Assembly: GCF_038006205.1 (NCBI RefSeq)
Contig: NZ_JBBOUU010000001.1
Coordinates: 2,482,001 to 2,546,000, forward strand
Reading direction: 5' to 3'
Source of the DNA: Solibacillus sp. FSL R7-0668
GTDB lineage: Bacteria > Bacillota > Bacilli > Bacillales_A > Planococcaceae
DNA: 64,000 nucleotides
In this document: positions 1 to 64,000 of the stretch, one piece after another
Layout of the letters: every line of letters begins with the position of its first letter
How positions within the stretch are numbered: the first letter of the stretch is position 1
The notes under the pieces: model-generated
Seen by the model: only the letters and a program-made list of their open reading frames with translations
Databases searched by the model: none
Told to the model about the DNA's origin: nothing
Made by a program: the position numbers and the translations under genes

Positions 1-165
1 TTTTTTGAAGCATTCGCCCGTTTTATAACGGCTATCTGAAACACTCCAGCTATCCCAATCAGCTGCGGTATAGCCCTCTGTTTTGAGAGCCATACCGACA
101 TTTAGCCATTCCTGATAATCGAGCATTGCAGGATCTATATATTTAAGAAGAGGAATTAAATCCAT
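1..165 (-). CDS. Phage VapE/primase-type protein, N-terminus only (partial)
   Basis: The reading frame starts at ATG 165 and runs off the left edge, so only 55 residues are visible. They begin MDLIPLLKYIDPAMLDYQEW and include NVGMALKTEGY and a DWDSWS segment followed by GECFKK. This pattern is typical of the N-terminal PriCT-2-like part of phage 'virulence-associated E' (VapE) primase/helicase proteins, which act in phage replication. It is the last visible gene of the leftward early operon, which fits a replication role. The family call is from recall of the pattern. The helicase domain would lie outside the window. Confidence 0.65.
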   Translation of the reverse strand, partial: MDLIPLLKYIDPAMLDYQEWLNVGMALKTEGYTAADWDSWSVSDSRYKTGECFKK

Positions 166-209
166 TTTATTTTCCAAATAACTCACCAACTTTCCCTTGC
201 GTTAATTGC

Positions 210-509
210 TTATAAATCGCTTGATTTAACGAATACGCCATTGACCATTTGACCAGTGCGCCCCTTAATTTCGTCGTAAGCGCATTGCAAGCATTCATGT
301 AACGTTAGATTATTTTGTTGTGCAAGAATGATTAGTGTTACAACCACATCACCGATTCCATCTTTTAATGCATCTTTGTCATTGCGAGCCAATGCAGCTG
401 CAACCTCACCAACTTCCTCTGTTACTTTTAAAAATTGTTTACTGGAATCAGCTTGGTGTAAACCTTTCTCGATTGACCATTGCCCGACTTGTGATACTAA
501 TTTATCCAT
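210..509 (-). CDS. MazG-like nucleotide pyrophosphohydrolase
   Basis: This is a 99-residue all-alpha protein with the metal-binding signature of the MazG/dUTPase-like fold: EEVGE near residue 32 and GDVVVTL near residue 53. Such enzymes hydrolyse nucleoside triphosphates to monophosphates and are common in phage replication modules, where they are thought to adjust nucleotide pools. The start ATG shares its A with the stop of the upstream gene (TAATG overlap at 507-511), indicating translational coupling. The substrate cannot be read from the sequence. Confidence 0.75.
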   Translation of the reverse strand: MDKLVSQVGQWSIEKGLHQADSSKQFLKVTEEVGEVAAALARNDKDALKDGIGDVVVTLIILAQQNNLTLHECLQCAYDEIKGRTGQMVNGVFVKSSDL

Positions 510-862
510 TAACTTATTTCCTCCTCGTCATTTTCCAAGATTTCTAAGATCATGGCATTTTTACTATTTTCAACTTTTCGTTCATATGATGGTGTGCGCA
601 TAAATTTCAGCGCCCCCATCGTTTTACCTGTCTGTTCTGCGATATCTTCGAGGGAGCCAATTGCTAGCAAATTATCACCCTTGTATAATGCGTATTCGAC
701 ATTTTTATAACTTCGCTTTGGCATAACACTTTGAGTAGCTGCGCGTTTGTAATCCCATTTCAAAGATTTAACACGAACTAAAAATGTTGTTGTTGGTATG
801 CCGTTATTTTTAGCGATTGCAAGCCATTCATGGTGATTTCGATATTCCGCCAACTCTTTCAT
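509..862 (-). CDS. Phage protein with HTH-like N-terminus
   Basis: This 117-residue protein has an N-terminal stretch, EWLAIAKNNGIPTTTFLVRV, that reads like a helix-turn-helix, and basic residues after it. A second block, YALYKGDNLLAIGSLEDIAE, recurs in hypothetical proteins of Bacillus phages. The frame stays open up to a GTG at 877, but that GTG forms part of the GGAGGT ribosome site, so ATG 862 is taken as the start. DNA binding is inferred. No specific function is known to me. Confidence 0.6.
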   Translation of the reverse strand: MKELAEYRNHHEWLAIAKNNGIPTTTFLVRVKSLKWDYKRAATQSVMPKRSYKNVEYALYKGDNLLAIGSLEDIAEQTGKTMGALKFMRTPSYERKVENSKNAMILEILENDEEEIS

Positions 863-951
863 AGTCTCTACCTCCACAATTTTATTTACTACTCATAATG
901 TTCATTGTGTTTAATAGACCTAAGCTCGTACATCCAAGCGCATTGCTTTTA

Positions 952-1188
952 TTAATCGTTTTGATATACCGTTGGCATAGGCATCCATGCCAATACCTCA
1001 CTTACATCAGGTAACAAGATATTGCCAATCTCTCCAAAATGAAATGCATATCCCTCGGCATAAGGCATTTGTATATAATAAACAGGGTATCTTAATTCTA
1101 AACGACCTCTAATATGATCTTGTACCGTGCATATAATACATTCCCCGAGCGGTGGTGATTTTTCATTTATCGGTGTCCAATCATTCAT
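952..1188 (-). CDS. DUF551-like phage protein
   Basis: A 78-residue protein starts with a W-x-P motif (DWTPINEKSPP) and ends with a VLAWMPMPT motif, the two conserved ends of the DUF551 family of short phage and prophage proteins. An AAGGAAG ribosome site lies 7 bases before the ATG. The family has no established function. Its place in the early operon suggests an accessory role. Confidence 0.55.
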   Translation of the reverse strand: MNDWTPINEKSPPLGECIICTVQDHIRGRLELRYPVYYIQMPYAEGYAFHFGEIGNILLPDVSEVLAWMPMPTVYQND

Positions 1189-1217
1189 TTTTATTCTTCC
1201 TTTCTACGTATAATTGT

Positions 1218-1583
1218 TCAATATAATCCATTCAGTTCATACCAAAATTTAACCTCAACCTCTTTTTCTTGAATTAATCCGTACCGCTTGGCAACTTTAT
1301 ATTGCGTGGAATCGCGATTTAAACTAACCACATACCCAGCAATAATCTTTCTCCAGGATTCTAAAGGCATTGAATGCTTGTTAATATTACAAGATGCACA
1401 TGCTGGAACTAGATTGCCTTCGTTATCTCGCTCCGGGAAATGAGGTTTACCTGTAACTAAATTTCTCACTACTGGCTCGAAATGATCAGCATGCCAACCT
1501 TTTTCACCTAATTGACAACCGCAATACCAACAATGCCCGTTCGACTTGTCCCAAATTGCTTGTCTCTTTTTATTCATCGCCAT
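1218..1583 (-). CDS. HNH endonuclease
   Basis: This 121-residue protein has the zinc-stabilised HNH fold. CWYC (residues 18-21) and CASC (62-65) form two Cys pairs. HADH (31-34) gives the catalytic His, and NINKH (66-70) supplies the last Asn and His. ATG 1583 follows an AGGGGAGGTG site by 7 bases. HNH proteins of this size in phage early regions can be nicking enzymes, packaging-associated nucleases or homing enzymes. Its position among replication genes does not decide between these. Confidence 0.8.
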   Translation of the reverse strand: MAMNKKRQAIWDKSNGHCWYCGCQLGEKGWHADHFEPVVRNLVTGKPHFPERDNEGNLVPACASCNINKHSMPLESWRKIIAGYVVSLNRDSTQYKVAKRYGLIQEKEVEVKFWYELNGLY

Positions 1584-1635
1584 CCATTAGCACCTCCCCT
1601 TCCTACAAAAAATTGTTCTATAATGAACAAAATGC

Positions 1636-1839
1636 TTATTCTTCAACTTTAAAATAATCGTCAACGTCAATATCATCAACATCTGCATTACGACAAGCAT
1701 CTGACCAATCAATGGCTGCATCTAATATTTCATTTTGCTTTTTCCAACTTAAAGCTTCCCATTGTTCTTCGGTATAATTAACTGAAACAGAGTAATTTAC
1801 TTTTAAAGTAGCTGTACCTTCAACTTTGATTTTTGGCAT
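1636..1839 (-). CDS. Hypothetical phage protein
   Basis: A 67-residue protein preceded by AAAGGAG, spaced well from its ATG. It is acidic at the C-terminus (a run of Asp/Val around DVDDIDVDD) with a beta-rich N-terminus (KVEGTATLKVNYSVSVNY). I do not recognise a family. Its spacing and ribosome site support it as a real gene of the early operon. Confidence 0.5.
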   Translation of the reverse strand: MPKIKVEGTATLKVNYSVSVNYTEEQWEALSWKKQNEILDAAIDWSDACRNADVDDIDVDDYFKVEE

Positions 1840-1915
1840 CGTTAATTCTCCTTTACTTTGCTGAAAAGTTTATTAATTTGGACCGCAATTAAGCCGCTTG
1901 AGCCGCATTTTGGAC

Positions 1916-1957
1916 CGATAAAAATGGCTGCATGATAAAAAGTGCAGCCATTTTTAT
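1916..1957 (-). terminator. Rho-independent terminator after the phage helicase gene
   Basis: A stem made of AAAAATGGCTGCA and its complement TGCAGCCATTTTT encloses a 10-base loop and is followed on the minus strand by a T tract. It begins two bases after the helicase stop codon, so much of the leftward early transcript may end here. Confidence 0.75.
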
Positions 1958-1958
1958 C

Positions 1959-3536
1959 CTATCCTTTGTACTCAGCAGGATTAATCCCATCTGGAATGCG
2001 CCAACCGTTTGCGGCAATGCGGTCAATTAAACACTTAGCATTATCAAATGACCACGTTCCTACATGATTGAAGCCACGGCTTTCTAAGAAACGAATTTGT
2101 TTTGGTGTAGTAAGCCCTTGTTCACGACGCTTTTCAATGCGGTCTAATAATTTACTTGCTTTACCGGCATTATCAATTTGGTCAGGGAAAATGCCCATTT
2201 TCTCCAGCTTCTTAATTTGCTGATCGCTCGCTGGTCCCATTTCCCAACCAAATGAAGGAACGTAATTGGCTAAGTCTTCTGCTTGGATGCTCATTTCGAA
2301 TTGCAAAGGGTCTACTAAAGCACGTTTTCGCTTCTTCATTTCAGCTAGTTGCTTTGCTAATGCTTCCTCACGTTGAGCAACTGCATCTTCAGCAGCTTGT
2401 TGCTCGACAACTTCTAAATCTAAGGGGATGCCAGCTTCTTCAATTTGCTTCGTCATCAATTTAGCCACTTCATCATTTTGTGCAATTAAATGGGCAGGAT
2501 GACATAATTCATGGCGCTCTGTATGCCATAGGAAATCGAGCAATAATAAATCTTCTTTACCAGGATGTAACCGGGTACCACGCCCAACCATCTGGCTATA
2601 TAATGCTCGTACTTTTGTTGGTCGTAATACAACAACACAATCAACAGAAGGACAATCCCAGCCTTCAGTGAGTAGCATAGAATTACAAAGCACGTTATAT
2701 TTATCATTATCAAAATCTTCAAGTATTTCTGCACGGTCCTTGGATTCACCATTTACCTCAGCTGCACGGAAACCTTTTTGATTCAAAATTTCTGTGAACT
2801 TCTGGCTCGTCTTTACTAATGGAAGAAAGACGACAATTTTACGGTCTTTCGCAACTCGTATCATTTCATCTGCGATGGATTCTAGGTATGGATCTAGCGC
2901 TGAACCTAATTGACTTGTACTAAAATCACCTGCTTGCTGTCCGACTCCAGATAAATCTAATTTCAGTGGAATTGTTAGTGCCTTAATCGGACTTAAATAG
3001 CCACTTTTGATTGCCTTTGGTAAGGTGTACTCAAAAGCTAAACTTTCAAATACTGTACCTAAATTTTTCATATCGCCTCGGTCTGGTGTAGCTGTTACAC
3101 CTAGAACATTAGCTTGATCAAAATAATTCAATATGCGTTGATAGCTATCTGAAATACAATGATGAGCTTCGTCAATGATAATTGTGTCAAAGAAATCCTT
3201 TGGAAAGCGCTCTAATCGGCTTTCACGCATCATTGTCTGCACACTACCCACCACAACACGGAACCAACTGCCAATAGACGTTTCTTGTGCTTTTTCTGTA
3301 GCTGTTTTAAGTCCGGTTGATTTCTCTAACTTATCTGCTGCTTGCTCGAGTAACTCTCCTCGATGCGCCAATACAAGAACGCGCTCGCCTAATTTCACAC
3401 GATCTTCAATAACCTTACTAAATACGATAGTTTTACCACACCCAGTAGGTAGGACAAGGAGCGTCTTTTTGACGCCCTCTGCCCATTGTCCATGAATGGC
3501 TTCACGTGCCTCTTCTTGATAATCACGTAACTGCAT
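1959..3536 (-). CDS. Phage DEAD/DEAH-box superfamily II helicase
   Basis: This 525-residue ATPase unwinds or remodels DNA during phage replication. The SF2 motifs are in order: RDYQ (4-7), Walker A PTGCGKT (30-36), Walker B DEAH (122-125), SAT-like VTATPDR near 148 and motif VI GRGTRLHP near 315. The last third is charged and lacks a recognised domain. The protein resembles the ResIII-type helicases that occur beside DUF669 and RecA-like ATPase genes in phages of Firmicutes. The start is supported by AGGAGGT 5 bases upstream. The motifs are seen; the replication role is inferred from family and context. Confidence 0.85.
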   Translation of the reverse strand: MQLRDYQEEAREAIHGQWAEGVKKTLLVLPTGCGKTIVFSKVIEDRVKLGERVLVLAHRGELLEQAADKLEKSTGLKTATEKAQETSIGSWFRVVVGSVQTMMRESRLERFPKDFFDTIIIDEAHHCISDSYQRILNYFDQANVLGVTATPDRGDMKNLGTVFESLAFEYTLPKAIKSGYLSPIKALTIPLKLDLSGVGQQAGDFSTSQLGSALDPYLESIADEMIRVAKDRKIVVFLPLVKTSQKFTEILNQKGFRAAEVNGESKDRAEILEDFDNDKYNVLCNSMLLTEGWDCPSVDCVVVLRPTKVRALYSQMVGRGTRLHPGKEDLLLLDFLWHTERHELCHPAHLIAQNDEVAKLMTKQIEEAGIPLDLEVVEQQAAEDAVAQREEALAKQLAEMKKRKRALVDPLQFEMSIQAEDLANYVPSFGWEMGPASDQQIKKLEKMGIFPDQIDNAGKASKLLDRIEKRREQGLTTPKQIRFLESRGFNHVGTWSFDNAKCLIDRIAANGWRIPDGINPAEYKG

Positions 3537-3546
3537 AACCTACCTC

Positions 3547-4140
3547 CTAAAACTGTCCTGGTGTAAATCCGCCGCCACCTTGTTGTGGTGGATTTGTTGG
3601 AAATGGCTGTTGATACTGCTGTTGTTGCATTGGTTGTTGCTGATACTGCTGCTGAGGTGGCGCTTGCTGATATTGTGGAGACTGTTGCACTGGTTGTTGA
3701 GATGGCTGACCTTGACCTACCATGTCTTCAGCAGAATAAAACTTACCGACTTGATTGTTCGTTTTTTCTGTATTGTCTTTCCCCATATAACGATTGATTT
3801 CAAGCTTCAACCGTCCTTTTGCGCCGATGACAGCATTCCAATTCATGCGTAACTTCTCACCTTTTTTCTTTTGACCAATTCCTGCAAAGAAGTTAGAAAG
3901 TAATCCCTCTGTTTTTGTATGCAGGAATAAATTGTGAAAAATTGTAACGTCACCGTGCTCGGGTGAATGTACTGTCAGTTCTAATTTTGCTTGGTTACAA
4001 GCTGGCATTTTCACACTTCCTTGGAAGCGAGCACGTTCAAATTTAGCAACTGTAAAATCGTAATCTCCTTCAGGGAGCAGTATAAAGTCACTACCATCCT
4101 TTTCAATTTCGTCTTCCCAACCTAATTCGCGTTCATTCAT
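3547..4140 (-). CDS. DUF669 phage protein, probable ssDNA-binding partner
   Basis: This 197-residue protein has an N-terminal DUF669-type domain (about residues 1-140, with DFILLPEGDYDFTVAKFERA and a central FHNLFLHTK strand). A Gln/Pro-rich linker of about 45 residues follows, and the protein ends in GGFTPGQF. A globular domain, a flexible Q/P tail and an aromatic tip is the layout of single-stranded DNA-binding proteins. DUF669 genes regularly sit beside RecA-like recombinase genes, as here. ssDNA binding is inference. An AGGAGG site precedes the ATG. Confidence 0.7.
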   Translation of the reverse strand: MNERELGWEDEIEKDGSDFILLPEGDYDFTVAKFERARFQGSVKMPACNQAKLELTVHSPEHGDVTIFHNLFLHTKTEGLLSNFFAGIGQKKKGEKLRMNWNAVIGAKGRLKLEINRYMGKDNTEKTNNQVGKFYSAEDMVGQGQPSQQPVQQSPQYQQAPPQQQYQQQPMQQQQYQQPFPTNPPQQGGGGFTPGQF

Positions 4141-4164
4141 TTTTGTTTTCCTCCTAAAATTTTA

Positions 4165-5265
4165 TTAAAATGGTAGATTTGCTTCACGAAGCTCTAATAC
4201 CATTCCGTATACTTGCTGCCATGCAGCCACTAATACACCATCAATAAAGCCTGGATCATAATTCATGATTGGTGTGCCCATTGGGTAATAGCCTTTATTG
4301 CTAACCACCGCTTGAATCTCTGCTTCAGATACATTATTCGGAATCATTAAATCCTGTAATGCTTTTGGAATAGCTGGATTTAATTGCACCGGTTGTGGTT
4401 GCTGAACAGGTGGCTCCGATTGCGTTGGTGCTTGTTGTTCTGGAACCGGTTGTGGAACTGTTTGTTGTGGCTGCTCTACATGTACCGGTGGTAATGAAGA
4501 CCACGTTTGTGTTACTTGTGCCGGTTGTTGCTGTTGCACATTCACCTCAAAAATATGGGCAATTTGTGCATAATCTAATGGCAACTCATCTGGTAAACCA
4601 TGACGATTTTTAGCGTCCCAAGCTGGGTGATGCGTTGTATACATTGTGCGTGTACCACCTTGCGCTTTATGCTTGCGCCCTTTATCGTCTGTAGCCACGC
4701 TGTACGTTTTGTAATTAATGAAAAGAACCATATCAGCCCATTCTTTTACTAGTGATGATGTACGTGCTGACGTCTTTTTACCGAGCTTCAATTCGTAACG
4801 ATCATACGCGCCCATTTCGTCGGGCTGCTCAAATTTACGAATTTGTGCGTGAGCAGTTAAAACGATGTTAATACCTTGGTCTACGATGTCTTGTAATAAG
4901 TTAAGGAAGCGGCCCATTTCCTCTTCTAATTTGATATAACCCGAACCATAGCCGAAATCTTCAATACTTGTTTTTTGATTGATATTACAAATATGTTCAA
5001 TTGCCATGCGTTCCGCCCAATCGACTGTATCAATTACTAAAGTTTTAAATGGTCGATTTTGCTTTACGTAATCAAGCTGTTGCAACATAAACGACCAACT
5101 TGTCGGCTTGTCAAATCGAGCTACATCCATATTTCCAGTACTACCTTCAGTATCGATAAAGCCAGGTTCCGGAAATTGAGCCGCTAATGAGGATTTTCCA
5201 ATACCCTCAGGCCCGTATAAAACAACTTTTTGCGCAGTGGCAACTTTACCTCGCGTAATATTCAT
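4165..5265 (-). CDS. Sak4-like RecA-fold ATPase (phage recombination)
   Basis: This 366-residue protein has Walker A GPEGIGKS (18-25), a Walker B strand in TLVIDTVDWAE near residue 78, and a third conserved segment NIVLTAHAQ near 155, as in the RecA/Rad51-like Sak4 single-strand annealing ATPases. After about residue 250 it has a Q/P-rich linker and ends in LREANLPF, which resembles an SSB tail. It lies between the DUF669 gene and an SMC-like ATPase gene with 15-25 bp gaps, suggesting a recombination module. The Sak4 assignment rests on motif layout and neighbours. Confidence 0.7.
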   Translation of the reverse strand: MNITRGKVATAQKVVLYGPEGIGKSSLAAQFPEPGFIDTEGSTGNMDVARFDKPTSWSFMLQQLDYVKQNRPFKTLVIDTVDWAERMAIEHICNINQKTSIEDFGYGSGYIKLEEEMGRFLNLLQDIVDQGINIVLTAHAQIRKFEQPDEMGAYDRYELKLGKKTSARTSSLVKEWADMVLFINYKTYSVATDDKGRKHKAQGGTRTMYTTHHPAWDAKNRHGLPDELPLDYAQIAHIFEVNVQQQQPAQVTQTWSSLPPVHVEQPQQTVPQPVPEQQAPTQSEPPVQQPQPVQLNPAIPKALQDLMIPNNVSEAEIQAVVSNKGYYPMGTPIMNYDPGFIDGVLVAAWQQVYGMVLELREANLPF

Positions 5266-5279
5266 TGATAATCCTCCTT

Positions 5280-6599
5280 TTAAAATTCACCTGGTGTCCA
5301 TTTAGGTGATTCTATAACTGGTGCTTGTTGCATTGGCTCAGTGAATGCTGTGCTATTTTGACCAGCTACATAGCCATCTTCAATAATGATGCTGCATTCT
5401 TCCCCAGTGCTTACACGTGTTGCGATTGCTTGTAAGCCCTCTTGCTCCAGCCATTGACCAAACTCCTGTAATGTCGCCATATCCATTTGCTCAAGCTTGT
5501 CCAATAAAATGAAGCCACAATCCGGCTTGAGCTTACGGACAATTGCTGTCGATACTTTTAACTGTTCTGCGCCCGACATGTTATCCCAACGTTGGCCGTT
5601 ATAAAGAAGATCACCTTCAGCAACTGATAATCCTGGTAGTGGTAAATCTGCATTACTTAAAAGTTCTGACTTTTGGTGTCGTACTTCCTCAATACTTGCC
5701 GTTAATAAGTCGTACTGCTTTACGTACTCTTGCGCATCCATTTCAGCTTTATCTTTATCAAGATTTGCACGTACACGACGATTAATCTCATCGTTTTCTT
5801 GGATATTTGCTTCAAGTTCTTCCGTTGATTCATCAAATAAATCGAGCGCTGTTTTTTTAGCAATCTCCAAATCTTGTGCCGTCTTCGATAGAGCCATTTC
5901 AGCATTAGCCAACTGTTGCTTTAATCGTTCAACCTCCTGCGCCTGGAACGTATACTGACGTTCGTAATTTGCAAGTTGCTCACGTTTACGTTGATTTTCA
6001 CCGTTGCGGGCTAGAATTGCCTGTTGTTGCTGAAGCAATTCAGAAATAGAAACAGGCTCTTTCGGTACATCTGGAAAATACGGCTGCTCTAGTGCGAATT
6101 TTTTCTTTTGGTCGGCAATACGTCCAATAGCGAGACGCTCGTTATAGAACTCTTTTTCCTGTTGTTCTAATTGATGTAATTGCTGACCTACACCAATAAT
6201 TTGAAGGAGAATATTCGCCTTTTCTTTGCTTGTAGAATTCATAAATTTAGGTAAATTAATGGCCAACTCTTCTACGAAACTATCAAGGAGCTGTTGACCA
6301 GCCTTTTGTCCATTTGGATCCGTAACTTTTAAATCTGAATTCTTACCTTTACGCTCGACGATTAAGCCATTCGATAACGTAATTTGTAAATTTGGCGGAA
6401 TGAGAGAACCTTCACGCGTTGCCTGTGATGGCTTATATTTATTGCCGCCTAGCGCCCATGCGATTGCATCTAACACACTTGTTTTCCCTTGGCCATTATT
6501 ACCACCAACAATCGTTAACCCGTTTTGTGTTGGCTCAATTTTTACAGCTTTTACACGCTTCACGTTTTCGATTTGAAGCTTATTAATCTTAATTGTCAT
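5280..6599 (-). CDS. SMC/RecF-like AAA ATPase of phage
   Basis: This 439-residue protein has Walker A GGNNGQGKTS (32-41) in an N-terminal head. A long coiled-coil region rich in Gln, Glu and Lys (about 140-300) follows. The C-terminal head carries an ABC signature-like MSGAEQ and a Walker B strand GFILLDKLEQMD. The residue after the Walker B Asp is Lys rather than the usual Glu. Such half-size SMC/RecN-like ATPases are thought to act in recombination or DNA end processing. The C-terminus, PKWTPGEF, echoes the tip of the DUF669 protein. The start overlaps the upstream stop (TAATG). Confidence 0.75.
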   Translation of the reverse strand: MTIKINKLQIENVKRVKAVKIEPTQNGLTIVGGNNGQGKTSVLDAIAWALGGNKYKPSQATREGSLIPPNLQITLSNGLIVERKGKNSDLKVTDPNGQKAGQQLLDSFVEELAINLPKFMNSTSKEKANILLQIIGVGQQLHQLEQQEKEFYNERLAIGRIADQKKKFALEQPYFPDVPKEPVSISELLQQQQAILARNGENQRKREQLANYERQYTFQAQEVERLKQQLANAEMALSKTAQDLEIAKKTALDLFDESTEELEANIQENDEINRRVRANLDKDKAEMDAQEYVKQYDLLTASIEEVRHQKSELLSNADLPLPGLSVAEGDLLYNGQRWDNMSGAEQLKVSTAIVRKLKPDCGFILLDKLEQMDMATLQEFGQWLEQEGLQAIATRVSTGEECSIIIEDGYVAGQNSTAFTEPMQQAPVIESPKWTPGEF

Positions 6600-6778
6600 T
6601 ATTGTCCTCCTCGTATTTTTAACCCCTGTCGTGCTAAGGCATGAATTTTTTCATAAGTAGGATTGAAGCTAGTCAATCCATTAGTAATCGACTCAATTTC
6701 TTTCAAAGTATCTAACAATTCAATGAGTCTACTTTTTGGAATCGTTACAGTTTCAACTTCTTTTTCAGCCATTGTCAT
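6599..6778 (-). CDS. Hypothetical small phage protein
   Basis: A protein of 59 residues that is mostly helical (SRLIELLDTLKEIESI). The GTG at 6784 belongs to the ribosome site AGAGGTG, so the start is ATG 6778 or the in-frame ATG 6772. The spacing is 5 or 11 bases. Its stop codon overlaps the ATG of the SMC-like ATPase gene, so the two are probably translationally coupled. No family recognised. Confidence 0.5.
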   Translation of the reverse strand: MTMAEKEVETVTIPKSRLIELLDTLKEIESITNGLTSFNPTYEKIHALARQGLKIRGGQ

Positions 6779-6824
6779 TAACACCTCTTTTCGTGGTATA
6801 ATGGCTTTGAAATTTGTTATTTTG

Positions 6825-6863
6825 AGAGCCTAAACCGGTGCAACGGTAAGGGCTCTTATTTTT
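6825..6863. other. Inverted repeat, possible weak terminator
   Basis: AGAGCC (6825-6830) pairs with GGCTCT (6851-6856), with partial pairing of CTAAACC and GGTAAG inside. On the plus strand it is followed by TTATTTTTG. On the minus strand, where the phage genes run, no T tract follows. It lies directly after the stop of the next upstream gene. Its role is unclear. Confidence 0.35.
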
Positions 6864-7158
6864 GTTGTAGGGCTCGGCGTGCGATAAATCCACCGTCCGC
6901 ATGTACTGATGAACGTGCATGCATATCAACTACAAAATGATTGTTTTCATTTGCATAAAACTGAAGCGCTTCACGTAATACATTGTTTTGGAAGCTTAAA
7001 TCATAAATTTTTGCTAACGCTTGAAAAATGCTACTCTTATGAATTTGTTCAATTTCTGCATGCAATCTATTAAGCTCCTCATTGACGATATGAAACAATA
7101 CTTCATCAACGCGCTCGCCCTTTTCCTTGTACTCGTTAAGCGCTGTACGTGCATCCAT
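6856..7158 (-). CDS. Hypothetical phage protein
   Basis: This 100-residue helical protein ends in LREALQFYANENNH and DGGFIARRAL. This pairing of a helix with a Gly-Gly-x-x-Ala-Arg-x-Ala-Leu tail occurs in many short uncharacterised phage proteins. It begins one base after the stop of the small upstream gene (7159-7287), so translation is likely coupled. No function can be given. Confidence 0.55.
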   Translation of the reverse strand: MDARTALNEYKEKGERVDEVLFHIVNEELNRLHAEIEQIHKSSIFQALAKIYDLSFQNNVLREALQFYANENNHFVVDMHARSSVHADGGFIARRALQQK

Positions 7159-7287
7159 TCACTTCACCTCGATTCCGATAAGACCTAATTGAAAATCACG
7201 GACAAACTGATGGAATTCCCACCCTTTACTTATAAAACCGTTATCAACAAATACATCCCCTAGCCAATCCAGTAACGCGTCATTCAT
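7159..7287 (-). CDS. Small hypothetical phage protein, 42 aa
   Basis: ATG 7287 is preceded by GTGAGGTGAT with good spacing, and the 42-codon frame (starting MNDALLDWLGDVFVDNGFIS) ends at TGA 7161-7159, immediately before the next start. It is short but has a clear ribosome site and tight packing with both neighbours, which supports expression. No family recognised. Confidence 0.55.
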   Translation of the reverse strand: MNDALLDWLGDVFVDNGFISKGWEFHQFVRDFQLGLIGIEVK

Positions 7288-7296
7288 AAAATCACC

Positions 7297-7554
7297 TCAC
7301 TTAATTAATTTGATAGCGCGTGCAATCGCCTCGGCCTCGTGAGGACTTTTCACATTATCCACAAGCTCTTTTAATACATTAATCACTTCCTGCTTTTCCG
7401 TGTCCGGTTGATATTTTTGCAGAACGATTTGGTTGTCATTGATGAAAATTTCTAAACCGTCCTTTTCTGCAATTCCCAAATTACGGCGTAATTCGATTGG
7501 TAAAACCACACGTCCTAGCTCGTCAACTTTGCGTACGATACCTGTTGATTTCAT
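7297..7554 (-). CDS. AbrB/SpoVT-family transcriptional regulator
   Basis: An 85-residue protein whose first 50 residues match the swapped-hairpin AbrB DNA-binding domain: TGIVRKVDELGRVVLPIELR, then GLEIFINDNQIVLQKY. AbrB-like proteins bind DNA as dimers or tetramers and act as transition-state or phage regulators. The C-terminal 35 residues are helical and may mediate multimerisation. It overlaps the upstream gene by 4 bases. Its targets are unknown. Confidence 0.85.
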   Translation of the reverse strand: MKSTGIVRKVDELGRVVLPIELRRNLGIAEKDGLEIFINDNQIVLQKYQPDTEKQEVINVLKELVDNVKSPHEAEAIARAIKLIK

Positions 7555-7763
7555 TGTTTTCTCTCCTTTTTTATTTTTATTGGTTCAGGTAAAATCGTTG
7601 AACCTAACGCTCCCTTTGAAACTTTCAAATTACACTTTTTGTACAAGTATGAAGGGAACTTTCCGTTTAATACCCTAATGCATTCTGCACGACTACCACT
7701 TGCATAGACAGTTTGAGTTTCTTGTCCAATTGCATGAAACACCTCGTTAACCACCTTTACCAA
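7551..7763 (-). CDS. Hypothetical phage protein
   Basis: This frame of about 70 codons has a beta/alpha start (KVVNEVFHAIGQETQTVYAS) and a basic C-terminus (KIKKERKQ). The TTG at 7763 has no ribosome site but overlaps the upstream stop and could be used by re-initiation. A GTG at 7742 has AAAGGTGG 8 bases upstream and is the alternative. No family recognised. Confidence 0.5.
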   Translation of the reverse strand: MVKVVNEVFHAIGQETQTVYASGSRAECIRVLNGKFPSYLYKKCNLKVSKGALGSTILPEPIKIKKERKQ

Positions 7764-8011
7764 TTTTTATTAAGGTTTTTATAAAAATCATATAAACCGC
7801 GTTTGCGTAAATCGAACACTTTTGTACGAATGGTATGTTCTGTTTTTCCGATAGCAAATGATATTGTCCTAATTTCATCAATTTCATAAAATTTGCAAAT
7901 GTACTCTAAATCAGATTCGGTAAATGACTTACCATGTGAAAAATGAAAGTCTGGATGAAATTGCATGCGACCGAATCTGTCATAAGTGATATCTTGGTCG
8001 ATTACTTCCAT
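7757..8011 (-). CDS. Hypothetical phage protein with HTH-like segment
   Basis: An 84-residue protein. Residues 30-75 (LEYICKFYEIDEIRTISFAI, then GKTEHTIRTKVFDLRKRG) read as a helix-turn-helix similar to short DNA-binding proteins of Bacillus phages. An AAGGGGTG site lies upstream of ATG 8011. DNA binding is inferred from pattern only. Confidence 0.5.
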   Translation of the reverse strand: MEVIDQDITYDRFGRMQFHPDFHFSHGKSFTESDLEYICKFYEIDEIRTISFAIGKTEHTIRTKVFDLRKRGLYDFYKNLNKNW

Positions 8012-8021
8012 AAATCCACAT

Positions 8022-8228
8022 TCACCCCTTTGTCAGCTGCATAAACAGATCCTTATTGCCTGTTACTAACGACTGATCAATTAAATGTTGACGGTTAGCT
8101 TCTTCCATTTCAGCCACCAACTTAACAGTATCTGGGGCTAAAAATATGCCGTCTTCTTCCACATAGCCGTGATATTCTACTGCAATAGTTCGTACTGTTG
8201 ATAAAATGAAAGCCTTAAATGAATCCAT
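8022..8228 (-). CDS. Hypothetical phage protein
   Basis: A 68-residue, mostly helical protein with a good GAGGA site 6 bases before ATG 8228. It packs closely with both neighbours. No domain recognised. Confidence 0.45.
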   Translation of the reverse strand: MDSFKAFILSTVRTIAVEYHGYVEEDGIFLAPDTVKLVAEMEEANRQHLIDQSLVTGNKDLFMQLTKG

Positions 8229-8230
8229 GT

Positions 8231-8422
8231 TTAATCCTCGCTTTCCTCATAAATTTTCACTTCAAGGTCAAACTCTGGATTTTCAACTTCAAGCTCGTCT
8301 GCAATAATTTCTTCGACTTCACTTACTGGACGTAGTTGGCCTTTGTAGTAAATTTCTTGCTCTTCGCAAGCAGCGAGTAAAGCCGTTAAACTTGCTACTA
8401 AAATAAGCGTGCTTTTCTTCAC
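8231..8422 (-). CDS. Small phage-encoded lipoprotein
   Basis: The 63-residue product has a basic N-terminus, a hydrophobic stretch and the lipobox LLAAC (Cys 19), followed by an acidic domain of about 44 residues that includes a VEEIIADELEVENPEF segment. It should be lipid-anchored outside the membrane. The start is GTG 8422 with AGGGGGTG 7 bases upstream. Small lipoproteins in temperate phages can block superinfection (for example Ltp of phage TP-J34), but here that is only a hypothesis. In that phage the gene is in the lysogeny module, whereas this one is in the early operon. Confidence 0.7.
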   Translation of the reverse strand: MKKSTLILVASLTALLAACEEQEIYYKGQLRPVSEVEEIIADELEVENPEFDLEVKIYEESED

Positions 8423-8428
8423 TTAATT

Positions 8429-8626
8429 TCACCCCCTCTCGGCATTAATGCCATCAATTTTTACATTAAGAGCTAACAACGCGTAACGTATGCCCGCTTG
8501 CATACCCTCTTGGTAACCTTCCCAATGTGATGACGGGGCTTTTTGGTGATATAGCTTAACCAGGGCATCAATTAACACTGGATCGTGCTCAACTGAAGCT
8601 TGCCCCTCAACTTCGAAATGAATCAT
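8429..8626 (-). CDS. Hypothetical phage protein
   Basis: The frame extends upstream to 8773, but that part overlaps two other well-supported small genes. ATG 8626 gives 65 residues starting MIHFEVEGQASVEHD. The ATG overlaps the previous stop as ATGA, which favours this start. The product is helical with the segment SSHWEGYQEGMQAGIRYAL. Function unknown. Confidence 0.5.
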   Translation of the reverse strand: MIHFEVEGQASVEHDPVLIDALVKLYHQKAPSSHWEGYQEGMQAGIRYALLALNVKIDGINAERG

Positions 8627-8730
8627 CTTTCTTTCACCACACTTTTCATTGCATCTGGAACGTATTCCATTAATAACTTGACCCGTTCGTCCGCTGACAT
8701 GCTGCGCCATTGGTTTAAGTTGATTTTCAA
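8623..8730 (-). CDS. Very small hypothetical phage protein, 35 aa
   Basis: TTG 8730 is preceded by AAAGGGGG and overlaps the upstream stop as TTGA. Its own stop overlaps the next start as ATGA. The product starts MKINLNQWRSMSADERVKLL and is helical. The two 4-base overlaps with neighbours are the main evidence that this short frame is translated. Confidence 0.5.
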   Translation of the reverse strand: MKINLNQWRSMSADERVKLLMEYVPDAMKSVVKER

Positions 8731-8909
8731 CTGATTGCCCCCTTTTTGAGCAATGAAATTCCTTGGGCTTCAAGCTTCGCGATGATAAGCTCTAACTCCT
8801 CATTCAACTTCATTGCGTAATCTGCACCGAAATGTTGTTCGTTCTTATTTAACATGACTTTTAAATAAGTACTTAATTGCATATTTTCCTCAAGTGTGAA
8901 GTTACTCAT
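8727..8909 (-). CDS. Hypothetical phage protein
   Basis: The open frame reaches 9017, but ATG 8909 has a GGGGAG site 8 bases upstream and gives a 60-residue product (MSNFTLEENMQLSTYLKVML...). The region above it overlaps the preceding gene in another frame. The protein is helical, with no recognised family. Confidence 0.5.
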   Translation of the reverse strand: MSNFTLEENMQLSTYLKVMLNKNEQHFGADYAMKLNEELELIIAKLEAQGISLLKKGAIS

Positions 8910-9093
8910 ATGCTTTACTCCCCAATCCGTCATGCACCGCTGCCCACAATTCTCGCAAATTCTTTTTACCATCACCCCACTCACGTAAGAGCTGCATTGC
9001 CAACGATTCGTTAACACGTGATAGTTCTGATAATTTTTCCGGCAAGAACGCGCGCATTTTAACCAGTTCCATATTGATGGTTTTTTCTAGCAT
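8902..9093 (-). CDS. Hypothetical phage protein, first gene of the leftward early operon
   Basis: A 63-residue helical protein with an AAGGAG site 8 bases before ATG 9093. About 90 bases separate it from the Cro-like regulator gene. It is therefore the first gene after that regulator and overlaps the next by 8 bases. No family recognised. Confidence 0.5.
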   Translation of the reverse strand: MLEKTINMELVKMRAFLPEKLSELSRVNESLAMQLLREWGDGKKNLRELWAAVHDGLGSKAYE

Positions 9094-9185
9094 GAAAATT
9101 GCTCCTTTCCTTTTGATGCATGCAAGGTATTTCTAGTCCATTTCCTTGCGCCCCGTTGATGGGAATGATGTAAAGACACTTTTGA

Positions 9186-9425
9186 TTAAATCGTGCATGT
9201 TAATTCGTTAAAACTACAGAATTTCTGTACTTGACCCGCAAAAAAAATAATACTATCAAATGGGACATTAACATTTTTGGCAAATTCATATCCCTGATCC
9301 ATGCGTAAAATTCGTCGATACTTTTCATATTGAATATACGTTTTTTCTGACATGTTCATTTTCTCTGCCATTTCAATTTGAGTTAAACCTGCTAAAATTC
9401 TAGCTTGCTCCAATGTATATCGCAT
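9186..9425 (-). CDS. XRE-family Cro-like regulator of the prophage
   Basis: A 79-residue protein with an N-terminal helix-turn-helix (about 5-55): TLEQARILAGLTQIEMAEKM, then SEKTYIQYEKYRR. It is divergent from the LexA-like repressor gene and starts after AGGAGGTGAG. This layout is that of a Cro-type switch protein. Its 3' end contains an exact copy of the operator found upstream of its own start (9213-9229), so the end of the gene also appears to carry a control site. Confidence 0.8.
   Translation of the reverse strand: MRYTLEQARILAGLTQIEMAEKMNMSEKTYIQYEKYRRILRMDQGYEFAKNVNVPFDSIIFFAGQVQKFCSFNELTCTI
9213..9229. promoter_or_regulatory. Intragenic copy of prophage operator
   Basis: The 17-base sequence ACTACAGAATTTCTGTA is identical to the operator at 9452-9468 but lies inside the last codons of the Cro-like gene. 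It is upstream of the leftward early operon that starts at 9093. It could be a second repressor site acting on that operon. Confidence 0.55.
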
Positions 9426-9451
9426 AGTAGCTCACCTCCTGAAAATAGAAT

Positions 9452-9560
9452 ACTACAGAATTTCTGTAGTTACAAGTGATAAAAACAGATAATCTGTATT
9501 TTTAAAAGTATTTGAATCAAAAGTTTCAGTTTTACTGTACAAAATTACAGATTAACTGTA
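9452..9560. promoter_or_regulatory. Divergent switch region with repeated palindromic operators
   Basis: Three palindromes lie between the divergent regulator genes: ACTACAGAATTTCTGTAGT (9452-9470), ACAGATAATCTGT (9485-9497) and TACAGATTAACTGTA (9546-9560). They share half-sites ACAG/CTGT with 5-base centres. A further CTGT...ACAG arrangement falls at about 9535-9550. This is the expected layout of a phage lysis-lysogeny operator. The assignment of each site to one of the two regulators cannot be made here. Confidence 0.75.
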
Positions 9561-9589
9561 CAATGAAAATATAAGGAGGTGAAATCATT

Positions 9590-10204
9590 TTGAGTGTTGG
9601 ACAAAAAATAAAGGCCTTAAGAAAAGAAAAAGGGCTTACGCAGAGTGAACTAGCCAATAAACTTAATGTAGTATCTACCGCTGTATCAGCATGGGAGAGA
9701 GATGCAAATAAACCAATGATGGATAAACTAACGATAATGTCAGAATTGTTTAATGTTCCAATTTCACATTTCTTTGATGTAGAGATTCCATCAAACATAA
9801 TCCCTTTACAACCAAACATAGTACAAGTTCCTATCATTGGGAAAATAGCCTGCGGAGATCCGATCACTGCTGTGCAAAACATTGAAGGATATACTTATGA
9901 GTTTGCTGATTTTCTGCCTAAAGGTGAAATTTTCGCTTTAATCGCTAAAGGTGACAGTATGGAACCTACTATTGCAAACGGATCTAAGGTACTTGTAAGG
10001 GCACAATCAGATGTAGAAAATGGTGAATTGGCAGCCGTATTAGTAAACGGTGATGAGGAAGCAACTTTAAAGAGAGTGAAGAAACAGGGCGACACCATAT
10101 TACTAATGCCCGACAACCCAGCCCATGAGCCGATTGTTGTCACTGAAAGTAATCCAGCACGAATCATAGGAAAAATAGTAAGAGCAATAATGGATTTTGA
10201 TTAA
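9590..10204 (+). CDS. LexA-like (CI-type) prophage repressor with S24 peptidase domain
   Basis: This 204-residue protein has an N-terminal HTH (about 5-60, with GLTQSELANKLNVVSTAVSA) and a C-terminal self-cleavage domain. The cleavage site is Cys88-Gly89 in IACGDP. The catalytic Ser is 123 in GDSMEP and the Lys is 161 in ATLKRV. RecA-stimulated autoproteolysis would inactivate it during DNA damage and induce the phage. The start is TTG 9590 with AAGGAGGTGA upstream. All catalytic residues are present, so the repressor looks functional. Confidence 0.9.
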   Translation: MSVGQKIKALRKEKGLTQSELANKLNVVSTAVSAWERDANKPMMDKLTIMSELFNVPISHFFDVEIPSNIIPLQPNIVQVPIIGKIACGDPITAVQNIEGYTYEFADFLPKGEIFALIAKGDSMEPTIANGSKVLVRAQSDVENGELAAVLVNGDEEATLKRVKKQGDTILLMPDNPAHEPIVVTESNPARIIGKIVRAIMDFD

Positions 10205-10227
10205 TTAGCGCTAATCAATCAAACACG

Positions 10228-10259
10228 AAAAAGAGCTGGCCCATTTGCCGCTCTTTTTT
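10228..10259 (+). terminator. Terminator after the repressor gene
   Basis: AAAAAGAGC pairs with GCTCTTTTT around a 13-base loop and ends in a T run. It separates the repressor from the integrase gene. Confidence 0.7.
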
Positions 10260-10285
10260 ACTACTAAAATGAAAGGAGAATACAA

Positions 10286-12184
10286 ATGGCTCAGGAAATC
10301 AAAGCAAGAAACGTATTGTGTGTAGCGATTTACATTCGCGTATCCACTAAAGGCCAAGAAGACAAATACAGTTTAGCTGCACAAGAACACGAATTGACAC
10401 TTTATGCAAAATCGCAAAAATGGACAATAGTAAAGATATTTAAAGATGTAGATAGTGGAGCTAAATTTGATAAAAAAGGGCTCAACGCTTTACTGGATTG
10501 TGTAGACGATGGACTTGTGGATATTGTACTTGTAGCTGACCAAGACCGCCTATCTCGCTTGGACACAATAGACTGGGAAATTCTAAAAGATGCACTTCGC
10601 GAAAATAAGGTTAAAATTGCCGAACCTGGAACAATCATTAACTTAGAAAATGAAGATGATGAATTTCTATCGGATTTGAAAAATATTCTTGCGAAGCGTG
10701 AACGAAGAAAAATCAGACGGCGATATATGCGTGGTTTACGTCAATATGTACGTGAAGGTGGAATCTATGGACGTATCCCCTATGAATATCTTTACAATAA
10801 GCAAACGAAAGAGTTATCGATAAATGAGCAATTTGCGTGGGTTATACCATTCATTGACGATTTATTTTTACAAGGTTTCGGGACATCCAGCATTGCAACA
10901 GAGTTAAATAAAATTTCACGCACACCTGGTGGCGCCAAATGGCATGCTAATACGGTTTATCAAAGGTTGCGTAATCCTGCTTATTGCGGTGATTACAGTG
11001 TGACTTTCTCAAATGGCGAAACAATTGTTAATAAAGAAAAATATCCGCAGTTGCGAACAGTAGAAACGTTTGAACGTATAAAATACTTGATTGAAACCAA
11101 TACAAAACCATTTCCCACAACTCGCAAAAACCATCACCCATTGGCGAGACTGCACATCACATGCGCTGAGTGTGGACGCAAAATAGCATTACAACAAGGT
11201 GAGAAATCCCAGTACGGTGGCTATCGATGGTATTTAGCACATAATTTCGGACTAGCAACTCCATGTCCATTAGACCAAAAGTATAATGCTGTACGTATTA
11301 CGCGTCCGCTTGTATTAGCTGTTAAAAATATTTTATTAAGTGAGGACACAGCGAAAAATTATCTTGATATTGAATTTAAAGACGAATCACAAATCGCTCT
11401 GCTCGAGCAAAAAATATTAAATTTGCAAAAAATGATAAGTGATAATAACGGTAAAATCGACAAGTTGCTGGATTTATATTTAGATACTAAGTTAACGAAA
11501 GATAAATACGAAGAAAAAGTAAATTCGATAGAAACTGAAAACAAAAGTTTAAAAGTTAATTATGATGAGATAAATACAAAAATCGAATTGATGAAGGCAG
11601 AAAAATATAGCTATGATGCTCTAATTGAAAATTTAGCTGTAGTAGAAGAGCACCTTTCGACTATCCATCGAATCGATACCGAATACAGCGAGAAAGATAA
11701 AGAAGATTTGATTGCAGCGTTATTTGAAAACGCGCTTCTTTCACCTGCAGATAATACGATTACTTTTAAATTCACTACGTTTAATAATTTTCCTATCGAT
11801 TTAACGGTTGCCATCGATGAAACGAATCAGGAATATGAAGAACGTTTATTACAACAGCAAAAAGAACGCTACAATTCCACACAAGCGATTTTGGATGCCC
11901 AGCCTACCCCAATTAGCTTTATGGAGTTAAAACGTCTTACTGGATTAAATGCACAGACATTACGGTTAGATGAAGAACGCTTTGGAACATATCGAAATAT
12001 GAAATTAGGTAAAGGCAGCCCTGAAAGAAAAGCCGAAATTGTAAAAGGTATTAAAAGGCTGATTTCAAAGAATCCAAACATAACGAGCTTAGATATTGCG
12101 AAGGAATTAGGTAGTTCTCAAGGAACAATTCTAAAATATATTAAAGAGAACAATTTGCGCGAAGGTAGACAACGCAAGGGTTAA
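10286..12184 (+). CDS. Large serine recombinase (prophage integrase)
   Basis: This 632-residue recombinase integrates and excises the prophage. The resolvase domain (about 12-155) has the nucleophile Ser20 in IRVSTKGQ. The recombinase domain follows (about 165-290), then a zinc-binding region with Cys pairs in TCAECG and CPLD, and a coiled-coil segment (about 370-450). The last 100 residues contain a helix-turn-helix (SLDIAKELGSSQGTILKYIK), an extra domain beyond the minimal layout. It starts after AAGGAG and ends about 60 bases before the interrupted comGC, as expected for an integrase beside its attachment site. Confidence 0.95.
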   Translation: MAQEIKARNVLCVAIYIRVSTKGQEDKYSLAAQEHELTLYAKSQKWTIVKIFKDVDSGAKFDKKGLNALLDCVDDGLVDIVLVADQDRLSRLDTIDWEILKDALRENKVKIAEPGTIINLENEDDEFLSDLKNILAKRERRKIRRRYMRGLRQYVREGGIYGRIPYEYLYNKQTKELSINEQFAWVIPFIDDLFLQGFGTSSIATELNKISRTPGGAKWHANTVYQRLRNPAYCGDYSVTFSNGETIVNKEKYPQLRTVETFERIKYLIETNTKPFPTTRKNHHPLARLHITCAECGRKIALQQGEKSQYGGYRWYLAHNFGLATPCPLDQKYNAVRITRPLVLAVKNILLSEDTAKNYLDIEFKDESQIALLEQKILNLQKMISDNNGKIDKLLDLYLDTKLTKDKYEEKVNSIETENKSLKVNYDEINTKIELMKAEKYSYDALIENLAVVEEHLSTIHRIDTEYSEKDKEDLIAALFENALLSPADNTITFKFTTFNNFPIDLTVAIDETNQEYEERLLQQQKERYNSTQAILDAQPTPISFMELKRLTGLNAQTLRLDEERFGTYRNMKLGKGSPERKAEIVKGIKRLISKNPNITSLDIAKELGSSQGTILKYIKENNLREGRQRKG

Positions 12185-12212
12185 GGGCGTATCATGCGCC
12201 CTAACACTCATT

Positions 12213-12262
12213 GATATGATAAATGTTTTAAATTTATATATTCTCAACGGATATGATAAAAA
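12213..12262. other. Prophage-host junction (attachment site) in comGC
   Basis: Host comGC codons are readable down to about 12,249 on the minus strand. Beyond that the sequence no longer fits ComGC. The 11-mer GATATGATAAA occurs at 12213-12223 on the phage side and again at 12250-12260 on the host side. The crossover dinucleotide cannot be fixed without the other prophage end, which is outside the window. Confidence 0.7.
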
Positions 12263-12308
12263 GTACCACCAACATCTCTACTAAAGTAAATCCATTTTCG
12301 TTTTTCAT
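12234..12308 (-). pseudogene. comGC: comGC 5' fragment, interrupted by the prophage
   Basis: Downstream of comGB, after GAGGTG, ATG 12308 opens a frame reading MKNENGFTLVEMLVVLFIIS and then VENI and a stop. The first 20 residues are the prepilin signal and hydrophobic helix of ComGC, the major competence pseudopilin (processing site between Gly and Phe). The normal protein is about 100 residues. The remaining codons should lie at the far end of the prophage. While the phage is inserted, pseudopilus assembly and DNA uptake should fail. Confidence 0.85.
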
Positions 12309-12321
12309 GATTTTCACCTCG

Positions 12322-13398
12322 TCAAATAAATTCAATTACATCATACATTGGTAATAAAATGCTTAAATAGGCAGCGATTACACATACAGCAATGATTAAA
12401 AATAACAAAGGCTGAATGATGGCTAATGATTTGGCAATAATGCTTTCTAATTTTTCGTCTAGCAAATCACAATATAAAACAAGCTCCCTCCCCAACAAGC
12501 CACTAGCTTCACCATGTGCAATAAAATGCTCGAATTTCGGATAAAAATAACCCACGATTTGGACTGCATTGGCTAAAGTATCACCAAATATAAGCCGCTG
12601 CTGTAAGATGTGCGCAATATAGGCAATCTGCTCTTGGTGCTGCTGTGATTTTAATTGCTCGAATGCCTGTTGCAAAGACAGGCCCGCCAACAATAAGTTT
12701 CCAAGATTTCTCGAAAACTGCCGCGTTAAAACCAATCGCCAAAATAAACTAAGAAAAGGGATTCGAAATAATAAATTTAGTTGTAAATCCACACGCTTCT
12801 TTTTTACATAAAGAGCAAAACCGAGCAAGGAAAAGATTATGACCATACTAAAAATCACAATGAAATCAGGGATGTGTAAGAAAAATGTAGACCACTCGAT
12901 GCTTGTTGTTGCGGTTTCAGTAGCTCTAGAGGAAATGACTGAGGACATATTCGGTAAGAAATACGTACGAAATGCTAGAAATAGCAGCACCAAAAATCCA
13001 AACAATATTAAAGGATAAGTTAAAACTTTCAAGAGCTTGGCCTTTGCTTGCTGTTGAAAGGTGAGCTGCTTGGCCACAATGTGAATCGTTTCATTTAATT
13101 GACCCGAAACTTCAGCTAGCTCGATCGAAATCAAATATTGCTTATTAAGGCCCAGAAATGTGAATACTTGCGTCACACTCCCACCACTCGTCAAGATTGC
13201 CTTTACTTGCTGTTGAACGGGCTCATAATGTTTGATGTGGTATGGCAGTAACATTTCAATACTATGCGCAAAGGTGTAGCCCTCGTTTAATAATGTTGCC
13301 GTGCGTTCTAATAATGTTGGAAATTCATGTGCCTTTATAATCGGTCTCGTGAATAGTTCACGCTTCCAAATCGATTCTTTAGCTAGAGGTATATTCAT
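12322..13398 (-). CDS. comGB: ComGB, competence pseudopilus assembly membrane protein
   Basis: This 358-residue GspF/PilC-type protein is the membrane platform for the competence pseudopilus. It has two T2SF-like repeats (about 25-150 and 225-345) and membrane helices near 125-145, 175-200 and 330-352. A conserved HGEASGLLGREL segment lies near residue 293. It is full length, overlaps the end of comGA by 20 bases and has AGGAGGG before its ATG. It appears intact even though the next gene is broken. Confidence 0.9.
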   Translation of the reverse strand: MNIPLAKESIWKRELFTRPIIKAHEFPTLLERTATLLNEGYTFAHSIEMLLPYHIKHYEPVQQQVKAILTSGGSVTQVFTFLGLNKQYLISIELAEVSGQLNETIHIVAKQLTFQQQAKAKLLKVLTYPLILFGFLVLLFLAFRTYFLPNMSSVISSRATETATTSIEWSTFFLHIPDFIVIFSMVIIFSLLGFALYVKKKRVDLQLNLLFRIPFLSLFWRLVLTRQFSRNLGNLLLAGLSLQQAFEQLKSQQHQEQIAYIAHILQQRLIFGDTLANAVQIVGYFYPKFEHFIAHGEASGLLGRELVLYCDLLDEKLESIIAKSLAIIQPLLFLIIAVCVIAAYLSILLPMYDVIEFI

Positions 13399-14383
13399 AG
13401 CGCCCTCCTGACAATTTATTCTTTTGCCCTAGAAGTGTAGCCTCTGTGGATAATTGATAAGCCGCATTATTTCGGATGGCTTCAAACACATCGTCCAAGT
13501 CCTGACCATGCAGCAACTCGAATAACGCCTTATATTCCCCACCCTGCTCCACTAATGTTTGACAAATAACCGCGCGCATCATTTGACGCATTTCCTCATA
13601 AGAAACAGATAAATCATGTAAGCGATATAAGCAATTAATGCTATCCTTCGCGTGAATTGTTGAGATGACTAAATGACCCGTAAAGGCGGATTCAATCGCA
13701 ATCTTCGCCGTTTCCTTATCGCGTATTTCACCAATCATCAATACTTGTGGCGAATGACGTAACACCGCTTTTAATGAGGCCGCATACGTGACACCTGCCC
13801 TTTCATTCACTTGAATTTGAAGTAGCTCCGGTTGGACACTTTCAACCGGGTCCTCAATCGTGATGACATGGCGATTTAGCTGATTCGCGCAATAATGTAG
13901 CAAGGAATATAATGTCGTTGTTTTACCACTGCCTGTCGCACCACTTATTAGGATCAGACCACTGTCCTGCTGTACAAAACGCTCTAGCAGCTGTGCGCTT
14001 TCTTGAAAATGGCATAAATCCTGTAAGGGGATGGCATGGTTCTGCTTTAAAATTCGAATGGCGAGGCTTTCTTTTAAGTAGGCGGATGGCAAGGATGAGA
14101 TTCTAAAGGAGTAATGAAAATCATGGAATTGTTTTTGAAAGGCGCCACTTTGAGGTTTGCGCTTTTCACTAATATCGAGTGCAGATAAAAATTTAAAATA
14201 AGAAATCATACGGATGGAAAGCTCGCTTGGACTTTCTCGTATTTTTTGAAAGTGACCATATTTGCGAAACATAATTTGATAATGGTCTTCTTTGGGCAGT
14301 AAATGTATGTCTGAGGCTTGAAAATCAATGGCTTGCTGAATGAGCTCAATGCACTTTTGTTCAATAATTGCTTCTTGTTCGAT
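13379..14383 (-). CDS. comGA: ComGA, competence pilus ATPase, with uncertain start codon
   Basis: This traffic ATPase powers pseudopilus assembly. Walker A is GATGSGKTTT, the Asp box is ITIEDPVE and Walker B is VLMIGEIRD, followed by the His box STIHAKD. The first ATG in frame (14272) would delete the conserved N-terminal segment ASDIHLLPKEDHYQ, which lies upstream. That frame is open to a TGA at 14390-14392 but contains no ATG, GTG or TTG there. An ATC at 14383 and a GGAGG at 14396-14400 are the nearest candidates. The Cys motif present in B. subtilis ComGA is absent. The end given here (14383) is provisional. Confidence 0.8.
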   Translation of the reverse strand: MEQEAIIEQKCIELIQQAIDFQASDIHLLPKEDHYQIMFRKYGHFQKIRESPSELSIRMISYFKFLSALDISEKRKPQSGAFQKQFHDFHYSFRISSLPSAYLKESLAIRILKQNHAIPLQDLCHFQESAQLLERFVQQDSGLILISGATGSGKTTTLYSLLHYCANQLNRHVITIEDPVESVQPELLQIQVNERAGVTYAASLKAVLRHSPQVLMIGEIRDKETAKIAIESAFTGHLVISTIHAKDSINCLYRLHDLSVSYEEMRQMMRAVICQTLVEQGGEYKALFELLHGQDLDDVFEAIRNNAAYQLSTEATLLGQKNKLSGGRYEYTSS

Positions 14384-14711
14384 TTTACTTCACTCCCTCC
14401 ATCTAGTTTATCCCTCAAAACGGGACAGTAAGACGCCCATCATCAACAGGCAAATTCACAAGACAGCTAAATGGGCAATCAGCTGTCCTTTAAGGCCCGA
14501 TTCATGAAAGTAAATGCATGCCAGAAAATGAGCCTCTAAGCCATGCTTTTACTTTATCGAAAGTATATAAGATGCTCGGGAAAATAGGAATAGCTTTGTT
14601 AAAAATTTCTTTTTATATGGGATATTTAGGCGAAATTGACATTTTGGCCATTATTTCATGTAAAATAGAAATAATGAACCATTATAAATACCAATGATTG
14701 GAGGATAGAAA
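14384..14711. other. Intergenic region upstream of comGA and the HTH regulator
   Basis: No gene is seen in these 328 bases. They hold the comG ribosome site and a promoter for the rightward regulator gene. One AAAA-N5-TTTT motif (14601-14613) resembles half of a ComK box; I did not find a second AT-box at the expected spacing. Confidence 0.5.
14636..14666 (+). promoter_or_regulatory. Probable promoter of the HTH regulator gene
   Basis: TTGACA (14636-14641) and TAAAAT (14661-14666) are separated by 19 bases, slightly longer than ideal. They lie 46 bases before the ATG of the gene at 14712. Confidence 0.5.
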
Positions 14712-15410
14712 ATGCTACATCCAATAAAAATAACTAGTACTTTAGCCGATGAAACACGTTTTTCAATTTACGAATACATGTTACAGCATAAAAAACTTTT
14801 TACGGTTCAGGAAATTGCCGATGAATTCCAAATCCATTCGAATGTAGCGCGCCTACACTTAACGAAGCTTGCAGAAATCGGGGCAATCTCAGCTGAATTT
14901 CTTAAGACGGGGAAAGGTGGACGCCCCGGTCGAGTTTACCGAATCAAACAAGAAGGGATTCAACTTAGCTTTCCATATCGCGACAATTCGACGATTTTGA
15001 AGTGGTGCATTCAATTAATCGATCAACTTGGCGAGGAGGCACTACAACAAGCAAAAAAAATTAGCTATGAGGATGGGCGTCAAATGATGCAACAACTTAT
15101 CCATACCCAAAAGGACACTTTGCCATTATCATTTGATGAAAAATTAGCCATTTTAACAAAAAGTGCTCAACAAATTGGCTATATTCCAGAAGTCATTCAT
15201 GAAGCACATTCCAAGAGTTTATTATTTTCCATTTATAATTGCCCTTTTCATGAGCAAATGAAGGAAAATGGCGAAATCACATGTCAGCTACACGAATCAT
15301 TTTTACGCGGACAAGTTGAAATATTATTTGGTGACAGCGAATTCGCACATTTCGAAAGTATGCTGCATCATTGTGACTTTTGCAAATATAAAATTACGAT
15401 ACGCAGTTGA
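14712..15410 (+). CDS. Winged-helix regulator with putative Fe-S cysteines (COG2345/SufR-like)
   Basis: The 232-residue protein has a wHTH at 5-90 (LFTVQEIADEFQIHSNVARL, then GRPGRVYRI wing). A C-terminal domain contains Cys in YNCPFHEQ, EITCQL and HHCDFCKY. This four-Cys layout matches SufR-like repressors, which bind a [4Fe-4S] cluster. Targets are unknown. It lies between the comG operon and yqgY, a position occupied by other genes in B. subtilis. The Cys residues are seen; cluster binding is inferred. Confidence 0.7.
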   Translation: MLHPIKITSTLADETRFSIYEYMLQHKKLFTVQEIADEFQIHSNVARLHLTKLAEIGAISAEFLKTGKGGRPGRVYRIKQEGIQLSFPYRDNSTILKWCIQLIDQLGEEALQQAKKISYEDGRQMMQQLIHTQKDTLPLSFDEKLAILTKSAQQIGYIPEVIHEAHSKSLLFSIYNCPFHEQMKENGEITCQLHESFLRGQVEILFGDSEFAHFESMLHHCDFCKYKITIRS

Positions 15411-15530
15411 TGGAAAAATAACACGCGATTGTCACAACTCTCCCATAAGTTCTAGTTTACATTGTTTGGAGCATTGCCTTATAATAGATGAGAGATTAGT
15501 CTATTTTACGTAAAAGGAGGGAAAATCTAA

Positions 15531-15773
15531 ATGAGCAATATGTATAAAGTTATGGCATTCTGGACAGCTGTTTTCGCCGTTATGTTCTACCTTGGTGGTA
15601 TGAACGAGGTTTCGCTATTATTCGTAGGTAATACAGGATTATTTTTATTATTAGGCTTCTTAAATCTGTCAGAACGCATGTATCTATACATTTTCGGAGC
15701 TTACTTAACTGTTTTCTTCGCAGGATTCACGTATTTTACAACGTTCATGCACACTCCTGGTGGAGGACACTAA
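15531..15773 (+). CDS. yqgY: DUF2626 membrane protein YqgY
   Basis: This 80-residue protein has two or three membrane helices and the family-specific tract LSERMYLYIFGAYLTVFFAG, ending in PGGGH. It closely follows B. subtilis YqgY (DUF2626), which lies in the same neighbourhood. AAAGGAGG precedes the ATG. Function is not established. Confidence 0.85.
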   Translation: MSNMYKVMAFWTAVFAVMFYLGGMNEVSLLFVGNTGLFLLLGFLNLSERMYLYIFGAYLTVFFAGFTYFTTFMHTPGGGH

Positions 15774-15777
15774 TTAA

Positions 15778-15812
15778 AAAAACGACTGCTTCTAGTACGC
15801 AGTCGTTTTTTT
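15778..15812. terminator. Bidirectional terminator between yqgY and yqgX
   Basis: AACGACTGC (15781-15789) pairs with GCAGTCGTT (15799-15807), flanked by A and T runs on both sides, between convergent genes. Confidence 0.85.
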
Positions 15813-15817
15813 ATTTT

Positions 15818-16462
15818 TTAGAAGCCATTTAAAAACGGATTTTGATCCATTTCAGCAGCTGGTGTTGTATAGCCTCCATGACCCGGATAAATAATTGTAT
15901 CCTCAGGCAATGTGAGCAGTTTATCATGAATCGACTTCAGCAATACTTGCGTCGATCCCCCAATCAAGTCTGTACGACCTATACTTCGTTCAAACAATGT
16001 ATCCCCTACAATTGCAAAGCCATCTTCTTTAAAGATAAACGACACACTGCCTGGAGAATGTCCTGGTGTATGTACGACATCAAAGGTGAAATCACCAATC
16101 GTTAATTCCCCTTCTGCACGAAGAATATGCGCTTCGTCCGGTGCTTTTACAATGTAGTTTGGCAACTCAGCATATTTTCCAGAGCCGTTTTTGAGAGGAT
16201 CTGCTAACCAGTCCACTTCCTTTTCATGTACATATAACGGGAGCTCAAATACTTCTCGTAACGCCTCAACTGCCCCAATATGATCAAAATGTGTGTGCGT
16301 TAATAAAATCGCGAGCGGCTTTAGTCCATTATTTCGTAGCTCTTTTACAATACGTGTTCCTTCTTCACCTGGATCAAAAATTAAACAATCTTTATTCTTA
16401 TTACTGACAATATAGCAATTTGTTTGGATTGGTCCGAGTGGGTAAGTACGGATATTCAGCAT
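15818..16462 (-). CDS. yqgX: MBL-fold hydrolase YqgX (glyoxalase II-like)
   Basis: The 214-residue metallo-beta-lactamase fold protein carries the metal motif THTHFDH near residue 55, then GHSPGS near 133 and a Cys-free GDTLFERSIGR segment with the bridging Asp. YqgX-type enzymes are hydroxyacylglutathione hydrolase-like; in Firmicutes they are linked to bacillithiol-dependent methylglyoxal removal, but the exact substrate is uncertain. The GTG at 16471 is part of the GAGGTG site, so ATG 16462 is the start. Confidence 0.85.
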   Translation of the reverse strand: MLNIRTYPLGPIQTNCYIVSNKNKDCLIFDPGEEGTRIVKELRNNGLKPLAILLTHTHFDHIGAVEALREVFELPLYVHEKEVDWLADPLKNGSGKYAELPNYIVKAPDEAHILRAEGELTIGDFTFDVVHTPGHSPGSVSFIFKEDGFAIVGDTLFERSIGRTDLIGGSTQVLLKSIHDKLLTLPEDTIIYPGHGGYTTPAAEMDQNPFLNGF

Positions 16463-16634
16463 TTCTTTCACCTCAAATTGTGTTATAACGATCGTTTCTA
16501 GTGTACCATGACTTAAGTGTTCATATAAACGTCATTTTTAGTCCTCGACAAACGATTAGGAAACATTTACAATAAAAGAGGAATATTGTTGCGACATTAT
16601 TTGGAAACTAATGTCGAAAGGAGTGTCAATTTTC

Positions 16635-16814
16635 ATGAACTTATTAATGGTTATTTTTGGCTTAATTGCAATTTTTGGCGTAGTTGGCATATTCCAATCA
16701 ATCAAAGAAAAAAACCTCTTAGCTGTGTTATTTAACGCCGCTGCTGCAGGTGTTTTCGGTTGGTTCGTTATTATGACGATTCTCAATCAAGGTTATCCAC
16801 CAGTTAGTCACTAA
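16635..16814 (+). CDS. yqgW: DUF2759 membrane protein YqgW
   Basis: A 59-residue protein with two membrane helices and the family ending FGWFVIMTILNQGYPPV. It matches B. subtilis YqgW in sequence type and neighbourhood. An upstream in-frame ATG (16611) is less likely, because AAAGGAG lies between it and ATG 16635. Function unknown. Confidence 0.8.
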   Translation: MNLLMVIFGLIAIFGVVGIFQSIKEKNLLAVLFNAAAAGVFGWFVIMTILNQGYPPVSH

Positions 16815-16818
16815 TTGC

Positions 16819-16856
16819 AAAAAATACCCGCACATTTGTTGCGGGTATTTTTTTTG
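16819..16856 (+). terminator. Terminator after yqgW
   Basis: AAAATACCCGCA and TGCGGGTATTTT form a strong stem followed by a long T run. Confidence 0.85.
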
Positions 16857-16873
16857 TTCTTTATCATCCAAAG

Positions 16874-16901
16874 AAAAAAGCGCCCCCTAATTGGAGACGC
16901 T
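16874..16901 (-). terminator. Terminator after the LtaS-type gene
   Basis: On the minus strand AGCGTCTCC pairs with GGGGGCGCT (two G-U pairs) and is followed by six T. It lies just after the ltaS-type stop. Confidence 0.65.
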
Positions 16902-16906
16902 GTTAA

Positions 16907-18799
16907 TTATTTTTCCTCTACTGTTAGATTCCCCGTTTCAACATCATAGAAGCGTAGTAAATCGCCGTTAATAATTTGATCCGAATAGCCTAACTCTTTT
17001 GTTGCTCGCTCAATATATGGCTGACAGCCCGCGATGTCGACCTCTACGCCTGTTTCACGGTCATAGCATACTTCCCCAGCATAAACTACCTTATCCGTAA
17101 TAAATCGACCGTCACGGAATATTACAAAGTCCTCATGCTCCTCAGAGAATAAGTCTGCCCCTAACTGCATGTCCTTAGATGTGTCAATCCCTAATAAATG
17201 CAATAATGTTGGACGTAGATCTAATTGCCCTGAAACGGCTTCCATCACTTGTCCATCATTTGAGCCTGGAATATGGATGAAGAGCGGTACCGATTGTAAT
17301 AACGCACTGTCATAAGGCGTAATTTCCTCTTTCCCTAAATATTGCGCCATTGCTTTATTATGGTTTTCAGAAATCCCATAGTGGTCACCATACATGACAA
17401 TAATGGAGTTTTCATATAACCCTTGTTCTTTTAAATCCTCGAAAAACACCTTTACAGATTCATCTAAATAACGAACCGTTTGGAAATAACGATTTAATGT
17501 ACCTGAATTTGAATTGAATTCATTAATCATCACGTCTTCCGGATCTAAATAGAATGGATAGTGATTCGTTAATGTAATTAAACGGCTATAAAACGGCTGT
17601 GGCATTTCCTTCATCAATGCTGTTGATTGCTCAAAGAATGGGATATCCTTTAATCCCCAGTTCACTGAGTTCTCATCATTCACATTATAGGATTCAATAT
17701 CATAAAAGTTATCTAAATTGAATGAATTGTAAATCATGTCACGATTCCAGAATGATTTGTTGTTGGCATGCATGACATTTGTGTAGTAATCATTTTCGCC
17801 TAATCTTTCTGCAAATGAGTTGTACGTATTTTCACCATGTGTGAAGAATACCGCACCACGACCTAATCCGAATAATGAGTTTTCAAAAATAAACTCTGAA
17901 TCCGATGTTTTCCCTAAGCCTGTTTGGTGGTAGAAATTATTAAAATAATACGTGTCTTTATCCTGTGTTAATGAGTTTAAAAATGGTGTAATCACTTCGC
18001 CATTCATTTCATTGTTAATTACAAACGTCTGTAATGATTCTAATGACACCGCAATGACGTTACGCCCTTCATACTTACCAAACATTTGGACGTTTGGTTC
18101 TGCTTGATTGGCACGAACATAGTTGCTTACTTCGACTAATTCACTGCCGTCTGCTAACGCACGTTGCGCAGATGATTTTGATTGCACATAAATATCATAA
18201 AGATGATAGTTGTATGTCCCGATATTTTTCACTAATAATTCACGGTCAAATGCACGTGTTAATAATTGTGGACGCTCCGTTTCAGCTAACCCTAAGTTTA
18301 AAAATAAGACAGCTGTCGCCAATACAAAGTAAGCTTTACGAGCATCTTTGCGCACTGGCGTAACGTTTTGAACTTTCGGTAAATATTTCAATGCGATGAA
18401 AATGATGAATACATCGACAAAGTATAAAATATCGATCCAGTTAATAATAGCCGCAGCAGATGTCCCTAATTCCCCAAAGTTACTTGTTTGGAACAATACA
18501 GGCAATGTAACAAAGTCATTATAGAATCGGTAAAATGCTACATTCCCATAGAGAATTAACGCAAGTAAAATACTGCCGCCTACGATATAACGATTTTGAG
18601 CTTTTGGAGATTTAAAGAATAATGATAGACCGTAGAAAAATAACAAGAAGCTTAGCGGGTTAATGATTAAAATTAACATTTGCATCGCATTTTCTACATC
18701 CATATCAAAGCTAGTTACGTAGACAATAACCGTCTTAATCCAAGTTGCTATTACAGCAATCGCTAATATCGAATGTTTAGGCCACTTAAGACTTTTCAT
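16907..18799 (-). CDS. yqgS: LtaS-type polyglycerolphosphate synthase (YqgS-like)
   Basis: The 630-residue membrane enzyme polymerises glycerol phosphate for lipoteichoic acid. Five membrane helices occupy residues 1-190. The extracellular sulfatase-fold domain follows, with the catalytic Thr in GLGKTSDSEF near residue 300 and metal ligands in MYGDHYGISENHN near 475. A conserved E near 256 (AVSLESLQ) completes the site. Its position between yqgW and yqgQ matches B. subtilis yqgS, a minor LtaS paralogue. Whether it is the main LTA synthase here cannot be judged without the rest of the genome. Confidence 0.88.
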   Translation of the reverse strand: MKSLKWPKHSILAIAVIATWIKTVIVYVTSFDMDVENAMQMLILIINPLSFLLFFYGLSLFFKSPKAQNRYIVGGSILLALILYGNVAFYRFYNDFVTLPVLFQTSNFGELGTSAAAIINWIDILYFVDVFIIFIALKYLPKVQNVTPVRKDARKAYFVLATAVLFLNLGLAETERPQLLTRAFDRELLVKNIGTYNYHLYDIYVQSKSSAQRALADGSELVEVSNYVRANQAEPNVQMFGKYEGRNVIAVSLESLQTFVINNEMNGEVITPFLNSLTQDKDTYYFNNFYHQTGLGKTSDSEFIFENSLFGLGRGAVFFTHGENTYNSFAERLGENDYYTNVMHANNKSFWNRDMIYNSFNLDNFYDIESYNVNDENSVNWGLKDIPFFEQSTALMKEMPQPFYSRLITLTNHYPFYLDPEDVMINEFNSNSGTLNRYFQTVRYLDESVKVFFEDLKEQGLYENSIIVMYGDHYGISENHNKAMAQYLGKEEITPYDSALLQSVPLFIHIPGSNDGQVMEAVSGQLDLRPTLLHLLGIDTSKDMQLGADLFSEEHEDFVIFRDGRFITDKVVYAGEVCYDRETGVEVDIAGCQPYIERATKELGYSDQIINGDLLRFYDVETGNLTVEEK

Positions 18800-19119
18800 A
18801 TCCTATACATCCTTTCTCCAGTAGTACTCTAATTTATATATTAATAAAATAACATGCTAATGAAAACAAAGTTTATCTTAATCCTTTTTGTAACGGTGTG
18901 CAACATAAATTCACACCACAACAAAAAAACACTTTCAGATAAGTTATTCTGTTACACACATTAATAGTTAGTACGTTTGAAAGAAAAAGAGGTTTCACAA
19001 AATAGTAAAACAGCGAATTTCACCGCTGTTTTAAGGAATATTTGCTTCAAACACTTTTATTCCTTGCCTAACAAATAACAAAGTAAGATAGAACTCTTCA
19101 AAAATGCAGCATTTCGTCG
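18800..19119. other. Intergenic region with a hairpin
   Basis: No gene is seen in these 320 bases. AAAACAGCG (19007-19015) pairs with CGCTGTTTT (19024-19032). This is the likely terminator of the leftward yqgN-yqgQ transcript. The AT-rich stretch 18,820-18,960 should contain the promoter of the LtaS-type gene, but I cannot pick it out. Confidence 0.55.
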
Positions 19120-19323
19120 TTAGTGTTTTTCCATTTTCAGTCTTTGCTCTTCTTGTCGTAAGATTAATAACGCCATTTGAAAATCTTTTGTATCAATAAA
19201 TTTCGATCGATACAGCTCCTTCACTTCATCTTCCATTAAGTGTAAGTCACCAATTCGATCCTTCGTATAAATGTATATGCCATATTGCTTTAATAAGTGA
19301 ATAATATCTAACATTGATTGCAT
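19120..19323 (-). CDS. yqgQ: DUF910 protein YqgQ
   Basis: A 67-residue helical protein (YGIYIYTKDRIGDLHLMEDE and a C-terminal LILRQEEQRLK), the pattern of the YqgQ/DUF910 family. ATG 19323 has GGAGG 8 bases upstream and lies 16 bases from yqgN. The family is conserved in Bacillales and was seen as a three-helix bundle structurally; its function is unknown. Confidence 0.8.
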   Translation of the reverse strand: MQSMLDIIHLLKQYGIYIYTKDRIGDLHLMEDEVKELYRSKFIDTKDFQMALLILRQEEQRLKMEKH

Positions 19324-19339
19324 CCGTCTGTCCTCCAAA

Positions 19340-19906
19340 TCATTGCCCACAATTCATACAATTGTGCTCTCCTACTATTATATGTACCGGCAAATCATGT
19401 GATTCTCGCGGTACTTCGTTTATTACTTGTTCTTCAAATGCCAGGGCGATTTTCATCCCTGTATAATGCTGTAAATAGCGGTCGTAATAGCCCCCACCAA
19501 ATCCAATACGATAGCCCCTTTTATCAAAAACGACACCCGGTACAATGATGACATCCATCTGTTGCTTTTCCACCGGCTCACAAAGGGCTGGAATCGGTTC
19601 TAAAATATTTTGATAAGCCCGTTCTGTTTGAGCAAACGTATCGATTTCGTAAAATTGCATAGTACGATCGGATGCATTGCATTTTGGGACAGCGACTTTT
19701 TTATTCATTTTCCACAATTGCTCAATTATAAAACTTGTATCCACTTCTGGTTTGTTAGATAAAGTAATACCGATTGTCGTCGCCTGAATAATGGCCGACT
19801 GTTGCAATAAATTTTGTGCAATCGCATAGGAGCGCTCCCGATACTGCTGATAGGGCATATTATTTAGTTGCTGCAAAACGGAATTTCGAAGCTGTTTTTT
19901 ATCCAT
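19340..19906 (-). CDS. yqgN: 5-formyltetrahydrofolate cyclo-ligase YqgN
   Basis: The 188-residue enzyme converts 5-formyl-THF to 5,10-methenyl-THF with ATP, recycling folate. The diagnostic GFGGGYYDRYL occurs near residue 130, followed by a conserved ALAFEEQ strand. The start ATG 19906 has a GGGGGA site upstream. Synteny with rpmG and yqgQ is as in B. subtilis. Confidence 0.92.
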   Translation of the reverse strand: MDKKQLRNSVLQQLNNMPYQQYRERSYAIAQNLLQQSAIIQATTIGITLSNKPEVDTSFIIEQLWKMNKKVAVPKCNASDRTMQFYEIDTFAQTERAYQNILEPIPALCEPVEKQQMDVIIVPGVVFDKRGYRIGFGGGYYDRYLQHYTGMKIALAFEEQVINEVPRESHDLPVHIIVGEHNCMNCGQ

Positions 19907-20010
19907 GCTAATCCCCCATTTCAAGTAAGAACAACAGAATTCATTTAAAAGCTAGTATCATTCTTCACCATCACGTAAAGAATCATAATAACATTTAACA
20001 AAAATGCATA

Positions 20011-20042
20011 TAAAAAGCCAAAACCAACAAGTGGCTTTGGCT
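20011..20042 (-). terminator. Terminator after rpmG
   Basis: On the minus strand AGCCAAAGCC pairs with GGTTTTGGCT around a short loop and is followed by TTTTTAT. Confidence 0.75.
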
Positions 20043-20055
20043 AATTGAGCGATTA

Positions 20056-20205
20056 TTACTTTGTTTCACGGTGAAGAGTGTACTTCTTCTCGCGAGAGCA
20101 ATATTTTTTAAGTTCAAGACGCTCTGGATTGTTACGCTTGTTCTTTTTAGAAATGTAGTTACGTTCGCCGCAGTCTGTGCAAGCTAAAGTAATGTTTACG
20201 CGCAT
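20056..20205 (-). CDS. rpmG: 50S ribosomal protein L33
   Basis: The 49-residue protein starts [19 protein letters not shown] and ends [10 protein letters not shown], a full-length bacterial L33. One CxxC (CTDC) is intact. The second Cys pair is reduced to a single Cys in KKYCSREK, so it is a partly Cys-depleted form. It is a component of the large ribosomal subunit. A GGGAGGGT-like site precedes the ATG. Confidence 0.92.
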
Positions 20206-20367
20206 TATTAACCCTCCCACTCTAAATTAAGAATATAAATTTATTTGAGCATGATTTATACGACTTACCCATTATAACATACTCTCCAAAAAAATCTAGC
20301 ATGATTTATTATTAACTTTTGATATGGTAAAATAAATTTTAGAATAGCTTTGCAGGGGGTATACATA

Positions 20368-20826
20368 ATGGAAATTTCATCGATTTTAATGATTGTCGGT
20401 ATCGTTATCATCATCTTATCCTTATTTATGAAAGATAAGTCATCTAAAATTGAAAAGGAATTAGATGATTTATCCATTAATATTTATCAAGAAACAAATT
20501 CTTTAAAGCGCCGTATTAAAACATTAGAAGAGGAATTGCTTGTTGAGCCAAACTTCCAAGTAAAATCACCAAACGGCAATCAAAAAAAGCAGCAAGAGGC
20601 CATGCAGTCATTTCAACAGATAGCCGCGCAAGTTAAGGCGTCACAAAGCTATGGTGCTCCATCACAAAATGCACCTAAAGCGAGCAATAAACCGATTAAC
20701 GGCATATTAGTAAGCCAGGTGTTAGCGCTCAATGGACAGGGCCTATCAATCGACGAAATTAGTAAGCGCTCTACCCTTTCACATGCTCAAATTCAGGCGA
20801 TTATTGCAAACGGAGGCATCCAATGA
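20368..20826 (+). CDS. SwrB-like membrane-anchored protein
   Basis: A 152-residue protein with one N-terminal membrane helix (SILMIVGIVIIILSLFM), a coiled-coil (about 25-60), a low-complexity Gln/Ser region and a C-terminal small helical domain (ALNGQGLSIDEISKRSTLSH) like the ends of SwrB/YlxL proteins. The TTG at 20350 lies in the ribosome site GCAGGGGGT, so ATG 20368 is the start. It overlaps the next gene by four bases (ATGA). A role in motility would be inference by resemblance only. Confidence 0.55.
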   Translation: MEISSILMIVGIVIIILSLFMKDKSSKIEKELDDLSINIYQETNSLKRRIKTLEEELLVEPNFQVKSPNGNQKKQQEAMQSFQQIAAQVKASQSYGAPSQNAPKASNKPINGILVSQVLALNGQGLSIDEISKRSTLSHAQIQAIIANGGIQ

Positions 20827-21338
20827 AAAAGTCTATGCGTGCATTCGGTATCGGCGTGTTTTTAACAGGGGCTGTCTTTGCTAGCTATGAGCAATTATTC
20901 CCTGATCAACAAGCGAAGGATACAAAAGTGCTTGAAAAACAGGTAAAGCAATTTGAGCAGCAAATCGAAAAATTAAATAAGCAACTGGCCGCGCAAGAGA
21001 CAACCGAAACGAGCGAAGCCAAACAACAAAAGGAAGAAAATACTACCAATCAGTCACCAAATACGGACGAAAAAACAAGTAAAGATAAAGTAGCATCCTC
21101 AGAGGCTTCAACAGAAAATATTACGGAAGCAACAATCTACATATATGAAGATGTTTCAATCTATACCATTGGCCAGCAAGCAGAGGATTTAGGCATTGTC
21201 AAAAATGGTCGTGAATTGGAACTTTTCTTAGCAAAGCCCGAATATTCACGTTCGATCCAAAAAGGGGCATTTGATTTGCGCTCTGATATGACGATTGAAG
21301 AAATCGCCAAAACACTAACTGGCAAAAAGCTAGAATAA
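20823..21338 (+). CDS. YceG/MltG-like C-terminal domain protein, membrane anchored
   Basis: A 171-residue protein with an N-terminal helix (AFGIGVFLTGAVFASYEQLF), a coiled-coil and a Thr/Glu/Lys-rich linker. A C-terminal segment (EDLGIVKNGRELELFLAKPE, then QKGAFDLRSDMTIEEIAKTL) matches the LysM-like part of MltG/YceG endolytic transglycosylases. The catalytic domain of MltG is absent, so it is a short paralogue and not an active transglycosylase. Confidence 0.65.
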   Translation: MKKSMRAFGIGVFLTGAVFASYEQLFPDQQAKDTKVLEKQVKQFEQQIEKLNKQLAAQETTETSEAKQQKEENTTNQSPNTDEKTSKDKVASSEASTENITEATIYIYEDVSIYTIGQQAEDLGIVKNGRELELFLAKPEYSRSIQKGAFDLRSDMTIEEIAKTLTGKKLE

Positions 21339-21342
21339 AATC

Positions 21343-21376
21343 AGGTGGTAGAATTTTCACATTCTATCACCTTTTT
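21343..21376 (+). terminator. Strong terminator after the YceG-like gene
   Basis: AGGTGGTAGAAT pairs with ATTCTATCACCT around a 6-base loop and is followed by TTTTTT. Confidence 0.9.
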
Positions 21377-21524
21377 TCGTTTCAAAACACGTTGCTTCAC
21401 TTATAACCTATTTTTATTATGTACATAAAAATAATGCATTATCTTTCTGAGAATAGGTCGACTATACTAAATGGTAATTATTGTACAAAAATTTGTCATA
21501 TTTTTATCGATTGAAGGGATATTT

Positions 21525-22736
21525 GTGGAATACATAAAAAAAGGAACAAAAGAGTTTACATTTACGAATTTGGCATTGTTTGCGGCTGGATTTATAACAT
21601 TTGCTAATCTATATAGTACACAGCCGCTCATGCCTCAATTCACAAAAGATTACGGGATTTCACCGGCAGTCGCCAGTTTATCATTATCGGTAACGACTAG
21701 TATGCTCGCATTTAGTTTACTCTTATTCGGGTCATTGTCAGAAGCTTGGGGACGAAAAAAATTAATGACCGTTTCCATTTTTGTTGCATCCCTTCTAACA
21801 ATCGTACTTGCATTTTCTCCTAATTTTGAAATGCTTCTTTTATTACGTCTTGTACAGGGATTTGTTTTTGCAGGAGTACCCGCCATTGCTATGGCCTATT
21901 TAGGGGAAGAAATGGAGCCTGCAAGTCTTGGGGCTGCAATGGGACTATACATTAGTGGAAACGCAATTGGTGGGCTATCAGGGCGCGTCATCATGGGCAC
22001 GATGACACATTATTTTGATTGGCATATCGGTATGCTTGTGCTCGGCATGCTCAGCTTAATCATTTGTGCGTATTTCGTTTGGGCATTGCCACAATCAAAG
22101 CATTTTACAGCTCAACCATTACAATTTTTAACTTTAACGAAATCATTATTACACCATATAAAAAACGGCAAGCTCCTCTGTTTATTTGGAATTGGCTTTA
22201 CGCTGATGGGGAGCTTTGTCACGATGTTCAACTATATAGGCTTCAAGCTAGTTGAGCCTCCGTACAATTTAAGCACGGTAATCGTCGGCTGGATTTTTGT
22301 TGTTTATTTAGTTGGTTCATGGAGTTCCGCATGGTTTGGGACTTTATCGGATCGTTTTGGTCGTCAGAATGTTTTATATAGCGGGGTAGTTATTATGTTA
22401 AGCGGTGCTTTGCTCACAATGCCCCATAGTTTATGGATCAACATTATCGGACTTGTTATTTTTACTTTCGGCTTTTTTGGCTCTCACTCAACCGCGAGTG
22501 CATGGGTATCAGCTACCGCAAAAAAAGATAAGGCTCAGGCATCTTCCCTATACTTATTTGCTTATTACATCGGATCAAGCATCGGGGGAACGGCTGGTGG
22601 TGTGTTTTGGTCAACGTTTAGCTGGACAGGTGTCATATTATTTATAACAAGCGCTCTTGTTCTTACACTCGTTTTAACTGCCGTAATTCAAATCATCACT
22701 TCAAGCAAAAAAGTTCATTCTGAAATAACTCTATAA
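21525..22736 (+). CDS. MFS efflux transporter (YnfM/YgaY-like)
   Basis: The 403-residue protein has 12 predicted membrane helices and the MFS loop motif GSLSEAWGRKK after helix 2, with a second copy GTLSDRFGRQN in the C half. The extracytoplasmic start includes ANLYSTQPLMPQF, typical of the YnfM-like drug/sugar efflux branch. The open frame begins at 21471, but GTG 21525 has GAAGGGA 7 bases upstream and is preferred. The substrate is unknown. Confidence 0.85.
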   Translation: MEYIKKGTKEFTFTNLALFAAGFITFANLYSTQPLMPQFTKDYGISPAVASLSLSVTTSMLAFSLLLFGSLSEAWGRKKLMTVSIFVASLLTIVLAFSPNFEMLLLLRLVQGFVFAGVPAIAMAYLGEEMEPASLGAAMGLYISGNAIGGLSGRVIMGTMTHYFDWHIGMLVLGMLSLIICAYFVWALPQSKHFTAQPLQFLTLTKSLLHHIKNGKLLCLFGIGFTLMGSFVTMFNYIGFKLVEPPYNLSTVIVGWIFVVYLVGSWSSAWFGTLSDRFGRQNVLYSGVVIMLSGALLTMPHSLWINIIGLVIFTFGFFGSHSTASAWVSATAKKDKAQASSLYLFAYYIGSSIGGTAGGVFWSTFSWTGVILFITSALVLTLVLTAVIQIITSSKKVHSEITL

Positions 22737-22737
22737 A

Positions 22738-22785
22738 AAAAACAGTACTTAAAGTCTTCTCGACTTTAAGTACCGCTTCTTTTTA
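22738..22785. terminator. Bidirectional terminator
   Basis: GTACTTAAAGTC (22745-22756) pairs with GACTTTAAGTAC (22762-22773), with T runs outward on both strands, between convergent MFS and degV genes. Confidence 0.9.
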
Positions 22786-23634
22786 TTCACGAACCCAAGT
22801 TAATCCAAGTGTTCCCTCACCAGCATGCACGCCGACACATGCCGACAGTGGTGTTGGGGTAAATGTAATGGATGGGAATAATTGTTGTAGCTCTTTTTTC
22901 CACTCCATCGCGCCTTGTTCATTATTACAGTTAATAATGGCTACCTCGTTCACGGTTGACTTTGCCATAGCACGCTGTAATTTTTCAATGACTGCTTTTT
23001 TGGCACGCTTATCAGCACGTACCTTTTGGACGACCTCTACGCCACCTTCTTTATTGTACTCTATTACTAATTTAATATTTAATAGATTACTTAAAAACAT
23101 TGCTGTTCCAGAAACACGACCACTTTTGTGAAGTTGCTCTAAGCTTTCTGGAATAAATGCTAGCTCGGCCTTTTCGCGCATCGCTAAAATTTGCTCAACA
23201 ATTTGCTCTGGCTCTAGCCCTTGTTTTTCTAATTTCATCCCTTTTTCAAGCATCGCCTGCATTGGGTACGAACCGATTAATGAATCGATTGGATAGTTTT
23301 TAAAACCAGCTTGCTCGGCAGCCATTGGCGAGCTTGCGACAGTACCCGATAAACGCTCAGACGTATGAATCGCAATTGCACAATCATAGCCTTGTTGTTT
23401 TAACTGCTCATATAATGCTACATGCTCCCCAAAAGCTGGTTGTGACGTTTTCGGATGTATATTGGCATTGCGTAATTTTTCATAAAATTCATCATGTGTC
23501 ATATCAATTGTTTCACGTAATGCGCCCTCTTCAAAAACAATATTTAAAGGTAATACGTGAATATTATGTTTTTTAATAAAGTCCGGCGATAACAACGCTG
23601 CCGTATCTGTAACCCATGCAATCTTTTTAGTCAT
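22783..23634 (-). CDS. DegV family fatty-acid binding protein
   Basis: The 283-residue protein has the DegV/FakB fold: WVTDTAALLSPDF at the N-terminus, a lipid-site HTSERLSGTVASS near residue 93, and SGRVSGT near 172. DegV/FakB proteins bind a fatty acid and present it to FakA kinase for phosphorylation. No fakA is nearby. ATG 23634 follows GAGGGG; the upstream TTG overlaps that site and is rejected. Confidence 0.85.
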   Translation of the reverse strand: MTKKIAWVTDTAALLSPDFIKKHNIHVLPLNIVFEEGALRETIDMTHDEFYEKLRNANIHPKTSQPAFGEHVALYEQLKQQGYDCAIAIHTSERLSGTVASSPMAAEQAGFKNYPIDSLIGSYPMQAMLEKGMKLEKQGLEPEQIVEQILAMREKAELAFIPESLEQLHKSGRVSGTAMFLSNLLNIKLVIEYNKEGGVEVVQKVRADKRAKKAVIEKLQRAMAKSTVNEVAIINCNNEQGAMEWKKELQQLFPSITFTPTPLSACVGVHAGEGTLGLTWVRE

Positions 23635-23963
23635 TTTAAAGCCCCTCAAATTTTTTTAGTGGATATGAGCCTTACATACATTCAAAGCAGCTCCACAAAA
23701 GAAAAGATTGTCTTGACGTCTCATCACGAAAAAACACCTTTTTCTAACCTTCAAACAATGTAAGCGGATTCACATGAGGGACATAGTGACATATGTCATA
23801 TTGTCAGAAAAAAATTATATTCCAGACAATATTTCGACACGCTTTTCCTAGGTTTTTCTTAGCTTAATAGAGGATAATTATTTTACAGACAATAATTTTT
23901 CTTGTACGATAAAATTGCATAAAAAATTCCACACTAAATTTTCTTCGCAAAGGAGATTTTTTT
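23635..23963. promoter_or_regulatory. Intergenic region with a 26-bp imperfect palindrome
   Basis: The core TGACATATGTCA (23787-23798) is perfect, and the symmetry extends to 23780-23805 with GACA/TGTC at the ends. It lies between divergent degV and glutathione peroxidase genes and could be an operator. The 11 bases CAGACAATATT/CAGACAATAAT occur near 23823 and 23886. No other gene is seen. Confidence 0.45.
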
Positions 23964-24440
23964 ATGAATATTTACGATATTCCTGTTAACAATGAAAAAG
24001 GAGAATCCTATCAATTAGATGTGTATCAAGGTCAAGTACTGTTAATTGTTAATACGGCAAGTAAATGTGGGTTTACCAAGCAATTTACACAACTAGAAGC
24101 TCTTTATGCAAAATATAAAGAGGATGGCTTCGTTGTTTTGGGTTTCCCTTCCGATCAATTTAAGCAGGAACTCGAAACTGGTGAAGAAGCGGCTAATTTT
24201 TGTCGCCTCGATTATGGCGTAACCTTCCCGATGCATGAATTGATTAAAGTAAATGGTGCAGAGGCACACCCATTGTTTCAATATTTAACTGCCGAAACGA
24301 AAGGTTTTCTTGGACAAGCAGTAAAATGGAACTTCACAAAATTTCTCGTTGATCGTGATGGCAAAGTTGTAAAACGCTATGCCCCACAGGATAATCCACT
24401 CAAAGCAGAACAAGAAATTACAAAGCTTTTAAAGAAATAA
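23964..24440 (+). CDS. Glutathione peroxidase-family thiol peroxidase
   Basis: The 158-residue enzyme reduces peroxides. The catalytic Cys35 is in NTASKCGFT, Gln65 is in PSDQF and Trp122-Asn123 is in [12 protein letters not shown]. It is the Cys form, not seleno. The second Cys often found as PCNQF is replaced by Ser, although Cys80 remains. Such bacterial enzymes usually use thioredoxin. AAAGGAG precedes the ATG. Confidence 0.92.
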
Positions 24441-24544
24441 ATGTTGCCAGAGCTTTTTAGATGACGAAAAAGTAGTTTACGCGTATACTATCAGTAATAT
24501 GTACGCAAGACATATATTAAATTCAACATTAGGAGTGTTATATT

Positions 24545-25279
24545 ATGGGTCGTTTAGAAAATAAAGTAGCAATTATTACAGGTTCAGCTCAAGGTATGGG
24601 TGCAGAACACGCACGTCTTTTCATTTCAGAAGGTGCAAAAGTAGTTTTAACCGATTTAAACGAAGAAAAAGGACAAGCATTAGCAGCTGAATTAGGTGAA
24701 AATGCTGTATTCGTAAAACAAAACGTAACAAGCGAAGAAGATTGGGCAACAGTATTAGCAACTGCTGAAGAAAAATTCGGTCCAGTTAACGTATTAGTAA
24801 ACAATGCTGGTATTACAATGGCTAAAAACATGTTAGATGTAACTGTAGAAGAATACAAACGCATCGTAGACATTAACCAACTATCTGTATTTATCGGTAT
24901 GAAAACAGTAGCAAGCTCAATGCAAAAAGCAGGCGGCGGTTCAATCGTTAACATTTCTTCAATGAACGGCTTAGTTGCTGGTGCAATCGGTTACACAGAT
25001 ACAAAATTTGCCGTTCGTGGTATGACAAAAGCGGCTGCAATCAACTTAGCACCAATGGGTATTCGTGTAAACTCAGTTCACCCAGGTGTTATCGCAACGC
25101 CAATGGTTGTACAAGAAGATACAAAAGCAGCCGTAGAAGCATTCTCAAAACATATTCCATTAAAACGTGTTGCACAACCTGCAGAAGTATCGAAAATGGT
25201 ATTATTCTTAGCGTCAGATGATTCAAGCTACTCAACTGGTTCTGAATTCGTTATCGATGGCGGTTTAACAGCTCAATAA
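24545..25279 (+). CDS. Short-chain dehydrogenase/reductase (SDR)
   Basis: The 244-residue Rossmann enzyme has TGSAQGMG (12-19) for nucleotide binding, NNAG (86-89), a conserved Ser pair at 138-139 and the YxxxK motif Tyr150/Lys154. Asp37 in the LTDLN strand favours NAD(H). It ends with the classical SDR tail GSEFVIDGG. The closest recalled types are glucose-1-dehydrogenase-like and 3-alpha-hydroxysteroid dehydrogenase-like SDRs; the substrate cannot be assigned. Confidence 0.85.
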   Translation: MGRLENKVAIITGSAQGMGAEHARLFISEGAKVVLTDLNEEKGQALAAELGENAVFVKQNVTSEEDWATVLATAEEKFGPVNVLVNNAGITMAKNMLDVTVEEYKRIVDINQLSVFIGMKTVASSMQKAGGGSIVNISSMNGLVAGAIGYTDTKFAVRGMTKAAAINLAPMGIRVNSVHPGVIATPMVVQEDTKAAVEAFSKHIPLKRVAQPAEVSKMVLFLASDDSSYSTGSEFVIDGGLTAQ

Positions 25280-25290
25280 TTATAAAAATC

Positions 25291-25328
25291 AAAGCAGCCG
25301 AGGTCACTTACCTCAGGCTGCTTTTTTT
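25291..25328. terminator. Bidirectional terminator
   Basis: AAAGCAGCCGAGG pairs with CCTCAGGCTGCTTT (one mismatch) and ends in T7. It overlaps the stop of the convergent gene. Confidence 0.9.
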
Positions 25329-26187
25329 AAAATAATGGCTTTTCTTCACCTTCTAGCTCTATAAATAATGGAAATAAATAACCGAGTCCGATGCCATACA
25401 TCATAACAGCGCCTCCAATTGTTAGCCATAAGGGAACACCAAAATTGGATGGTAGTAAGAGGAATGCGGTGAAAATAAATGATACCAGTCCTGATACTTG
25501 ACGTGTTTTTTTAGCATAAAAAAGCTTACCAGCACATACTTGACATTGCATTTGAATGGTGAAGCGCATCATCAACCTGCGTTTTTCCTTTTTAGTATAT
25601 GCGTGCTGGCAATGTGGGCAGCATACTTGCTCACCTTGATTGCGTGCACTATATAAAATGAGTAATAATACAAGACTTAGCAAGCAAACATAAATCAGCA
25701 TGCCTTTTATTTGTAAAGATACTTGAAGTTCATAAAATGTCCTCACTACTGAGAAGAGATATGAAAACGCAAAAAATACTAGTATATGGCGTGTTTTGAT
25801 TATATTTTGACGGATTTTATTAATACGAGCGCCCTGCCAACGCTTTGTTCGAACGATTGTCAACATTGCCACGAAGGCGTTTAATATGGTTAATACTCCG
25901 ATTACATAGCTTAAAGCTGTTTCGAGTGTCAAATTATTTTTCTGCTCGACATTCGGAGGCTGACTTGCTTGCTGCTGTAACGGATTCACTGGGGCATCTG
26001 TGAAAAATAGCAGCATACAAAATCCGAGTAGCCCAACAAATGCCGGGGCAACGAGCCAGCTCCATGGAAATGGCTTGCCTTCCTTTTTAAAACTTTGCGC
26101 TTGAACATTTTGCTTTATCCGTTGCTTTTGCTGTGCTGATAGCTTTAATTCTTGTAGCTCCTGCTTCCACTGCTCGTTATTCATCAC
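25327..26187 (-). CDS. Membrane protein with zinc ribbon, partner of the ECF sigma factor
   Basis: This 286-residue protein has a short soluble N-terminus, about six membrane helices and a cytosolic zinc ribbon CPHC...CQVC with 21 residues between the pairs, like the cxxc_20_cxxc family (TIGR04104). It overlaps the ECF sigma gene by 11 bases. The N-terminal 30 residues have the size of a sigma-binding peptide, so it is a probable anti-sigma factor. That is inference from operon structure. Confidence 0.6.
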   Translation of the reverse strand: MMNNEQWKQELQELKLSAQQKQRIKQNVQAQSFKKEGKPFPWSWLVAPAFVGLLGFCMLLFFTDAPVNPLQQQASQPPNVEQKNNLTLETALSYVIGVLTILNAFVAMLTIVRTKRWQGARINKIRQNIIKTRHILVFFAFSYLFSVVRTFYELQVSLQIKGMLIYVCLLSLVLLLILYSARNQGEQVCCPHCQHAYTKKEKRRLMMRFTIQMQCQVCAGKLFYAKKTRQVSGLVSFIFTAFLLLPSNFGVPLWLTIGGAVMMYGIGLGYLFPLFIELEGEEKPLF

Positions 26188-26671
26188 GTATCCCCTCCCA
26201 CTTTAACTTTGGCTTTAATTTGACGCGTGCACGTTGCAATCGCGATTTCACCGTAGAAACCGCGAGCTCTAATAGTTCTGCAATTTCAAATACCGTCATT
26301 TCTTCATAATAATAGAGCAAAAGCACTTCACGATCCTTTACCGGCAATGTCAAAACAGCTGCCGTAATTTCAGCTTGGAGCTCCTGTTCGATATAAAGTT
26401 GCTCCGTATCCTTTGTGGTTGCTTGAAAAAATTCGAGCAACGTATGTTTTTTATTTTTCCAGCTGCGCAAATAATCATAGCTTCGGTTAATGGTCATTTT
26501 CACTAAATAGGTTTTTAATGATGCTTCCCCTTTAAATTGCGTAGAGGTTTGATAATATTTCATAAACACATCCTGCACAACTTCCTCTGCTGCTAGGCGG
26601 TCCTTCGTATAAATAAAAGCCATGCGATATAAATAATCGCTATATGTATCAATAATTTGTTCGATATCCAC
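26177..26671 (-). CDS. ECF-type RNA polymerase sigma factor
   Basis: The 164-residue protein has sigma region 2 (YLYRMAFIYTKDRLAAEEVV, then QDVFMKYY) and region 4 (LPVKDREVLLLYYYEEMT, then STVKSRLQRARVKLK). The start GTG 26671 follows GGAGGT by 7 bases; the longer open frame above it lacks support. A CGTCTA motif at 26695-26700 on the minus strand resembles ECF -10 elements and could indicate autoregulation. Four 20-bp repeats lie further upstream. Confidence 0.88.
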   Translation of the reverse strand: MDIEQIIDTYSDYLYRMAFIYTKDRLAAEEVVQDVFMKYYQTSTQFKGEASLKTYLVKMTINRSYDYLRSWKNKKHTLLEFFQATTKDTEQLYIEQELQAEITAAVLTLPVKDREVLLLYYYEEMTVFEIAELLELAVSTVKSRLQRARVKLKPKLKWEGIRDE

Positions 26672-26758
26672 AGTGCTACCTCCTTTCACTACAATAGACG
26701 GAGCAACTTTCAAAATGGACGCATTTTTTAAAAAAAATAAATGGAGAATTTTGGGGAA

Positions 26759-26829
26759 TCGCAAATAAAACGTGAAAGTCGCAAATATAATCTAAATTTC
26801 GCAAATAAACTCAAAAAATCGCAAATATA
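26759..26829. repeat. Four-copy 20-bp iterated repeat TCGCAAATA
   Basis: TCGCAAATA occurs at 26759, 26779, 26799 and 26819, exactly 20 bases apart. The next bases alternate AA, TA, AA, TA, and the rest of each unit is not conserved. The array lies 88-157 bases upstream of the ECF sigma start. The regular two-turn spacing would put every copy on the same face of DNA. Confidence 0.8.
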
Positions 26830-26895
26830 TCTCCTCCACATAGTCCCTAGCTTCCGAAATAAATCCTGACTTTCTTTTTTTGCTAGGAAGATAAC

Positions 26896-26933
26896 AAAAG
26901 GAATGCGTGTATTCTGCAACACGCATTCCTTTT
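26896..26933 (-). terminator. Terminator after the DUF2500 gene
   Basis: A perfect 15-bp stem, AAAAGGAATGCGTGT with ACACGCATTCCTTTT, encloses an 8-base loop. Confidence 0.85.
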
Positions 26934-26969
26934 ACATAAACCTATTAATACATTTCACTTGAACAATTT

Positions 26970-27317
26970 TTATGCTTTCTGGCGTTCAAAAGAAATATAG
27001 CGCGTGCCCTGAAAGGATAATAAACCAAGATCTTGCTCAACTAATTGCCCATACTCCTTACCTGCAATGCTGAATTCCATTCGATCCCCGCTTTGTACTT
27101 CAAACGTTATATAATAGGTCGTACGTGAATTGTCACCTTGAACATGGATTCGCTTTGAGACAACCTCTGCTGGCACTGTAAGTAAAGGAGAATTATTATT
27201 TTTAATTCCTTGTTTTATACTGGATCCGATGCCGAAAATAAACATACCAATGACAATAACAAATACAATCCCTATAAAGATTGGGCCAATCATAAACATC
27301 ATATCACCAGAAAACAT
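26970..27317 (-). CDS. DUF2500 family membrane protein
   Basis: A 115-residue protein with one N-terminal membrane helix (IGIVFVIVIGMFIFGIG) and a beta-rich domain that includes PAEVVSKRIHVQGDN, TTYYITFEV and GDRMEFSI, then GLLSFQGTRYISF. This is the DUF2500 pattern. The frame is open above, but ATG 27317 has AAAGGA upstream. Function unknown. Confidence 0.75.
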   Translation of the reverse strand: MFSGDMMFMIGPIFIGIVFVIVIGMFIFGIGSSIKQGIKNNNSPLLTVPAEVVSKRIHVQGDNSRTTYYITFEVQSGDRMEFSIAGKEYGQLVEQDLGLLSFQGTRYISFERQKA

Positions 27318-27433
27318 ATGAACACGTCCTTTCTCTCTTTCTATACGTTCATATAATAGAAGGGTTTCATTTGTTACCATTTTTTGAAAAATACACTACT
27401 CCATCACCACGAGCTCAAATTTTCAATTCCTCA

Positions 27434-28015
27434 TCAAGCTTCCACCTCTATTTGCTGTAAAAAGGCTTGAATCATGTTGTCGCCCGCTGCTGTGCCAATA
27501 GATTCAGGATGGAATTGCAAGCCGAACAGTGGATAAGCTTTATGCTGGATGGCCATTATCTCGCCATCATCCTTACTGGTAGCCACAATATCAAATTCAG
27601 AACTTACTGTGCCCGCCTCGATAATCAGTGAATGATAGCGCATGACTTCAATTTCCTCATCAAACCGAGCAAATAATCCCTTCTGCTCATATTTTAAGGG
27701 ACTCGTCTTGCCATGCATAATGTTTTTTGCGCGGCTCACCGTTGCACCAAAGGCTTCTCCAATCGATTGATGCCCTAAGCAAATACCTAAAATCGGGTAC
27801 TCCTTGTAAAGCGCTTGAATCATCTCAATAACAATGCCTGCCTCTTTTGGCTCACCTGGACCTGGCGAAATAACGATTGCTTTTGGCTGCAGCTTGCGAA
27901 TGTCCTCCACTGTTAACGCGTCATTTCGAATAACTTTGATTTCCTCATAAAATTGTCCGATTTGATGATATAAATTATAGGTAAATGAATCATAGTTATC
28001 GATTAGTAAAATCAT
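27434..28015 (-). CDS. trpG: Anthranilate synthase glutamine amidotransferase (TrpG/PabA)
   Basis: The 193-residue class I amidotransferase supplies ammonia to TrpE, and probably also to PabB in such bacteria. Catalytic Cys is in GICLGHQ near residue 79. His and Glu are in QFHPES near 168, and the oxyanion segment is SPGPGEP. It overlaps trpE by four bases, indicating a stoichiometric pair. Confidence 0.92.
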   Translation of the reverse strand: MILLIDNYDSFTYNLYHQIGQFYEEIKVIRNDALTVEDIRKLQPKAIVISPGPGEPKEAGIVIEMIQALYKEYPILGICLGHQSIGEAFGATVSRAKNIMHGKTSPLKYEQKGLFARFDEEIEVMRYHSLIIEAGTVSSEFDIVATSKDDGEIMAIQHKAYPLFGLQFHPESIGTAAGDNMIQAFLQQIEVEA

Positions 28016-29406
28016 TTGCGCACCTCCAGTAGAGCCTTCGCTTTATTTAAAGTTTCCTCATATTCGGACTCGGGCACAGAATCATACACAATCCCTGCAC
28101 CAGCCTGCACGTAGGCCTTTCCATCTTTGACAATCATCGTGCGAATGGCGAGCGCTAAATCCATATTACCTGAAGTCGATAAATACCCAATCGCACCCGC
28201 ATAAATGCCGCGCTTTCGTTGCTCTAGTGTGTTAATAATTTGCATCGCACGAATTTTCGGTGCCCCCGATACCGTCCCTGCTGGTAAGCTCGACGCTAAA
28301 ACATCCACCAAATGGGCATCCTCACGCAGTGTGCCAATGACCTCGGATACAATATGCATTACATATTTATATTTTTCAATCTGCATATATTTTTTCACTT
28401 CAACCGTGCCAATTTGTGAAACGCGTCCAACATCATTACGCCCTAAATCAACCAACATCTTATGCTCGGCAATTTCCTTGGCGTCTTGCAGCAGCATTTG
28501 CGCAATTGCTTCGTCTTCCTGTGGTGTTTTGCCACGAGGCTTCGTACCTGCAATCGGATTCGTTGTGACAATGCCATTTTGCACCTTTACTAAGCTTTCT
28601 GGTGAAGTCCCTAAAATCGTGTACGGCCCAAAATCCATGTAAAACATATAAGGTGAAGGGTTCGTTGTACGCAGTTTTCGATACAGTGCAAATGGATTTT
28701 CATGAAAGTTTGCTTCAAATGTTTGTGACAGCACGACTTGGAAAATATCACCACGACGAATATGTTCCTTTGCCGTTTCCACCATATCAATAAAGCGCTG
28801 TTTTTCAATCGTTGGCGCAAAGCTTACTGGCGCTACCTCTTGTTGCTGATAAATGACATTAGTCGTTATTTGCGCTTCAATCTGCTCAATTTTCTCAAGC
28901 ATTTCCTGTCCACTTCGCCCCTGCTGCAATAAATCAATCACAACAATCGATACTTGCTGCTGTAAATGATCCATCACAATAAATGTATCATAGAAAAAGA
29001 CATGGACATCTGGCATATTATAGACATCGCCTATTATTTCACCAATCTGTTCAAAGTGAAAGGCGGTTTCATAGCCAAAATAACCAATGACCCCACCAAA
29101 AAAGGCAAAGGGTAACTCGGTCGTTCGAATCGGTAATAGCTCCTTTAACAGCGCGAGCACTGGCTTTTCAACAGTCTGTTCTGCCTCGTCACCTAATGTA
29201 TAGGTACTCGATGTCGCGCCACCCTTTAGCTCACCAATCGAGTCTAGTGCAATAAATGAATAACGCCCACTATCTTTAAATTTTGCATTGGACTCAAATA
29301 ATACCTTTTGCTTTGCTTGTAATGCCTCATAAATCGCAATTGGCGTTAATGTATCTCCGTTCAATTGCTTCATTACATAATCCTTCATCTCAACTATCAT
29401 GCTCAT
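28012..29406 (-). CDS. trpE: Anthranilate synthase component I
   Basis: The 464-residue enzyme makes anthranilate from chorismate. The chorismate-binding domain holds IAGTKPRGKTPQEDEA, LVDLGRNDVGRV, SSLPAGTVSGAPKIRAM and QAGAGIV. The N-terminal half is typical of TrpE. The PIAGT motif fits TrpE, and the Trp T-box upstream settles TrpE over PabB. GAGGAG lies only 2 bases before ATG 29406, so the in-frame ATG 29400 may be the real start. No trpD, trpC, trpF, trpB or trpA follows. Confidence 0.92.
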   Translation of the reverse strand: MSMIVEMKDYVMKQLNGDTLTPIAIYEALQAKQKVLFESNAKFKDSGRYSFIALDSIGELKGGATSSTYTLGDEAEQTVEKPVLALLKELLPIRTTELPFAFFGGVIGYFGYETAFHFEQIGEIIGDVYNMPDVHVFFYDTFIVMDHLQQQVSIVVIDLLQQGRSGQEMLEKIEQIEAQITTNVIYQQQEVAPVSFAPTIEKQRFIDMVETAKEHIRRGDIFQVVLSQTFEANFHENPFALYRKLRTTNPSPYMFYMDFGPYTILGTSPESLVKVQNGIVTTNPIAGTKPRGKTPQEDEAIAQMLLQDAKEIAEHKMLVDLGRNDVGRVSQIGTVEVKKYMQIEKYKYVMHIVSEVIGTLREDAHLVDVLASSLPAGTVSGAPKIRAMQIINTLEQRKRGIYAGAIGYLSTSGNMDLALAIRTMIVKDGKAYVQAGAGIVYDSVPESEYEETLNKAKALLEVRK

Positions 29407-29436
29407 CTCTCCTCAGCTCCTGCTTTTATGCACACA

Positions 29437-29670
29437 AAAAGGCCCTTTCGCTTGTAAAGGACGAAAGAGCCGTGGTGCCACCTTTATTGACTATAAAAAC
29501 TATAGTCCACTCATTTCTCGTAACGTGAGAGCTACGGCATAGCATTTCCTCTATGCAGCTAGAAAGTCCATTTCATCAAGTGTATTTACTAACTCCCACC
29601 AACCGTTAGCTCTCTTAAAAATACCACTTCATTACTTTTCTTCATCATCGCTTTTGTATTAGCTAATATT
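29437..29670 (-). ncRNA. T-box riboswitch, Trp specifier, upstream of trpE
   Basis: The conserved T-box AAAGGTGGCACCACGG lies at 29470-29485 on the minus strand. An AGAGAG bulge and GGTGGG loop belong to stem I. The specifier loop reads GATGAAATGGAC, giving TGG (29570-29568) for Trp. A terminator stem (GGCTCTTTCG with CGAAAGGGCC, then T5) competes with the antiterminator. Uncharged tRNA-Trp should allow trpE-trpG transcription. Confidence 0.9.
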
Positions 29671-29711
29671 GTATAACGACTTCATTATTTTTTCAAACTA
29701 TTTTAAATAAA

Positions 29712-29755
29712 TAAAAAATCCCCGCTTCACAAAATGTAAAAGGGGAATTGTGTAT
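29712..29755 (-). terminator. Probable terminator after yrrB
   Basis: On the minus strand TTCCCC and GGGGA arms enclose partly paired TTTTACA/TGTGAAG and are followed by TTTTTTATTT. Confidence 0.55.
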
Positions 29756-29757
29756 AA

Positions 29758-30423
29758 TTAATTTTCGCGTTGGCAAATCATATCATAAATATATTTTGCT
29801 TGATCGAATTCAGGTTGCAATGTATAAGCTTGCTTTAGATGATATTTCGCTTTTTCTGTATCTGTCGTTGAAACTGCATACAATACACCTAAATTATAAT
29901 GGGCATCGGCGTTGTTCCAATCTTCTTCAATAACAAAATCAAGCTCAGGCTTTGCAAAGTCGAACATTTCCAGCGTACATAATAAAATCCCATACGCTAA
30001 ACGAATTTGAAGATCCTTCGGTGCCAGTTCTGCTGCCCGTTGCATATACGGTAAGGCTAATTTGTACTGTTCACCACGCTCGAAGCATTTAGCGAGCATA
30101 TAGTAAGCATCTGCTCCTTGAATGCCGTGGTCAATTGATTTTTGATAAAGCTTCGCCGCTTCTGTGTAGCGCTCTACCTCATAATATAGATTGGCTAAGC
30201 CGTAGTAAGCAGTTGCCGCTTGTTCATCCACTGTAATGGCTTTTTGGAAGAAACGCTCTGCACGCTCAATATCGTTCATTGCTGCAAGTAATGTACCAAA
30301 ATTGACATAGCCCACTGCTTCTTCAGGATTTGCTTCAATTGCCTGAGTGAATGCTTGTGCTGCATCCTCATAGCGTTTTTCTTGAAAGGCCTTTATGCCG
30401 ATTTCGTTATAATTTGTATCCAT
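29758..30423 (-). CDS. yrrB: TPR repeat protein YrrB
   Basis: The 221-residue protein consists of about six tetratricopeptide repeats with the spaced A-x3-Y-x6-A-x3-F/Y pattern. The first is at residues 5-38 and each is about 34 long. Such proteins act as interaction scaffolds. Position after mnmA and iscS is as in B. subtilis yrrB. ATG 30423 follows GAGGTG. Confidence 0.85.
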   Translation of the reverse strand: MDTNYNEIGIKAFQEKRYEDAAQAFTQAIEANPEEAVGYVNFGTLLAAMNDIERAERFFQKAITVDEQAATAYYGLANLYYEVERYTEAAKLYQKSIDHGIQGADAYYMLAKCFERGEQYKLALPYMQRAAELAPKDLQIRLAYGILLCTLEMFDFAKPELDFVIEEDWNNADAHYNLGVLYAVSTTDTEKAKYHLKQAYTLQPEFDQAKYIYDMICQREN

Positions 30424-30445
30424 ATTTTCACCTCTAAACAAATAT

Positions 30446-30474
30446 ATAGACGTTCACGTTAAATGAACGTCTAT
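30446..30474 (-). terminator. Hairpin between mnmA and yrrB
   Basis: ATAGACGTTCA pairs with TGAACGTCTAT around a 7-base loop. The T tract after it is weak on the minus strand, so it may be a partial terminator or an RNA stabiliser. Confidence 0.5.
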
Positions 30475-30480
30475 CGAGTA

Positions 30481-31599
<1,119 letters not shown>

Positions 31600-31656
31600 T
31601 TACTATTCACCTTTTCTTAGACAAATCGCGTAAAAGGCGCGAAGTCTTTCATTAAA

Positions 31657-32802
31657 TTATTGAACGGTGCGCTTCACAATATCAGCTGTACGCTTACCTG
31701 CTTCACGAACTTGCTCATTTGTTAATCCTAACCCAAAACTGAAGCGAATGGAACTACGAAGTTCTGGTGCATTTTCTCCAAACATCGCAACCAATACATG
31801 CGAAGGATCAATCGCACCCGCTGTACAAGCCGAGCCACTTGATACGAGCACGCCTGCCATATCTAAATTAATTAAAAATGACTCAACATTTGTTCCCATA
31901 AAAGTCACATTAAACACATGCGCTAATACTTCCTTTGGATGACCATTTACTTTAAATTGAATGCCTGCTTCTTGGAATTCTTCAATTAAAATCCGTTTGA
32001 ATTCATTGTATTGTGCTGTACGAGTTTGTGCTTTTTCTGTCGCCAGTTCAGCCGCCTTTGCGAATGCCACTGCCGCTGGGACATTTTCTGTACCCGCACG
32101 GCGCTTCTTCTCCTGCGAGCCACCATACATAAAGTTGGCTAGCTTGCTGCCTGTTTTTGCGTACAAAAAGCCAATTCCTTTAGGACCATTAATTTTATGC
32201 GCTGATACGCTTAATAGATCAATATGCAATGCTTCGACATCGATTTCCTGTAAGCCAAATGCTTGTACCGCATCTGTATGGAAAGTAGCTGAATGATTTT
32301 GTAACAATGCCCCAATTTCGGCAATCGGCTGAATCGTTCCTACCTCGTTATTGCCGAACATCATCGTTACTAAAATCGTATCCTCACGCAATGCCTTTTC
32401 AACATCTGCAACAGCAACACGGCCTGTTTTATCCACAGGCAAATACGTTACCTCAAAGCCTTCACGCTGTAATTTTTCGCAGGCATGCAAAACGGCGTGA
32501 TGCTCGATTTGTGTTGTAATTATATGCTTGCCTTCTTGTTGACGTGCGTATGCTGTACCGAAAATCGCCGCATTATCTGCCTCGGTACCACCACTTGTGA
32601 AAATAATTTCCGTTGCGTTGGCATTTATTTTTTTCGCCAAAGATGAACGCGCCTCGTCTAATGCTTTCCGTGCTTGACGTCCTATTGTATGAATACTAGA
32701 TGCATTGCCGCTTTCTTCAGCCATTGCTTTTGCCATTACGTCAATGACTTCCGGTGCAACGGGAGACGTCGCCGCATGATCTAAATAAATTATGTTGTTC
32801 AA
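31657..32802 (-). CDS. Cysteine desulfurase (IscS/YrvO type)
   Basis: The 381-residue PLP enzyme releases sulfur from Cys for tRNA thiolation and other uses. The PLP Lys is in SAHKINGPKG and the active-site Cys loop is SSGSACTAG near residue 325. It sits between cymR and mnmA, as YrvO does in B. subtilis, so its main acceptor is probably MnmA. 24 bases separate it from cymR. Confidence 0.93.
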   Translation of the reverse strand: MNNIIYLDHAATSPVAPEVIDVMAKAMAEESGNASSIHTIGRQARKALDEARSSLAKKINANATEIIFTSGGTEADNAAIFGTAYARQQEGKHIITTQIEHHAVLHACEKLQREGFEVTYLPVDKTGRVAVADVEKALREDTILVTMMFGNNEVGTIQPIAEIGALLQNHSATFHTDAVQAFGLQEIDVEALHIDLLSVSAHKINGPKGIGFLYAKTGSKLANFMYGGSQEKKRRAGTENVPAAVAFAKAAELATEKAQTRTAQYNEFKRILIEEFQEAGIQFKVNGHPKEVLAHVFNVTFMGTNVESFLINLDMAGVLVSSGSACTAGAIDPSHVLVAMFGENAPELRSSIRFSFGLGLTNEQVREAGKRTADIVKRTVQ

Positions 32803-32826
32803 CGTTGTTTACTCCTTTAATACCGA

Positions 32827-33246
32827 CTAAATATAGAACATATAGCCATCTGTTGCTTCGTTGTTTGTATATTTTGCTAAGTCTTCGATCGATGTTGTAT
32901 CTAAAACATTTTTTACGGCATCACGAATACGCATCCATAGCTCACGCTGAGGTGCTTCTTCGTTTTCAATTCCTTCAACCGGCTGAATCGGTCCCTCTAA
33001 TACACGAATGACATCTGCTGCAGAAATTTCAGCTGGCTTTGACGCAAGCATATAGCCACCATATGCACCACGTACACTTTTTACTAAACCTGCATTGCGC
33101 AGTGGTGACACAAGCTGCTCTAAATACGCCTCAGATAACTCTTTTTCCGCAGCAATTTGACGCAATGGAATAGGTCCTTCCCCGTAATGCTTTGCTAATT
33201 CAATCATAATTGTCAGACCATAACGTCCTTTTGTTGAAATTTTCAT
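32827..33246 (-). CDS. cymR: Rrf2-family cysteine metabolism repressor CymR
   Basis: The 139-residue protein has an Rrf2 wHTH: MKISTKGRYGLTIMIELAKH, then LRQIAAEKELSEAYLEQLVS. CymR represses sulfur acquisition genes together with CysK. No Fe-S Cys is present, which matches CymR rather than IscR. ATG 33246 has GAGGTG upstream. It is first in the leftward cymR-iscS-mnmA-yrrB block. Confidence 0.92.
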   Translation of the reverse strand: MKISTKGRYGLTIMIELAKHYGEGPIPLRQIAAEKELSEAYLEQLVSPLRNAGLVKSVRGAYGGYMLASKPAEISAADVIRVLEGPIQPVEGIENEEAPQRELWMRIRDAVKNVLDTTSIEDLAKYTNNEATDGYMFYI

Positions 33247-33366
33247 CAATTACACCTCAAATTTTTCTAGTCCTTTACTAACATTTATTATAGCATAACT
33301 CCTTTTAAACCACTCGGAAATACTTTATCATAGAATAGATAATTCAAAAAAAAGGAGCGAAATCCT

Positions 33367-34641
33367 ATGCAAAACGAACCGCTCGCTTATAAAATGAGAC
33401 CAAAACATATCGATGAGATTGCCGGACAAAAACATATTCTTGGTCCGGATACACCGCTTTATAAAATGATCGACAAAGGTCATGTGCCTTCTATGTTGCT
33501 CTACGGACCACCCGGCGTAGGAAAAACATCGATCGCCAATGCTATTGCTGGTAGCTCCAAGCTTCCCTTTTTTGCGTTAAATGCAACACATGCCGGGAAA
33601 AAGGATATTGAGCAAGTCGTGATGGATGCCCGGATGAGTGGCAAAGTCATTTTATTTCTGGATGAAATCCATCGATTCAATAAATTACAGCAAGATACGC
33701 TGCTGCCTCATGTTGAAAATGGCTCCATCGTCTTAATCGGCGCGACTACGGAAAACCCATTTCACGATGTCAATCCTGCCATTCGTTCACGCTGTGGGGA
33801 AATTCTGCAATTAGAGCGTCTAACAGAACAAGATGTATTTCAGCTACTAAAAATCGCCTTAGCGGACGAAGATAGAGGTCTAGGTAAACTAGCCATTCAC
33901 GCTACGGACGAGCAATTAGAGAAAATCGCCAACGCAGCAAATGGCGATGCCCGAAAAGCGCTTACCCTTCTAGAATCGGTCTACTATGCATCAGATGAAA
34001 TTGACGGTACAACGATTTTAAATGACAAGGCAATCGATGCACTTGCAAAACGGATCGGGGTTTTTGGAGATAAGGGCGGCTCGAACTTTTACAATTTATT
34101 ATCTGCGTTGCAAAAATCAGTTCGAGGCAGTGACGTAAATGCCGCGCTCTATTATTTAGCACATTTACTGGAAAGTGGGGATTTAATTGCGGTTTGTCGT
34201 CGCTTACTGGTGATGGCGTATGAGGATGTGGGGCTCGCCAATCCGGCAGTCGGCGCACATGTGCAAGCCGCTACAGAAGCAGCTATTAAGCTTGGATTAC
34301 CAGAAGCGCGCATCCCACTTGCCACTGTCGTAGTTGAAATGTGCTTATCGGATAAATCCAACTCTGCCTATCAAGCGCTTGATGCTGCCATACAGGCCAT
34401 TCACGAAGGCAAAACCGGAAATATTCCCAATCATTTAAAGGATGCCCATTATGCAGGGGCGAAGGAGCTCGGTCATGTTGGCTATCGCTATCCACATGAT
34501 ACACCCATTGGCACATTCGGTGGCTGGGTGAAGCAACAATATTTACCGGAGGAGCTAGAAGGGATGGAATTTTATAAACCGGTAATTGCTGGTAAGGAAA
34601 AGCGAATGGCCGCCATTTATAAAAAGCTAAAATCGTTTTAA
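33367..34641 (+). CDS. rarA: Replication-associated recombination protein RarA/MgsA
   Basis: The 424-residue AAA+ ATPase acts at stalled replication forks. Walker A is YGPPGVGKTS, Walker B is FLDEIHRF, and a sensor segment is GATTENPFHDVNPAIRSRC. The C-terminal tetramerisation domain ends PVIAGKEKRMA. Divergent from cymR, as in B. subtilis (yrvN). Confidence 0.95.
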   Translation: MQNEPLAYKMRPKHIDEIAGQKHILGPDTPLYKMIDKGHVPSMLLYGPPGVGKTSIANAIAGSSKLPFFALNATHAGKKDIEQVVMDARMSGKVILFLDEIHRFNKLQQDTLLPHVENGSIVLIGATTENPFHDVNPAIRSRCGEILQLERLTEQDVFQLLKIALADEDRGLGKLAIHATDEQLEKIANAANGDARKALTLLESVYYASDEIDGTTILNDKAIDALAKRIGVFGDKGGSNFYNLLSALQKSVRGSDVNAALYYLAHLLESGDLIAVCRRLLVMAYEDVGLANPAVGAHVQAATEAAIKLGLPEARIPLATVVVEMCLSDKSNSAYQALDAAIQAIHEGKTGNIPNHLKDAHYAGAKELGHVGYRYPHDTPIGTFGGWVKQQYLPEELEGMEFYKPVIAGKEKRMAAIYKKLKSF

Positions 34642-34653
34642 TCCTAAAAGATG

Positions 34654-34697
34654 AAGGGAATGTCCCTGAATGCTTTTCTAGGACATTCCCTTTTATT
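34654..34697 (+). terminator. Terminator after rarA
   Basis: AAGGGAATGTCC (34654-34665) pairs with GGACATTCCCTT (34681-34692) and ends in a T-rich tract. Confidence 0.85.
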
Positions 34698-34754
34698 ACT
34701 TCATCAGCCAAGCGATAAAATATAGAAGAATTTTGCTTAATTAAGTGACTCAAT

Positions 34755-34790
34755 AAAAAAAAGTGCCTGAAACAGTTTGTTCAGACACTT
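34755..34790 (-). terminator. Terminator after the 164-aa unknown gene
   Basis: On the minus strand AAGTGTCTGAA pairs with TTCAGGCACTT and is followed by eight T. Confidence 0.85.
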
Positions 34791-34794
34791 TTCA

Positions 34795-35289
34795 TTATTT
34801 GTATGTTTTTGATAATGCGTAAAACGTTTCAAAGCATGTATTCGATTCCCCAGTTGTCAAAAGTTCAACTGCTTGACCTGTTAATTGCTCCATACTCTTT
34901 TGAATTTCTGAAAGGAACTCCTCATTTTCTTCTAATGAGGCATTGGGTAAGCAGCCTGCACTTGTTTTGAATAATTCATAAATTTGTGCACTCGCCTCTT
35001 GATCGCCAGCATCGATTAAATGAAATTTAGCTAGACCTGTAAAATACACTAATTTTGCAGCAATATCCATAAATAATATCCAGTAGGTAGATGCTTTTGG
35101 TAATTCACCTTCATTTCGGGCAATATAGCCATTGAAGTTTTGCACAACCTTTTGCAATAAGTCTTCCAATTGCGCATAGGCTTTTGACCAATTTTGTGTC
35201 GAATCAATATAATCAAATACAATGGTATCGACCTGTAATTGTAACTGCGGTAAATTTAATAAATCATTTTTTAACTCAATATTCGTCAT
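34795..35289 (-). CDS. Unknown protein, 164 aa
   Basis: I do not recognise this protein. It is acidic, mostly helical and has no membrane segment or signal peptide. Visible features are LNLPQLQLQVDTIVF near the N-terminus and two scattered Cys (in SAGCLPNA and NTCFETF). It has its own terminator. The next gene upstream (35459) is 170 bases away, so the two may be transcribed separately. Confidence 0.6.
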   Translation of the reverse strand: MTNIELKNDLLNLPQLQLQVDTIVFDYIDSTQNWSKAYAQLEDLLQKVVQNFNGYIARNEGELPKASTYWILFMDIAAKLVYFTGLAKFHLIDAGDQEASAQIYELFKTSAGCLPNASLEENEEFLSEIQKSMEQLTGQAVELLTTGESNTCFETFYALSKTYK

Positions 35290-35458
35290 TTAAGCTCCTC
35301 CTTACATCCCCGAACGTATAAGCAATACGTATTCTAACTATAGCAAAAAAAAAACGCCTTTCCGTAAAAACGAAAAAATCACTAATATTCCGCCATATTT
35401 TTGACATATTCATTACTTTAATAGAATATTATGTAATTTGATGTCACTTTATTCCTTC

Positions 35459-35863
35459 TCACTTCAGTCGGTTGATATATATAGAATAATATTTTTGATG
35501 AAACGTAGCAGATTGCTCAATTACTGGAAATTGCTCTCTATGAAATATATGAAATTGTCCATGTACATATTCCTTAATCGTCTGTTTAGAACTATAGAAC
35601 ACCCAACGATATGTCTCAATCCAGTGGTATAGTTCGCATTCTTTGTAATTTGAAAACAATGGCTTCGCTTGGAGAACAGCCGCCATTTTATAAAAACCCT
35701 CACTTAGACGGTAGCCCTTTGTCATAAAATCGTATTCCGGCTCAACAATTTGCTGTGTATCCAATACATGGACTGTATGATGCGCGGCGTCAATAGCAAT
35801 CTCAACGGTACTGACAACATCCATTAAATTAAGACCTTTATATTCTATCTGTTGTATTGGCAT
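35459..35863 (-). CDS. Unknown protein, 134 aa
   Basis: No family recognised. The protein is soluble, rich in Tyr and His, and shows alternating strand-helix pattern (DVVSTVEIAIDAAHHTVHVL; YHWIETYRWVFYSS). It precedes the 164-aa unknown gene on the same strand and is divergent from the chemoreceptor gene. Confidence 0.55.
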   Translation of the reverse strand: MPIQQIEYKGLNLMDVVSTVEIAIDAAHHTVHVLDTQQIVEPEYDFMTKGYRLSEGFYKMAAVLQAKPLFSNYKECELYHWIETYRWVFYSSKQTIKEYVHGQFHIFHREQFPVIEQSATFHQKYYSIYINRLK

Positions 35864-36025
35864 AAAAGTCTCCCTTCAAAGTACTCCGTAATATTATATC
35901 ATCATAATTTCCACACAAAAATAATGAATGACCATTCAAAAAAGACGTGACAGAATCTTGAAAATAATATATAAATTAATACAAATGATTTATTTTTAAA
36001 TATGTAAAAGGGAGAGGTTCATGCA

Positions 36026-37483
36026 ATGATTAATCAATTAAAAGAACAAGATTTAATCGAAAAAAACACCATTTTAATGCTCGTTTATGGTATTTCAGCC
36101 GTATTAGGAACCATAGCGCAATTTATTATTGACCGCCCTATAGGTGTAGCACTTTCTCTTTTCCTCCCTGTTAGTATTGTCTTTATTCTTTATATGGCGC
36201 AACGGAAATTATCGGTGCTTCAGGCTTACTTTCCTTATGCTGTAATTGTCGCTGCTGTTATTACAGTTTTAGGGACAATCATAACGAATAAAGTTACGCT
36301 AGCAACGATTATTTTAAGTATTTTTGTGCTCATTTTATCAAGTGTGCACAACAAATTATCCATCCTAATTGTTGGCTATATCGGCTCAACATCCGGACTG
36401 ATTTTCAATTTTATACTCGACACAAATGGCTTTGCTGTAGACCCAGCGAATGTTTTCGTTACTCAAACATTAATGTTCATCGCGATTTTGCTTCAAGTTC
36501 GCCAAAATCGTTCGTTGCTACATAGTGTTGAAAAGCTCATGATCGATGCGAACGACCGCGCTGTAGAAGAAGGTCAATTACATCAGCATTTAGAAAATTC
36601 GGTGCAGTCCATTACATCAAAGCTAGAGCTGATTACCGATAGCACCAATCATTCGAGTGCGGCACATCAGCAAATGCTCGCTTCATTAAAGGAAGTAAGT
36701 GTTGGCGCGCACAAGCAAGCCCATTTTGTCCAAAATATTGTGCAAAGTACCGAGCAAACCAATCAAGCGATTCATTCCATTATTTCTGAATTAACGAATA
36801 TTGTGGAACGTGCCGAACAAGCTAGTATCCGTGCGGTAGATGGTGCAAATTCTATGTCCCAGCTCAATCAAGAAATTAACAGCTTCACGTCCTTCTTTAA
36901 CGAATTAAACACAACCTTCCATTCATTGTCAGAAAAAATAACAGAAACCAATGATTTTGCCTATTCCATCCATCAAATAACGGCGCAAACGAATTTATTA
37001 GCACTCAATGCATCAATTGAAGCAGCGAGGGCTGGTGAACACGGGAAGGGCTTTGCGGTTGTGGCAGATGAAATCCGTAAACTTGCTAGTCATACGGATG
37101 ATATGGTAGTAAAAATCGATCAAAATCTAGCCCAAGTAAATAGCTTTAACCAACTTGCTCTTAACCGATTGCACAGTGGGCTTACCCTTGTCACAAGTCA
37201 GGAGCAAACCGTGCAAGCTTCAAGCGAAACATTTAATAACTTATTCGATGCGCTAAAAACATTACAGCAAAATTTACAGCAATTTTCATCCAACGTCCAA
37301 TCAATCGAACACAATGCGGAGTCTATTGAAATATCAACCAATGAATTTGCTGCCATTATAGAGCAAAGTTCCAATTCAATTGATCAGCTATGCCTTGTAC
37401 TCGAAAGGATTAACGAAGATCAACATCAAGTTTCAAAAAATATTGAAGACACCTATAATCAGGCAGTACAAATTATTGGCTAA
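36026..37483 (+). CDS. Methyl-accepting chemotaxis protein
   Basis: The 485-residue protein has about six membrane helices at 15-150, no large extracellular sensor and no evident HAMP. A long coiled-coil signalling domain follows, with the conserved tip [20 protein letters not shown], then [13 protein letters not shown] near residues 325-355. It would relay a membrane or cytosolic signal to CheA. No che genes are adjacent, so it is an orphan receptor. Confidence 0.9.
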
Positions 37484-37488
37484 ATAAA

Positions 37489-37523
37489 GAGGCGTCCCGA
37501 AAATCTCTTCCGGACGCCCCTTT
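37489..37523. terminator. Bidirectional terminator between the chemoreceptor and tcdA
   Basis: GGCGTCC and GGACGCC arms with an imperfect inner part enclose a short loop and end in CCCTTTT. Confidence 0.7.
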
Positions 37524-37528
37524 TCTCG

Positions 37529-38290
37529 TTAACCTTGTACGCGTGTAATTTTTACGTCTTTTAAAATCGTATTGATTACCCAACTTGCTGCAATTAAGCC
37601 CGCAACCGATGGTACAAATGCATTGGATGATGGTGGTAATTGGGCCTTACGGATATCAGCTTCTGGCTTGCCTACATATTGTGCAACATCGGCACGCACA
37701 ACAATGGGTGATTCATCTGAGAATACTACAGTTATCCCTTTTTTAATGCCCTCTTTGCGAAGCTTTGTACGAATCACTTTCGCTAATGGATCGGTATGTG
37801 TTTTGGAAATATCGGCAATTTGAAAGCGTGTAGGATCCATTTTATTTGCCGCACCCATGCTTGAAATCATCGGAATTTTGCGTTTTAAACATTCCTTCAT
37901 AATATGAATTTTGTAAATGACCGTATCCGAAGCATCAATGACATAATCGATTCCTTGGGCAAAAAATTGCTCATACGTTTCTTCTGTATAGAACATATGC
38001 ATGTCAATAACTTCACATTCTGGGTTGATGTCGGCGATGCGTTCCTTCATGACACCTGATTTCGATTGTCCCACTGTCGATAAATACGCTACTAATTGAC
38101 GATTAACATTTGTAATATCCACATTATCCTTGTCTACTAAAATAATACGACCAATTCCGCTACGTGCACAAGCTTCAGCAGCAAATGAACCGACGCCACC
38201 TACCCCTAAAATTGCTACGGTTGTATTTTTTAATTTTTCTAGCCCTTCTGTACCGATTGCTAGCTCATTACGAGAAAATTGATGCAACAT
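37529..38290 (-). CDS. tcdA: tRNA threonylcarbamoyladenosine dehydratase TcdA
   Basis: The 253-residue E1-like enzyme cyclises t6A37 of tRNA to ct6A with ATP. The ThiF-type nucleotide loop is GVGGVGSFAAEA near residue 28 and the motif RQLVAY is present. The N-terminal SRNELAIG segment is typical of TcdA. The frame extends upstream, but ATG 38290 follows GAGGGG. Position beside 6S RNA and aspS matches B. subtilis yrvM. Confidence 0.9.
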   Translation of the reverse strand: MLHQFSRNELAIGTEGLEKLKNTTVAILGVGGVGSFAAEACARSGIGRIILVDKDNVDITNVNRQLVAYLSTVGQSKSGVMKERIADINPECEVIDMHMFYTEETYEQFFAQGIDYVIDASDTVIYKIHIMKECLKRKIPMISSMGAANKMDPTRFQIADISKTHTDPLAKVIRTKLRKEGIKKGITVVFSDESPIVVRADVAQYVGKPEADIRKAQLPPSSNAFVPSVAGLIAASWVINTILKDVKITRVQG

Positions 38291-38375
38291 CTCTTTGTAC
38301 CCCTCAATCTTTATCATTCTACTAGGAATTATAACGACTCCAACCTGCACATGCAAGTAACAATGAGTAAACAAC

Positions 38376-38624
38376 AAAAAAACTCTCCTACATATTAGGT
38401 AGGAGAGTAAGACAAGGAATAGACGAATCCCAAATATGCCGTCTTGCTAACAACATCGTTTTGATCCCGCATCATTAGCAGGGGGGTGCACTAATCGTAG
38501 CGTTAAACTTCCCGCTCTAAAATGGGGCATGTTTGCTTCTACGGAAATAAGTAGCTCCCAACGATTTAATGTTCGGTCAAAAGTGTTAGGTAACAATTTA
38601 CGTGACGAACATCTTAGGATTCGT
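38376..38624 (-). ncRNA. ssrS: 6S RNA (bsrA-type) with its terminator
   Basis: The gene lies between aspS and tcdA, where B. subtilis has 6S-1 RNA. The transcript would fold into a long rod: AAUCCUAAG (5', 38622-) pairs with UUUGGGAUU (near 38426), CUAACA with UGUUAG, UUUUGA with UCAAAA and AAUCGU with ACGAUU, leaving a central bubble. A TATAAT box lies at 38631-38636, and a strong terminator (ACTCTCCTAC/GTAGGAGAGT plus T7) at 38376-38408. 6S RNA binds the housekeeping RNA polymerase. The pairing was traced by eye; exact ends are uncertain. Confidence 0.8.
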
Positions 38625-38787
38625 GTTACCATTATATTAACACCGAAATTCTGATAATTCAAATAAAAACGATATATTACTTTAAAATATCATATTTGAA
38701 CTAGATTCATGGAAAATATTATAAATTTCGTGTGACCAACTGTCAAAAAATAACGTGCAAACAAATATAGAGTGTAGGGTTTTATCA

Positions 38788-38825
38788 AAAAAGACACTAA
38801 ACGAATGATAATCGTCTAGTGCCTT
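38788..38825 (-). terminator. Terminator after aspS
   Basis: On the minus strand AGGCACTAGACGA pairs with TCGTTTAGTGTCTT (one mismatch) and is followed by T6. Confidence 0.85.
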
Positions 38826-38836
38826 TAAACAATCCA

Positions 38837-40606
38837 TTATTTCTTTGGAACAGCTACTCGTAAACTTAATTCTTCGAGCTGTGCGTCTGAAACGCTTGAT
38901 GGCGCTTCTGTTAATAAGCAGCTTGCCGTTGCTGTTTTTGGGAACGCAATTGTGTCACGTAAGTTTGTGCGACCCGACAGCAGCATCACTAAACGGTCAA
39001 GACCCATTGCTAAACCGCCGTGTGGAGGAACGCCGTAGTCAAATGCTTCTAATAAGAAACCAAACTGTGCACGGGCTTCTTCTTCTGAGAAACCAAGTAA
39101 CTCAAACATTTTTGCTTGTAAGTCTGGCTCATAAATACGTAATGATCCCCCGCCAAGCTCATAGCCGTTTAATACGATGTCGTACGCTTGTGCACGAACC
39201 TCTTTCGGATTTGTATTCATTAATTCTAGGTCTTCATCGAATGGACGTGTGAATGGGTGGTGCGCTGCATAATAGCGACCTTCTGCTTCGTCGTATTCGA
39301 ATAATGGCCAGTCTACAATCCATAAGAATTCGAATTTTGATTCATCAATTAAGCCTAATTCTTTCCCTAGTTTTAAACGTAATGCGCCTAAAGCATCTGC
39401 TACGACAGAAGATTTATCCGCTACGAATAATAATAAGTCGCCTGCTTGGGCTTCTGTTGCAGAGATAATGCCGTTTGCTGCTTCCCCTTCAAAGAACTTC
39501 GCGATTGGTCCGTTTAAGCCTTCTTCCGTTACTTTTAACCAAGCTAAGCCTTTTGCACCGTAGCGACCAGCAAATTCACCTAACGCATCGATGTCTTTAC
39601 GAGAATAGTTTGCCGCAGCACCCTTTACATTAATCGCCTTCACTTCGCCACCATTTGCTACTGCTCCAGCAAATACGCCGAATGCTGAGTCTTTTACGAT
39701 TTCTGAAAGCTGTTTTAATTCTAAGCCGAAGCGTACATCTGGTTTATCAGAACCGAAACGATCCATTGCTTCTGTATAGCTCATACGTGGGAATGGTGTC
39801 ACCACATCAATCCCCTTTACATCCTTCATCACTTGCGTTAGTAAGCGCTCGTTCATTTCAATGATTTCATCCATTGATAAGAATGATGTTTCAATATCCA
39901 CTTGAGTAAATTCCGGTTGACGGTCAGCACGTAAGTCTTCATCACGGAAGCAGCGTGCAATTTGGAAGTATTTCTCAAAGCCACCCACCATTAATAATTG
40001 CTTAAATAATTGTGGTGATTGTGGTAATGCATAAAATTCGCCATCATGGACACGAGATGGTACTAAATAATCACGTGCGCCTTCTGGAGTTGATTTTGTT
40101 AAAATCGGTGTTTCTACTTCTAAGAAGCCTTCATTTTGTAAGAAGTTACGAATCGTACGTGTTACATCTGAACGCATTTTGAATGTGTCATACATAACTG
40201 GACGACGTAAGTCTAAATAACGATATTTTAAACGTAATTCTTCTGAAACTTCTACATTATTGTCAATCGCGAAAGGTGGGTTTTTTGCTTCGTTAATAAT
40301 TGTTAATTCCGTAGCAACTACTTCGATTTCGCCTGTTTTCATATTTGGGTTTACTTGAGATGCGTCACGTAAAACGACTTTCCCCTTTACTTCGATAACG
40401 TATTCATTACGGATTTTTTCAGCTAATGCTAATGCGTCTTTTGCTTGATCGCCGAATACGACTTGTACGATGCCTTCGCGGTCACGCATATCTACGAAGA
40501 TCAGTCCACCTAAGTCACGACGCTTTTGTACCCATCCTTTTAATACTACTTCTTGCTCTGCTTGTGCCGCCGTTACTAGGCCGCATGCATGTGTTCTTTG
40601 TGCCAT
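38837..40606 (-). CDS. aspS: Aspartyl-tRNA synthetase
   Basis: The 589-residue class II synthetase has an OB-fold anticodon domain with [20 protein letters not shown], class II motifs in the core ([18 protein letters not shown]), a bacterial GAD insertion (about 300-400) and motif 3 [11 protein letters not shown]. The Leu in RRDLGG resembles discriminating bacterial AspRS; non-discriminating enzymes often have His there. It follows hisS by 15 bases, so both should depend on the T-box before hisS. Confidence 0.95.
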
Positions 40607-40621
40607 TGTCTATTCCTCCAA

Positions 40622-41890
40622 CTATTTGTTTTCTAAAACGTACTGGACTAAATGACCGAACTCGACTTTTGTTTGGTCGCCTGTTTGCATTGCTTTCACG
40701 TTTACTACTTGCTCTTCTAATTCTGTCTCACCTAACACAATGGCAAATTTTGCATTGGCACGGTCAGCCGCTTTCATTTGCGCTTTCATTTTGCGATCTA
40801 CGTAGTCAATATCTGCAGAAATTCCTTTTGCACGGAATGAGCTTAGAAGTTCTACTGCTTTTAACTTTGCCTCATCGCCCATTGCCACAACATAGATATC
40901 TAACGTATCCTCTGTTTCTAGCTCAATGCCCTTTGCTTCCAGCGCTAATAGTAAACGCTCAATTGACATTGCAAAGCCGATACCTGGTGATTCTGGGCCG
41001 CCAATATCTTCTACTAAGCCGTTGTAACGACCACCACCGCAAAGTGTAGTAATCGAGCCGAAGCCATCGCCTGTAATCATAATTTCGAACGCTGTGTGAT
41101 TGTAATAATCTAATCCGCGCACTAAATTCGGGTCAACTTCATAGGAAATGCCCAATACATCAAGGTAGCTCTTCACTTTTGCGAAATATTCTGAAGAAGC
41201 GTCTGTTAAATAATTTGTTAGCGCAGGAGCAGTTGCCATCGCTGGGTGCTTCGCGTCTACCTTACAGTCTAAAATACGCAATGGATTTTTTTCTAAACGG
41301 CTTTGGCAATCACTGCAAAGCTCGCCAACAACCGGTGTAAAATGATTAATTAACGCGGTGCGGTGTGCATCACGTGTTTCTTTATCTCCAAGTGAGTTAA
41401 TGACTAATTTTAAATCTTTTAAGCCAAGTGATGTGTAGACATCCATCGCTAGTGCCATAACTTCTGCATCAATTGCTGGATCCGCAGAACCGATTGCCTC
41501 AACACCAAATTGTACGAATTGACGATAGCGACCCGCTTGCTGACGTTCATATCGGAACATCGGCCCTGTGTAATAGAGCTTCACAGGTTGATCAGGATTT
41601 CCAAACATTTTGTGCTCCACATACGCACGTACTGCGGATGCTGTACCTTCTGGGCGTAATGTTAATGAACGATTGCCTTTGTCGGTAAATGTGTACATCT
41701 CTTTTTGTACGATATCCGTTGTATCTCCTACACCGCGTTGGAATAATTCTGTTGACTCAAACATCGGTGTTCGAATTTCTTTATAGCGATAAACATGACA
41801 AAGCTCACGAATGGTTTGTTCTACTTTTTGCCATTTTTCTGTTTGTCCTGGTAAAATGTCCTGCGTTCCTTTAGGTACTTTAAAATTCAT
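40622..41890 (-). CDS. hisS: Histidyl-tRNA synthetase
   Basis: The 422-residue class II enzyme has [14 protein letters not shown] at the start, motif 2 [14 protein letters not shown], the histidine site [15 protein letters not shown] and motif 3 [15 protein letters not shown]. The open frame reaches 41977, but the region above ATG 41890 includes the T-box terminator; AGGAG precedes ATG 41890. First gene of the hisS-aspS operon. Confidence 0.95.
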
Positions 41891-41941
41891 GTAAAGCACT
41901 CCTTTCATAGCTGTTTTGACCAAATTTTCACGAAAAAGAAA

Positions 41942-42236
41942 ATAAAAAAAGCCCTCGTCCCCTGCAAAATTTTGCAAGGGACGAAAGCTTATAGATACTT
42001 CCGCGGTTCCACCCTAATTGATATACATCAACATGTACATCCTCTCGAACTCGGATAACGGCCGATTCCGTTTTCCCCTACTAAAAATTTTTTTCGAGGA
42101 AACGCCTCTCAAGTGTTGTTCACATGTTACATACTGTAGGAAAGATTTCAGCCGATGTCTTTCCCTCTCTTGTCAGTAGTGGCAACCGCTACTTATTTGG
42201 TCATTGGCAATGTTACTTTTTTTAAATTAACACTAA
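41942..42236 (-). ncRNA. T-box riboswitch upstream of hisS-aspS
   Basis: The T-box motif AGGGTGGAACCGCGG lies at 42001-42015 on the minus strand. Stem I has an AGAGAGG bulge and a GGCTG loop. A terminator (TCGTCCC with GGGGACGA, then T7) is at 41942-41985. In the specifier loop, GTGAACAACACTTG aligned with the Trp T-box of this window (GAA, one base, specifier, AC) puts the triplet AAC in the specifier position. That reads Asn rather than His or Asp. Confidence 0.88.
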
Positions 42237-42406
42237 TGTTAATGATGTCTCGCACTGTTGTCAACTGTTTTTTACTTGTGTGAATGCCACATAGAAAAAG
42301 CCTATTTCTCTTTCCTTTAAAAAAATGATATATTTCTTATCAGATATCCTTTTATAATATAAGGGTAAACAATACATATCAAGTTTTTACTAAAAAGGAG
42401 GCGCCT

Positions 42407-43999
42407 ATGAAGAATAAGCGTTTGGCGATTTTACTTTCGCTGCTTTTAGTATTCACAACCATTTTTACACTCCCAATAAGTAAAGAGCCTGCCTATGCTG
42501 AAGGTGAGCAGCTTTATGTGAATGCAGAAATATTATATTTACGTGAGGGTCCTGGTCTTTCCTATCCAATCATCGAAACATTAAAAGATGGGACAGCCGT
42601 TACTTCACTAGAAAAAGAGGGAGACTGGCACAAGGTTCGTGTAGGAAATAAAGAGGGCTATGTTGCATCTTGGCTTGTAAAATCCGCGGCAAATAATTCA
42701 GCCGCAACAAGCAAAAAAACAGTCGTTGCACAAGTAAATTCACTCAATTTACGTGCAGAGCCATCCCTGTCAGCAGCCGTTTTAGCAAAAATCTCTTCTG
42801 GCACTGAAAGTACATTTATACAGCAGCAAGGTGAATGGATTCAAATTCAATTTGATGGCATGACGGGCTGGGTATTTGACGATTACGTTACGGTAAAAGA
42901 AGCGACTGTCTTACAAGAATCTAAAACAGATACGAACCATGCCAATGAATCCAAAGGCACACAATCCGTTGAAAATGATCCCAACACATTTACGATCAAT
43001 GTCAATGCGGTAAATATTCGAAAAAAGCCGGATCTAACGGCGAAAAAATTAAAAACAGCAAAAAAAGATCAGCAATTTGCTGTAATAAGCCGCGATCATA
43101 ATTGGGTACAAATCGAATATGAAAAAGGTAAAAAAGGATGGATTTACAGCTTTTATGGCACCTTTACAGAGCAAAGAACAAAAGAAAAGCAAAAAGAAAC
43201 AAAAAATAGTGAAAGCGTTACAATCATTTATAACGGCACAAACTTACGTGAAGAACCCTCTACAGCATCTCAAGTTGTAGCACGTGTCGATGCAGGAACT
43301 ACATATAAAATTATTGAGTCTGAAGGCGAATGGTACAAGATTGCATTGAATGATGAAAATACGGCATATGTTGCCAACTGGGTTGTGACAAACAATCAAG
43401 AAACAGATAAAGTCAAAACAGCCAACAAGGCAAAACGCAAAAAAGGCACATTAAATGGTCTAACAATCGTAGTGGATGCTGGGCATGGAGGAAATGACCG
43501 TGGTACAACAGGTGCCCGTAATACAGATGAAAAGGATATCACCATCCTTACTGCTGAATTATTACGTTCCAAATTACAGGCAGCGGGTGCCAATGTTTTG
43601 ATGACACGCGAATCAGACGTCTACATAGATTTACGCAAACGCGTAGCTATTTCACATCAATCAAATGCGGATGCCTTTATAAGTATTCACTATGATGCAT
43701 TAGAAGATAGCTCCGTACATGGCTTTACAACTTATTACACGAACAGCTATCAGCAAGAATTAGCTGAATCGATTCACGCAGGCATTGCCGAAAAAGTCTC
43801 GTTAAAGGATCGTGGTGCTCGCTATGGGGACTATTTAGTATTACGCGAAAATCGTCAGCCCTCTGTACTATTAGAGCTCGGTTATTTAAGTAATCCAACA
43901 GAGGAACGTGCCATTACAACGGACTATTTCCGTGAGCAAGCAACACTTGGTATCTATCAAGGGTTACTCGATTATTTTGATGATCAAATAGAGAAATAA
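42407..43999 (+). CDS. yrvJ: N-acetylmuramoyl-L-alanine amidase with four SH3 domains (YrvJ-like)
   Basis: The 530-residue exported enzyme cleaves the amide bond between MurNAc and L-Ala. A signal peptide (1-31, ending AYA) precedes four bacterial SH3 repeats (about 33-90, 100-160, 195-250, 268-325), each with an N-L-R-x-x-P pattern. The Amidase_3 domain follows, with Zn ligands in VDAGHGGNDRG, the Glu of NTDEKD, FISIHYDA and the catalytic Glu in LLELGYLSNP. Placement next to hisS matches B. subtilis yrvJ. Confidence 0.9.
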   Translation: MKNKRLAILLSLLLVFTTIFTLPISKEPAYAEGEQLYVNAEILYLREGPGLSYPIIETLKDGTAVTSLEKEGDWHKVRVGNKEGYVASWLVKSAANNSAATSKKTVVAQVNSLNLRAEPSLSAAVLAKISSGTESTFIQQQGEWIQIQFDGMTGWVFDDYVTVKEATVLQESKTDTNHANESKGTQSVENDPNTFTINVNAVNIRKKPDLTAKKLKTAKKDQQFAVISRDHNWVQIEYEKGKKGWIYSFYGTFTEQRTKEKQKETKNSESVTIIYNGTNLREEPSTASQVVARVDAGTTYKIIESEGEWYKIALNDENTAYVANWVVTNNQETDKVKTANKAKRKKGTLNGLTIVVDAGHGGNDRGTTGARNTDEKDITILTAELLRSKLQAAGANVLMTRESDVYIDLRKRVAISHQSNADAFISIHYDALEDSSVHGFTTYYTNSYQQELAESIHAGIAEKVSLKDRGARYGDYLVLRENRQPSVLLELGYLSNPTEERAITTDYFREQATLGIYQGLLDYFDDQIEK

Positions 44000-44012
44000 A
44001 TTCCAATAAAAC

Positions 44013-44055
44013 AGGGCATGCACGGATGTTTCTTTCCGTACATGCCCTTTTCATT
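44013..44055. terminator. Bidirectional terminator between yrvJ and purU
   Basis: AGGGCATGCACGGA and TCCGTACATGCCCT (one mismatch) enclose a TGTTTCTT-type loop, followed by TTTTC. Confidence 0.85.
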
Positions 44056-44057
44056 AC

Positions 44058-44957
44058 CTAGTAAAATACAATCGTTTTATTACCTTCTACAATAATTCGA
44101 TTTTCCAAATGCCAACGTACCGCGCGTGCTAATACACGACGTTCAATTTTCCCACCAATTTTCTTTAATTCCGCAACATCATTTCGATGGTCTACTCGCT
44201 CGACATCCTGCTCAATAATTGGCCCTTCGTCTAAATCATTCGTTACATAGTGACTTGTCGCACCAATTAATTTCACCCCCCGTTGATAAGCACGTCGATA
44301 TGGATCTGCACCAATAAACGCAGGTAAAAACGAATGATGTATATTAATAATTCGGTGTTCATATTGCGCAACAAATTGAGGCGTCAATATTTGCATATAA
44401 CGCGCTAAAATAATGAAATCAATAGCATATTGTTCGAGCAATTGTAGCTGCTGCAACTCAACCTGTTCACGTATTTCTTTGTTAGCTGGAATATAATAAA
44501 ACGGAATATTATTTGCCTCCGCAATGCTTCGTGCTACCTCAGAATTACTAATAATGAGGGGGACATCCATATGTAAATCTCCATTATTCCATTCCCATAA
44601 CAACTCCATTAAGCAGTTTAAATCCTTGGAAACAAAAATAGCCGCGCGTTTTTTTACAGTCGGATAATAAAATTTATACGTCATGTCATAGTCAGCTGCA
44701 ATCTTTTCAAATTCTTGCTCCATTTGTGCCATCGCTACCTTCGAGTTATCAATATGATAAGCGATTCGGATAAAAAACATGCCACCTTCAGGATCATTTG
44801 AATATTGGCTCGATTCTACAATATTGGCTCCCTGTTCATATAAAAAGGTCGATAGCTTTGAAACAATCCCTGATTGATCGACACATTTTACTAATAAATG
44901 GCCTTCAATTTTTAGGTTTTGTCGTTCGGCTAGTGGTTGTTGAACGGTTTGTTCCAC
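44058..44957 (-). CDS. purU: Formyltetrahydrofolate deformylase PurU
   Basis: The 299-residue enzyme hydrolyses 10-formyl-THF to formate and THF. An N-terminal ACT domain (about 15-95) is followed by a formyltransferase domain with the catalytic Asn-His in NIHHSFLPAF and Asp in THYVTNDLDEGP-type segment (SHYVTNDLDEGPI). GTG 44957 has GGAG 8 bases upstream; the earlier GTG at 44966 overlaps that site. Confidence 0.93.
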   Translation of the reverse strand: MEQTVQQPLAERQNLKIEGHLLVKCVDQSGIVSKLSTFLYEQGANIVESSQYSNDPEGGMFFIRIAYHIDNSKVAMAQMEQEFEKIAADYDMTYKFYYPTVKKRAAIFVSKDLNCLMELLWEWNNGDLHMDVPLIISNSEVARSIAEANNIPFYYIPANKEIREQVELQQLQLLEQYAIDFIILARYMQILTPQFVAQYEHRIINIHHSFLPAFIGADPYRRAYQRGVKLIGATSHYVTNDLDEGPIIEQDVERVDHRNDVAELKKIGGKIERRVLARAVRWHLENRIIVEGNKTIVFY

Positions 44958-45021
44958 TTTCTTCACTCCATTCTTTTCATAAATGCTATTATTATTGATT
45001 TCAGAATATTCCGCAACCTAA

Positions 45022-45058
45022 AAAGCGTAATGTTCACAATTTAGCAACATTACGCTTT
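45022..45058 (-). terminator. Terminator after the alcohol dehydrogenase gene
   Basis: AAAGCGTAATGTT pairs with AACATTACGCTTT around an 11-base loop; T5 follows on the minus strand. Confidence 0.85.
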
Positions 45059-45062
45059 CTCA

Positions 45063-46262
45063 TTATTGTTTGATTAGTTGATACAGATAAAACATTTCAT
45101 CTTTATTGACGATTTTCGGTACGGGATAGAGTGGATTTGCTTCTTGCAACGCACGTTCCACCATGAGCGGTACATCGTGATTATCAATCCCTTGAATTTT
45201 ATTTGGAATAGCCATCTTTGCGTTTAGCTGTTCAATCGCCTCAATAAAGAGCTGTGCCTTGCGTTCATCACTGTCTGAAATTTTACCAATGCCCACTAAA
45301 TTAGCCAGCTCAGCTAATGGTTTTGCCACGCTGTCTCCGTAATACCTCAAAACATGCGGTAAAATAACGGCATTGGCATAACCATGTGGAATTTGATAAA
45401 AGCCGCCTAATGTGTGTGCAATGGCATGGACATAGCCCACATAGGCGCGCGTAAACGCTAGCCCCGCCAAATATGAAGCACGTTGCATTTGGGCACGTGC
45501 CTCCATATCCGTACCATCCTCATAGGCTCGGTATAAATATTTAAAAATGATAATGACCGCTTCACGTGAATATTTTCGCGTTTCTTTCGTGTTACTCAAT
45601 CCAATATATGCTTCCACTGCATGCGTCAAAGCATCCATACCCGTAGTAGACGTAATATGCTTCGGTAAATTAACCGTTAATAATGGGTCGAGTACGGCAT
45701 AATGTGGTACAAGTGATGGGTCCATAATGGCAAATTTCTCATGCGTTTCACTATTCGATACAACTGCTGCAATCGTCCCTTCACTGCCTGTCCCAGCAGT
45801 TGTTGGCACCGCAAAAAATGGCGGCATCTCTTTACGTACTTTAAACAAGCCCTTCATATCCGTTATTGATTTTTCTGGACGTGCTATACGTGCTGCTACC
45901 GCTTTGGCACAATCCATCGGCGAACCACCACCAAACGCAATAATCGCTTGACACTTTTGGCTTTGGTAAAGACTTAATGCTTCTTCAACATTAGTAAACG
46001 TCGGATTCGGAACCGTTTTATCGTAAATGACATACGAAATTTGAAGCGCTTCCAATTGGGCTAATAATGGCTGTAGTAAGCCTGTCTTTTGAATACCTTC
46101 ATCTGTCACAATTAGCGCCCGCTCAAGCTGCAACTCTTGCATCAGCTCTGGTAATTTTAATAGACTATTTTCCCCTTCTAGTAATTCAGGTGTTCTCCAA
46201 TTTAAAAACTTCATGCCTAAGCGCATGGATTTTTGAAATGTTCGACAATATGCGGTGTACAT
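45063..46262 (-). CDS. Iron-containing alcohol dehydrogenase
   Basis: The 399-residue group III dehydrogenase has the dinucleotide motif GGGSPMDCAKA near residue 100 and the specificity strand PTTAGTGSEGT. The metal ligands are an Asp/His in the DALTHAVEAY helix (His) and His in VGYVHAIAHTLGG and IPHGYANA. It probably oxidises or reduces a small alcohol/aldehyde; substrate unknown. ATG 46262 follows GGAGTG. It is a single-gene unit with its own terminator. Confidence 0.88.
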   Translation of the reverse strand: MYTAYCRTFQKSMRLGMKFLNWRTPELLEGENSLLKLPELMQELQLERALIVTDEGIQKTGLLQPLLAQLEALQISYVIYDKTVPNPTFTNVEEALSLYQSQKCQAIIAFGGGSPMDCAKAVAARIARPEKSITDMKGLFKVRKEMPPFFAVPTTAGTGSEGTIAAVVSNSETHEKFAIMDPSLVPHYAVLDPLLTVNLPKHITSTTGMDALTHAVEAYIGLSNTKETRKYSREAVIIIFKYLYRAYEDGTDMEARAQMQRASYLAGLAFTRAYVGYVHAIAHTLGGFYQIPHGYANAVILPHVLRYYGDSVAKPLAELANLVGIGKISDSDERKAQLFIEAIEQLNAKMAIPNKIQGIDNHDVPLMVERALQEANPLYPVPKIVNKDEMFYLYQLIKQ

Positions 46263-46329
46263 AGTAACACTCCATTTCTCTCTATATTTAACATAAACTA
46301 TTCGATAAATAATAGAAAAGTCCTTTTAA

Positions 46330-46381
46330 AAAATACATCCTGGTCATTAAGGCAGCTTAATAACTCGGATGTACTTTTTCG
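46330..46381 (-). terminator. Long hairpin terminator after the VWA-like gene
   Basis: On the minus strand ACATCC...GGATGT encloses a second stem TTATTAAG/CTTAATGA, and T6 follows. Confidence 0.7.
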
Positions 46382-46396
46382 TTTAGGCATTCATTT

Positions 46397-47182
46397 TTAC
46401 TCATTAGCAAAAAATACCTGTTGTGCAAATGAAATCGGTTGTAGTTCAAAATTGTCTTCACTCATTGCAATCACTGAAAACTCAATATCAAGCGATTCCA
46501 AACGAGTAGCATAATCCTCTTCTGCTAATGCTTGGAAATCGTCAAATTGATTATCGGTAATCATTATCAAATCGCGCCCATTGCACAGTGCATCCTCCGC
46601 AAAAATAGCGAAAGCCTGCTCTATTGCTGGCACAATCATAGCTGAATTCCCCTTAAATTCATTTAAAAAGCGGTCAAATAACGCCAATTGAAGTACCCCG
46701 TTTTTAAAATGCAACGGTATTTCTAGCGTTTCACTAAATGGAATAATGATTAAATCGCGCTTTTGTGTCGCACATAAATGAAAGAGCGGCATGATTGTCC
46801 CTTTACAAAACACTTCATAAGGCTTTATCGTTGCGGATTGCTGTAATAACACAATCATTGGTGATTGACCCGCTTTTATTTCATTGAATGGGACAAAATA
46901 GACATTGTCCTCAACTACTGTTCGCTCCTTTAATAAACGCTGTTGCTGCGCTAATGAAAGTAAATAATCTTTGTCCTGCATTTTAGGCATCGTTGCTTCC
47001 ACTTCTTGAATCATTTCCTGCAGTGATATGGAGATTTCCATTATCTTTATAAATTTTTCGTCCTGCTTATAACGCGTTAATAATTGCTGTTGCTCGATTT
47101 CCTCCAACCCTTGAAAGGAAGCATTTTTGTATAAAAACCGAAGAATTTCCTCGTTTAATAGCGTCTTTCGTTCGTTTGTCAT
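46397..47182 (-). CDS. Unknown protein with VWA-like C-terminal half
   Basis: The 261-residue protein is not one I can name. The N-terminal half is a helical, Gln/Glu-rich region. The C-terminal half (about 115-240) alternates strands and helices like a von Willebrand A domain: PMIVLLQQSATIKPYE, KRDLIIIPFSE, GNSAMIVPAIEQAFAIF and RDLIMITDNQFD. The usual MIDAS DxSxS is not intact (LLQQSAT). ATG 47182 follows GGAGGAG; an earlier start lacks such a site. No VWA partner such as a MoxR ATPase is adjacent. Confidence 0.55.
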   Translation of the reverse strand: MTNERKTLLNEEILRFLYKNASFQGLEEIEQQQLLTRYKQDEKFIKIMEISISLQEMIQEVEATMPKMQDKDYLLSLAQQQRLLKERTVVEDNVYFVPFNEIKAGQSPMIVLLQQSATIKPYEVFCKGTIMPLFHLCATQKRDLIIIPFSETLEIPLHFKNGVLQLALFDRFLNEFKGNSAMIVPAIEQAFAIFAEDALCNGRDLIMITDNQFDDFQALAEEDYATRLESLDIEFSVIAMSEDNFELQPISFAQQVFFANE

Positions 47183-47284
47183 GTGAAGAAGCTCCTCCAT
47201 AATTTTTAGTCGATAAGGGTAGTATAGCCAAAAATAATACAGATAAGTAGTAACTTGCTTTGAGCATCATTTTCTTTACAAAAT

Positions 47285-47311
47285 AAAAACGACATCCCAA
47301 TTTGGAATGCC
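47285..47311 (-). terminator. Possible terminator between the 73-aa gene and the VWA-like gene
   Basis: On the minus strand GGCATTCCAA pairs with TTGGGATGTC (with G-U pairs) and CGTTTTTATTTTG follows. Confidence 0.55.
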
Positions 47312-47339
47312 GCACCATACAGATGTATGTATATATTTC

Positions 47340-47478
47340 AATTACGCCTCGGCGTAATTGCGTCCAGATTTTTTTCAAGCGCGCTTGAAAAATTCCTTAA
47401 AAAAATCTGTGACATCCGCCGGGGCAAAATTTGATTCAGCTAGGGATTGAACCCCCTCTGAATTGAAATCAAATTTAG
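47340..47478. repeat. Complex palindromic intergenic element
   Basis: Three inverted-repeat units lie in tandem. Unit A is AATTACGCC/GGCGTAATT (47340-47359). Unit B is CAGATTTTTTT...AAAAAAATCTG (47365-47409) around the perfect palindrome TTTTTCAAGCGCGCTTGAAA. Unit C is AAATTTGATTCAG...CTGAATTGAAATCAAATTT (about 47428-47477). No coding frame is supported inside. It resembles REP or MITE-like dispersed elements. The gap 47183-47524 contains nothing else besides a probable terminator. Confidence 0.7.
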
Positions 47479-47524
47479 TTGTTATCCCACACTTTTCAAA
47501 GCGGAAGACTTTTGCTGAAGCAAA

Positions 47525-47746
47525 TTATAGTTTTTCAGTTAAACCATGTAATGTGTCTTTTAATTCGCGATCGTGGTTTGAAAGCTCGATTAAGTTTTCT
47601 AAACGCTCGTGTAAAATTGGACGTTCGATTACTAACTGCTCGTCTAATACTTGTACGAATAATTCTAAAAGCATACGGTTTTGAATTAATAATGCTTCTT
47701 CTACACGCTCAGGAGCGATTGTTACTACTCTCTTTTTTTTCGCCAT
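47525..47746 (-). CDS. Small unknown protein, 73 aa
   Basis: The 73-residue protein has a basic N-terminus (MAKKKRVVTIAPERVEEALL) and is otherwise helical with charged residues, suggesting a coiled-coil or small nucleic-acid binding protein. GGGAGG precedes ATG 47746 by 8 bases. No family recognised. It is followed by the palindromic element. Confidence 0.6.
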   Translation of the reverse strand: MAKKKRVVTIAPERVEEALLIQNRMLLELFVQVLDEQLVIERPILHERLENLIELSNHDRELKDTLHGLTEKL

Positions 47747-48077
47747 TGTTAGGGCCTCCCTTTTATTTATACAACGTTATTTTAGCACAAGGTGGGGCAA
47801 TTTTGTGAAACTATTTCAAATTCCTCCACGCTTTTAAGCAAATTCCTTCCATTCTCCGTCTTTTTTTATAATGTAAAACAATTTTTGAACATGGATTTTT
47901 GAAATTGCTAACCCTTCCGCTGCCATTAAGCCTATCACTTAACCTGATCAACCGTTATAAACTTCTCCTCAAATAAAATATTCCTTCCGATTAATAGTTC
48001 CTATGGTATAATTATTTATACCTATTATCGGTACTTAATGTAGACTACTGATTGACTATATTGAAAGGAAGATTTGA
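47747..48077. promoter_or_regulatory. Intergenic region with palindromic extended -10 promoter
   Basis: No gene is seen in these 331 bases. TGGTATAAT (48004-48012) is an extended -10 element reading rightward. It overlaps the palindrome GGTATAATTATTTATACC (48005-48022), which could be an operator for the downstream gene at 48078. The leftward promoter of the 73-aa gene should lie near 47770-47800. Confidence 0.5.
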
Positions 48078-48947
48078 TTGCAACCAATAATATCTCAAAT
48101 AGACTATGAAATTCGTTTAGTACAACACCTACTTTCGAACCGTTTTTTACGCACTGAAAACGGGAAACTTCTAACAGCCCGTTCGATTTCAGATGATACA
48201 GTCGGCTTTGAAACCGAGGATAGCCTATGTCGTGAGTGGCTTTTATCGATTTATCCTAGCTACCACTTTTATGATGGGTTCGAAACACTTGATTTATGTC
48301 ATCAATATATTCAATCAACGAATTACGACAATGAGCTATTTCGGATTGTACAATTTCATGGGCAGTTTTTTGCAGTTGTTTATGAAAACGCACGGCATCA
48401 GCAAGTAATTGGCAGAGAAACTTCTTATTTCACAAAAAATAATCTTTTTCTTTGCGCAAAACGTCCTCCATCAAACTTAATGACTAAAGACCGTAATAAA
48501 TTACCACCGATTCCACTAATCTATTATGAATTACATGCGTTTGATCCAGCGCTTAAGATTTATCAACTACATAAAGAAACACACGTATATCAGGAAGTTC
48601 CGATATTAGAGGCGATTGAATATGCCGTTCTCCTCGGAATTACCTTCAAAGATATTTGGTATTTATGCGATTCGCCACATGCGATTGCACATAATCGAGC
48701 ACTATTGAATTTATATTTCAATCAAGGTCATAATTTAACATTGTTCGGCAAATATTCAAATGCCATTGCGATTAACCCATTCCAGCGACTTGTCCATTTA
48801 CAAAAGGGGCGAATCGAGCATTTCCAAATGGACGTAGATAATCCACGTTCACAACAACGCTTAGTTCCCTATCGTGAAGTTCGTCGTTTGCACGAGCAGA
48901 TGCGTACACGGCCCATTCAATTTGATACGTCACTACAACCAATATAG
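48078..48947 (+). CDS. Unknown protein, 289 aa
   Basis: I do not recognise this protein. It has no membrane segment or signal. TTG 48078 with AAAGGA 8 bases upstream is the apparent start. Visible features are CREWLLSIYPSYHFYDG, a LFRIVQFHGQFFAVVYE strand pair, and IALLGITFKDIWYLCDSPH-like helix segments. It has its own promoter and terminator. Confidence 0.6.
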   Translation: MQPIISQIDYEIRLVQHLLSNRFLRTENGKLLTARSISDDTVGFETEDSLCREWLLSIYPSYHFYDGFETLDLCHQYIQSTNYDNELFRIVQFHGQFFAVVYENARHQQVIGRETSYFTKNNLFLCAKRPPSNLMTKDRNKLPPIPLIYYELHAFDPALKIYQLHKETHVYQEVPILEAIEYAVLLGITFKDIWYLCDSPHAIAHNRALLNLYFNQGHNLTLFGKYSNAIAINPFQRLVHLQKGRIEHFQMDVDNPRSQQRLVPYREVRRLHEQMRTRPIQFDTSLQPI

Positions 48948-48949
48948 AA

Positions 48950-48983
48950 AAAGAGTGTTCTGAAAAAATCAGGACACCCTTTT
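48950..48983 (+). terminator. Terminator after the 289-aa gene
   Basis: AAAGAGTGTTCTGA and TCAGGACACCCTTT form a stem (two mismatches) followed by T5. Confidence 0.8.
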
Positions 48984-48994
48984 TAGCTCTCGAA

Positions 48995-49558
48995 TTAGAG
49001 TTGCTGTTCTTTTATTTTTGTTACAATTTTTTCGTATACTGGAATCATATGCTGCTCTGTACATTTTTGTTGAATTTCATCAATCTGAATCCAGCCAACC
49101 GCGCTATTTTCATCTAGCTTGGCTTTCAGCGGAGCATCCTCTTGCACCTCAAATACATAGGTCGCATTAAAATGTAAATGCGGTGCAACATATTTCCCTT
49201 TTTTCATATGACCGATTACAGGTAAAATATCGAGCGAAATCATCGTCTCTTGAAGTGTCTTTACCTCACTTAGCCCTGCCTCTTCCTTCAATTCCTTCTC
49301 TGCTACATGAAGTAAATCAGGATTTCCATCGGCATGTCCACCTGTCCAGCTCCATGATTGATAGATATTATGGTACACCATTAATACTTTCGTGCGATCC
49401 GAATTAACAGCAAACGCGGAAGATGTGAAATGCAAAATTTCATTGTTTCGCGTCAATACATCGGATAATGTAGCCATTGCACGCAAAATTAACTCTTGGT
49501 CTTTCGCTTCTTGTTCATTGTACGGTTTGTATAACGAAATTTGATCATGTAAATTCAT
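48995..49558 (-). CDS. NUDIX hydrolase
   Basis: The 187-residue protein has a Nudix-like box GHADGNPDLLHVAEKELKEE followed by AGL near residues 75-98. The helix part (AEKELKEEAGL) fits REUXEEXGU with Lys for Arg. The first Glu of the consensus is not where expected, so it belongs to the HxDG-type subgroup. It hydrolyses a nucleoside diphosphate-linked compound of unknown identity. Confidence 0.82.
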   Translation of the reverse strand: MNLHDQISLYKPYNEQEAKDQELILRAMATLSDVLTRNNEILHFTSSAFAVNSDRTKVLMVYHNIYQSWSWTGGHADGNPDLLHVAEKELKEEAGLSEVKTLQETMISLDILPVIGHMKKGKYVAPHLHFNATYVFEVQEDAPLKAKLDENSAVGWIQIDEIQQKCTEQHMIPVYEKIVTKIKEQQL

Positions 49559-49624
49559 TGGAAATCCTCCCTATTTACCCATAGATAACTAAATTGTACC
49601 GTATCAGTTTAGAAAAATATAGAA

Positions 49625-49661
49625 AAAAAGCTTTACAAAATGGGTCATTTCGTAAAGCTTA
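49625..49661 (-). terminator. Terminator after yqeY
   Basis: AAGCTTTACGAAATG pairs with CATTTTGTAAAGCTT on the minus strand (one mismatch) with T7 after it. Confidence 0.88.
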
Positions 49662-49669
49662 GATTGAAC

Positions 49670-50098
49670 TTAAGAAATTAATGATTTCACGACTTTCGAC
49701 ATCGTTGCGCCATCCGCCTTACCATCTAATAATGGCTTGGCAATTTTCATCGCATCACCCATATTCATGCCAGCTGTTACACCAGCAGTTTGTAGTGCTT
49801 CAATGATTTCTTGTTCAGATAATTGCTTCGGTAAAAAGCCTTTCAAAATAACTAATTTTGCTTCTTCCTTTTCGATTAAATCTGTACGATTCGCTTGTTT
49901 TGCGCCATCTAACGCTTGGTTCGTTTGCTTCACTTCACGATTAATGATTGCGATTTCTTCTTGCGGTGTTAGCTCGGCACCCTTTTCTTTTTCTGCTAAA
50001 TCTAATGCCGACTTCACAAGCGTTAATACACCTTTCGCCAATGCATCTTTATTTTTCATCGCTTGCTTAAGTTGATCAAATACTACTGTTTTTAACAT
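49670..50098 (-). CDS. yqeY: GatB/YqeY domain protein
   Basis: The 142-residue helical protein matches YqeY: LKQAMKNKDALAKGVLTLVK, an EKEKGAELTPQEEIAIINRE segment, FLPKQLSEQEI and GKADGATMSKVVKSLI at the end. The domain is the tail of GatB and binds tRNA in that context. The free-standing form has no confirmed role. Confidence 0.9.
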   Translation of the reverse strand: MLKTVVFDQLKQAMKNKDALAKGVLTLVKSALDLAEKEKGAELTPQEEIAIINREVKQTNQALDGAKQANRTDLIEKEEAKLVILKGFLPKQLSEQEIIEALQTAGVTAGMNMGDAMKIAKPLLDGKADGATMSKVVKSLIS

Positions 50099-50181
50099 GT
50101 TAAAAGCCCCTTTACATCTGAATAAGCATTGTAACTTATTCGAGTTCTTCTTATTGTATCATGTTAAAGTGCGTGTATAAA

Positions 50182-51423
50182 TTATTTTGTCACGAATGAT
50201 CGTAGCCAACTGTCCATTTTTTTCGTTTGCTCCTTTGATAGCTTGGCAATTGTTTGATCACCATGAGGAACGAGGAAAAAGTTATTGTCTTTATTTTGGA
50301 AAATTGTATATGCCTTTTCGCTTAAATGAACGATATAGCGCGGTGTTAAACTATTACTCTCCAGCTGTTGAGATTCCCACTTTTCTTGGTGTGTTTCCTG
50401 CTTCCAATAGCTTTCCTGCTCCGCTGTTAAATAGATTTCAGGGACCGTTGCCTCACTTGCAGAAATGACCACTTCTAAATCTTCTGCGATGCCATTAGTT
50501 AACTGCTGATCGTAAGAAGTAACCGTTCTATCTACGGACACACGAACAAAATCCCCTACTTGTAACGCAACATCATCATAATTAATGAGCCAAGCCTTTA
50601 AGCGTTGTTCCTGTAAGGCGTGTAGCTCTTGTGCCGTCATTTCTTCTATTTCTTGGTAGGTCGCGTTTTGAATGAAGTAAACCATCTTTCCTTCAATCGC
50701 TGCAATCGTCCCTGATTTTGATGAGGATGCGCCATGTATTGTTTTTGGCACTTGAAAATGGTCTCTAGCTATTTCTAATTCCGGCTCAAAATTTGCTTTT
50801 AAATAATCATTCGCTAAGCTTTCTGTATAGTACAGTACAAAGTCCTTTAGTAATTTCGGATTTTCTTCAAGCAACTTATTATTTAGCTGTTGGGCATAGA
50901 TCGTATTTTCAATTAAAATTGGCTTCACATACTGCTCATACTGCTTTTCTGTAAGCTCTGATAGACTAAAAAATTCATTATAAATAGGTGTATTTTCCTC
51001 ATTAAAAGCTTGTATAATTAACTGCTCCTGTGCCTCGTATTGTTCCTCCGTATACGTTAGCTTTTTCGATTTAGCATATTGCTGGAGGGCAATCGTATTT
51101 TGAAAACGCTCAAAAACGGCTTCATTTAAGGAATCTTGATCATCTTCTTTTACATCATAAAAGCCTGACATGAGCTCTGCCGATTTGTAGTACTCAAACA
51201 AGTGTTCATTATTAAACAAATCGTTCGCCTGCTGTTGCTCTGTTTTATTCGGCAAAAGCCATAGCATAAAGCCCATGATGCACAGGGCCATCACCATTAC
51301 GGGGGCTACAAGTAAATTGCGCTTCGGTTTGTCGTTCTTCATTTGTAATCTTTGTTTTACAGTATGCTTACTATCCGCTAAATCCCCAGCCACTTCGATA
51401 AGTTCTTTTTTGAAATCAGTCAT
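50182..51423 (-). CDS. Membrane protein partnered with ECF sigma, probable anti-sigma factor
   Basis: The 413-residue protein has about 35 cytosolic residues, one membrane helix (38-56, VMVMALCIMGFMLWLLP) and a large extracellular domain. Part of that domain (about 110-215, with YEAQEQLIIQAFNEENTP) looks like the helical chaperone domain of SurA/PrsA-type foldases. Overlap with the ECF sigma gene by eight bases suggests it is the anti-sigma. I do not know this architecture as a named family. Confidence 0.6.
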   Translation of the reverse strand: MTDFKKELIEVAGDLADSKHTVKQRLQMKNDKPKRNLLVAPVMVMALCIMGFMLWLLPNKTEQQQANDLFNNEHLFEYYKSAELMSGFYDVKEDDQDSLNEAVFERFQNTIALQQYAKSKKLTYTEEQYEAQEQLIIQAFNEENTPIYNEFFSLSELTEKQYEQYVKPILIENTIYAQQLNNKLLEENPKLLKDFVLYYTESLANDYLKANFEPELEIARDHFQVPKTIHGASSSKSGTIAAIEGKMVYFIQNATYQEIEEMTAQELHALQEQRLKAWLINYDDVALQVGDFVRVSVDRTVTSYDQQLTNGIAEDLEVVISASEATVPEIYLTAEQESYWKQETHQEKWESQQLESNSLTPRYIVHLSEKAYTIFQNKDNNFFLVPHGDQTIAKLSKEQTKKMDSWLRSFVTK

Positions 51424-51913
51424 GATTGAGCACCTCCCAATCTCCTTCTAATACAGGACGCAATTGTTCACGGGCTCGCCTTAGTCTTGTTTTCACCGTA
51501 TTTTCATTTACCTGTAACACCTGTGCGACTTGTAAAATCGACATTTCCTCAAAATAATATAAAATGATGGGCTCACGGTATTTTAATGAGAGCTTCAAAA
51601 TCGCCGCACCAATTTTCGAACGCTCTTCCTGTTGTACGAGATGATCTTGGTCTGTCGTCTTCATCCACCATTTTGTTTCGAATTGTAGCTTTTTATAAGC
51701 CCAGCTCTTTAAATAATCTTTGGATTTATTGATAGTCAGGAGGGATAAATAGCTTTTTAGCTGCCCGCGTTCCTCATAATTGGCCTCCATAAATTTAAGA
51801 AATACATCCTGCACGATGTCCTCTGCTGCATGACGATTTTTCGTATAAAAGTAAGCGATGCGTAGTAAATGCGTGCTATATTCATCCACGATGCGCTCCA
51901 ATTGATCATTCAT
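51416..51913 (-). CDS. ECF-type RNA polymerase sigma factor (second pair)
   Basis: The 165-residue sigma factor has region 2 (HLLRIAYFYTKNRHAAEDIV, then QDVFLKFM) and region 4 (LKYREPIILYYFEEMSIL, then NENTVKTRLRRAREQL). It is about the same size as the sigma factor at 26177 and similar in motif, so the two are probably paralogues. It is followed by its membrane partner. Confidence 0.88.
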   Translation of the reverse strand: MNDQLERIVDEYSTHLLRIAYFYTKNRHAAEDIVQDVFLKFMEANYEERGQLKSYLSLLTINKSKDYLKSWAYKKLQFETKWWMKTTDQDHLVQQEERSKIGAAILKLSLKYREPIILYYFEEMSILQVAQVLQVNENTVKTRLRRAREQLRPVLEGDWEVLNHD

Positions 51914-51975
51914 CTACAGTCCCGCCCCCTTTCTCATATTGTAAACGATTGCCAGTTGCTTCACGTTTCAAAAAA

Positions 51976-52009
51976 CGAAAAAAGCTATACGATTTATTTT
52001 CGCATAGCT
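51976..52009 (-). terminator. Terminator after phoU
   Basis: AGCTATGCGA pairs with TCGTATAGCT (one mismatch) on the minus strand and T6 follows. Confidence 0.82.
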
Positions 52010-52015
52010 CATCGA

Positions 52016-52678
52016 TTAATTATTTAGTTCATAATGCTTGCCTTTAACAAGGTAGAATAAATGCTCGGCAATATTTGTCGCATGATCTGCTGAACGCTCG
52101 ATACAGCGACAGATGAAGGATAAATTATTTACTTGCGCCACATGCTCATTTGAGATAGAAAGCTTCATTAAGTTGCTAATCGTATTGCCCGTTAAATCAT
52201 CAACTTCATCATCTAGCTGCGCAATTTCCTTCGCTTTTGTTGTGTTTTCTTCAATGAAGGCTTCTACAATTTGACGCAGCATGGAAATCGTTTTATGGAA
52301 CATTTCTTCAATTGGCTCAATGCTTGTAATAAAGGGCTGTTTGCCAATACGAATCGTCTCTTTCGCAATATTTACTGCGTAATCGCCAATGCGCTCCATA
52401 TCAGCAGCTGCTTTTATAATGACAATTAATCGACGTAAATCCGTTGCAACGGGCTGCTGCTTGGCAATTAACAAAATTACACGATCATTAATCATTTCTT
52501 CTAAACGATTAATTTTACTATCTTGTTTAATCACTTGTAACGCCAAATCAATATCTTGTTTTGTTAAGGATTCAAAAGACAATTGGAATGCGCCAATACT
52601 CGTATCGCAAAGCTCCATTAAATCTTGCTGAACCGCCATTAAATCATGTTCAAATCGTTCGCGTATCATATTCGACAT
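52016..52678 (-). CDS. phoU: Phosphate transport regulator PhoU
   Basis: The 220-residue protein consists of two PhoU repeats (about 1-105 and 106-215), each a three-helix bundle with conserved acidic residues (KAAADMERIGDYAVNIA; CIERSADHATNIAEHL). It damps PhoR signalling and pst activity. An in-frame ATG 52669 is an alternative start (MIRERF). It is last in pstSCAB-phoU. Confidence 0.93.
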   Translation of the reverse strand: MSNMIRERFEHDLMAVQQDLMELCDTSIGAFQLSFESLTKQDIDLALQVIKQDSKINRLEEMINDRVILLIAKQQPVATDLRRLIVIIKAAADMERIGDYAVNIAKETIRIGKQPFITSIEPIEEMFHKTISMLRQIVEAFIEENTTKAKEIAQLDDEVDDLTGNTISNLMKLSISNEHVAQVNNLSFICRCIERSADHATNIAEHLFYLVKGKHYELNN

Positions 52679-52691
52679 CCTTTAACGCTCC

Positions 52692-53507
52692 TTATCCAAA
52701 TCGTCCTGAAATATAATCTTCTGTTCGTTGATCCGATGGTGTTGAGAAAATGACATCGGTTTTGTCAAATTCCACAACCTCGCCATTTAAGAAAAAGGCT
52801 GTTTTATCTGAAATACGTGCGGCTTGTTGCATATTATGCGTAACAATCACAATGGAGTACTGTTCTTTCATTTCCTGCACAAGCTCCTCTACCTTTAACG
52901 TGGAGATTGGGTCTAGGGCACTCGTTGGTTCATCCATTAAAATAACATCTGGTTCAATGGCTAAACAGCGTGCGATACAAATACGTTGCTGCTGACCACC
53001 TGACAAGCCGTATGCATTTTGGTTTAAGCGATCCTTCACTTCATCCCAAATCGCTGCACCGCGCAAGGATTTTTCAACAATCTCATCTAAAATCTTCTTA
53101 TTTTTAATACCATGAATTCTTGGACCATAGGCAATATTGTCATAAATGGATTTCGGAAATGGATTTGGCTTTTGGAACACCATCCCTACTTTTGTACGGA
53201 GTTCTTCTACTTCATAGCCTGCGCCAAAAATATTGCGCCCACGGTAGTTCACTTCACCAGCCGTACGCACGATTGGCACAAGCTCCACCATACGATTTAA
53301 CGCTTTAATATATGTCGATTTCCCACAACCTGAAGGACCGATAATCGCCGTTACTTCATTTTCCTTCATATCTAAATTAATATCCTTTAACGCATGGTGC
53401 TCACCATACCATAAATTAAAATCACTCGACTGCATTACGATTGCTTTATTATCAGGTGTTACAATTTGCGGGATTGCCTCAATTTGCTTTGATAAAACTT
53501 GAACCAT
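52692..53507 (-). CDS. pstB: Phosphate ABC transporter ATP-binding protein PstB
   Basis: The 271-residue ATPase drives phosphate import. Walker [10 protein letters not shown], signature LSGGQQQR, Walker [12 protein letters not shown] and the switch His VTHNMQQ are present. The N-terminal 25 residues are longer than usual. The GTG at 53516 overlaps the AGGAG site, so ATG 53507 is preferred. Only one PstB is present; B. subtilis has two. Confidence 0.95.
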
Positions 53508-53518
53508 ATTGTTCACTC

Positions 53519-54397
53519 CTAGTATCGTTTTTGGAACTTATTACGAATGAAAATCGCAATGGAGTTCATCGTTAATAACACAAGCATCAATACAATAATG
53601 CCAGCCGAAGCTACATATTGGAACGCTTCTTGTGGTCGTTTTGCCCAGTCAAAAATTTGCATTGGCAACGCTGTAAATGTATCTAAATAGCCAGTAGGTA
53701 AAAATTGTAAAATTACAGGGATACCGATCACGACAAGCGGTGCTGTTTCACCAATTGCACGAGATAGCGCTAAAATACTCCCTGTTAATATTCCTGGAAT
53801 CGCCCCCGGTAACACCACACGGACAATTGTTTGCCATTTTGTTGCGCCCATGCCATATGAGGCTTCACGCTGCTCTTTTGGTACTGCACGAATCGCTTCC
53901 TGAGACGCAACAATGATTACTGGCAAAATTAATAGGCTCATCGTTAAACCAGCCGCTAAAATACTTTTATCGAATCCAAACAGACGTACAAAAATTGTTA
54001 AACCAAGTAAACCAAATACAATGGAAGGTACACCGGCTAAATTGGAGATATTGATACGGATAAAATCATTCAATTTATTTTGCTTTGCGTACTCCTCTAA
54101 ATAAATCGCGGTACTCACCCCTAAAATAATCGATACGGGCGCGACGACACTCATCAACCATAATGAACCAATAAGTGCCGCCTTAATCCCAGCGTTTTCT
54201 GGAATACGGGATGCAAAGCTCGTTAAAAATTGCATATCAAAATGACTAACACCTTGCGATATAATTCGGCCAAGTAGCATTGCCAATGAAATCAGCGCAA
54301 AGCTTGTCGCTAAAATAAAGATAAACTTCCATATTTTATTAGCCGAAAGTCGTTTCGACATACGTTTCATTACTACATCTTCTTGAATATAGCGCAT
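53519..54397 (-). CDS. pstA: Phosphate ABC transporter permease PstA
   Basis: The 292-residue permease has six membrane helices and the EAA loop [20 protein letters not shown], then [10 protein letters not shown]. It pairs with PstC. ATG 54397 follows GAGGAG. It overlaps neither neighbour, with a one-base gap to pstC. Confidence 0.94.
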
Positions 54398-54398
54398 G

Positions 54399-55343
54399 TT
54401 AATACTCCTCTCGGAAGCGTTTTGAAATATACGTTGCTAGTAAATTCATCGTTAATGTAAAGATGAATAATGTAAAGCCTACTGCGTAAATAGAATAATA
54501 AATTGTCGTTCCATAACCAGCATCACCTGTCGTTACTTGAACAATATAAGCCGTCATTGTTTGAATCGAATCGGTAAAGCCAAAATCAAATTTCGGTGTC
54601 GATCCACCCGCTAGTGATACGATCATTGTTTCACCAATTGCACGAGAAATTCCAAGTACAACCGAAGCAACAATTCCGGATAATGCAGCAGGTAATACGA
54701 CTTTTATCGCCACTTCAAATTTCGTTGCGCCTAATCCAAGTGCGCCTTCACGAATCGAGCGTGGCACCGAGCTCATGGCATCCTCTGACATCGACGTAAT
54801 CATTGGTAAAATCATCACGCCGACAACAATTCCCGGACTAATTGCATTAAAGATTTTTAAATTTGGAATAATGACTTGTAATATCGGAGTAATGAAGGTT
54901 AATGCGAAAAATCCATAGACAATTGTAGGTACCCCTGCAAGCACCTCTAAAATTGGCTTTACAACTTTACGAACACGCTCCGAAGCATATTCACTTAAAT
55001 AAATCGCTGCTCCTAAACCAAATGGCACTGCCACAAGAATCGCGATACCAGTCACTTTTAATGTGCCTAATATTAATGGCAAAATCCCGTACAATGGCTC
55101 TTTCCCTGAAAACGGTAGCCACTCCTTACCAAATAAATAATCGGTAATCGATACACGCGTAAAGAATTCAATTGTTTCAAAAATAAGTGTAAAAACAATT
55201 CCAAATGTTGTTAATACCGAAATCGTAGCAGCTAAAAATAATAGCACCGGTACGCATTTCTCAATGATTTTTTTTCCTTTGCGATTGCGTGCCTGTTCAA
55301 TTAACTGCTGAACATTTGGTCGCTCTTGTTGTTTGAGCGTCAT
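54399..55343 (-). CDS. pstC: Phosphate ABC transporter permease PstC
   Basis: The 314-residue permease has six membrane helices and the EAA loop REGALGLGATKFEVAIKVVLP. The open frame extends upstream to 55397, but ATG 55343 follows AAGGGG. The start here begins MTLKQQERPNVQQ. The upstream part is the pstS-pstC intergenic region. Confidence 0.94.
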   Translation of the reverse strand: MTLKQQERPNVQQLIEQARNRKGKKIIEKCVPVLLFLAATISVLTTFGIVFTLIFETIEFFTRVSITDYLFGKEWLPFSGKEPLYGILPLILGTLKVTGIAILVAVPFGLGAAIYLSEYASERVRKVVKPILEVLAGVPTIVYGFFALTFITPILQVIIPNLKIFNAISPGIVVGVMILPMITSMSEDAMSSVPRSIREGALGLGATKFEVAIKVVLPAALSGIVASVVLGISRAIGETMIVSLAGGSTPKFDFGFTDSIQTMTAYIVQVTTGDAGYGTTIYYSIYAVGFTLFIFTLTMNLLATYISKRFREEY

Positions 55344-55412
55344 AGGAAAACCCCTTCCACAAATAAATAAAAATCGTGTATGGTGCGAGGCCCACACACG
55401 ATAGATGTTAAA

Positions 55413-56378
55413 TTACTTTAAGCCTTCTAATACTTTTAAGCTTTCTTCGTACTTTTCAGCAGGTAAGCTTACATAGCCTACAACCTCGGCCATTGCACCA
55501 GCATTTTCTAAAGAGAATTTCATGAAGTCATATGCTGCTTCACTATCTTTTAAGGCACTGTTTTTCACGTAAACGAATAATGGACGTGATAATGGTGAAT
55601 ATTCACCTGATTCAATTGTTTCGTTTGTTGGCTCAACACCGTCTACTGAAACAACTTGTAATTTATCTTTATTTTCTAAGTAGTATGCATAACCAAAGTA
55701 ACCAATTGCGTTGACATCACCTGTTACACCTTGTACTAACACATTATCATCTTCTGAAAGCATCGCGTCTTTTGCGATATCTTCCCCATCTAAGATTACT
55801 TCATCAAAGTAATCATACGTACCTGAGTCTGCACCTGGTGAGTAATAAACAATTTCTTCTGCTGGCCAAGATGGATCAATATCCGACCATTTTTTCTTCG
55901 TGCCATCTTCAATCCAAATTTTCTTTAATTGATCTACTGTTAAGTTTTTCGCCCATGTGTTGTCTGGGTGAACAACAACCGATAATCCATCATAAGCTAA
56001 TTCGAATTCTGTATAGTCAACGCCTGCATTTTTTAATTCTTCTGCTTCTGTATCTTTAATTGGACGTGAAGCATTCGAGAAATCTGTTTCACCATTGATG
56101 AATTTTTCGAAACCGCCGCCTGTACCAGATACACCAACTGCTACACGTACATCTTTTTGTACCGCTGCATATTCTTCAACTAATGCTTCTGTAATTGGTG
56201 CTACTGTTGATGAGCCATCACCTACTACATTGCCTGTTAATTGTGCCGCACCAGACTCAGCTTGCTCTGTATTTTTATCAGCAGATGTTGTTGAAGCATC
56301 TTCACTATCTCCACATGCCGCTAAAAATAATGCCGATCCTAGTAATGCTGTTGATGTTAAGTACTGCCACTTTTTCAT
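55413..56378 (-). CDS. pstS: Phosphate-binding lipoprotein PstS
   Basis: The 321-residue lipoprotein binds phosphate outside the membrane. The lipobox is LFLAAC (Cys 22). The phosphate loop segments are [25 protein letters not shown] and a Ser-Asp-Arg set with NASRPI. GGAGG precedes ATG 56378. Confidence 0.95.
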
Positions 56379-56462
56379 TTAATTTTCCTCCGCTTGTATA
56401 AAGAATTGTTTTTCTTACAATTCAAACTATAAAGCGAGTTTATTGAGTTCATATATTCGATT

Positions 56463-56489
56463 GGTAAAAGGAATGTAAAGCATTGTAAA
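56463..56489 (-). promoter_or_regulatory. PhoP-box-like direct repeats upstream of pstS
   Basis: On the minus strand TTTACA, TTTACA and TTTACC stand in direct repeat with 10-11 base periodicity, similar to the TT(A/T)ACA PhoP boxes of B. subtilis. They lie about 85-111 bases before the pstS ATG, with TATAGT near 56427 as a possible -10. This predicts induction at low phosphate. Confidence 0.7.
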
Positions 56490-56529
56490 GAAAAAAGACA
56501 ATTTGCAAATTTTTTTAGCAAATTGTCTT
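56490..56529 (-). terminator. Terminator after the 137-aa gene
   Basis: AAGACAATTTGC pairs with GCAAATTGTCTT around an 11-base AT loop and T6 follows on the minus strand. Confidence 0.82.
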
Positions 56530-56600
56530 AATTCCTTCATTAATCTTCGGTTATTGTAAATATTTTAATAGATTGTAATGAGGCAAATTACCTCGTACGA

Positions 56601-57014
56601 TTACTGAACCTTTTTTACGTCTTTTATATCCATCAGCTTTACTTCGTGTTTTGTGCTAGTAGATGCCGCCTTTTTTGTTTTGACGGTATGTACATGGAGA
56701 ACAATCGTTTTAGCATCTCGGTTATTCGCATAGCCTTCAAATGAAGCATTATAAAAAATCGTACCGTCCCGTAATGTAACAGTTGCCTTTTTTGCAGCGG
56801 TTAATTCTCTATAAAATGAATAGGCCTGCAGATTACGCTCGCGTTCAGCACGCACAAGCCTCGGCTCTAGTACATATAATAGTCCTTCGAAAATTGCGAC
56901 ATAAATAAGCGTCATTAAGATGATTAACCAAACGGGCATATCCATGACCGCTAAAATAACAGCATTACTTAGTGCACCTACAATAACAATGCCTTGCATT
57001 ACCTTTTTACGCAT
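56601..57014 (-). CDS. Unknown membrane protein, 137 aa
   Basis: A protein with two N-terminal membrane helices (VMQGIVIVGALSNAVILAV; VWLIILMTLIYVAIFEGLL) and a soluble beta-rich domain (about 60-137) with a basic stretch (TVKTKKAASTSTKHEVKL). No family recognised. It lies between pstS and pbpA, with terminators on both sides. Confidence 0.6.
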   Translation of the reverse strand: MRKKVMQGIVIVGALSNAVILAVMDMPVWLIILMTLIYVAIFEGLLYVLEPRLVRAERERNLQAYSFYRELTAAKKATVTLRDGTIFYNASFEGYANNRDAKTIVLHVHTVKTKKAASTSTKHEVKLMDIKDVKKVQ

Positions 57015-57027
57015 AATACGCTCCTTG

Positions 57028-57060
57028 AAAAAGCTCCTGCAGTCGATTCACTACAGGAGC
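57028..57060 (-). terminator. Terminator after pbpA
   Basis: On the minus strand GCTCCTGTAGT pairs with ACTGCAGGAGC (one mismatch) and T5 follows. Confidence 0.85.
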
Positions 57061-57073
57061 GTTATGATTTATT

Positions 57074-59287
57074 TTATTCCGTAACTTTTTCTACTGCTTC
57101 ATCTTCTGATAATTTTTCATCTGAATCTTTAATAATAGGTTTATCTACTTTGCTAGCAGAAAGGCCTTGTTCTGCATAGTTGCCCTTCAATTCAAAGTAA
57201 GCATCTAATAGTTCCCTTGCAGTTACATTGGCATGTGCTAAATAGTTACTATTACTAAAATTCGTCGTTGCCCATGGATAGATTACGGCATACGCAATTT
57301 CAGGATCTTCAAATGGAGCATAGCCTACGTTAACAATATTAATTGTATCCGTCCCATATTTTTCTTTTTGAGGACCATAATAAACTACTTGGGCCGTACC
57401 TGTTTTACCAGCCGCTGTGTATTTGGCATCCGCAAACTGTCTACGTGCCGATCCATTTGAACCATTGAAAACGCGGCGTAAGCCTTCTTGTACTTGTGCA
57501 ATTTCTTTCTCACTATTTTCAATTTTATTTAAAATCGTTGGTGTCACTTCATCTACTAATTGTCCAAGATTTTCACCATCTGGAGACGGATTACGAATTT
57601 CTTTTAGCATACGTGGCTGAATACGATACCCACCATTTGCAATCGTCGAAATATATTGTGCTAATTGCATCGTTGTATACGTATCGAACTGACCAATTGC
57701 TAAGTTTAGTAATTTGACATCGGTATCTGGGTCAGCTTGATAACCAATCGCTTCACCAGGTAAATCAATACCTGTAGGCACACCTAAGCCAAATTGTGCA
57801 TATTCATTCCGCATTGTTTGCAGGGTACCCTTCTCTAAACTAAAGCGTGCGCCTGGAGAATAGGTACGTCCCCCCATTGCCATTGCAATTTTAAACATAT
57901 AAACGTTTGAAGAACGCTCCAATGCCGTTAAATCATCTAATATGACACTGCCTGTTTTGTTGAATAATGAGTTTAGTGTAATATTCCCGATACGCATAGG
58001 TGCATCGAGCATTCTTGTACCCGGCTTGATTACCTCTTCATTATAGCCCATCAATACCGTAGCAGCCTTGACAGCAGAGCCCGCCTCGTAAGCTGTTGTA
58101 AAGGTTCCATAAGAATAGTCGACAATGTATGGCTTGCCTGTTTCTTTGTCTTTTTCGATTTTCTTGCCGACTACGGAAAGCAGTTCACCAGTTTTAGGAT
58201 TCATAGCAACTAAAAAGCCACGATCTAATAAATCCGAGCCCCCTCTAGATTTTAACTCTAATAACTGGGTCTCTAAAATTTCTTCTGCTTTCTTTTGTAA
58301 ATCATTATCAATCGTTGTTACTAAATCTTTCCCTGGCTCCCCATCAAAGGTTGTCATCGTCTCGACAACTTGGCCCTTTTTGTTCGTCAAGTTTTTAACA
58401 ACCGATTTTTCACCTTGTAAAATTTCTTCGTATTGTGCCTCAAAATAAGATTCCCCAACACGATCATTTCGAGAATAATCACGTGCTAAATAGTGATTGA
58501 GCTGTGATTTAGGAACCCCTTTACTTGGGACTGTCGTACGTCCTAAAATAGCGAGTGGCGATAAGCGAACACGTTTCCAATCCGTTGTCGTATTCACACC
58601 TGGTAAATCAGCTAGCTGCTCGGAAACACGGGCAAACTCTTCATCTGTTACATTTTCACCTTTAATAATTTGAGGGGATAAATTGTACCCCGTCGTCATT
58701 TCACGATAAATCGCTAACACTTCTAAATCAAAATCAGATAGTTGCGCTAGTTCTGCATCGGTAATACGCTCACGAATACGGCGATCATATTCTTGATTGA
58801 TTTCTTTTGTTTCCATTTCTTCATTTTGATTGCGGTATTCCGTCATTTCTTCTTCGGTTACTTTCGCCTTGGCATCTTCATTATTACGTAAAATCCAGAA
58901 ATCCTGCTTATCACGATAGGTCACCTTATCAGTAGGCTGATCTATTAATTGGGCAAGATTTTCTGCTATTTCTAGCATCTCAGCGGATTTTGTCGTTTGC
59001 ATTTTTGTGTAGGTAATCGCATTTTCAGGCTGATTGTCTACTAAAATTCGTCCATAGCGGTCAAAAATTCGTCCGCGCGGTACACTTGTATTGACCCGTA
59101 CTTCCTCTTTACGTTCCAATTCAAGTACATAATCTTCTCCCTTAACAATTTGAATATAGCCTAAACGAAAAATTAACAGGGAAAATAGGATAAATATCGA
59201 AAAGAAAAGGACGTTCATCCGAAATGTTAGGCTAGCACGCTGTTGCGCTTTTGGATTCGGCTTACGATTTTGCGTTATTTTCCGCAA
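57074..59287 (-). CDS. pbpA: Class B penicillin-binding protein (PbpA-type transpeptidase)
   Basis: The 737-residue transpeptidase cross-links peptidoglycan during elongation. A membrane helix near 20-40 is followed by the dimerisation domain (starting RGRIFDRYGRILVDN) and the transpeptidase with SxxK (EAGSAVK), SSN in ERSSNVYM and KTGTA in AAGKTGTAQ. Position next to pst matches B. subtilis pbpA. TTG 59287 has AAGGGG 8 bases upstream; the GTG at 59296 overlaps that site. Confidence 0.9.
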   Translation of the reverse strand: MRKITQNRKPNPKAQQRASLTFRMNVLFFSIFILFSLLIFRLGYIQIVKGEDYVLELERKEEVRVNTSVPRGRIFDRYGRILVDNQPENAITYTKMQTTKSAEMLEIAENLAQLIDQPTDKVTYRDKQDFWILRNNEDAKAKVTEEEMTEYRNQNEEMETKEINQEYDRRIRERITDAELAQLSDFDLEVLAIYREMTTGYNLSPQIIKGENVTDEEFARVSEQLADLPGVNTTTDWKRVRLSPLAILGRTTVPSKGVPKSQLNHYLARDYSRNDRVGESYFEAQYEEILQGEKSVVKNLTNKKGQVVETMTTFDGEPGKDLVTTIDNDLQKKAEEILETQLLELKSRGGSDLLDRGFLVAMNPKTGELLSVVGKKIEKDKETGKPYIVDYSYGTFTTAYEAGSAVKAATVLMGYNEEVIKPGTRMLDAPMRIGNITLNSLFNKTGSVILDDLTALERSSNVYMFKIAMAMGGRTYSPGARFSLEKGTLQTMRNEYAQFGLGVPTGIDLPGEAIGYQADPDTDVKLLNLAIGQFDTYTTMQLAQYISTIANGGYRIQPRMLKEIRNPSPDGENLGQLVDEVTPTILNKIENSEKEIAQVQEGLRRVFNGSNGSARRQFADAKYTAAGKTGTAQVVYYGPQKEKYGTDTINIVNVGYAPFEDPEIAYAVIYPWATTNFSNSNYLAHANVTARELLDAYFELKGNYAEQGLSASKVDKPIIKDSDEKLSEDEAVEKVTE

Positions 59288-59474
59288 AAGAAACACCCCT
59301 TTCTTAGTTATGTATTAGCTATTGAATACTTAGTCATACCTTTAAGTATAACATCCGAAACAGCTTGAAAAAAGAGTGGACTTTACAATTATTCACCTTT
59401 TAGACGGAGGGGAAAAAGAAAAGTTTCCTTTTTCATTCAACTTACGCGAAAATAGAACTTAAGAGGTGGTACGT

Positions 59475-59837
59475 TTGAATACTTTAGCCGTTGGATTTGG
59501 CGGTGCGCTCGGTGCGATGACACGCTATTTATTGAGTGAGCTTATTCCAGTAAATACGGGCTTTCCCTTTTTGACCATGTCTATAAATTGGACAGGTAGC
59601 TTGTTATTCGCCCTATTATTTTTAATCTTACCGAAAAAAATAGAATGGTTAAAGCTAGGGGCAACGACAGGCTTTTTAGGTGGCTTTACGACATTTTCTA
59701 CTTTTAGCGTGGAAGCACTTCAGCTATTGGAGCAGCAAGCATATATTTTCGCATTACTCTATATTGTCGCAAGTTCAGTTGGTTCGATTGCCTGCTGCTA
59801 TATGGCCTATTATTTTACTAAAAAGGTTGTGAATTAA
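59475..59837 (+). CDS. Fluoride channel FluC (CrcB), first copy
   Basis: The 120-residue protein has four membrane helices. The conserved GGALGAMTRY at the N-terminus, NWTGSLLFALL and the Phe box GFLGGFTTFSTFS are present. Fluc channels export F- as dual-topology dimers. TTG 59475 has GAGGTGG upstream. In genomes with two adjacent genes the proteins form a heterodimer. No fluoride riboswitch core was seen upstream. Confidence 0.92.
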   Translation: MNTLAVGFGGALGAMTRYLLSELIPVNTGFPFLTMSINWTGSLLFALLFLILPKKIEWLKLGATTGFLGGFTTFSTFSVEALQLLEQQAYIFALLYIVASSVGSIACCYMAYYFTKKVVN

Positions 59838-60178
59838 TGATGATCGCAGTCGCAATCGGTGGCTTTTTTGGGGCAATCCTGCGCTTTCAACTGAGCCAAT
59901 GGATGCATAGTACGTTAAAAAAGGAAAAATACATCGCAACCTTATTGATCAATTGTATTGGCTCGCTTTTACTTGGGTTATTTATCAAGGATGCGCATTC
60001 AGAATTTTTGTCACAACTACTGGCAATTGGCTTTTTAGGTGCCTTCACAACCTTTTCTACGTTTTCATTTGAAGTCGTTCAATTAGTAGAAGCACGAAAA
60101 TTGAAAACCGCGCTTCTTTATGCGAGCAGTTCATGCTTTTTCAGTATCGTATTTGCAGCTATCGGCTTCTTACTGTAA
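59837..60178 (+). CDS. Fluoride channel FluC (CrcB), second copy
   Basis: The 113-residue partner of the preceding channel has GGFFGAILRFQL, NCIGSLLLGLF and GFLGAFTTFSTFS. The start ATG shares its A with the previous stop (TAATG), so the two products should be made together, as expected for an obligate pair with opposite membrane orientation. Confidence 0.92.
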   Translation: MMIAVAIGGFFGAILRFQLSQWMHSTLKKEKYIATLLINCIGSLLLGLFIKDAHSEFLSQLLAIGFLGAFTTFSTFSFEVVQLVEARKLKTALLYASSSCFFSIVFAAIGFLL

Positions 60179-60180
60179 AA

Positions 60181-60216
60181 GGAAGTGACCCCGCTACATG
60201 TCACTTCCCTCTTTTT
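60181..60216. terminator. Bidirectional terminator after fluC
   Basis: GGAAGTGAC (60181-60189) pairs with GTCACTTCC (60200-60208), with CTCTTTTT after it. It includes the stop of the convergent universal stress protein gene. Confidence 0.8.
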
Positions 60217-60659
60217 CTATAAATTTCGCACGACAAGCACATCACATTTTGCTGTCGTACAACAGCCTCCGAAATCGACCCCATCAAGAATCGCTCTACT
60301 TCCCCCTTGCCTGTTACGCCACAAATAATCAAATCAATTTTTTTCACCTTTGGGAGCGCTTTGGCGATGATCTGTCGTGGTGCCCCGTACTCTAAAATCA
60401 TCTCTACCTGCTGAACGCCTGCTTGCTTGGCCATGTCTATATGAGAAGTCAACATTTCTATCGCCAAATCACTTGCTTTATCCGCCATATTCATATTATA
60501 CGTTTCATAAAAAGCAAATGATCTTGTATCAATGACATGTACTACATATAACTTCGAATTGGCATTATTAATCGCCACTTGAATTGCACGTTTAAACGCT
60601 AACATCGATTCATTCGAACCATCCACCGCTACTAAAATATTTCGATACGTCATGCTCAT
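60201..60659 (-). CDS. Universal stress protein (UspA family)
   Basis: The 152-residue alpha/beta protein has the Usp start NILVAVDGSNESMLAFKRA and the ATP-binding loop GVTGKGEVERFLMGSISEAV, which follows G-x2-G-x9-G(S/T). It should bind ATP. ATG 60659 follows GGGAGG. Expression under stress is expected from the family; the promoter is not identified. Confidence 0.88.
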   Translation of the reverse strand: MSMTYRNILVAVDGSNESMLAFKRAIQVAINNANSKLYVVHVIDTRSFAFYETYNMNMADKASDLAIEMLTSHIDMAKQAGVQQVEMILEYGAPRQIIAKALPKVKKIDLIICGVTGKGEVERFLMGSISEAVVRQQNVMCLSCEIYRKRGK

Positions 60660-60836
60660 GGAAATGCCCTCCCTGTATTTATTCTTTATCAATACCCTAT
60701 GAATTTACCGTGTAAAACTTGTTTACAAACAGAAAAAAGCCTTGTAGACCTGCTACAAAGCTGCTTGAATATTTTATGATTATAAAAGATTGTGAATATT
60801 TAGCATAGCCTTTATTACATAGCTGGGTGCATATGC

Positions 60837-61274
60837 TTAGCGTGCTACTTCTTTTTCATATAAGGCAATCCATTGCTCAGGGGACATTTTTTGGCATAAT
60901 TCACCGATTAATTCGTACGGAATATGCTTTGTTGATGTCCAGCGAATACAGCTTTTGCCCATATTTAACTTTGTCGGCACCACTTTGGCGTACGATTCCT
61001 GAAACCACGAAAGCAGCTGTGGATCACTATAGATCCCCATGTGATACAACGCAATATGCCGTTTTTGTGGCGCAATTGCTAAAAATGGTAACGGTGTATT
61101 AGGTGTACAGTGATAGCCCTTTGGATACGTTGCCAGTGGTACGCTATACGCCATCATATTTCGGTCTAGTGATTTTTCAAAGCCTTTTGGTAAATTTTCT
61201 TCAATGGTTATCATTAACTTTACAAAGGCATCATGCCATTTTTCATCGATTTGTGCTAGAAATTCGTCGTACAA
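60837..61274 (-). CDS. DUF1801 (YdhG-like) protein
   Basis: The 145-residue protein has the DUF1801 pattern: an N-terminal helix pair (AFVKLMITIEENLPKGFEKS), PLATYPKGY, a PFLAIAPQKRHIALYHMG strand pair and GKSCIRW. The fold is related to frataxin-like and YdhG proteins. TTG 61274 has GGAG 8 bases upstream; the ATG 61280 is too close to that site. Function unknown. Confidence 0.78.
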   Translation of the reverse strand: MYDEFLAQIDEKWHDAFVKLMITIEENLPKGFEKSLDRNMMAYSVPLATYPKGYHCTPNTPLPFLAIAPQKRHIALYHMGIYSDPQLLSWFQESYAKVVPTKLNMGKSCIRWTSTKHIPYELIGELCQKMSPEQWIALYEKEVAR

Positions 61275-61439
61275 AATCATCACTCCTTCTTTTTAAAAGA
61301 ATAACAAATTCATTAGCTTTTCGTTACATATTTGAAGTAAACGGGGTGTAAATTTTCAATTCTTTTATCACATCTGTATAATGAATAGAGTAGAAATCAA
61401 CAACTTTTCATATAATTAACAGAGAGTGAAGGTGTTAGT

Positions 61440-62576
61440 ATGACGATACTTATTGTAGATGACAATCCAGTAAATCATTTCGTGATTGAGCAAATCTTAA
61501 AAAGCGATGGTTATGATAGCTATGTCTCCGTTCAATCTGCAAAAGAAATGTTTGACTATTTAGATCCATCCAATGCACCTAACTGTAATGAAATCAATGT
61601 CATATTACTAGATGTTATGATGCCAGAAATGGATGGCATTGAAGCCTGCCGAATCTTAAAACAAAACCCAAGGTGGAGAGATATTCAAGTTATTTTTATT
61701 ACTGCGCTTGATGATAAAGCGAAATTATCAGAAGCACTTGATGTTGGGGGAATAGATTACATAACAAAACCAATTAATCGCATAGAGTTATTGGCACGAA
61801 TTCGTGTTGGGAAACGATTGAAATCTGAGCTTGATTGGCATAAAAATCAAGAGGCAAAAATTCAAATGGAGCTTAATTTAGCTTCTAAGGTTCAACAAAG
61901 CTTATTAAGCCCACCAATTCAACAGCCCGATTTTTCCATAACGGCATCGTATTTTCCGTCTTCCAATCTAGCGGGAGATTTATATTATTGGGAAAAAATC
62001 GATGAGCATCGTTATGCTGTTATGCTGTTAGATATGATGGGACATGGCGTTTCCGCATCTCTCGTTTGCATGTATATTTCTTCCGTACTACGTGAGGCTA
62101 TAAAAAAACTCACGAAACCTGAGCTTGTCATAGCAGAGCTCAACCACTATATGACACTGCTACAAAATGATAAAGAAAATCTTCTCTACTATTTTACTGG
62201 TGTGTATTTAGTAATTGATATGAAGGAAAAAACATTGGAGTATGTGAATGCAGGTCATCCAGCGGGCTATGTGTTCATCGATGAGCAGCAAACAATACCA
62301 CTCGTACATACTAGCTATGCAGTTGGATTTGTTGAGGATATTAAGATCGAAAAAAAGGTCATTCATTTTAATTCTTCCATCCAAATCGTCTTATATACAG
62401 ACGGTGTGTTAGAAGCAATGGGGGAATGTGACATAACTGCGGATCAGGAAATTTGTAAAATTGCCAGCTCTACATGGTCAACAGATATTCCACCCATTGA
62501 CTATTTATTGGAGCAAGATTTACAGCAAAGTCAGCCAGATGATATGTGCGTATTATTATTGCAGGCAAAATGCTGA
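61440..62576 (+). CDS. Receiver-PP2C phosphatase, RsbY/RsbU-like
   Basis: The 378-residue protein has an N-terminal receiver (1-125) with the phosphoacceptor Asp in VILLDVMMPEMDG and Lys in YITKPINR, a linker helix, and a PP2C-type SpoIIE domain (about 175-375) with SNLAGDLYYW, LLDMMGHGVSASL and YTDGVLEAMG. Such proteins dephosphorylate an anti-sigma antagonist such as RsbV. Next to a CheR-type gene and a hybrid kinase receiver, it resembles RsbY of the B. cereus SigB pathway. Confidence 0.85.
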   Translation: MTILIVDDNPVNHFVIEQILKSDGYDSYVSVQSAKEMFDYLDPSNAPNCNEINVILLDVMMPEMDGIEACRILKQNPRWRDIQVIFITALDDKAKLSEALDVGGIDYITKPINRIELLARIRVGKRLKSELDWHKNQEAKIQMELNLASKVQQSLLSPPIQQPDFSITASYFPSSNLAGDLYYWEKIDEHRYAVMLLDMMGHGVSASLVCMYISSVLREAIKKLTKPELVIAELNHYMTLLQNDKENLLYYFTGVYLVIDMKEKTLEYVNAGHPAGYVFIDEQQTIPLVHTSYAVGFVEDIKIEKKVIHFNSSIQIVLYTDGVLEAMGECDITADQEICKIASSTWSTDIPPIDYLLEQDLQQSQPDDMCVLLLQAKC

Positions 62577-62633
62577 GAAAAGTTTGCACCGCACTAGATA
62601 ATTTCGGGACAGAATTCCCAAAAATCCCTATAT

Positions 62634-62680
62634 AAAAGACCACCGTTTTATTCCGTATAAAGAATAAAATGGTGGCTTTT
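62634..62680. terminator. Bidirectional terminator
   Basis: AAAAGACCACCGTTTTATTC pairs with GAATAAAATGGTGGCTTTT (imperfect) between convergent genes. Confidence 0.82.
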
Positions 62681-62747
62681 CAATTTTAGCGAAGATGTAT
62701 GACATATTTTCGGAAGTGACAAAGGAAACAATAATCTCTGCTACCCG

Positions 62748-63563
62748 CTATAATGCTTTTTGATATATACGTTCCGCTGCATTAACAGTCCTATATTTAT
62801 GTGCAAGTGGTGTAAAATGTAATGTTTCTTTATCACCTAAACCTAAAAATCCTTGCTGTGCTAAGCTATCGTAAAATAAATGATGCACATCATGCTGAAG
62901 CTCCGGGGTGAAATAGATCAGGACATTGCGACAAATAATCACATCGAACTCTTGAAAAGATTGATCGGTCACTAAATTATGCTGTGCAAACACAATATTT
63001 TCTCTTAAATACGAATGAAAAACAGCAAAGCTATCATCCGTTTTATAATATTGTGATAATCCTTCCGTTCCCCCAGCTAAAATATAATTTTTAGTATAGG
63101 CTTGCATTTTTTGAAGCGGAAGTGCTCCCTGCTGTGCTTTTTTTAACACGCGTTCATTCATATCTGTTGCATACATCATCGTCTTCTCAAGGAGCCCCTC
63201 TTCCTGCAACAGGATGGCCATAGAATAAACTTCTTCACCTGTAGCACATCCTGCATGCCATATTCTGATTTTCTCTAGTTTTTGTAATTGCGGGACAACT
63301 TGTTCACGAAAGGCCCGAAAGAAACTAGGGTCTCGGAACATCTCCGTCACATTAATCGAGAAATCATTGAGCAAAATTTTCAGAAGCTCATTATCATAAA
63401 TAATAGATTCCGTTAAACGAGATATCGTTGGAATATTATTAATTCGCATTCGATGCTCAACGCGACGTATGATTGATTGTAAATTATATTTTCGAAAATC
63501 AAAGCCTGATAAAGAATACAATGCCTCTAGTAGTAACTTTACTTCTAACTTTTTTTTATCCAT
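62748..63563 (-). CDS. CheR-type methyltransferase (RsbM-like)
   Basis: The 271-residue protein has a helical N-domain and a SAM domain with WHAGCATGEEVYSMAILL near residue 100, an MMYATDMNERVLKKAQ strand and the CheR motif DVIICRNVLIYF near 205. CheR methylates Glu residues of receptors. With no che genes near but a hybrid kinase upstream (8-base overlap), it resembles RsbM, which methylates RsbK in B. cereus. Confidence 0.85.
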   Translation of the reverse strand: MDKKKLEVKLLLEALYSLSGFDFRKYNLQSIIRRVEHRMRINNIPTISRLTESIIYDNELLKILLNDFSINVTEMFRDPSFFRAFREQVVPQLQKLEKIRIWHAGCATGEEVYSMAILLQEEGLLEKTMMYATDMNERVLKKAQQGALPLQKMQAYTKNYILAGGTEGLSQYYKTDDSFAVFHSYLRENIVFAQHNLVTDQSFQEFDVIICRNVLIYFTPELQHDVHHLFYDSLAQQGFLGLGDKETLHFTPLAHKYRTVNAAERIYQKAL

Positions 63564-64000
63564 TTCTTAAACGTTCTCCACTTGTTAACCATACTGTTAA
63601 AACTGAAAATAATTGTTCCAAGTTTAGGGGCTTACTTATATAATCAGATGCGCCTACTTCAAATGCCCGGTCACGATCTTGCTTCATTGCCTTAGCAGTT
63701 AATGCAATAATCGGTAGCTCTGTTAATTGTAATTCGCCACGAATACGTTCCATCGTTTCATAGCCATCCAATTCAGGCATCATAATATCCATTAATATCG
63801 CATCAACACGTGGCGCCGTTTGTAAAATATTCAAACATTCTAAACCATTTGTTGCTTCTAACACATGAACACCTTTTTGCTCCAACGCTTGACGTAATGC
63901 ATAAATATTACGATAATCATCATCCACTATTAAAATAGACTTTCCATTAAAGATTGTTTTTGTCGAATCGATTGGTAAAGTTGCCATTGTAGTAGCGACT
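63556..64000 (-). CDS. C-terminal receiver of a hybrid sensor kinase (partial, RsbK-like)
   Basis: The frame stays open to the right edge; the ATG at 63987 has no ribosome site, so this is the end of a longer protein. It contains a receiver domain (about 15-135 of the visible part) with IVDDDYRNIYAL, phosphoacceptor Asp in AILMDIMMPELDG and ALTAKAM, then SKPLN. The linker FNGKSILIVDDDYRN is typical of the end of large HAMP-type hybrid histidine kinases. Overlap with the CheR-type gene suggests one operon. Confidence 0.75.
   Translation of the reverse strand, partial: VATTMATLPIDSTKTIFNGKSILIVDDDYRNIYALRQALEQKGVHVLEATNGLECLNILQTAPRVDAILMDIMMPELDGYETMERIRGELQLTELPIIALTAKAMKQDRDRAFEVGASDYISKPLNLEQLFSVLTVWLTSGERLRNG

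Follow-up and report, generated by a model that had tools for sequence, protein, structure and literature searches.

A temperate phage integrated in the pseudopilin gene comGC of a Solibacillus strain, and recurrent interruption of comGC by unrelated elements in the same bacterial family

The pseudopilin gene comGC of Solibacillus sp. FSL R7-0668 (genome G000, contig C1) is split by a prophage of 41,340 bp. Taken as a whole, the evidence makes it very probable that a temperate siphophage entered codon 21 of comGC by means of its own large serine recombinase (LSR), that the DNA-uptake pseudopilus was lost as a result and that this loss is of advantage to the element. The prophage itself is ordinary, a fresh example of the comGC/comYC prophages already published, and the repeated use of comGC by unrelated recombinases within the family is of more interest than this single case. 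The window, as we call the whole stretch of 64,000 nucleotides that was analysed (C1:2482001-2546000), holds the right-hand part of the element and the upstream part of the interrupted operon (Table 1).

Table 1. Features of the window, in window coordinates
Feature	Position	Strand	Remarks
Prophage, right-hand part of 41,340 bp	1..12248		remainder extends left of the window to G000:C1:2452908
Phage helicase	1959..3536	-	domain and PHROG matches
Sak4-like single-strand annealing protein	4165..5265	-	PHROG match
Small transcriptional regulator	9186..9425	-	matches to regulator and repressor PHROGs
CI-like repressor with S24 peptidase domain	9590..10204	+	domain and PHROG matches
LSR, 632 aa	10286..12184	+	Resolvase and Recombinase domains, additional C-terminal HTH_24 match
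Hairpin (GGGCG..CGCCC) between integrase stop and comGC	12185..12201		folding, z -4.3
GTT common to both junctions	12246..12248	-	holds the recombination dinucleotide, probably GT
5' fragment of comGC, codons 1-20 (MKNENGFTLVEMLVVLFIIS)	12249..12308	-	prepilin signal and start of membrane helix
comGB, open	12322..13398	-	upstream in operon order
comGA, open	13379..14383	-	82% identity to congener G002

Results

comGC lies in two parts flanking one element

The minus-strand translation of window positions 12308-12213 reads MKNENGFTLVEMLVVLFIISVENI up to a stop codon. ComGC proteins of congeners have a similar N terminus and continue ILILITIPNVSKHF... or nearly so, and that of G015 reads past the break point uninterrupted (MKNEKGFTLVEMLVVLFIISILILITIPNVSKHF...); the resemblance of the window's comGC to its congeners stops past residue 20 (S, to 12249), right before the GTT. 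The remainder of the gene falls outside the window but on the same contig (G000:C1:2452672-2452914, minus strand), contains no stop codon and encodes a stretch with 69% identity to ComGC of G015 (residues 19-99). Read in the comG sense, the two junctions are ...TTTATCATATCC, GTT, GAGAATATATAAATTT... and ...TATAAATTTACT, GTT, TTAATATTGATCACG..., with identity at the crossover confined to GTT, within which the recombination dinucleotide is probably GT. The two GTT cores are 41,340 bp apart, and joining the comGC halves across them yields FIIS-V-LILITIPN, in frame. A 27-base junction probe, allowing up to 3 mismatches, had a single match in the window and no match in any of 100 shuffled sequences.

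These results bear out part of the sequence-only reading, which had described comGC as readable for 20 residues on the minus strand before running into phage DNA beside a large serine integrase (here supported by the translation, the comparison with congeners and the LSR domains), had placed a prophage inside the gene (both junctions were read, and the phage gene set is full) and had proposed looking for the rest of comGC at the far prophage end, where it was indeed found, in frame. A second intact comGC elsewhere would have refuted that reading; a genome-wide search of G000 found none, the other matches being to comGD (at 2452451) and, weakly, to a place at C1:44260. The comparison it had proposed with relatives lacking the phage gave an unsplit comGC, and thus the empty site, in all 15 congeners compared. 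Two parts of comGC flanking one element is the arrangement by which prophages in comGC/comYC are recognised.

At the far end, the comGC remainder is fused to a TTG-started ORF of 104 aa (MKCFRRKTYKFTVLILITIPN...). Restoration of the pilin signal by phage DNA at this place was considered and rejected: the fused ORF has no GFTLxE motif, and a repaired pilin is therefore not to be expected in G000. The phage side supplies no such motif in G028 and G124 either, two further genomes with a split comGC described below.

The element carries a complete-looking siphophage gene set

PHROG families were matched by 28 of 30 prophage ORFs (8/10, 10/10 and 10/10 per batch). They include genes for the head (small and large terminase, portal, minor head, scaffold, major head and neck proteins), the tail (tail terminator, major tail, tail chaperone, tape measure, Dit and a tail/tail-fibre type protein) and lysis (holin and endolysin/amidase), together with a primase, a helicase, Sak4, an HNH nuclease, a CI-type repressor, a small regulator and the LSR. 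With structural, lysis and lysogeny genes all present, the element is a prophage and, as judged from its gene content, its gene set is that of a complete-looking siphophage. The small regulator may be Cro-like, judging by its position. Among the phage records matching the portal protein and the LSR, none (0 of 425 and 0 of 412, respectively) reached at least 60% identity.

A tyrosine-type integrase gene is present at the prophage end opposite the LSR (G000:C1:2453364-2454362, minus strand; L035:5365-6363), and the G099 element, introduced below, contains no match to it. Elsewhere in G000, two ORFs of 416 aa with identical first 45 residues lie 200 kb apart (C1:2623842-2625092 and 2423948-2425198); they are perhaps a transposase.

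The remaining competence genes are open

In G000, comGD, comGE, comGF and comGG are open and similar to those of G002, and comEA, comEB and comEC are open with their Pfam domains. Judged by reading frames, comGC is the sole broken gene among the comG and comE genes. The clean junctions, the in-frame remainder and the otherwise open comG and comE operons support a true site-specific insertion.

As a separate observation, comGA (window 14383-14381, minus strand) has no ATG, GTG or TTG at the expected start; in the window, G002 and G015 (L002, L003), the conserved frame starts near ATC or ATA, after a stop and a purine-rich stretch resembling a ribosome site. Perhaps comGA uses a rare start codon.

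Hairpins occur at both ends of the element. The one next to the integrase (Table 1) is terminator-like by folding only and is absent from the terminator consensus scan. At the far end, a strong hairpin (2452958-2452982, z -4.2) separates the comGC remainder from the last phage gene, and was missed by the consensus scan, as its loop of 9 exceeds the limit of 8. The same scan placed a terminator-like site further up, and its same-strand promoter-like matches all precede the last phage gene. Given this hairpin and the position of the promoter-like matches, read-through from the phage into comGD-GG is probably weak.

The LSR and its relatives at comGC and other sites

The 632-aa protein combines a Resolvase catalytic domain with a Recombinase domain and falls within the size range of LSRs (about 450-700 aa). 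Integration by serine recombinases leaves two or three shared bases, and the junction identities found here are likewise very short (GTT in G000, GT in G099). Since the core is short and relatives of the LSR sit at comGC, we infer that the LSR, and not the tyrosine-type integrase, carried out the integration in G000.

Relatives of the LSR were found at E <= 1e-60 in 10 of 261 family genomes, G000 included; the sample of the order-level search was the same 261 genomes. In four of them (G000, G099, G028 and G124), the LSR adjoins comGB and comGC is cut. The LSR of G099 is 80% identical to that of G000 and likewise occupies codon 21, with GT shared by its junctions and the comGC remainder 55 kb off, and in G028 and G124 comGC is cut at about codon 11. 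In G229, the cut is in comGA, past its Walker A region, with the remaining part of that gene situated before comGB, about 39 kb away. The relatives in G203, G208 and G238 adjoin a helicase gene that we take to be yprA-like, and a second LSR copy in G028 is situated elsewhere. G202 and G248 make up the remainder of the ten genomes. A 13-row tree, with 8 members of the window's LSR family and 5 of the 6 members of a second LSR family, gave 100/100 support to each of four groups: the LSRs at codon 21, the two at codon 11, the pair from G229 and G203, and the second family.

In IMG/VR, 4 of 7 loci carry an LSR with 79-80% identity. One of these contigs (L073) continues beyond the LSR gene and has the same comGC junction as G000; the three others end at the end of the gene, so that their site is not readable. 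The named sources of LSR relatives are Lysinibacillus, Sporosarcina and Rummeliibacillus and, more distantly, Bacillus and others. A scan of a genome collection with the integrase gave a single distant match. The LSRs at comGC are natural enzymes whose attB sites, all within a single gene, are known.

Interruption of comGC across the family

A profile of 11 ComGC proteins was searched against the 261 family genomes (E <= 1e-6) and matched 258, with no match at this threshold in G067, G068 and G185. The gene was full-length or nearly so in 233 genomes, interrupted in 20 and without a match in 3, while 5 contaminated, incomplete or fragmented genomes (G063, G070, G072, G241 and G251) were left unchecked; comGC is therefore interrupted in 20 of the 253 genomes judged to have it. 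For the unsplit class, 150 of the 233 genomes come from the listed profile rows, a number obtained by subtraction from the per-genome table. Seven of the listed rows that were flagged because of a stop or an unusual frame length were read closely (G148, G075, G277, G190, G186, G146 and G236), and all seven proved full-length.

Apart from one unexplained case, the interruptions trace to four systems of integration that are unrelated to each other: two LSR families, a tyrosine integrase and a Tn7-like transposon. The LSR family of the window accounts for 4 of the 20. Six others carry the second LSR family (about 555-590 aa), at codons of about 46-50 and in elements of 10-30 kb. At E <= 1e-80, this family occurs in 6 of the 261 genomes, all six with a split comGC; the enzyme stands directly before the comGC remainder in 4 of the 6, its copy in G154 has one stop within the matched stretch, and phage-type genes were recognised by eye in the elements of G134 and G023. 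A further 8 interruptions belong to one genus, where 49-58 kb separate comGB from the comGC remainder and both junctions hold ATGATGATC within the GFTLIEMM codons. These elements have tail and lysis-like phage genes by eye and, at the comGB end, an integrase of about 384-407 aa, for which Pfam Phage_integrase was tested in one of the 8; seven look alike by eye, and G211 has two shorter ORFs there. In G156, comGC holds at about codon 39 a Tn7-like element (L125/L126, G156:C1:2178152-2204447) with GATGA at both ends and TnsB-, TnsC- and TnsD/TniQ-type proteins. In the unexplained case, G248, just the first 49 comGC codons were found.

Some other observations accompany the survey. Certain cargo ORFs of the Tn7-like element resemble by eye a type I restriction system. 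In G136, a decayed second comGC fragment (L130; C2:210064-210231; profile positions 17-72) lies on the opposite strand, at a distance of about 6.5 kb from the intact gene. In the congener G007, comGB is split at contig ends (L066/L067; end of C8, and C28) with similar terminal sequence, and looks as if cut by an insertion sequence; this case and the comGA interruption of G229 are chance finds from outside the comGC survey.

The control gene was gcvT, which is longer than comGC (380 aa) and belongs to the same chromosomal neighbourhood. It was matched in 255 of the 261 genomes, 6 being without a match, and 254 of the best E-values were about 1e-144 or better. A sign of a break was seen in 1 of 255 (G153, three matches, best 2.7e-64), with rows listed for about 150 genomes and the rest judged by best E-value, so that breaks near the gcvT ends could be missed. 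The comparison of 20/253 for comGC with 1/255 for gcvT gives a Fisher p of 7e-6, a value that ignores kinship, uses a single control gene and overstates the evidence because related genomes are not independent.

Discussion

Consequences for the lysogen

With the prepilin-signal half and the pilin-body half of comGC 41 kb apart, it is reasonable to infer that a cell whose comGC was entered at codon 21 by this phage would produce no functional ComGC pilin. It would also make little ComGD-GG, since these genes lie beyond the phage and behind the hairpin, and without ComGC and with little of the others the pseudopilus for DNA uptake could not be built. The benefit of blocked uptake would fall to the element, because transformation could swap it for an empty site. 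By analogy with published cases, loss of transformation would be the likeliest effect of the G000 prophage; excision leaves comGC in frame, which makes the loss reversible in principle.

Why comGC is a recurrent target

Elements of four systems sit in one gene of about 110 codons, the Tn7-like one with its own TnsD-type target selector. To judge by the genomic pattern, this recurrence of unrelated elements speaks for selection on them to block transformation, though it is no proof. We regard as evenly balanced the proposition that comGC has evolved into a place where such elements converge in this family, since disabling transformation prevents their curing. The family pattern, with many species genomes, several unrelated recombinases and defined sites, offers a countable test of the idea, set out in passages of PMC4774983, that by disabling transformation mobile elements escape removal.

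A neutral choice of site, in which the conserved codons of the GFTLxEM peptide attract integrases, comGC loss is harmless and transformation is not selected against, appears to us possible but rather doubtful. Integrases of wide range would find a good attachment site in the first comGC codons for their conservation alone, with no transformation-related gain, and different integrases do converge on the GFTLxEM codons, both here and in the published passages. The LSR clade of the window is, moreover, not devoted to competence genes, with three relatives at the yprA-like helicase gene and one elsewhere. Against a neutral choice, the second LSR family and the Tn7-like element are inserted at later codons (about 46-50 and about 39), a relative of the window's LSR has comGA as its site, signs of a break in gcvT are confined to 1 of 255 genomes, and cases in comGA, comFA, comK, ssbB and comM are described in passages among PMC4774983, PMC7029219 and PMC12637031.

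Another reading is a reversible switch, in which the phage would exit under competence conditions and restore comGC. The model is the active lysogeny of the Listeria comK prophage, where the gene is in frame on excision and regulated excision has been shown. In G000, too, both junctions keep the reading frame across the crossover, and the LSR and the phage modules look complete. Frame restoration is no special sign of a switch, because excision repairs the target after site-specific integration of any kind. The analysis saw nothing that ties the phage to competence regulation, and the published comYC/comGC cases of streptococci and macrococci, which are nearer precedents than Listeria, are interpreted, in the passages cited here, as loss of transformation. 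We therefore consider such a switch improbable. A dead prophage remnant or an assembly artefact at a contig join is scarcely credible and was set aside, as both element ends lie within one 3,988,176-bp contig, the phage modules are complete, the four IMG/VR viral contigs carry 79-80% identical LSRs and nothing was found in favour.

Comparison with known systems

Disruption of comGC by a site-specific phage, with probable loss of transformation, is the reading we prefer and has precedents, cited here from passages of each source. Prophages in comYC are described in S. pneumoniae, S. mutans, S. parauberis and L. lactis, in comFA in the B. cereus group and in comK in Listeria (PMC4774983), with the argument that elements breaking competence genes thereby escape removal by transformation. 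In pneumococcus, 44.1% of genomes have insertions expected to inhibit transformation (PMC12637031). Judged by title, the literature searched held nothing on comGC elements in Planococcaceae, the matches being the two Macrococcus papers discussed below and one on the evolution of ComEC; no paper joining Tn7-like elements and comGC was found.

The comYC (= comGC) prophages of pneumococci and other streptococci resemble that of G000 in being temperate phages that split comGC. The PPH100 group also has a serine integrase (481 aa), located in comGC with the core ACCAACATCTCCACCAA (PMC8637289); read on the opposite strand, this core gives LVEMLV in our translation (codons 9-14), as against codon 21 in G000, and the host is another. 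In group B Streptococcus, prophages between ComGB and ComGD target ComGC with a serine integrase (PMC11357604), and thus share enzyme class and target with G000 but differ in host and in the printed att TAAATTTTTC. Macrococcus phiMC1 and its relatives split comGC in what was termed negative lysogenic conversion (PMC6008420, PMC12016501). The att of phiMC1, CATTTCAATTAAAGT, translates in our hands to TLIEM, which is the site of G028 and G124, adjoins that of the eight tyrosine-integrase elements and is not that of G000. Taken together, the PPH100 core and the phiMC1 att place both published sites where comGC is cut at codon 11 in the family, and not at codon 21.

In Staphylococcus pseudintermedius, the SpST71A prophage lies in comGA after 509 bp (PMC7029219). 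As in the window, a prophage breaks the comG operon, but the target is comGA, and SpST71A is closer to G229, which is cut about 501 nt into the open comGA frame of G002 (positions compared without alignment). The Listeria comK prophage and that of G000 both reside in a competence gene that is in frame on excision; the former targets a regulator, whereas the latter targets the pseudopilin gene.
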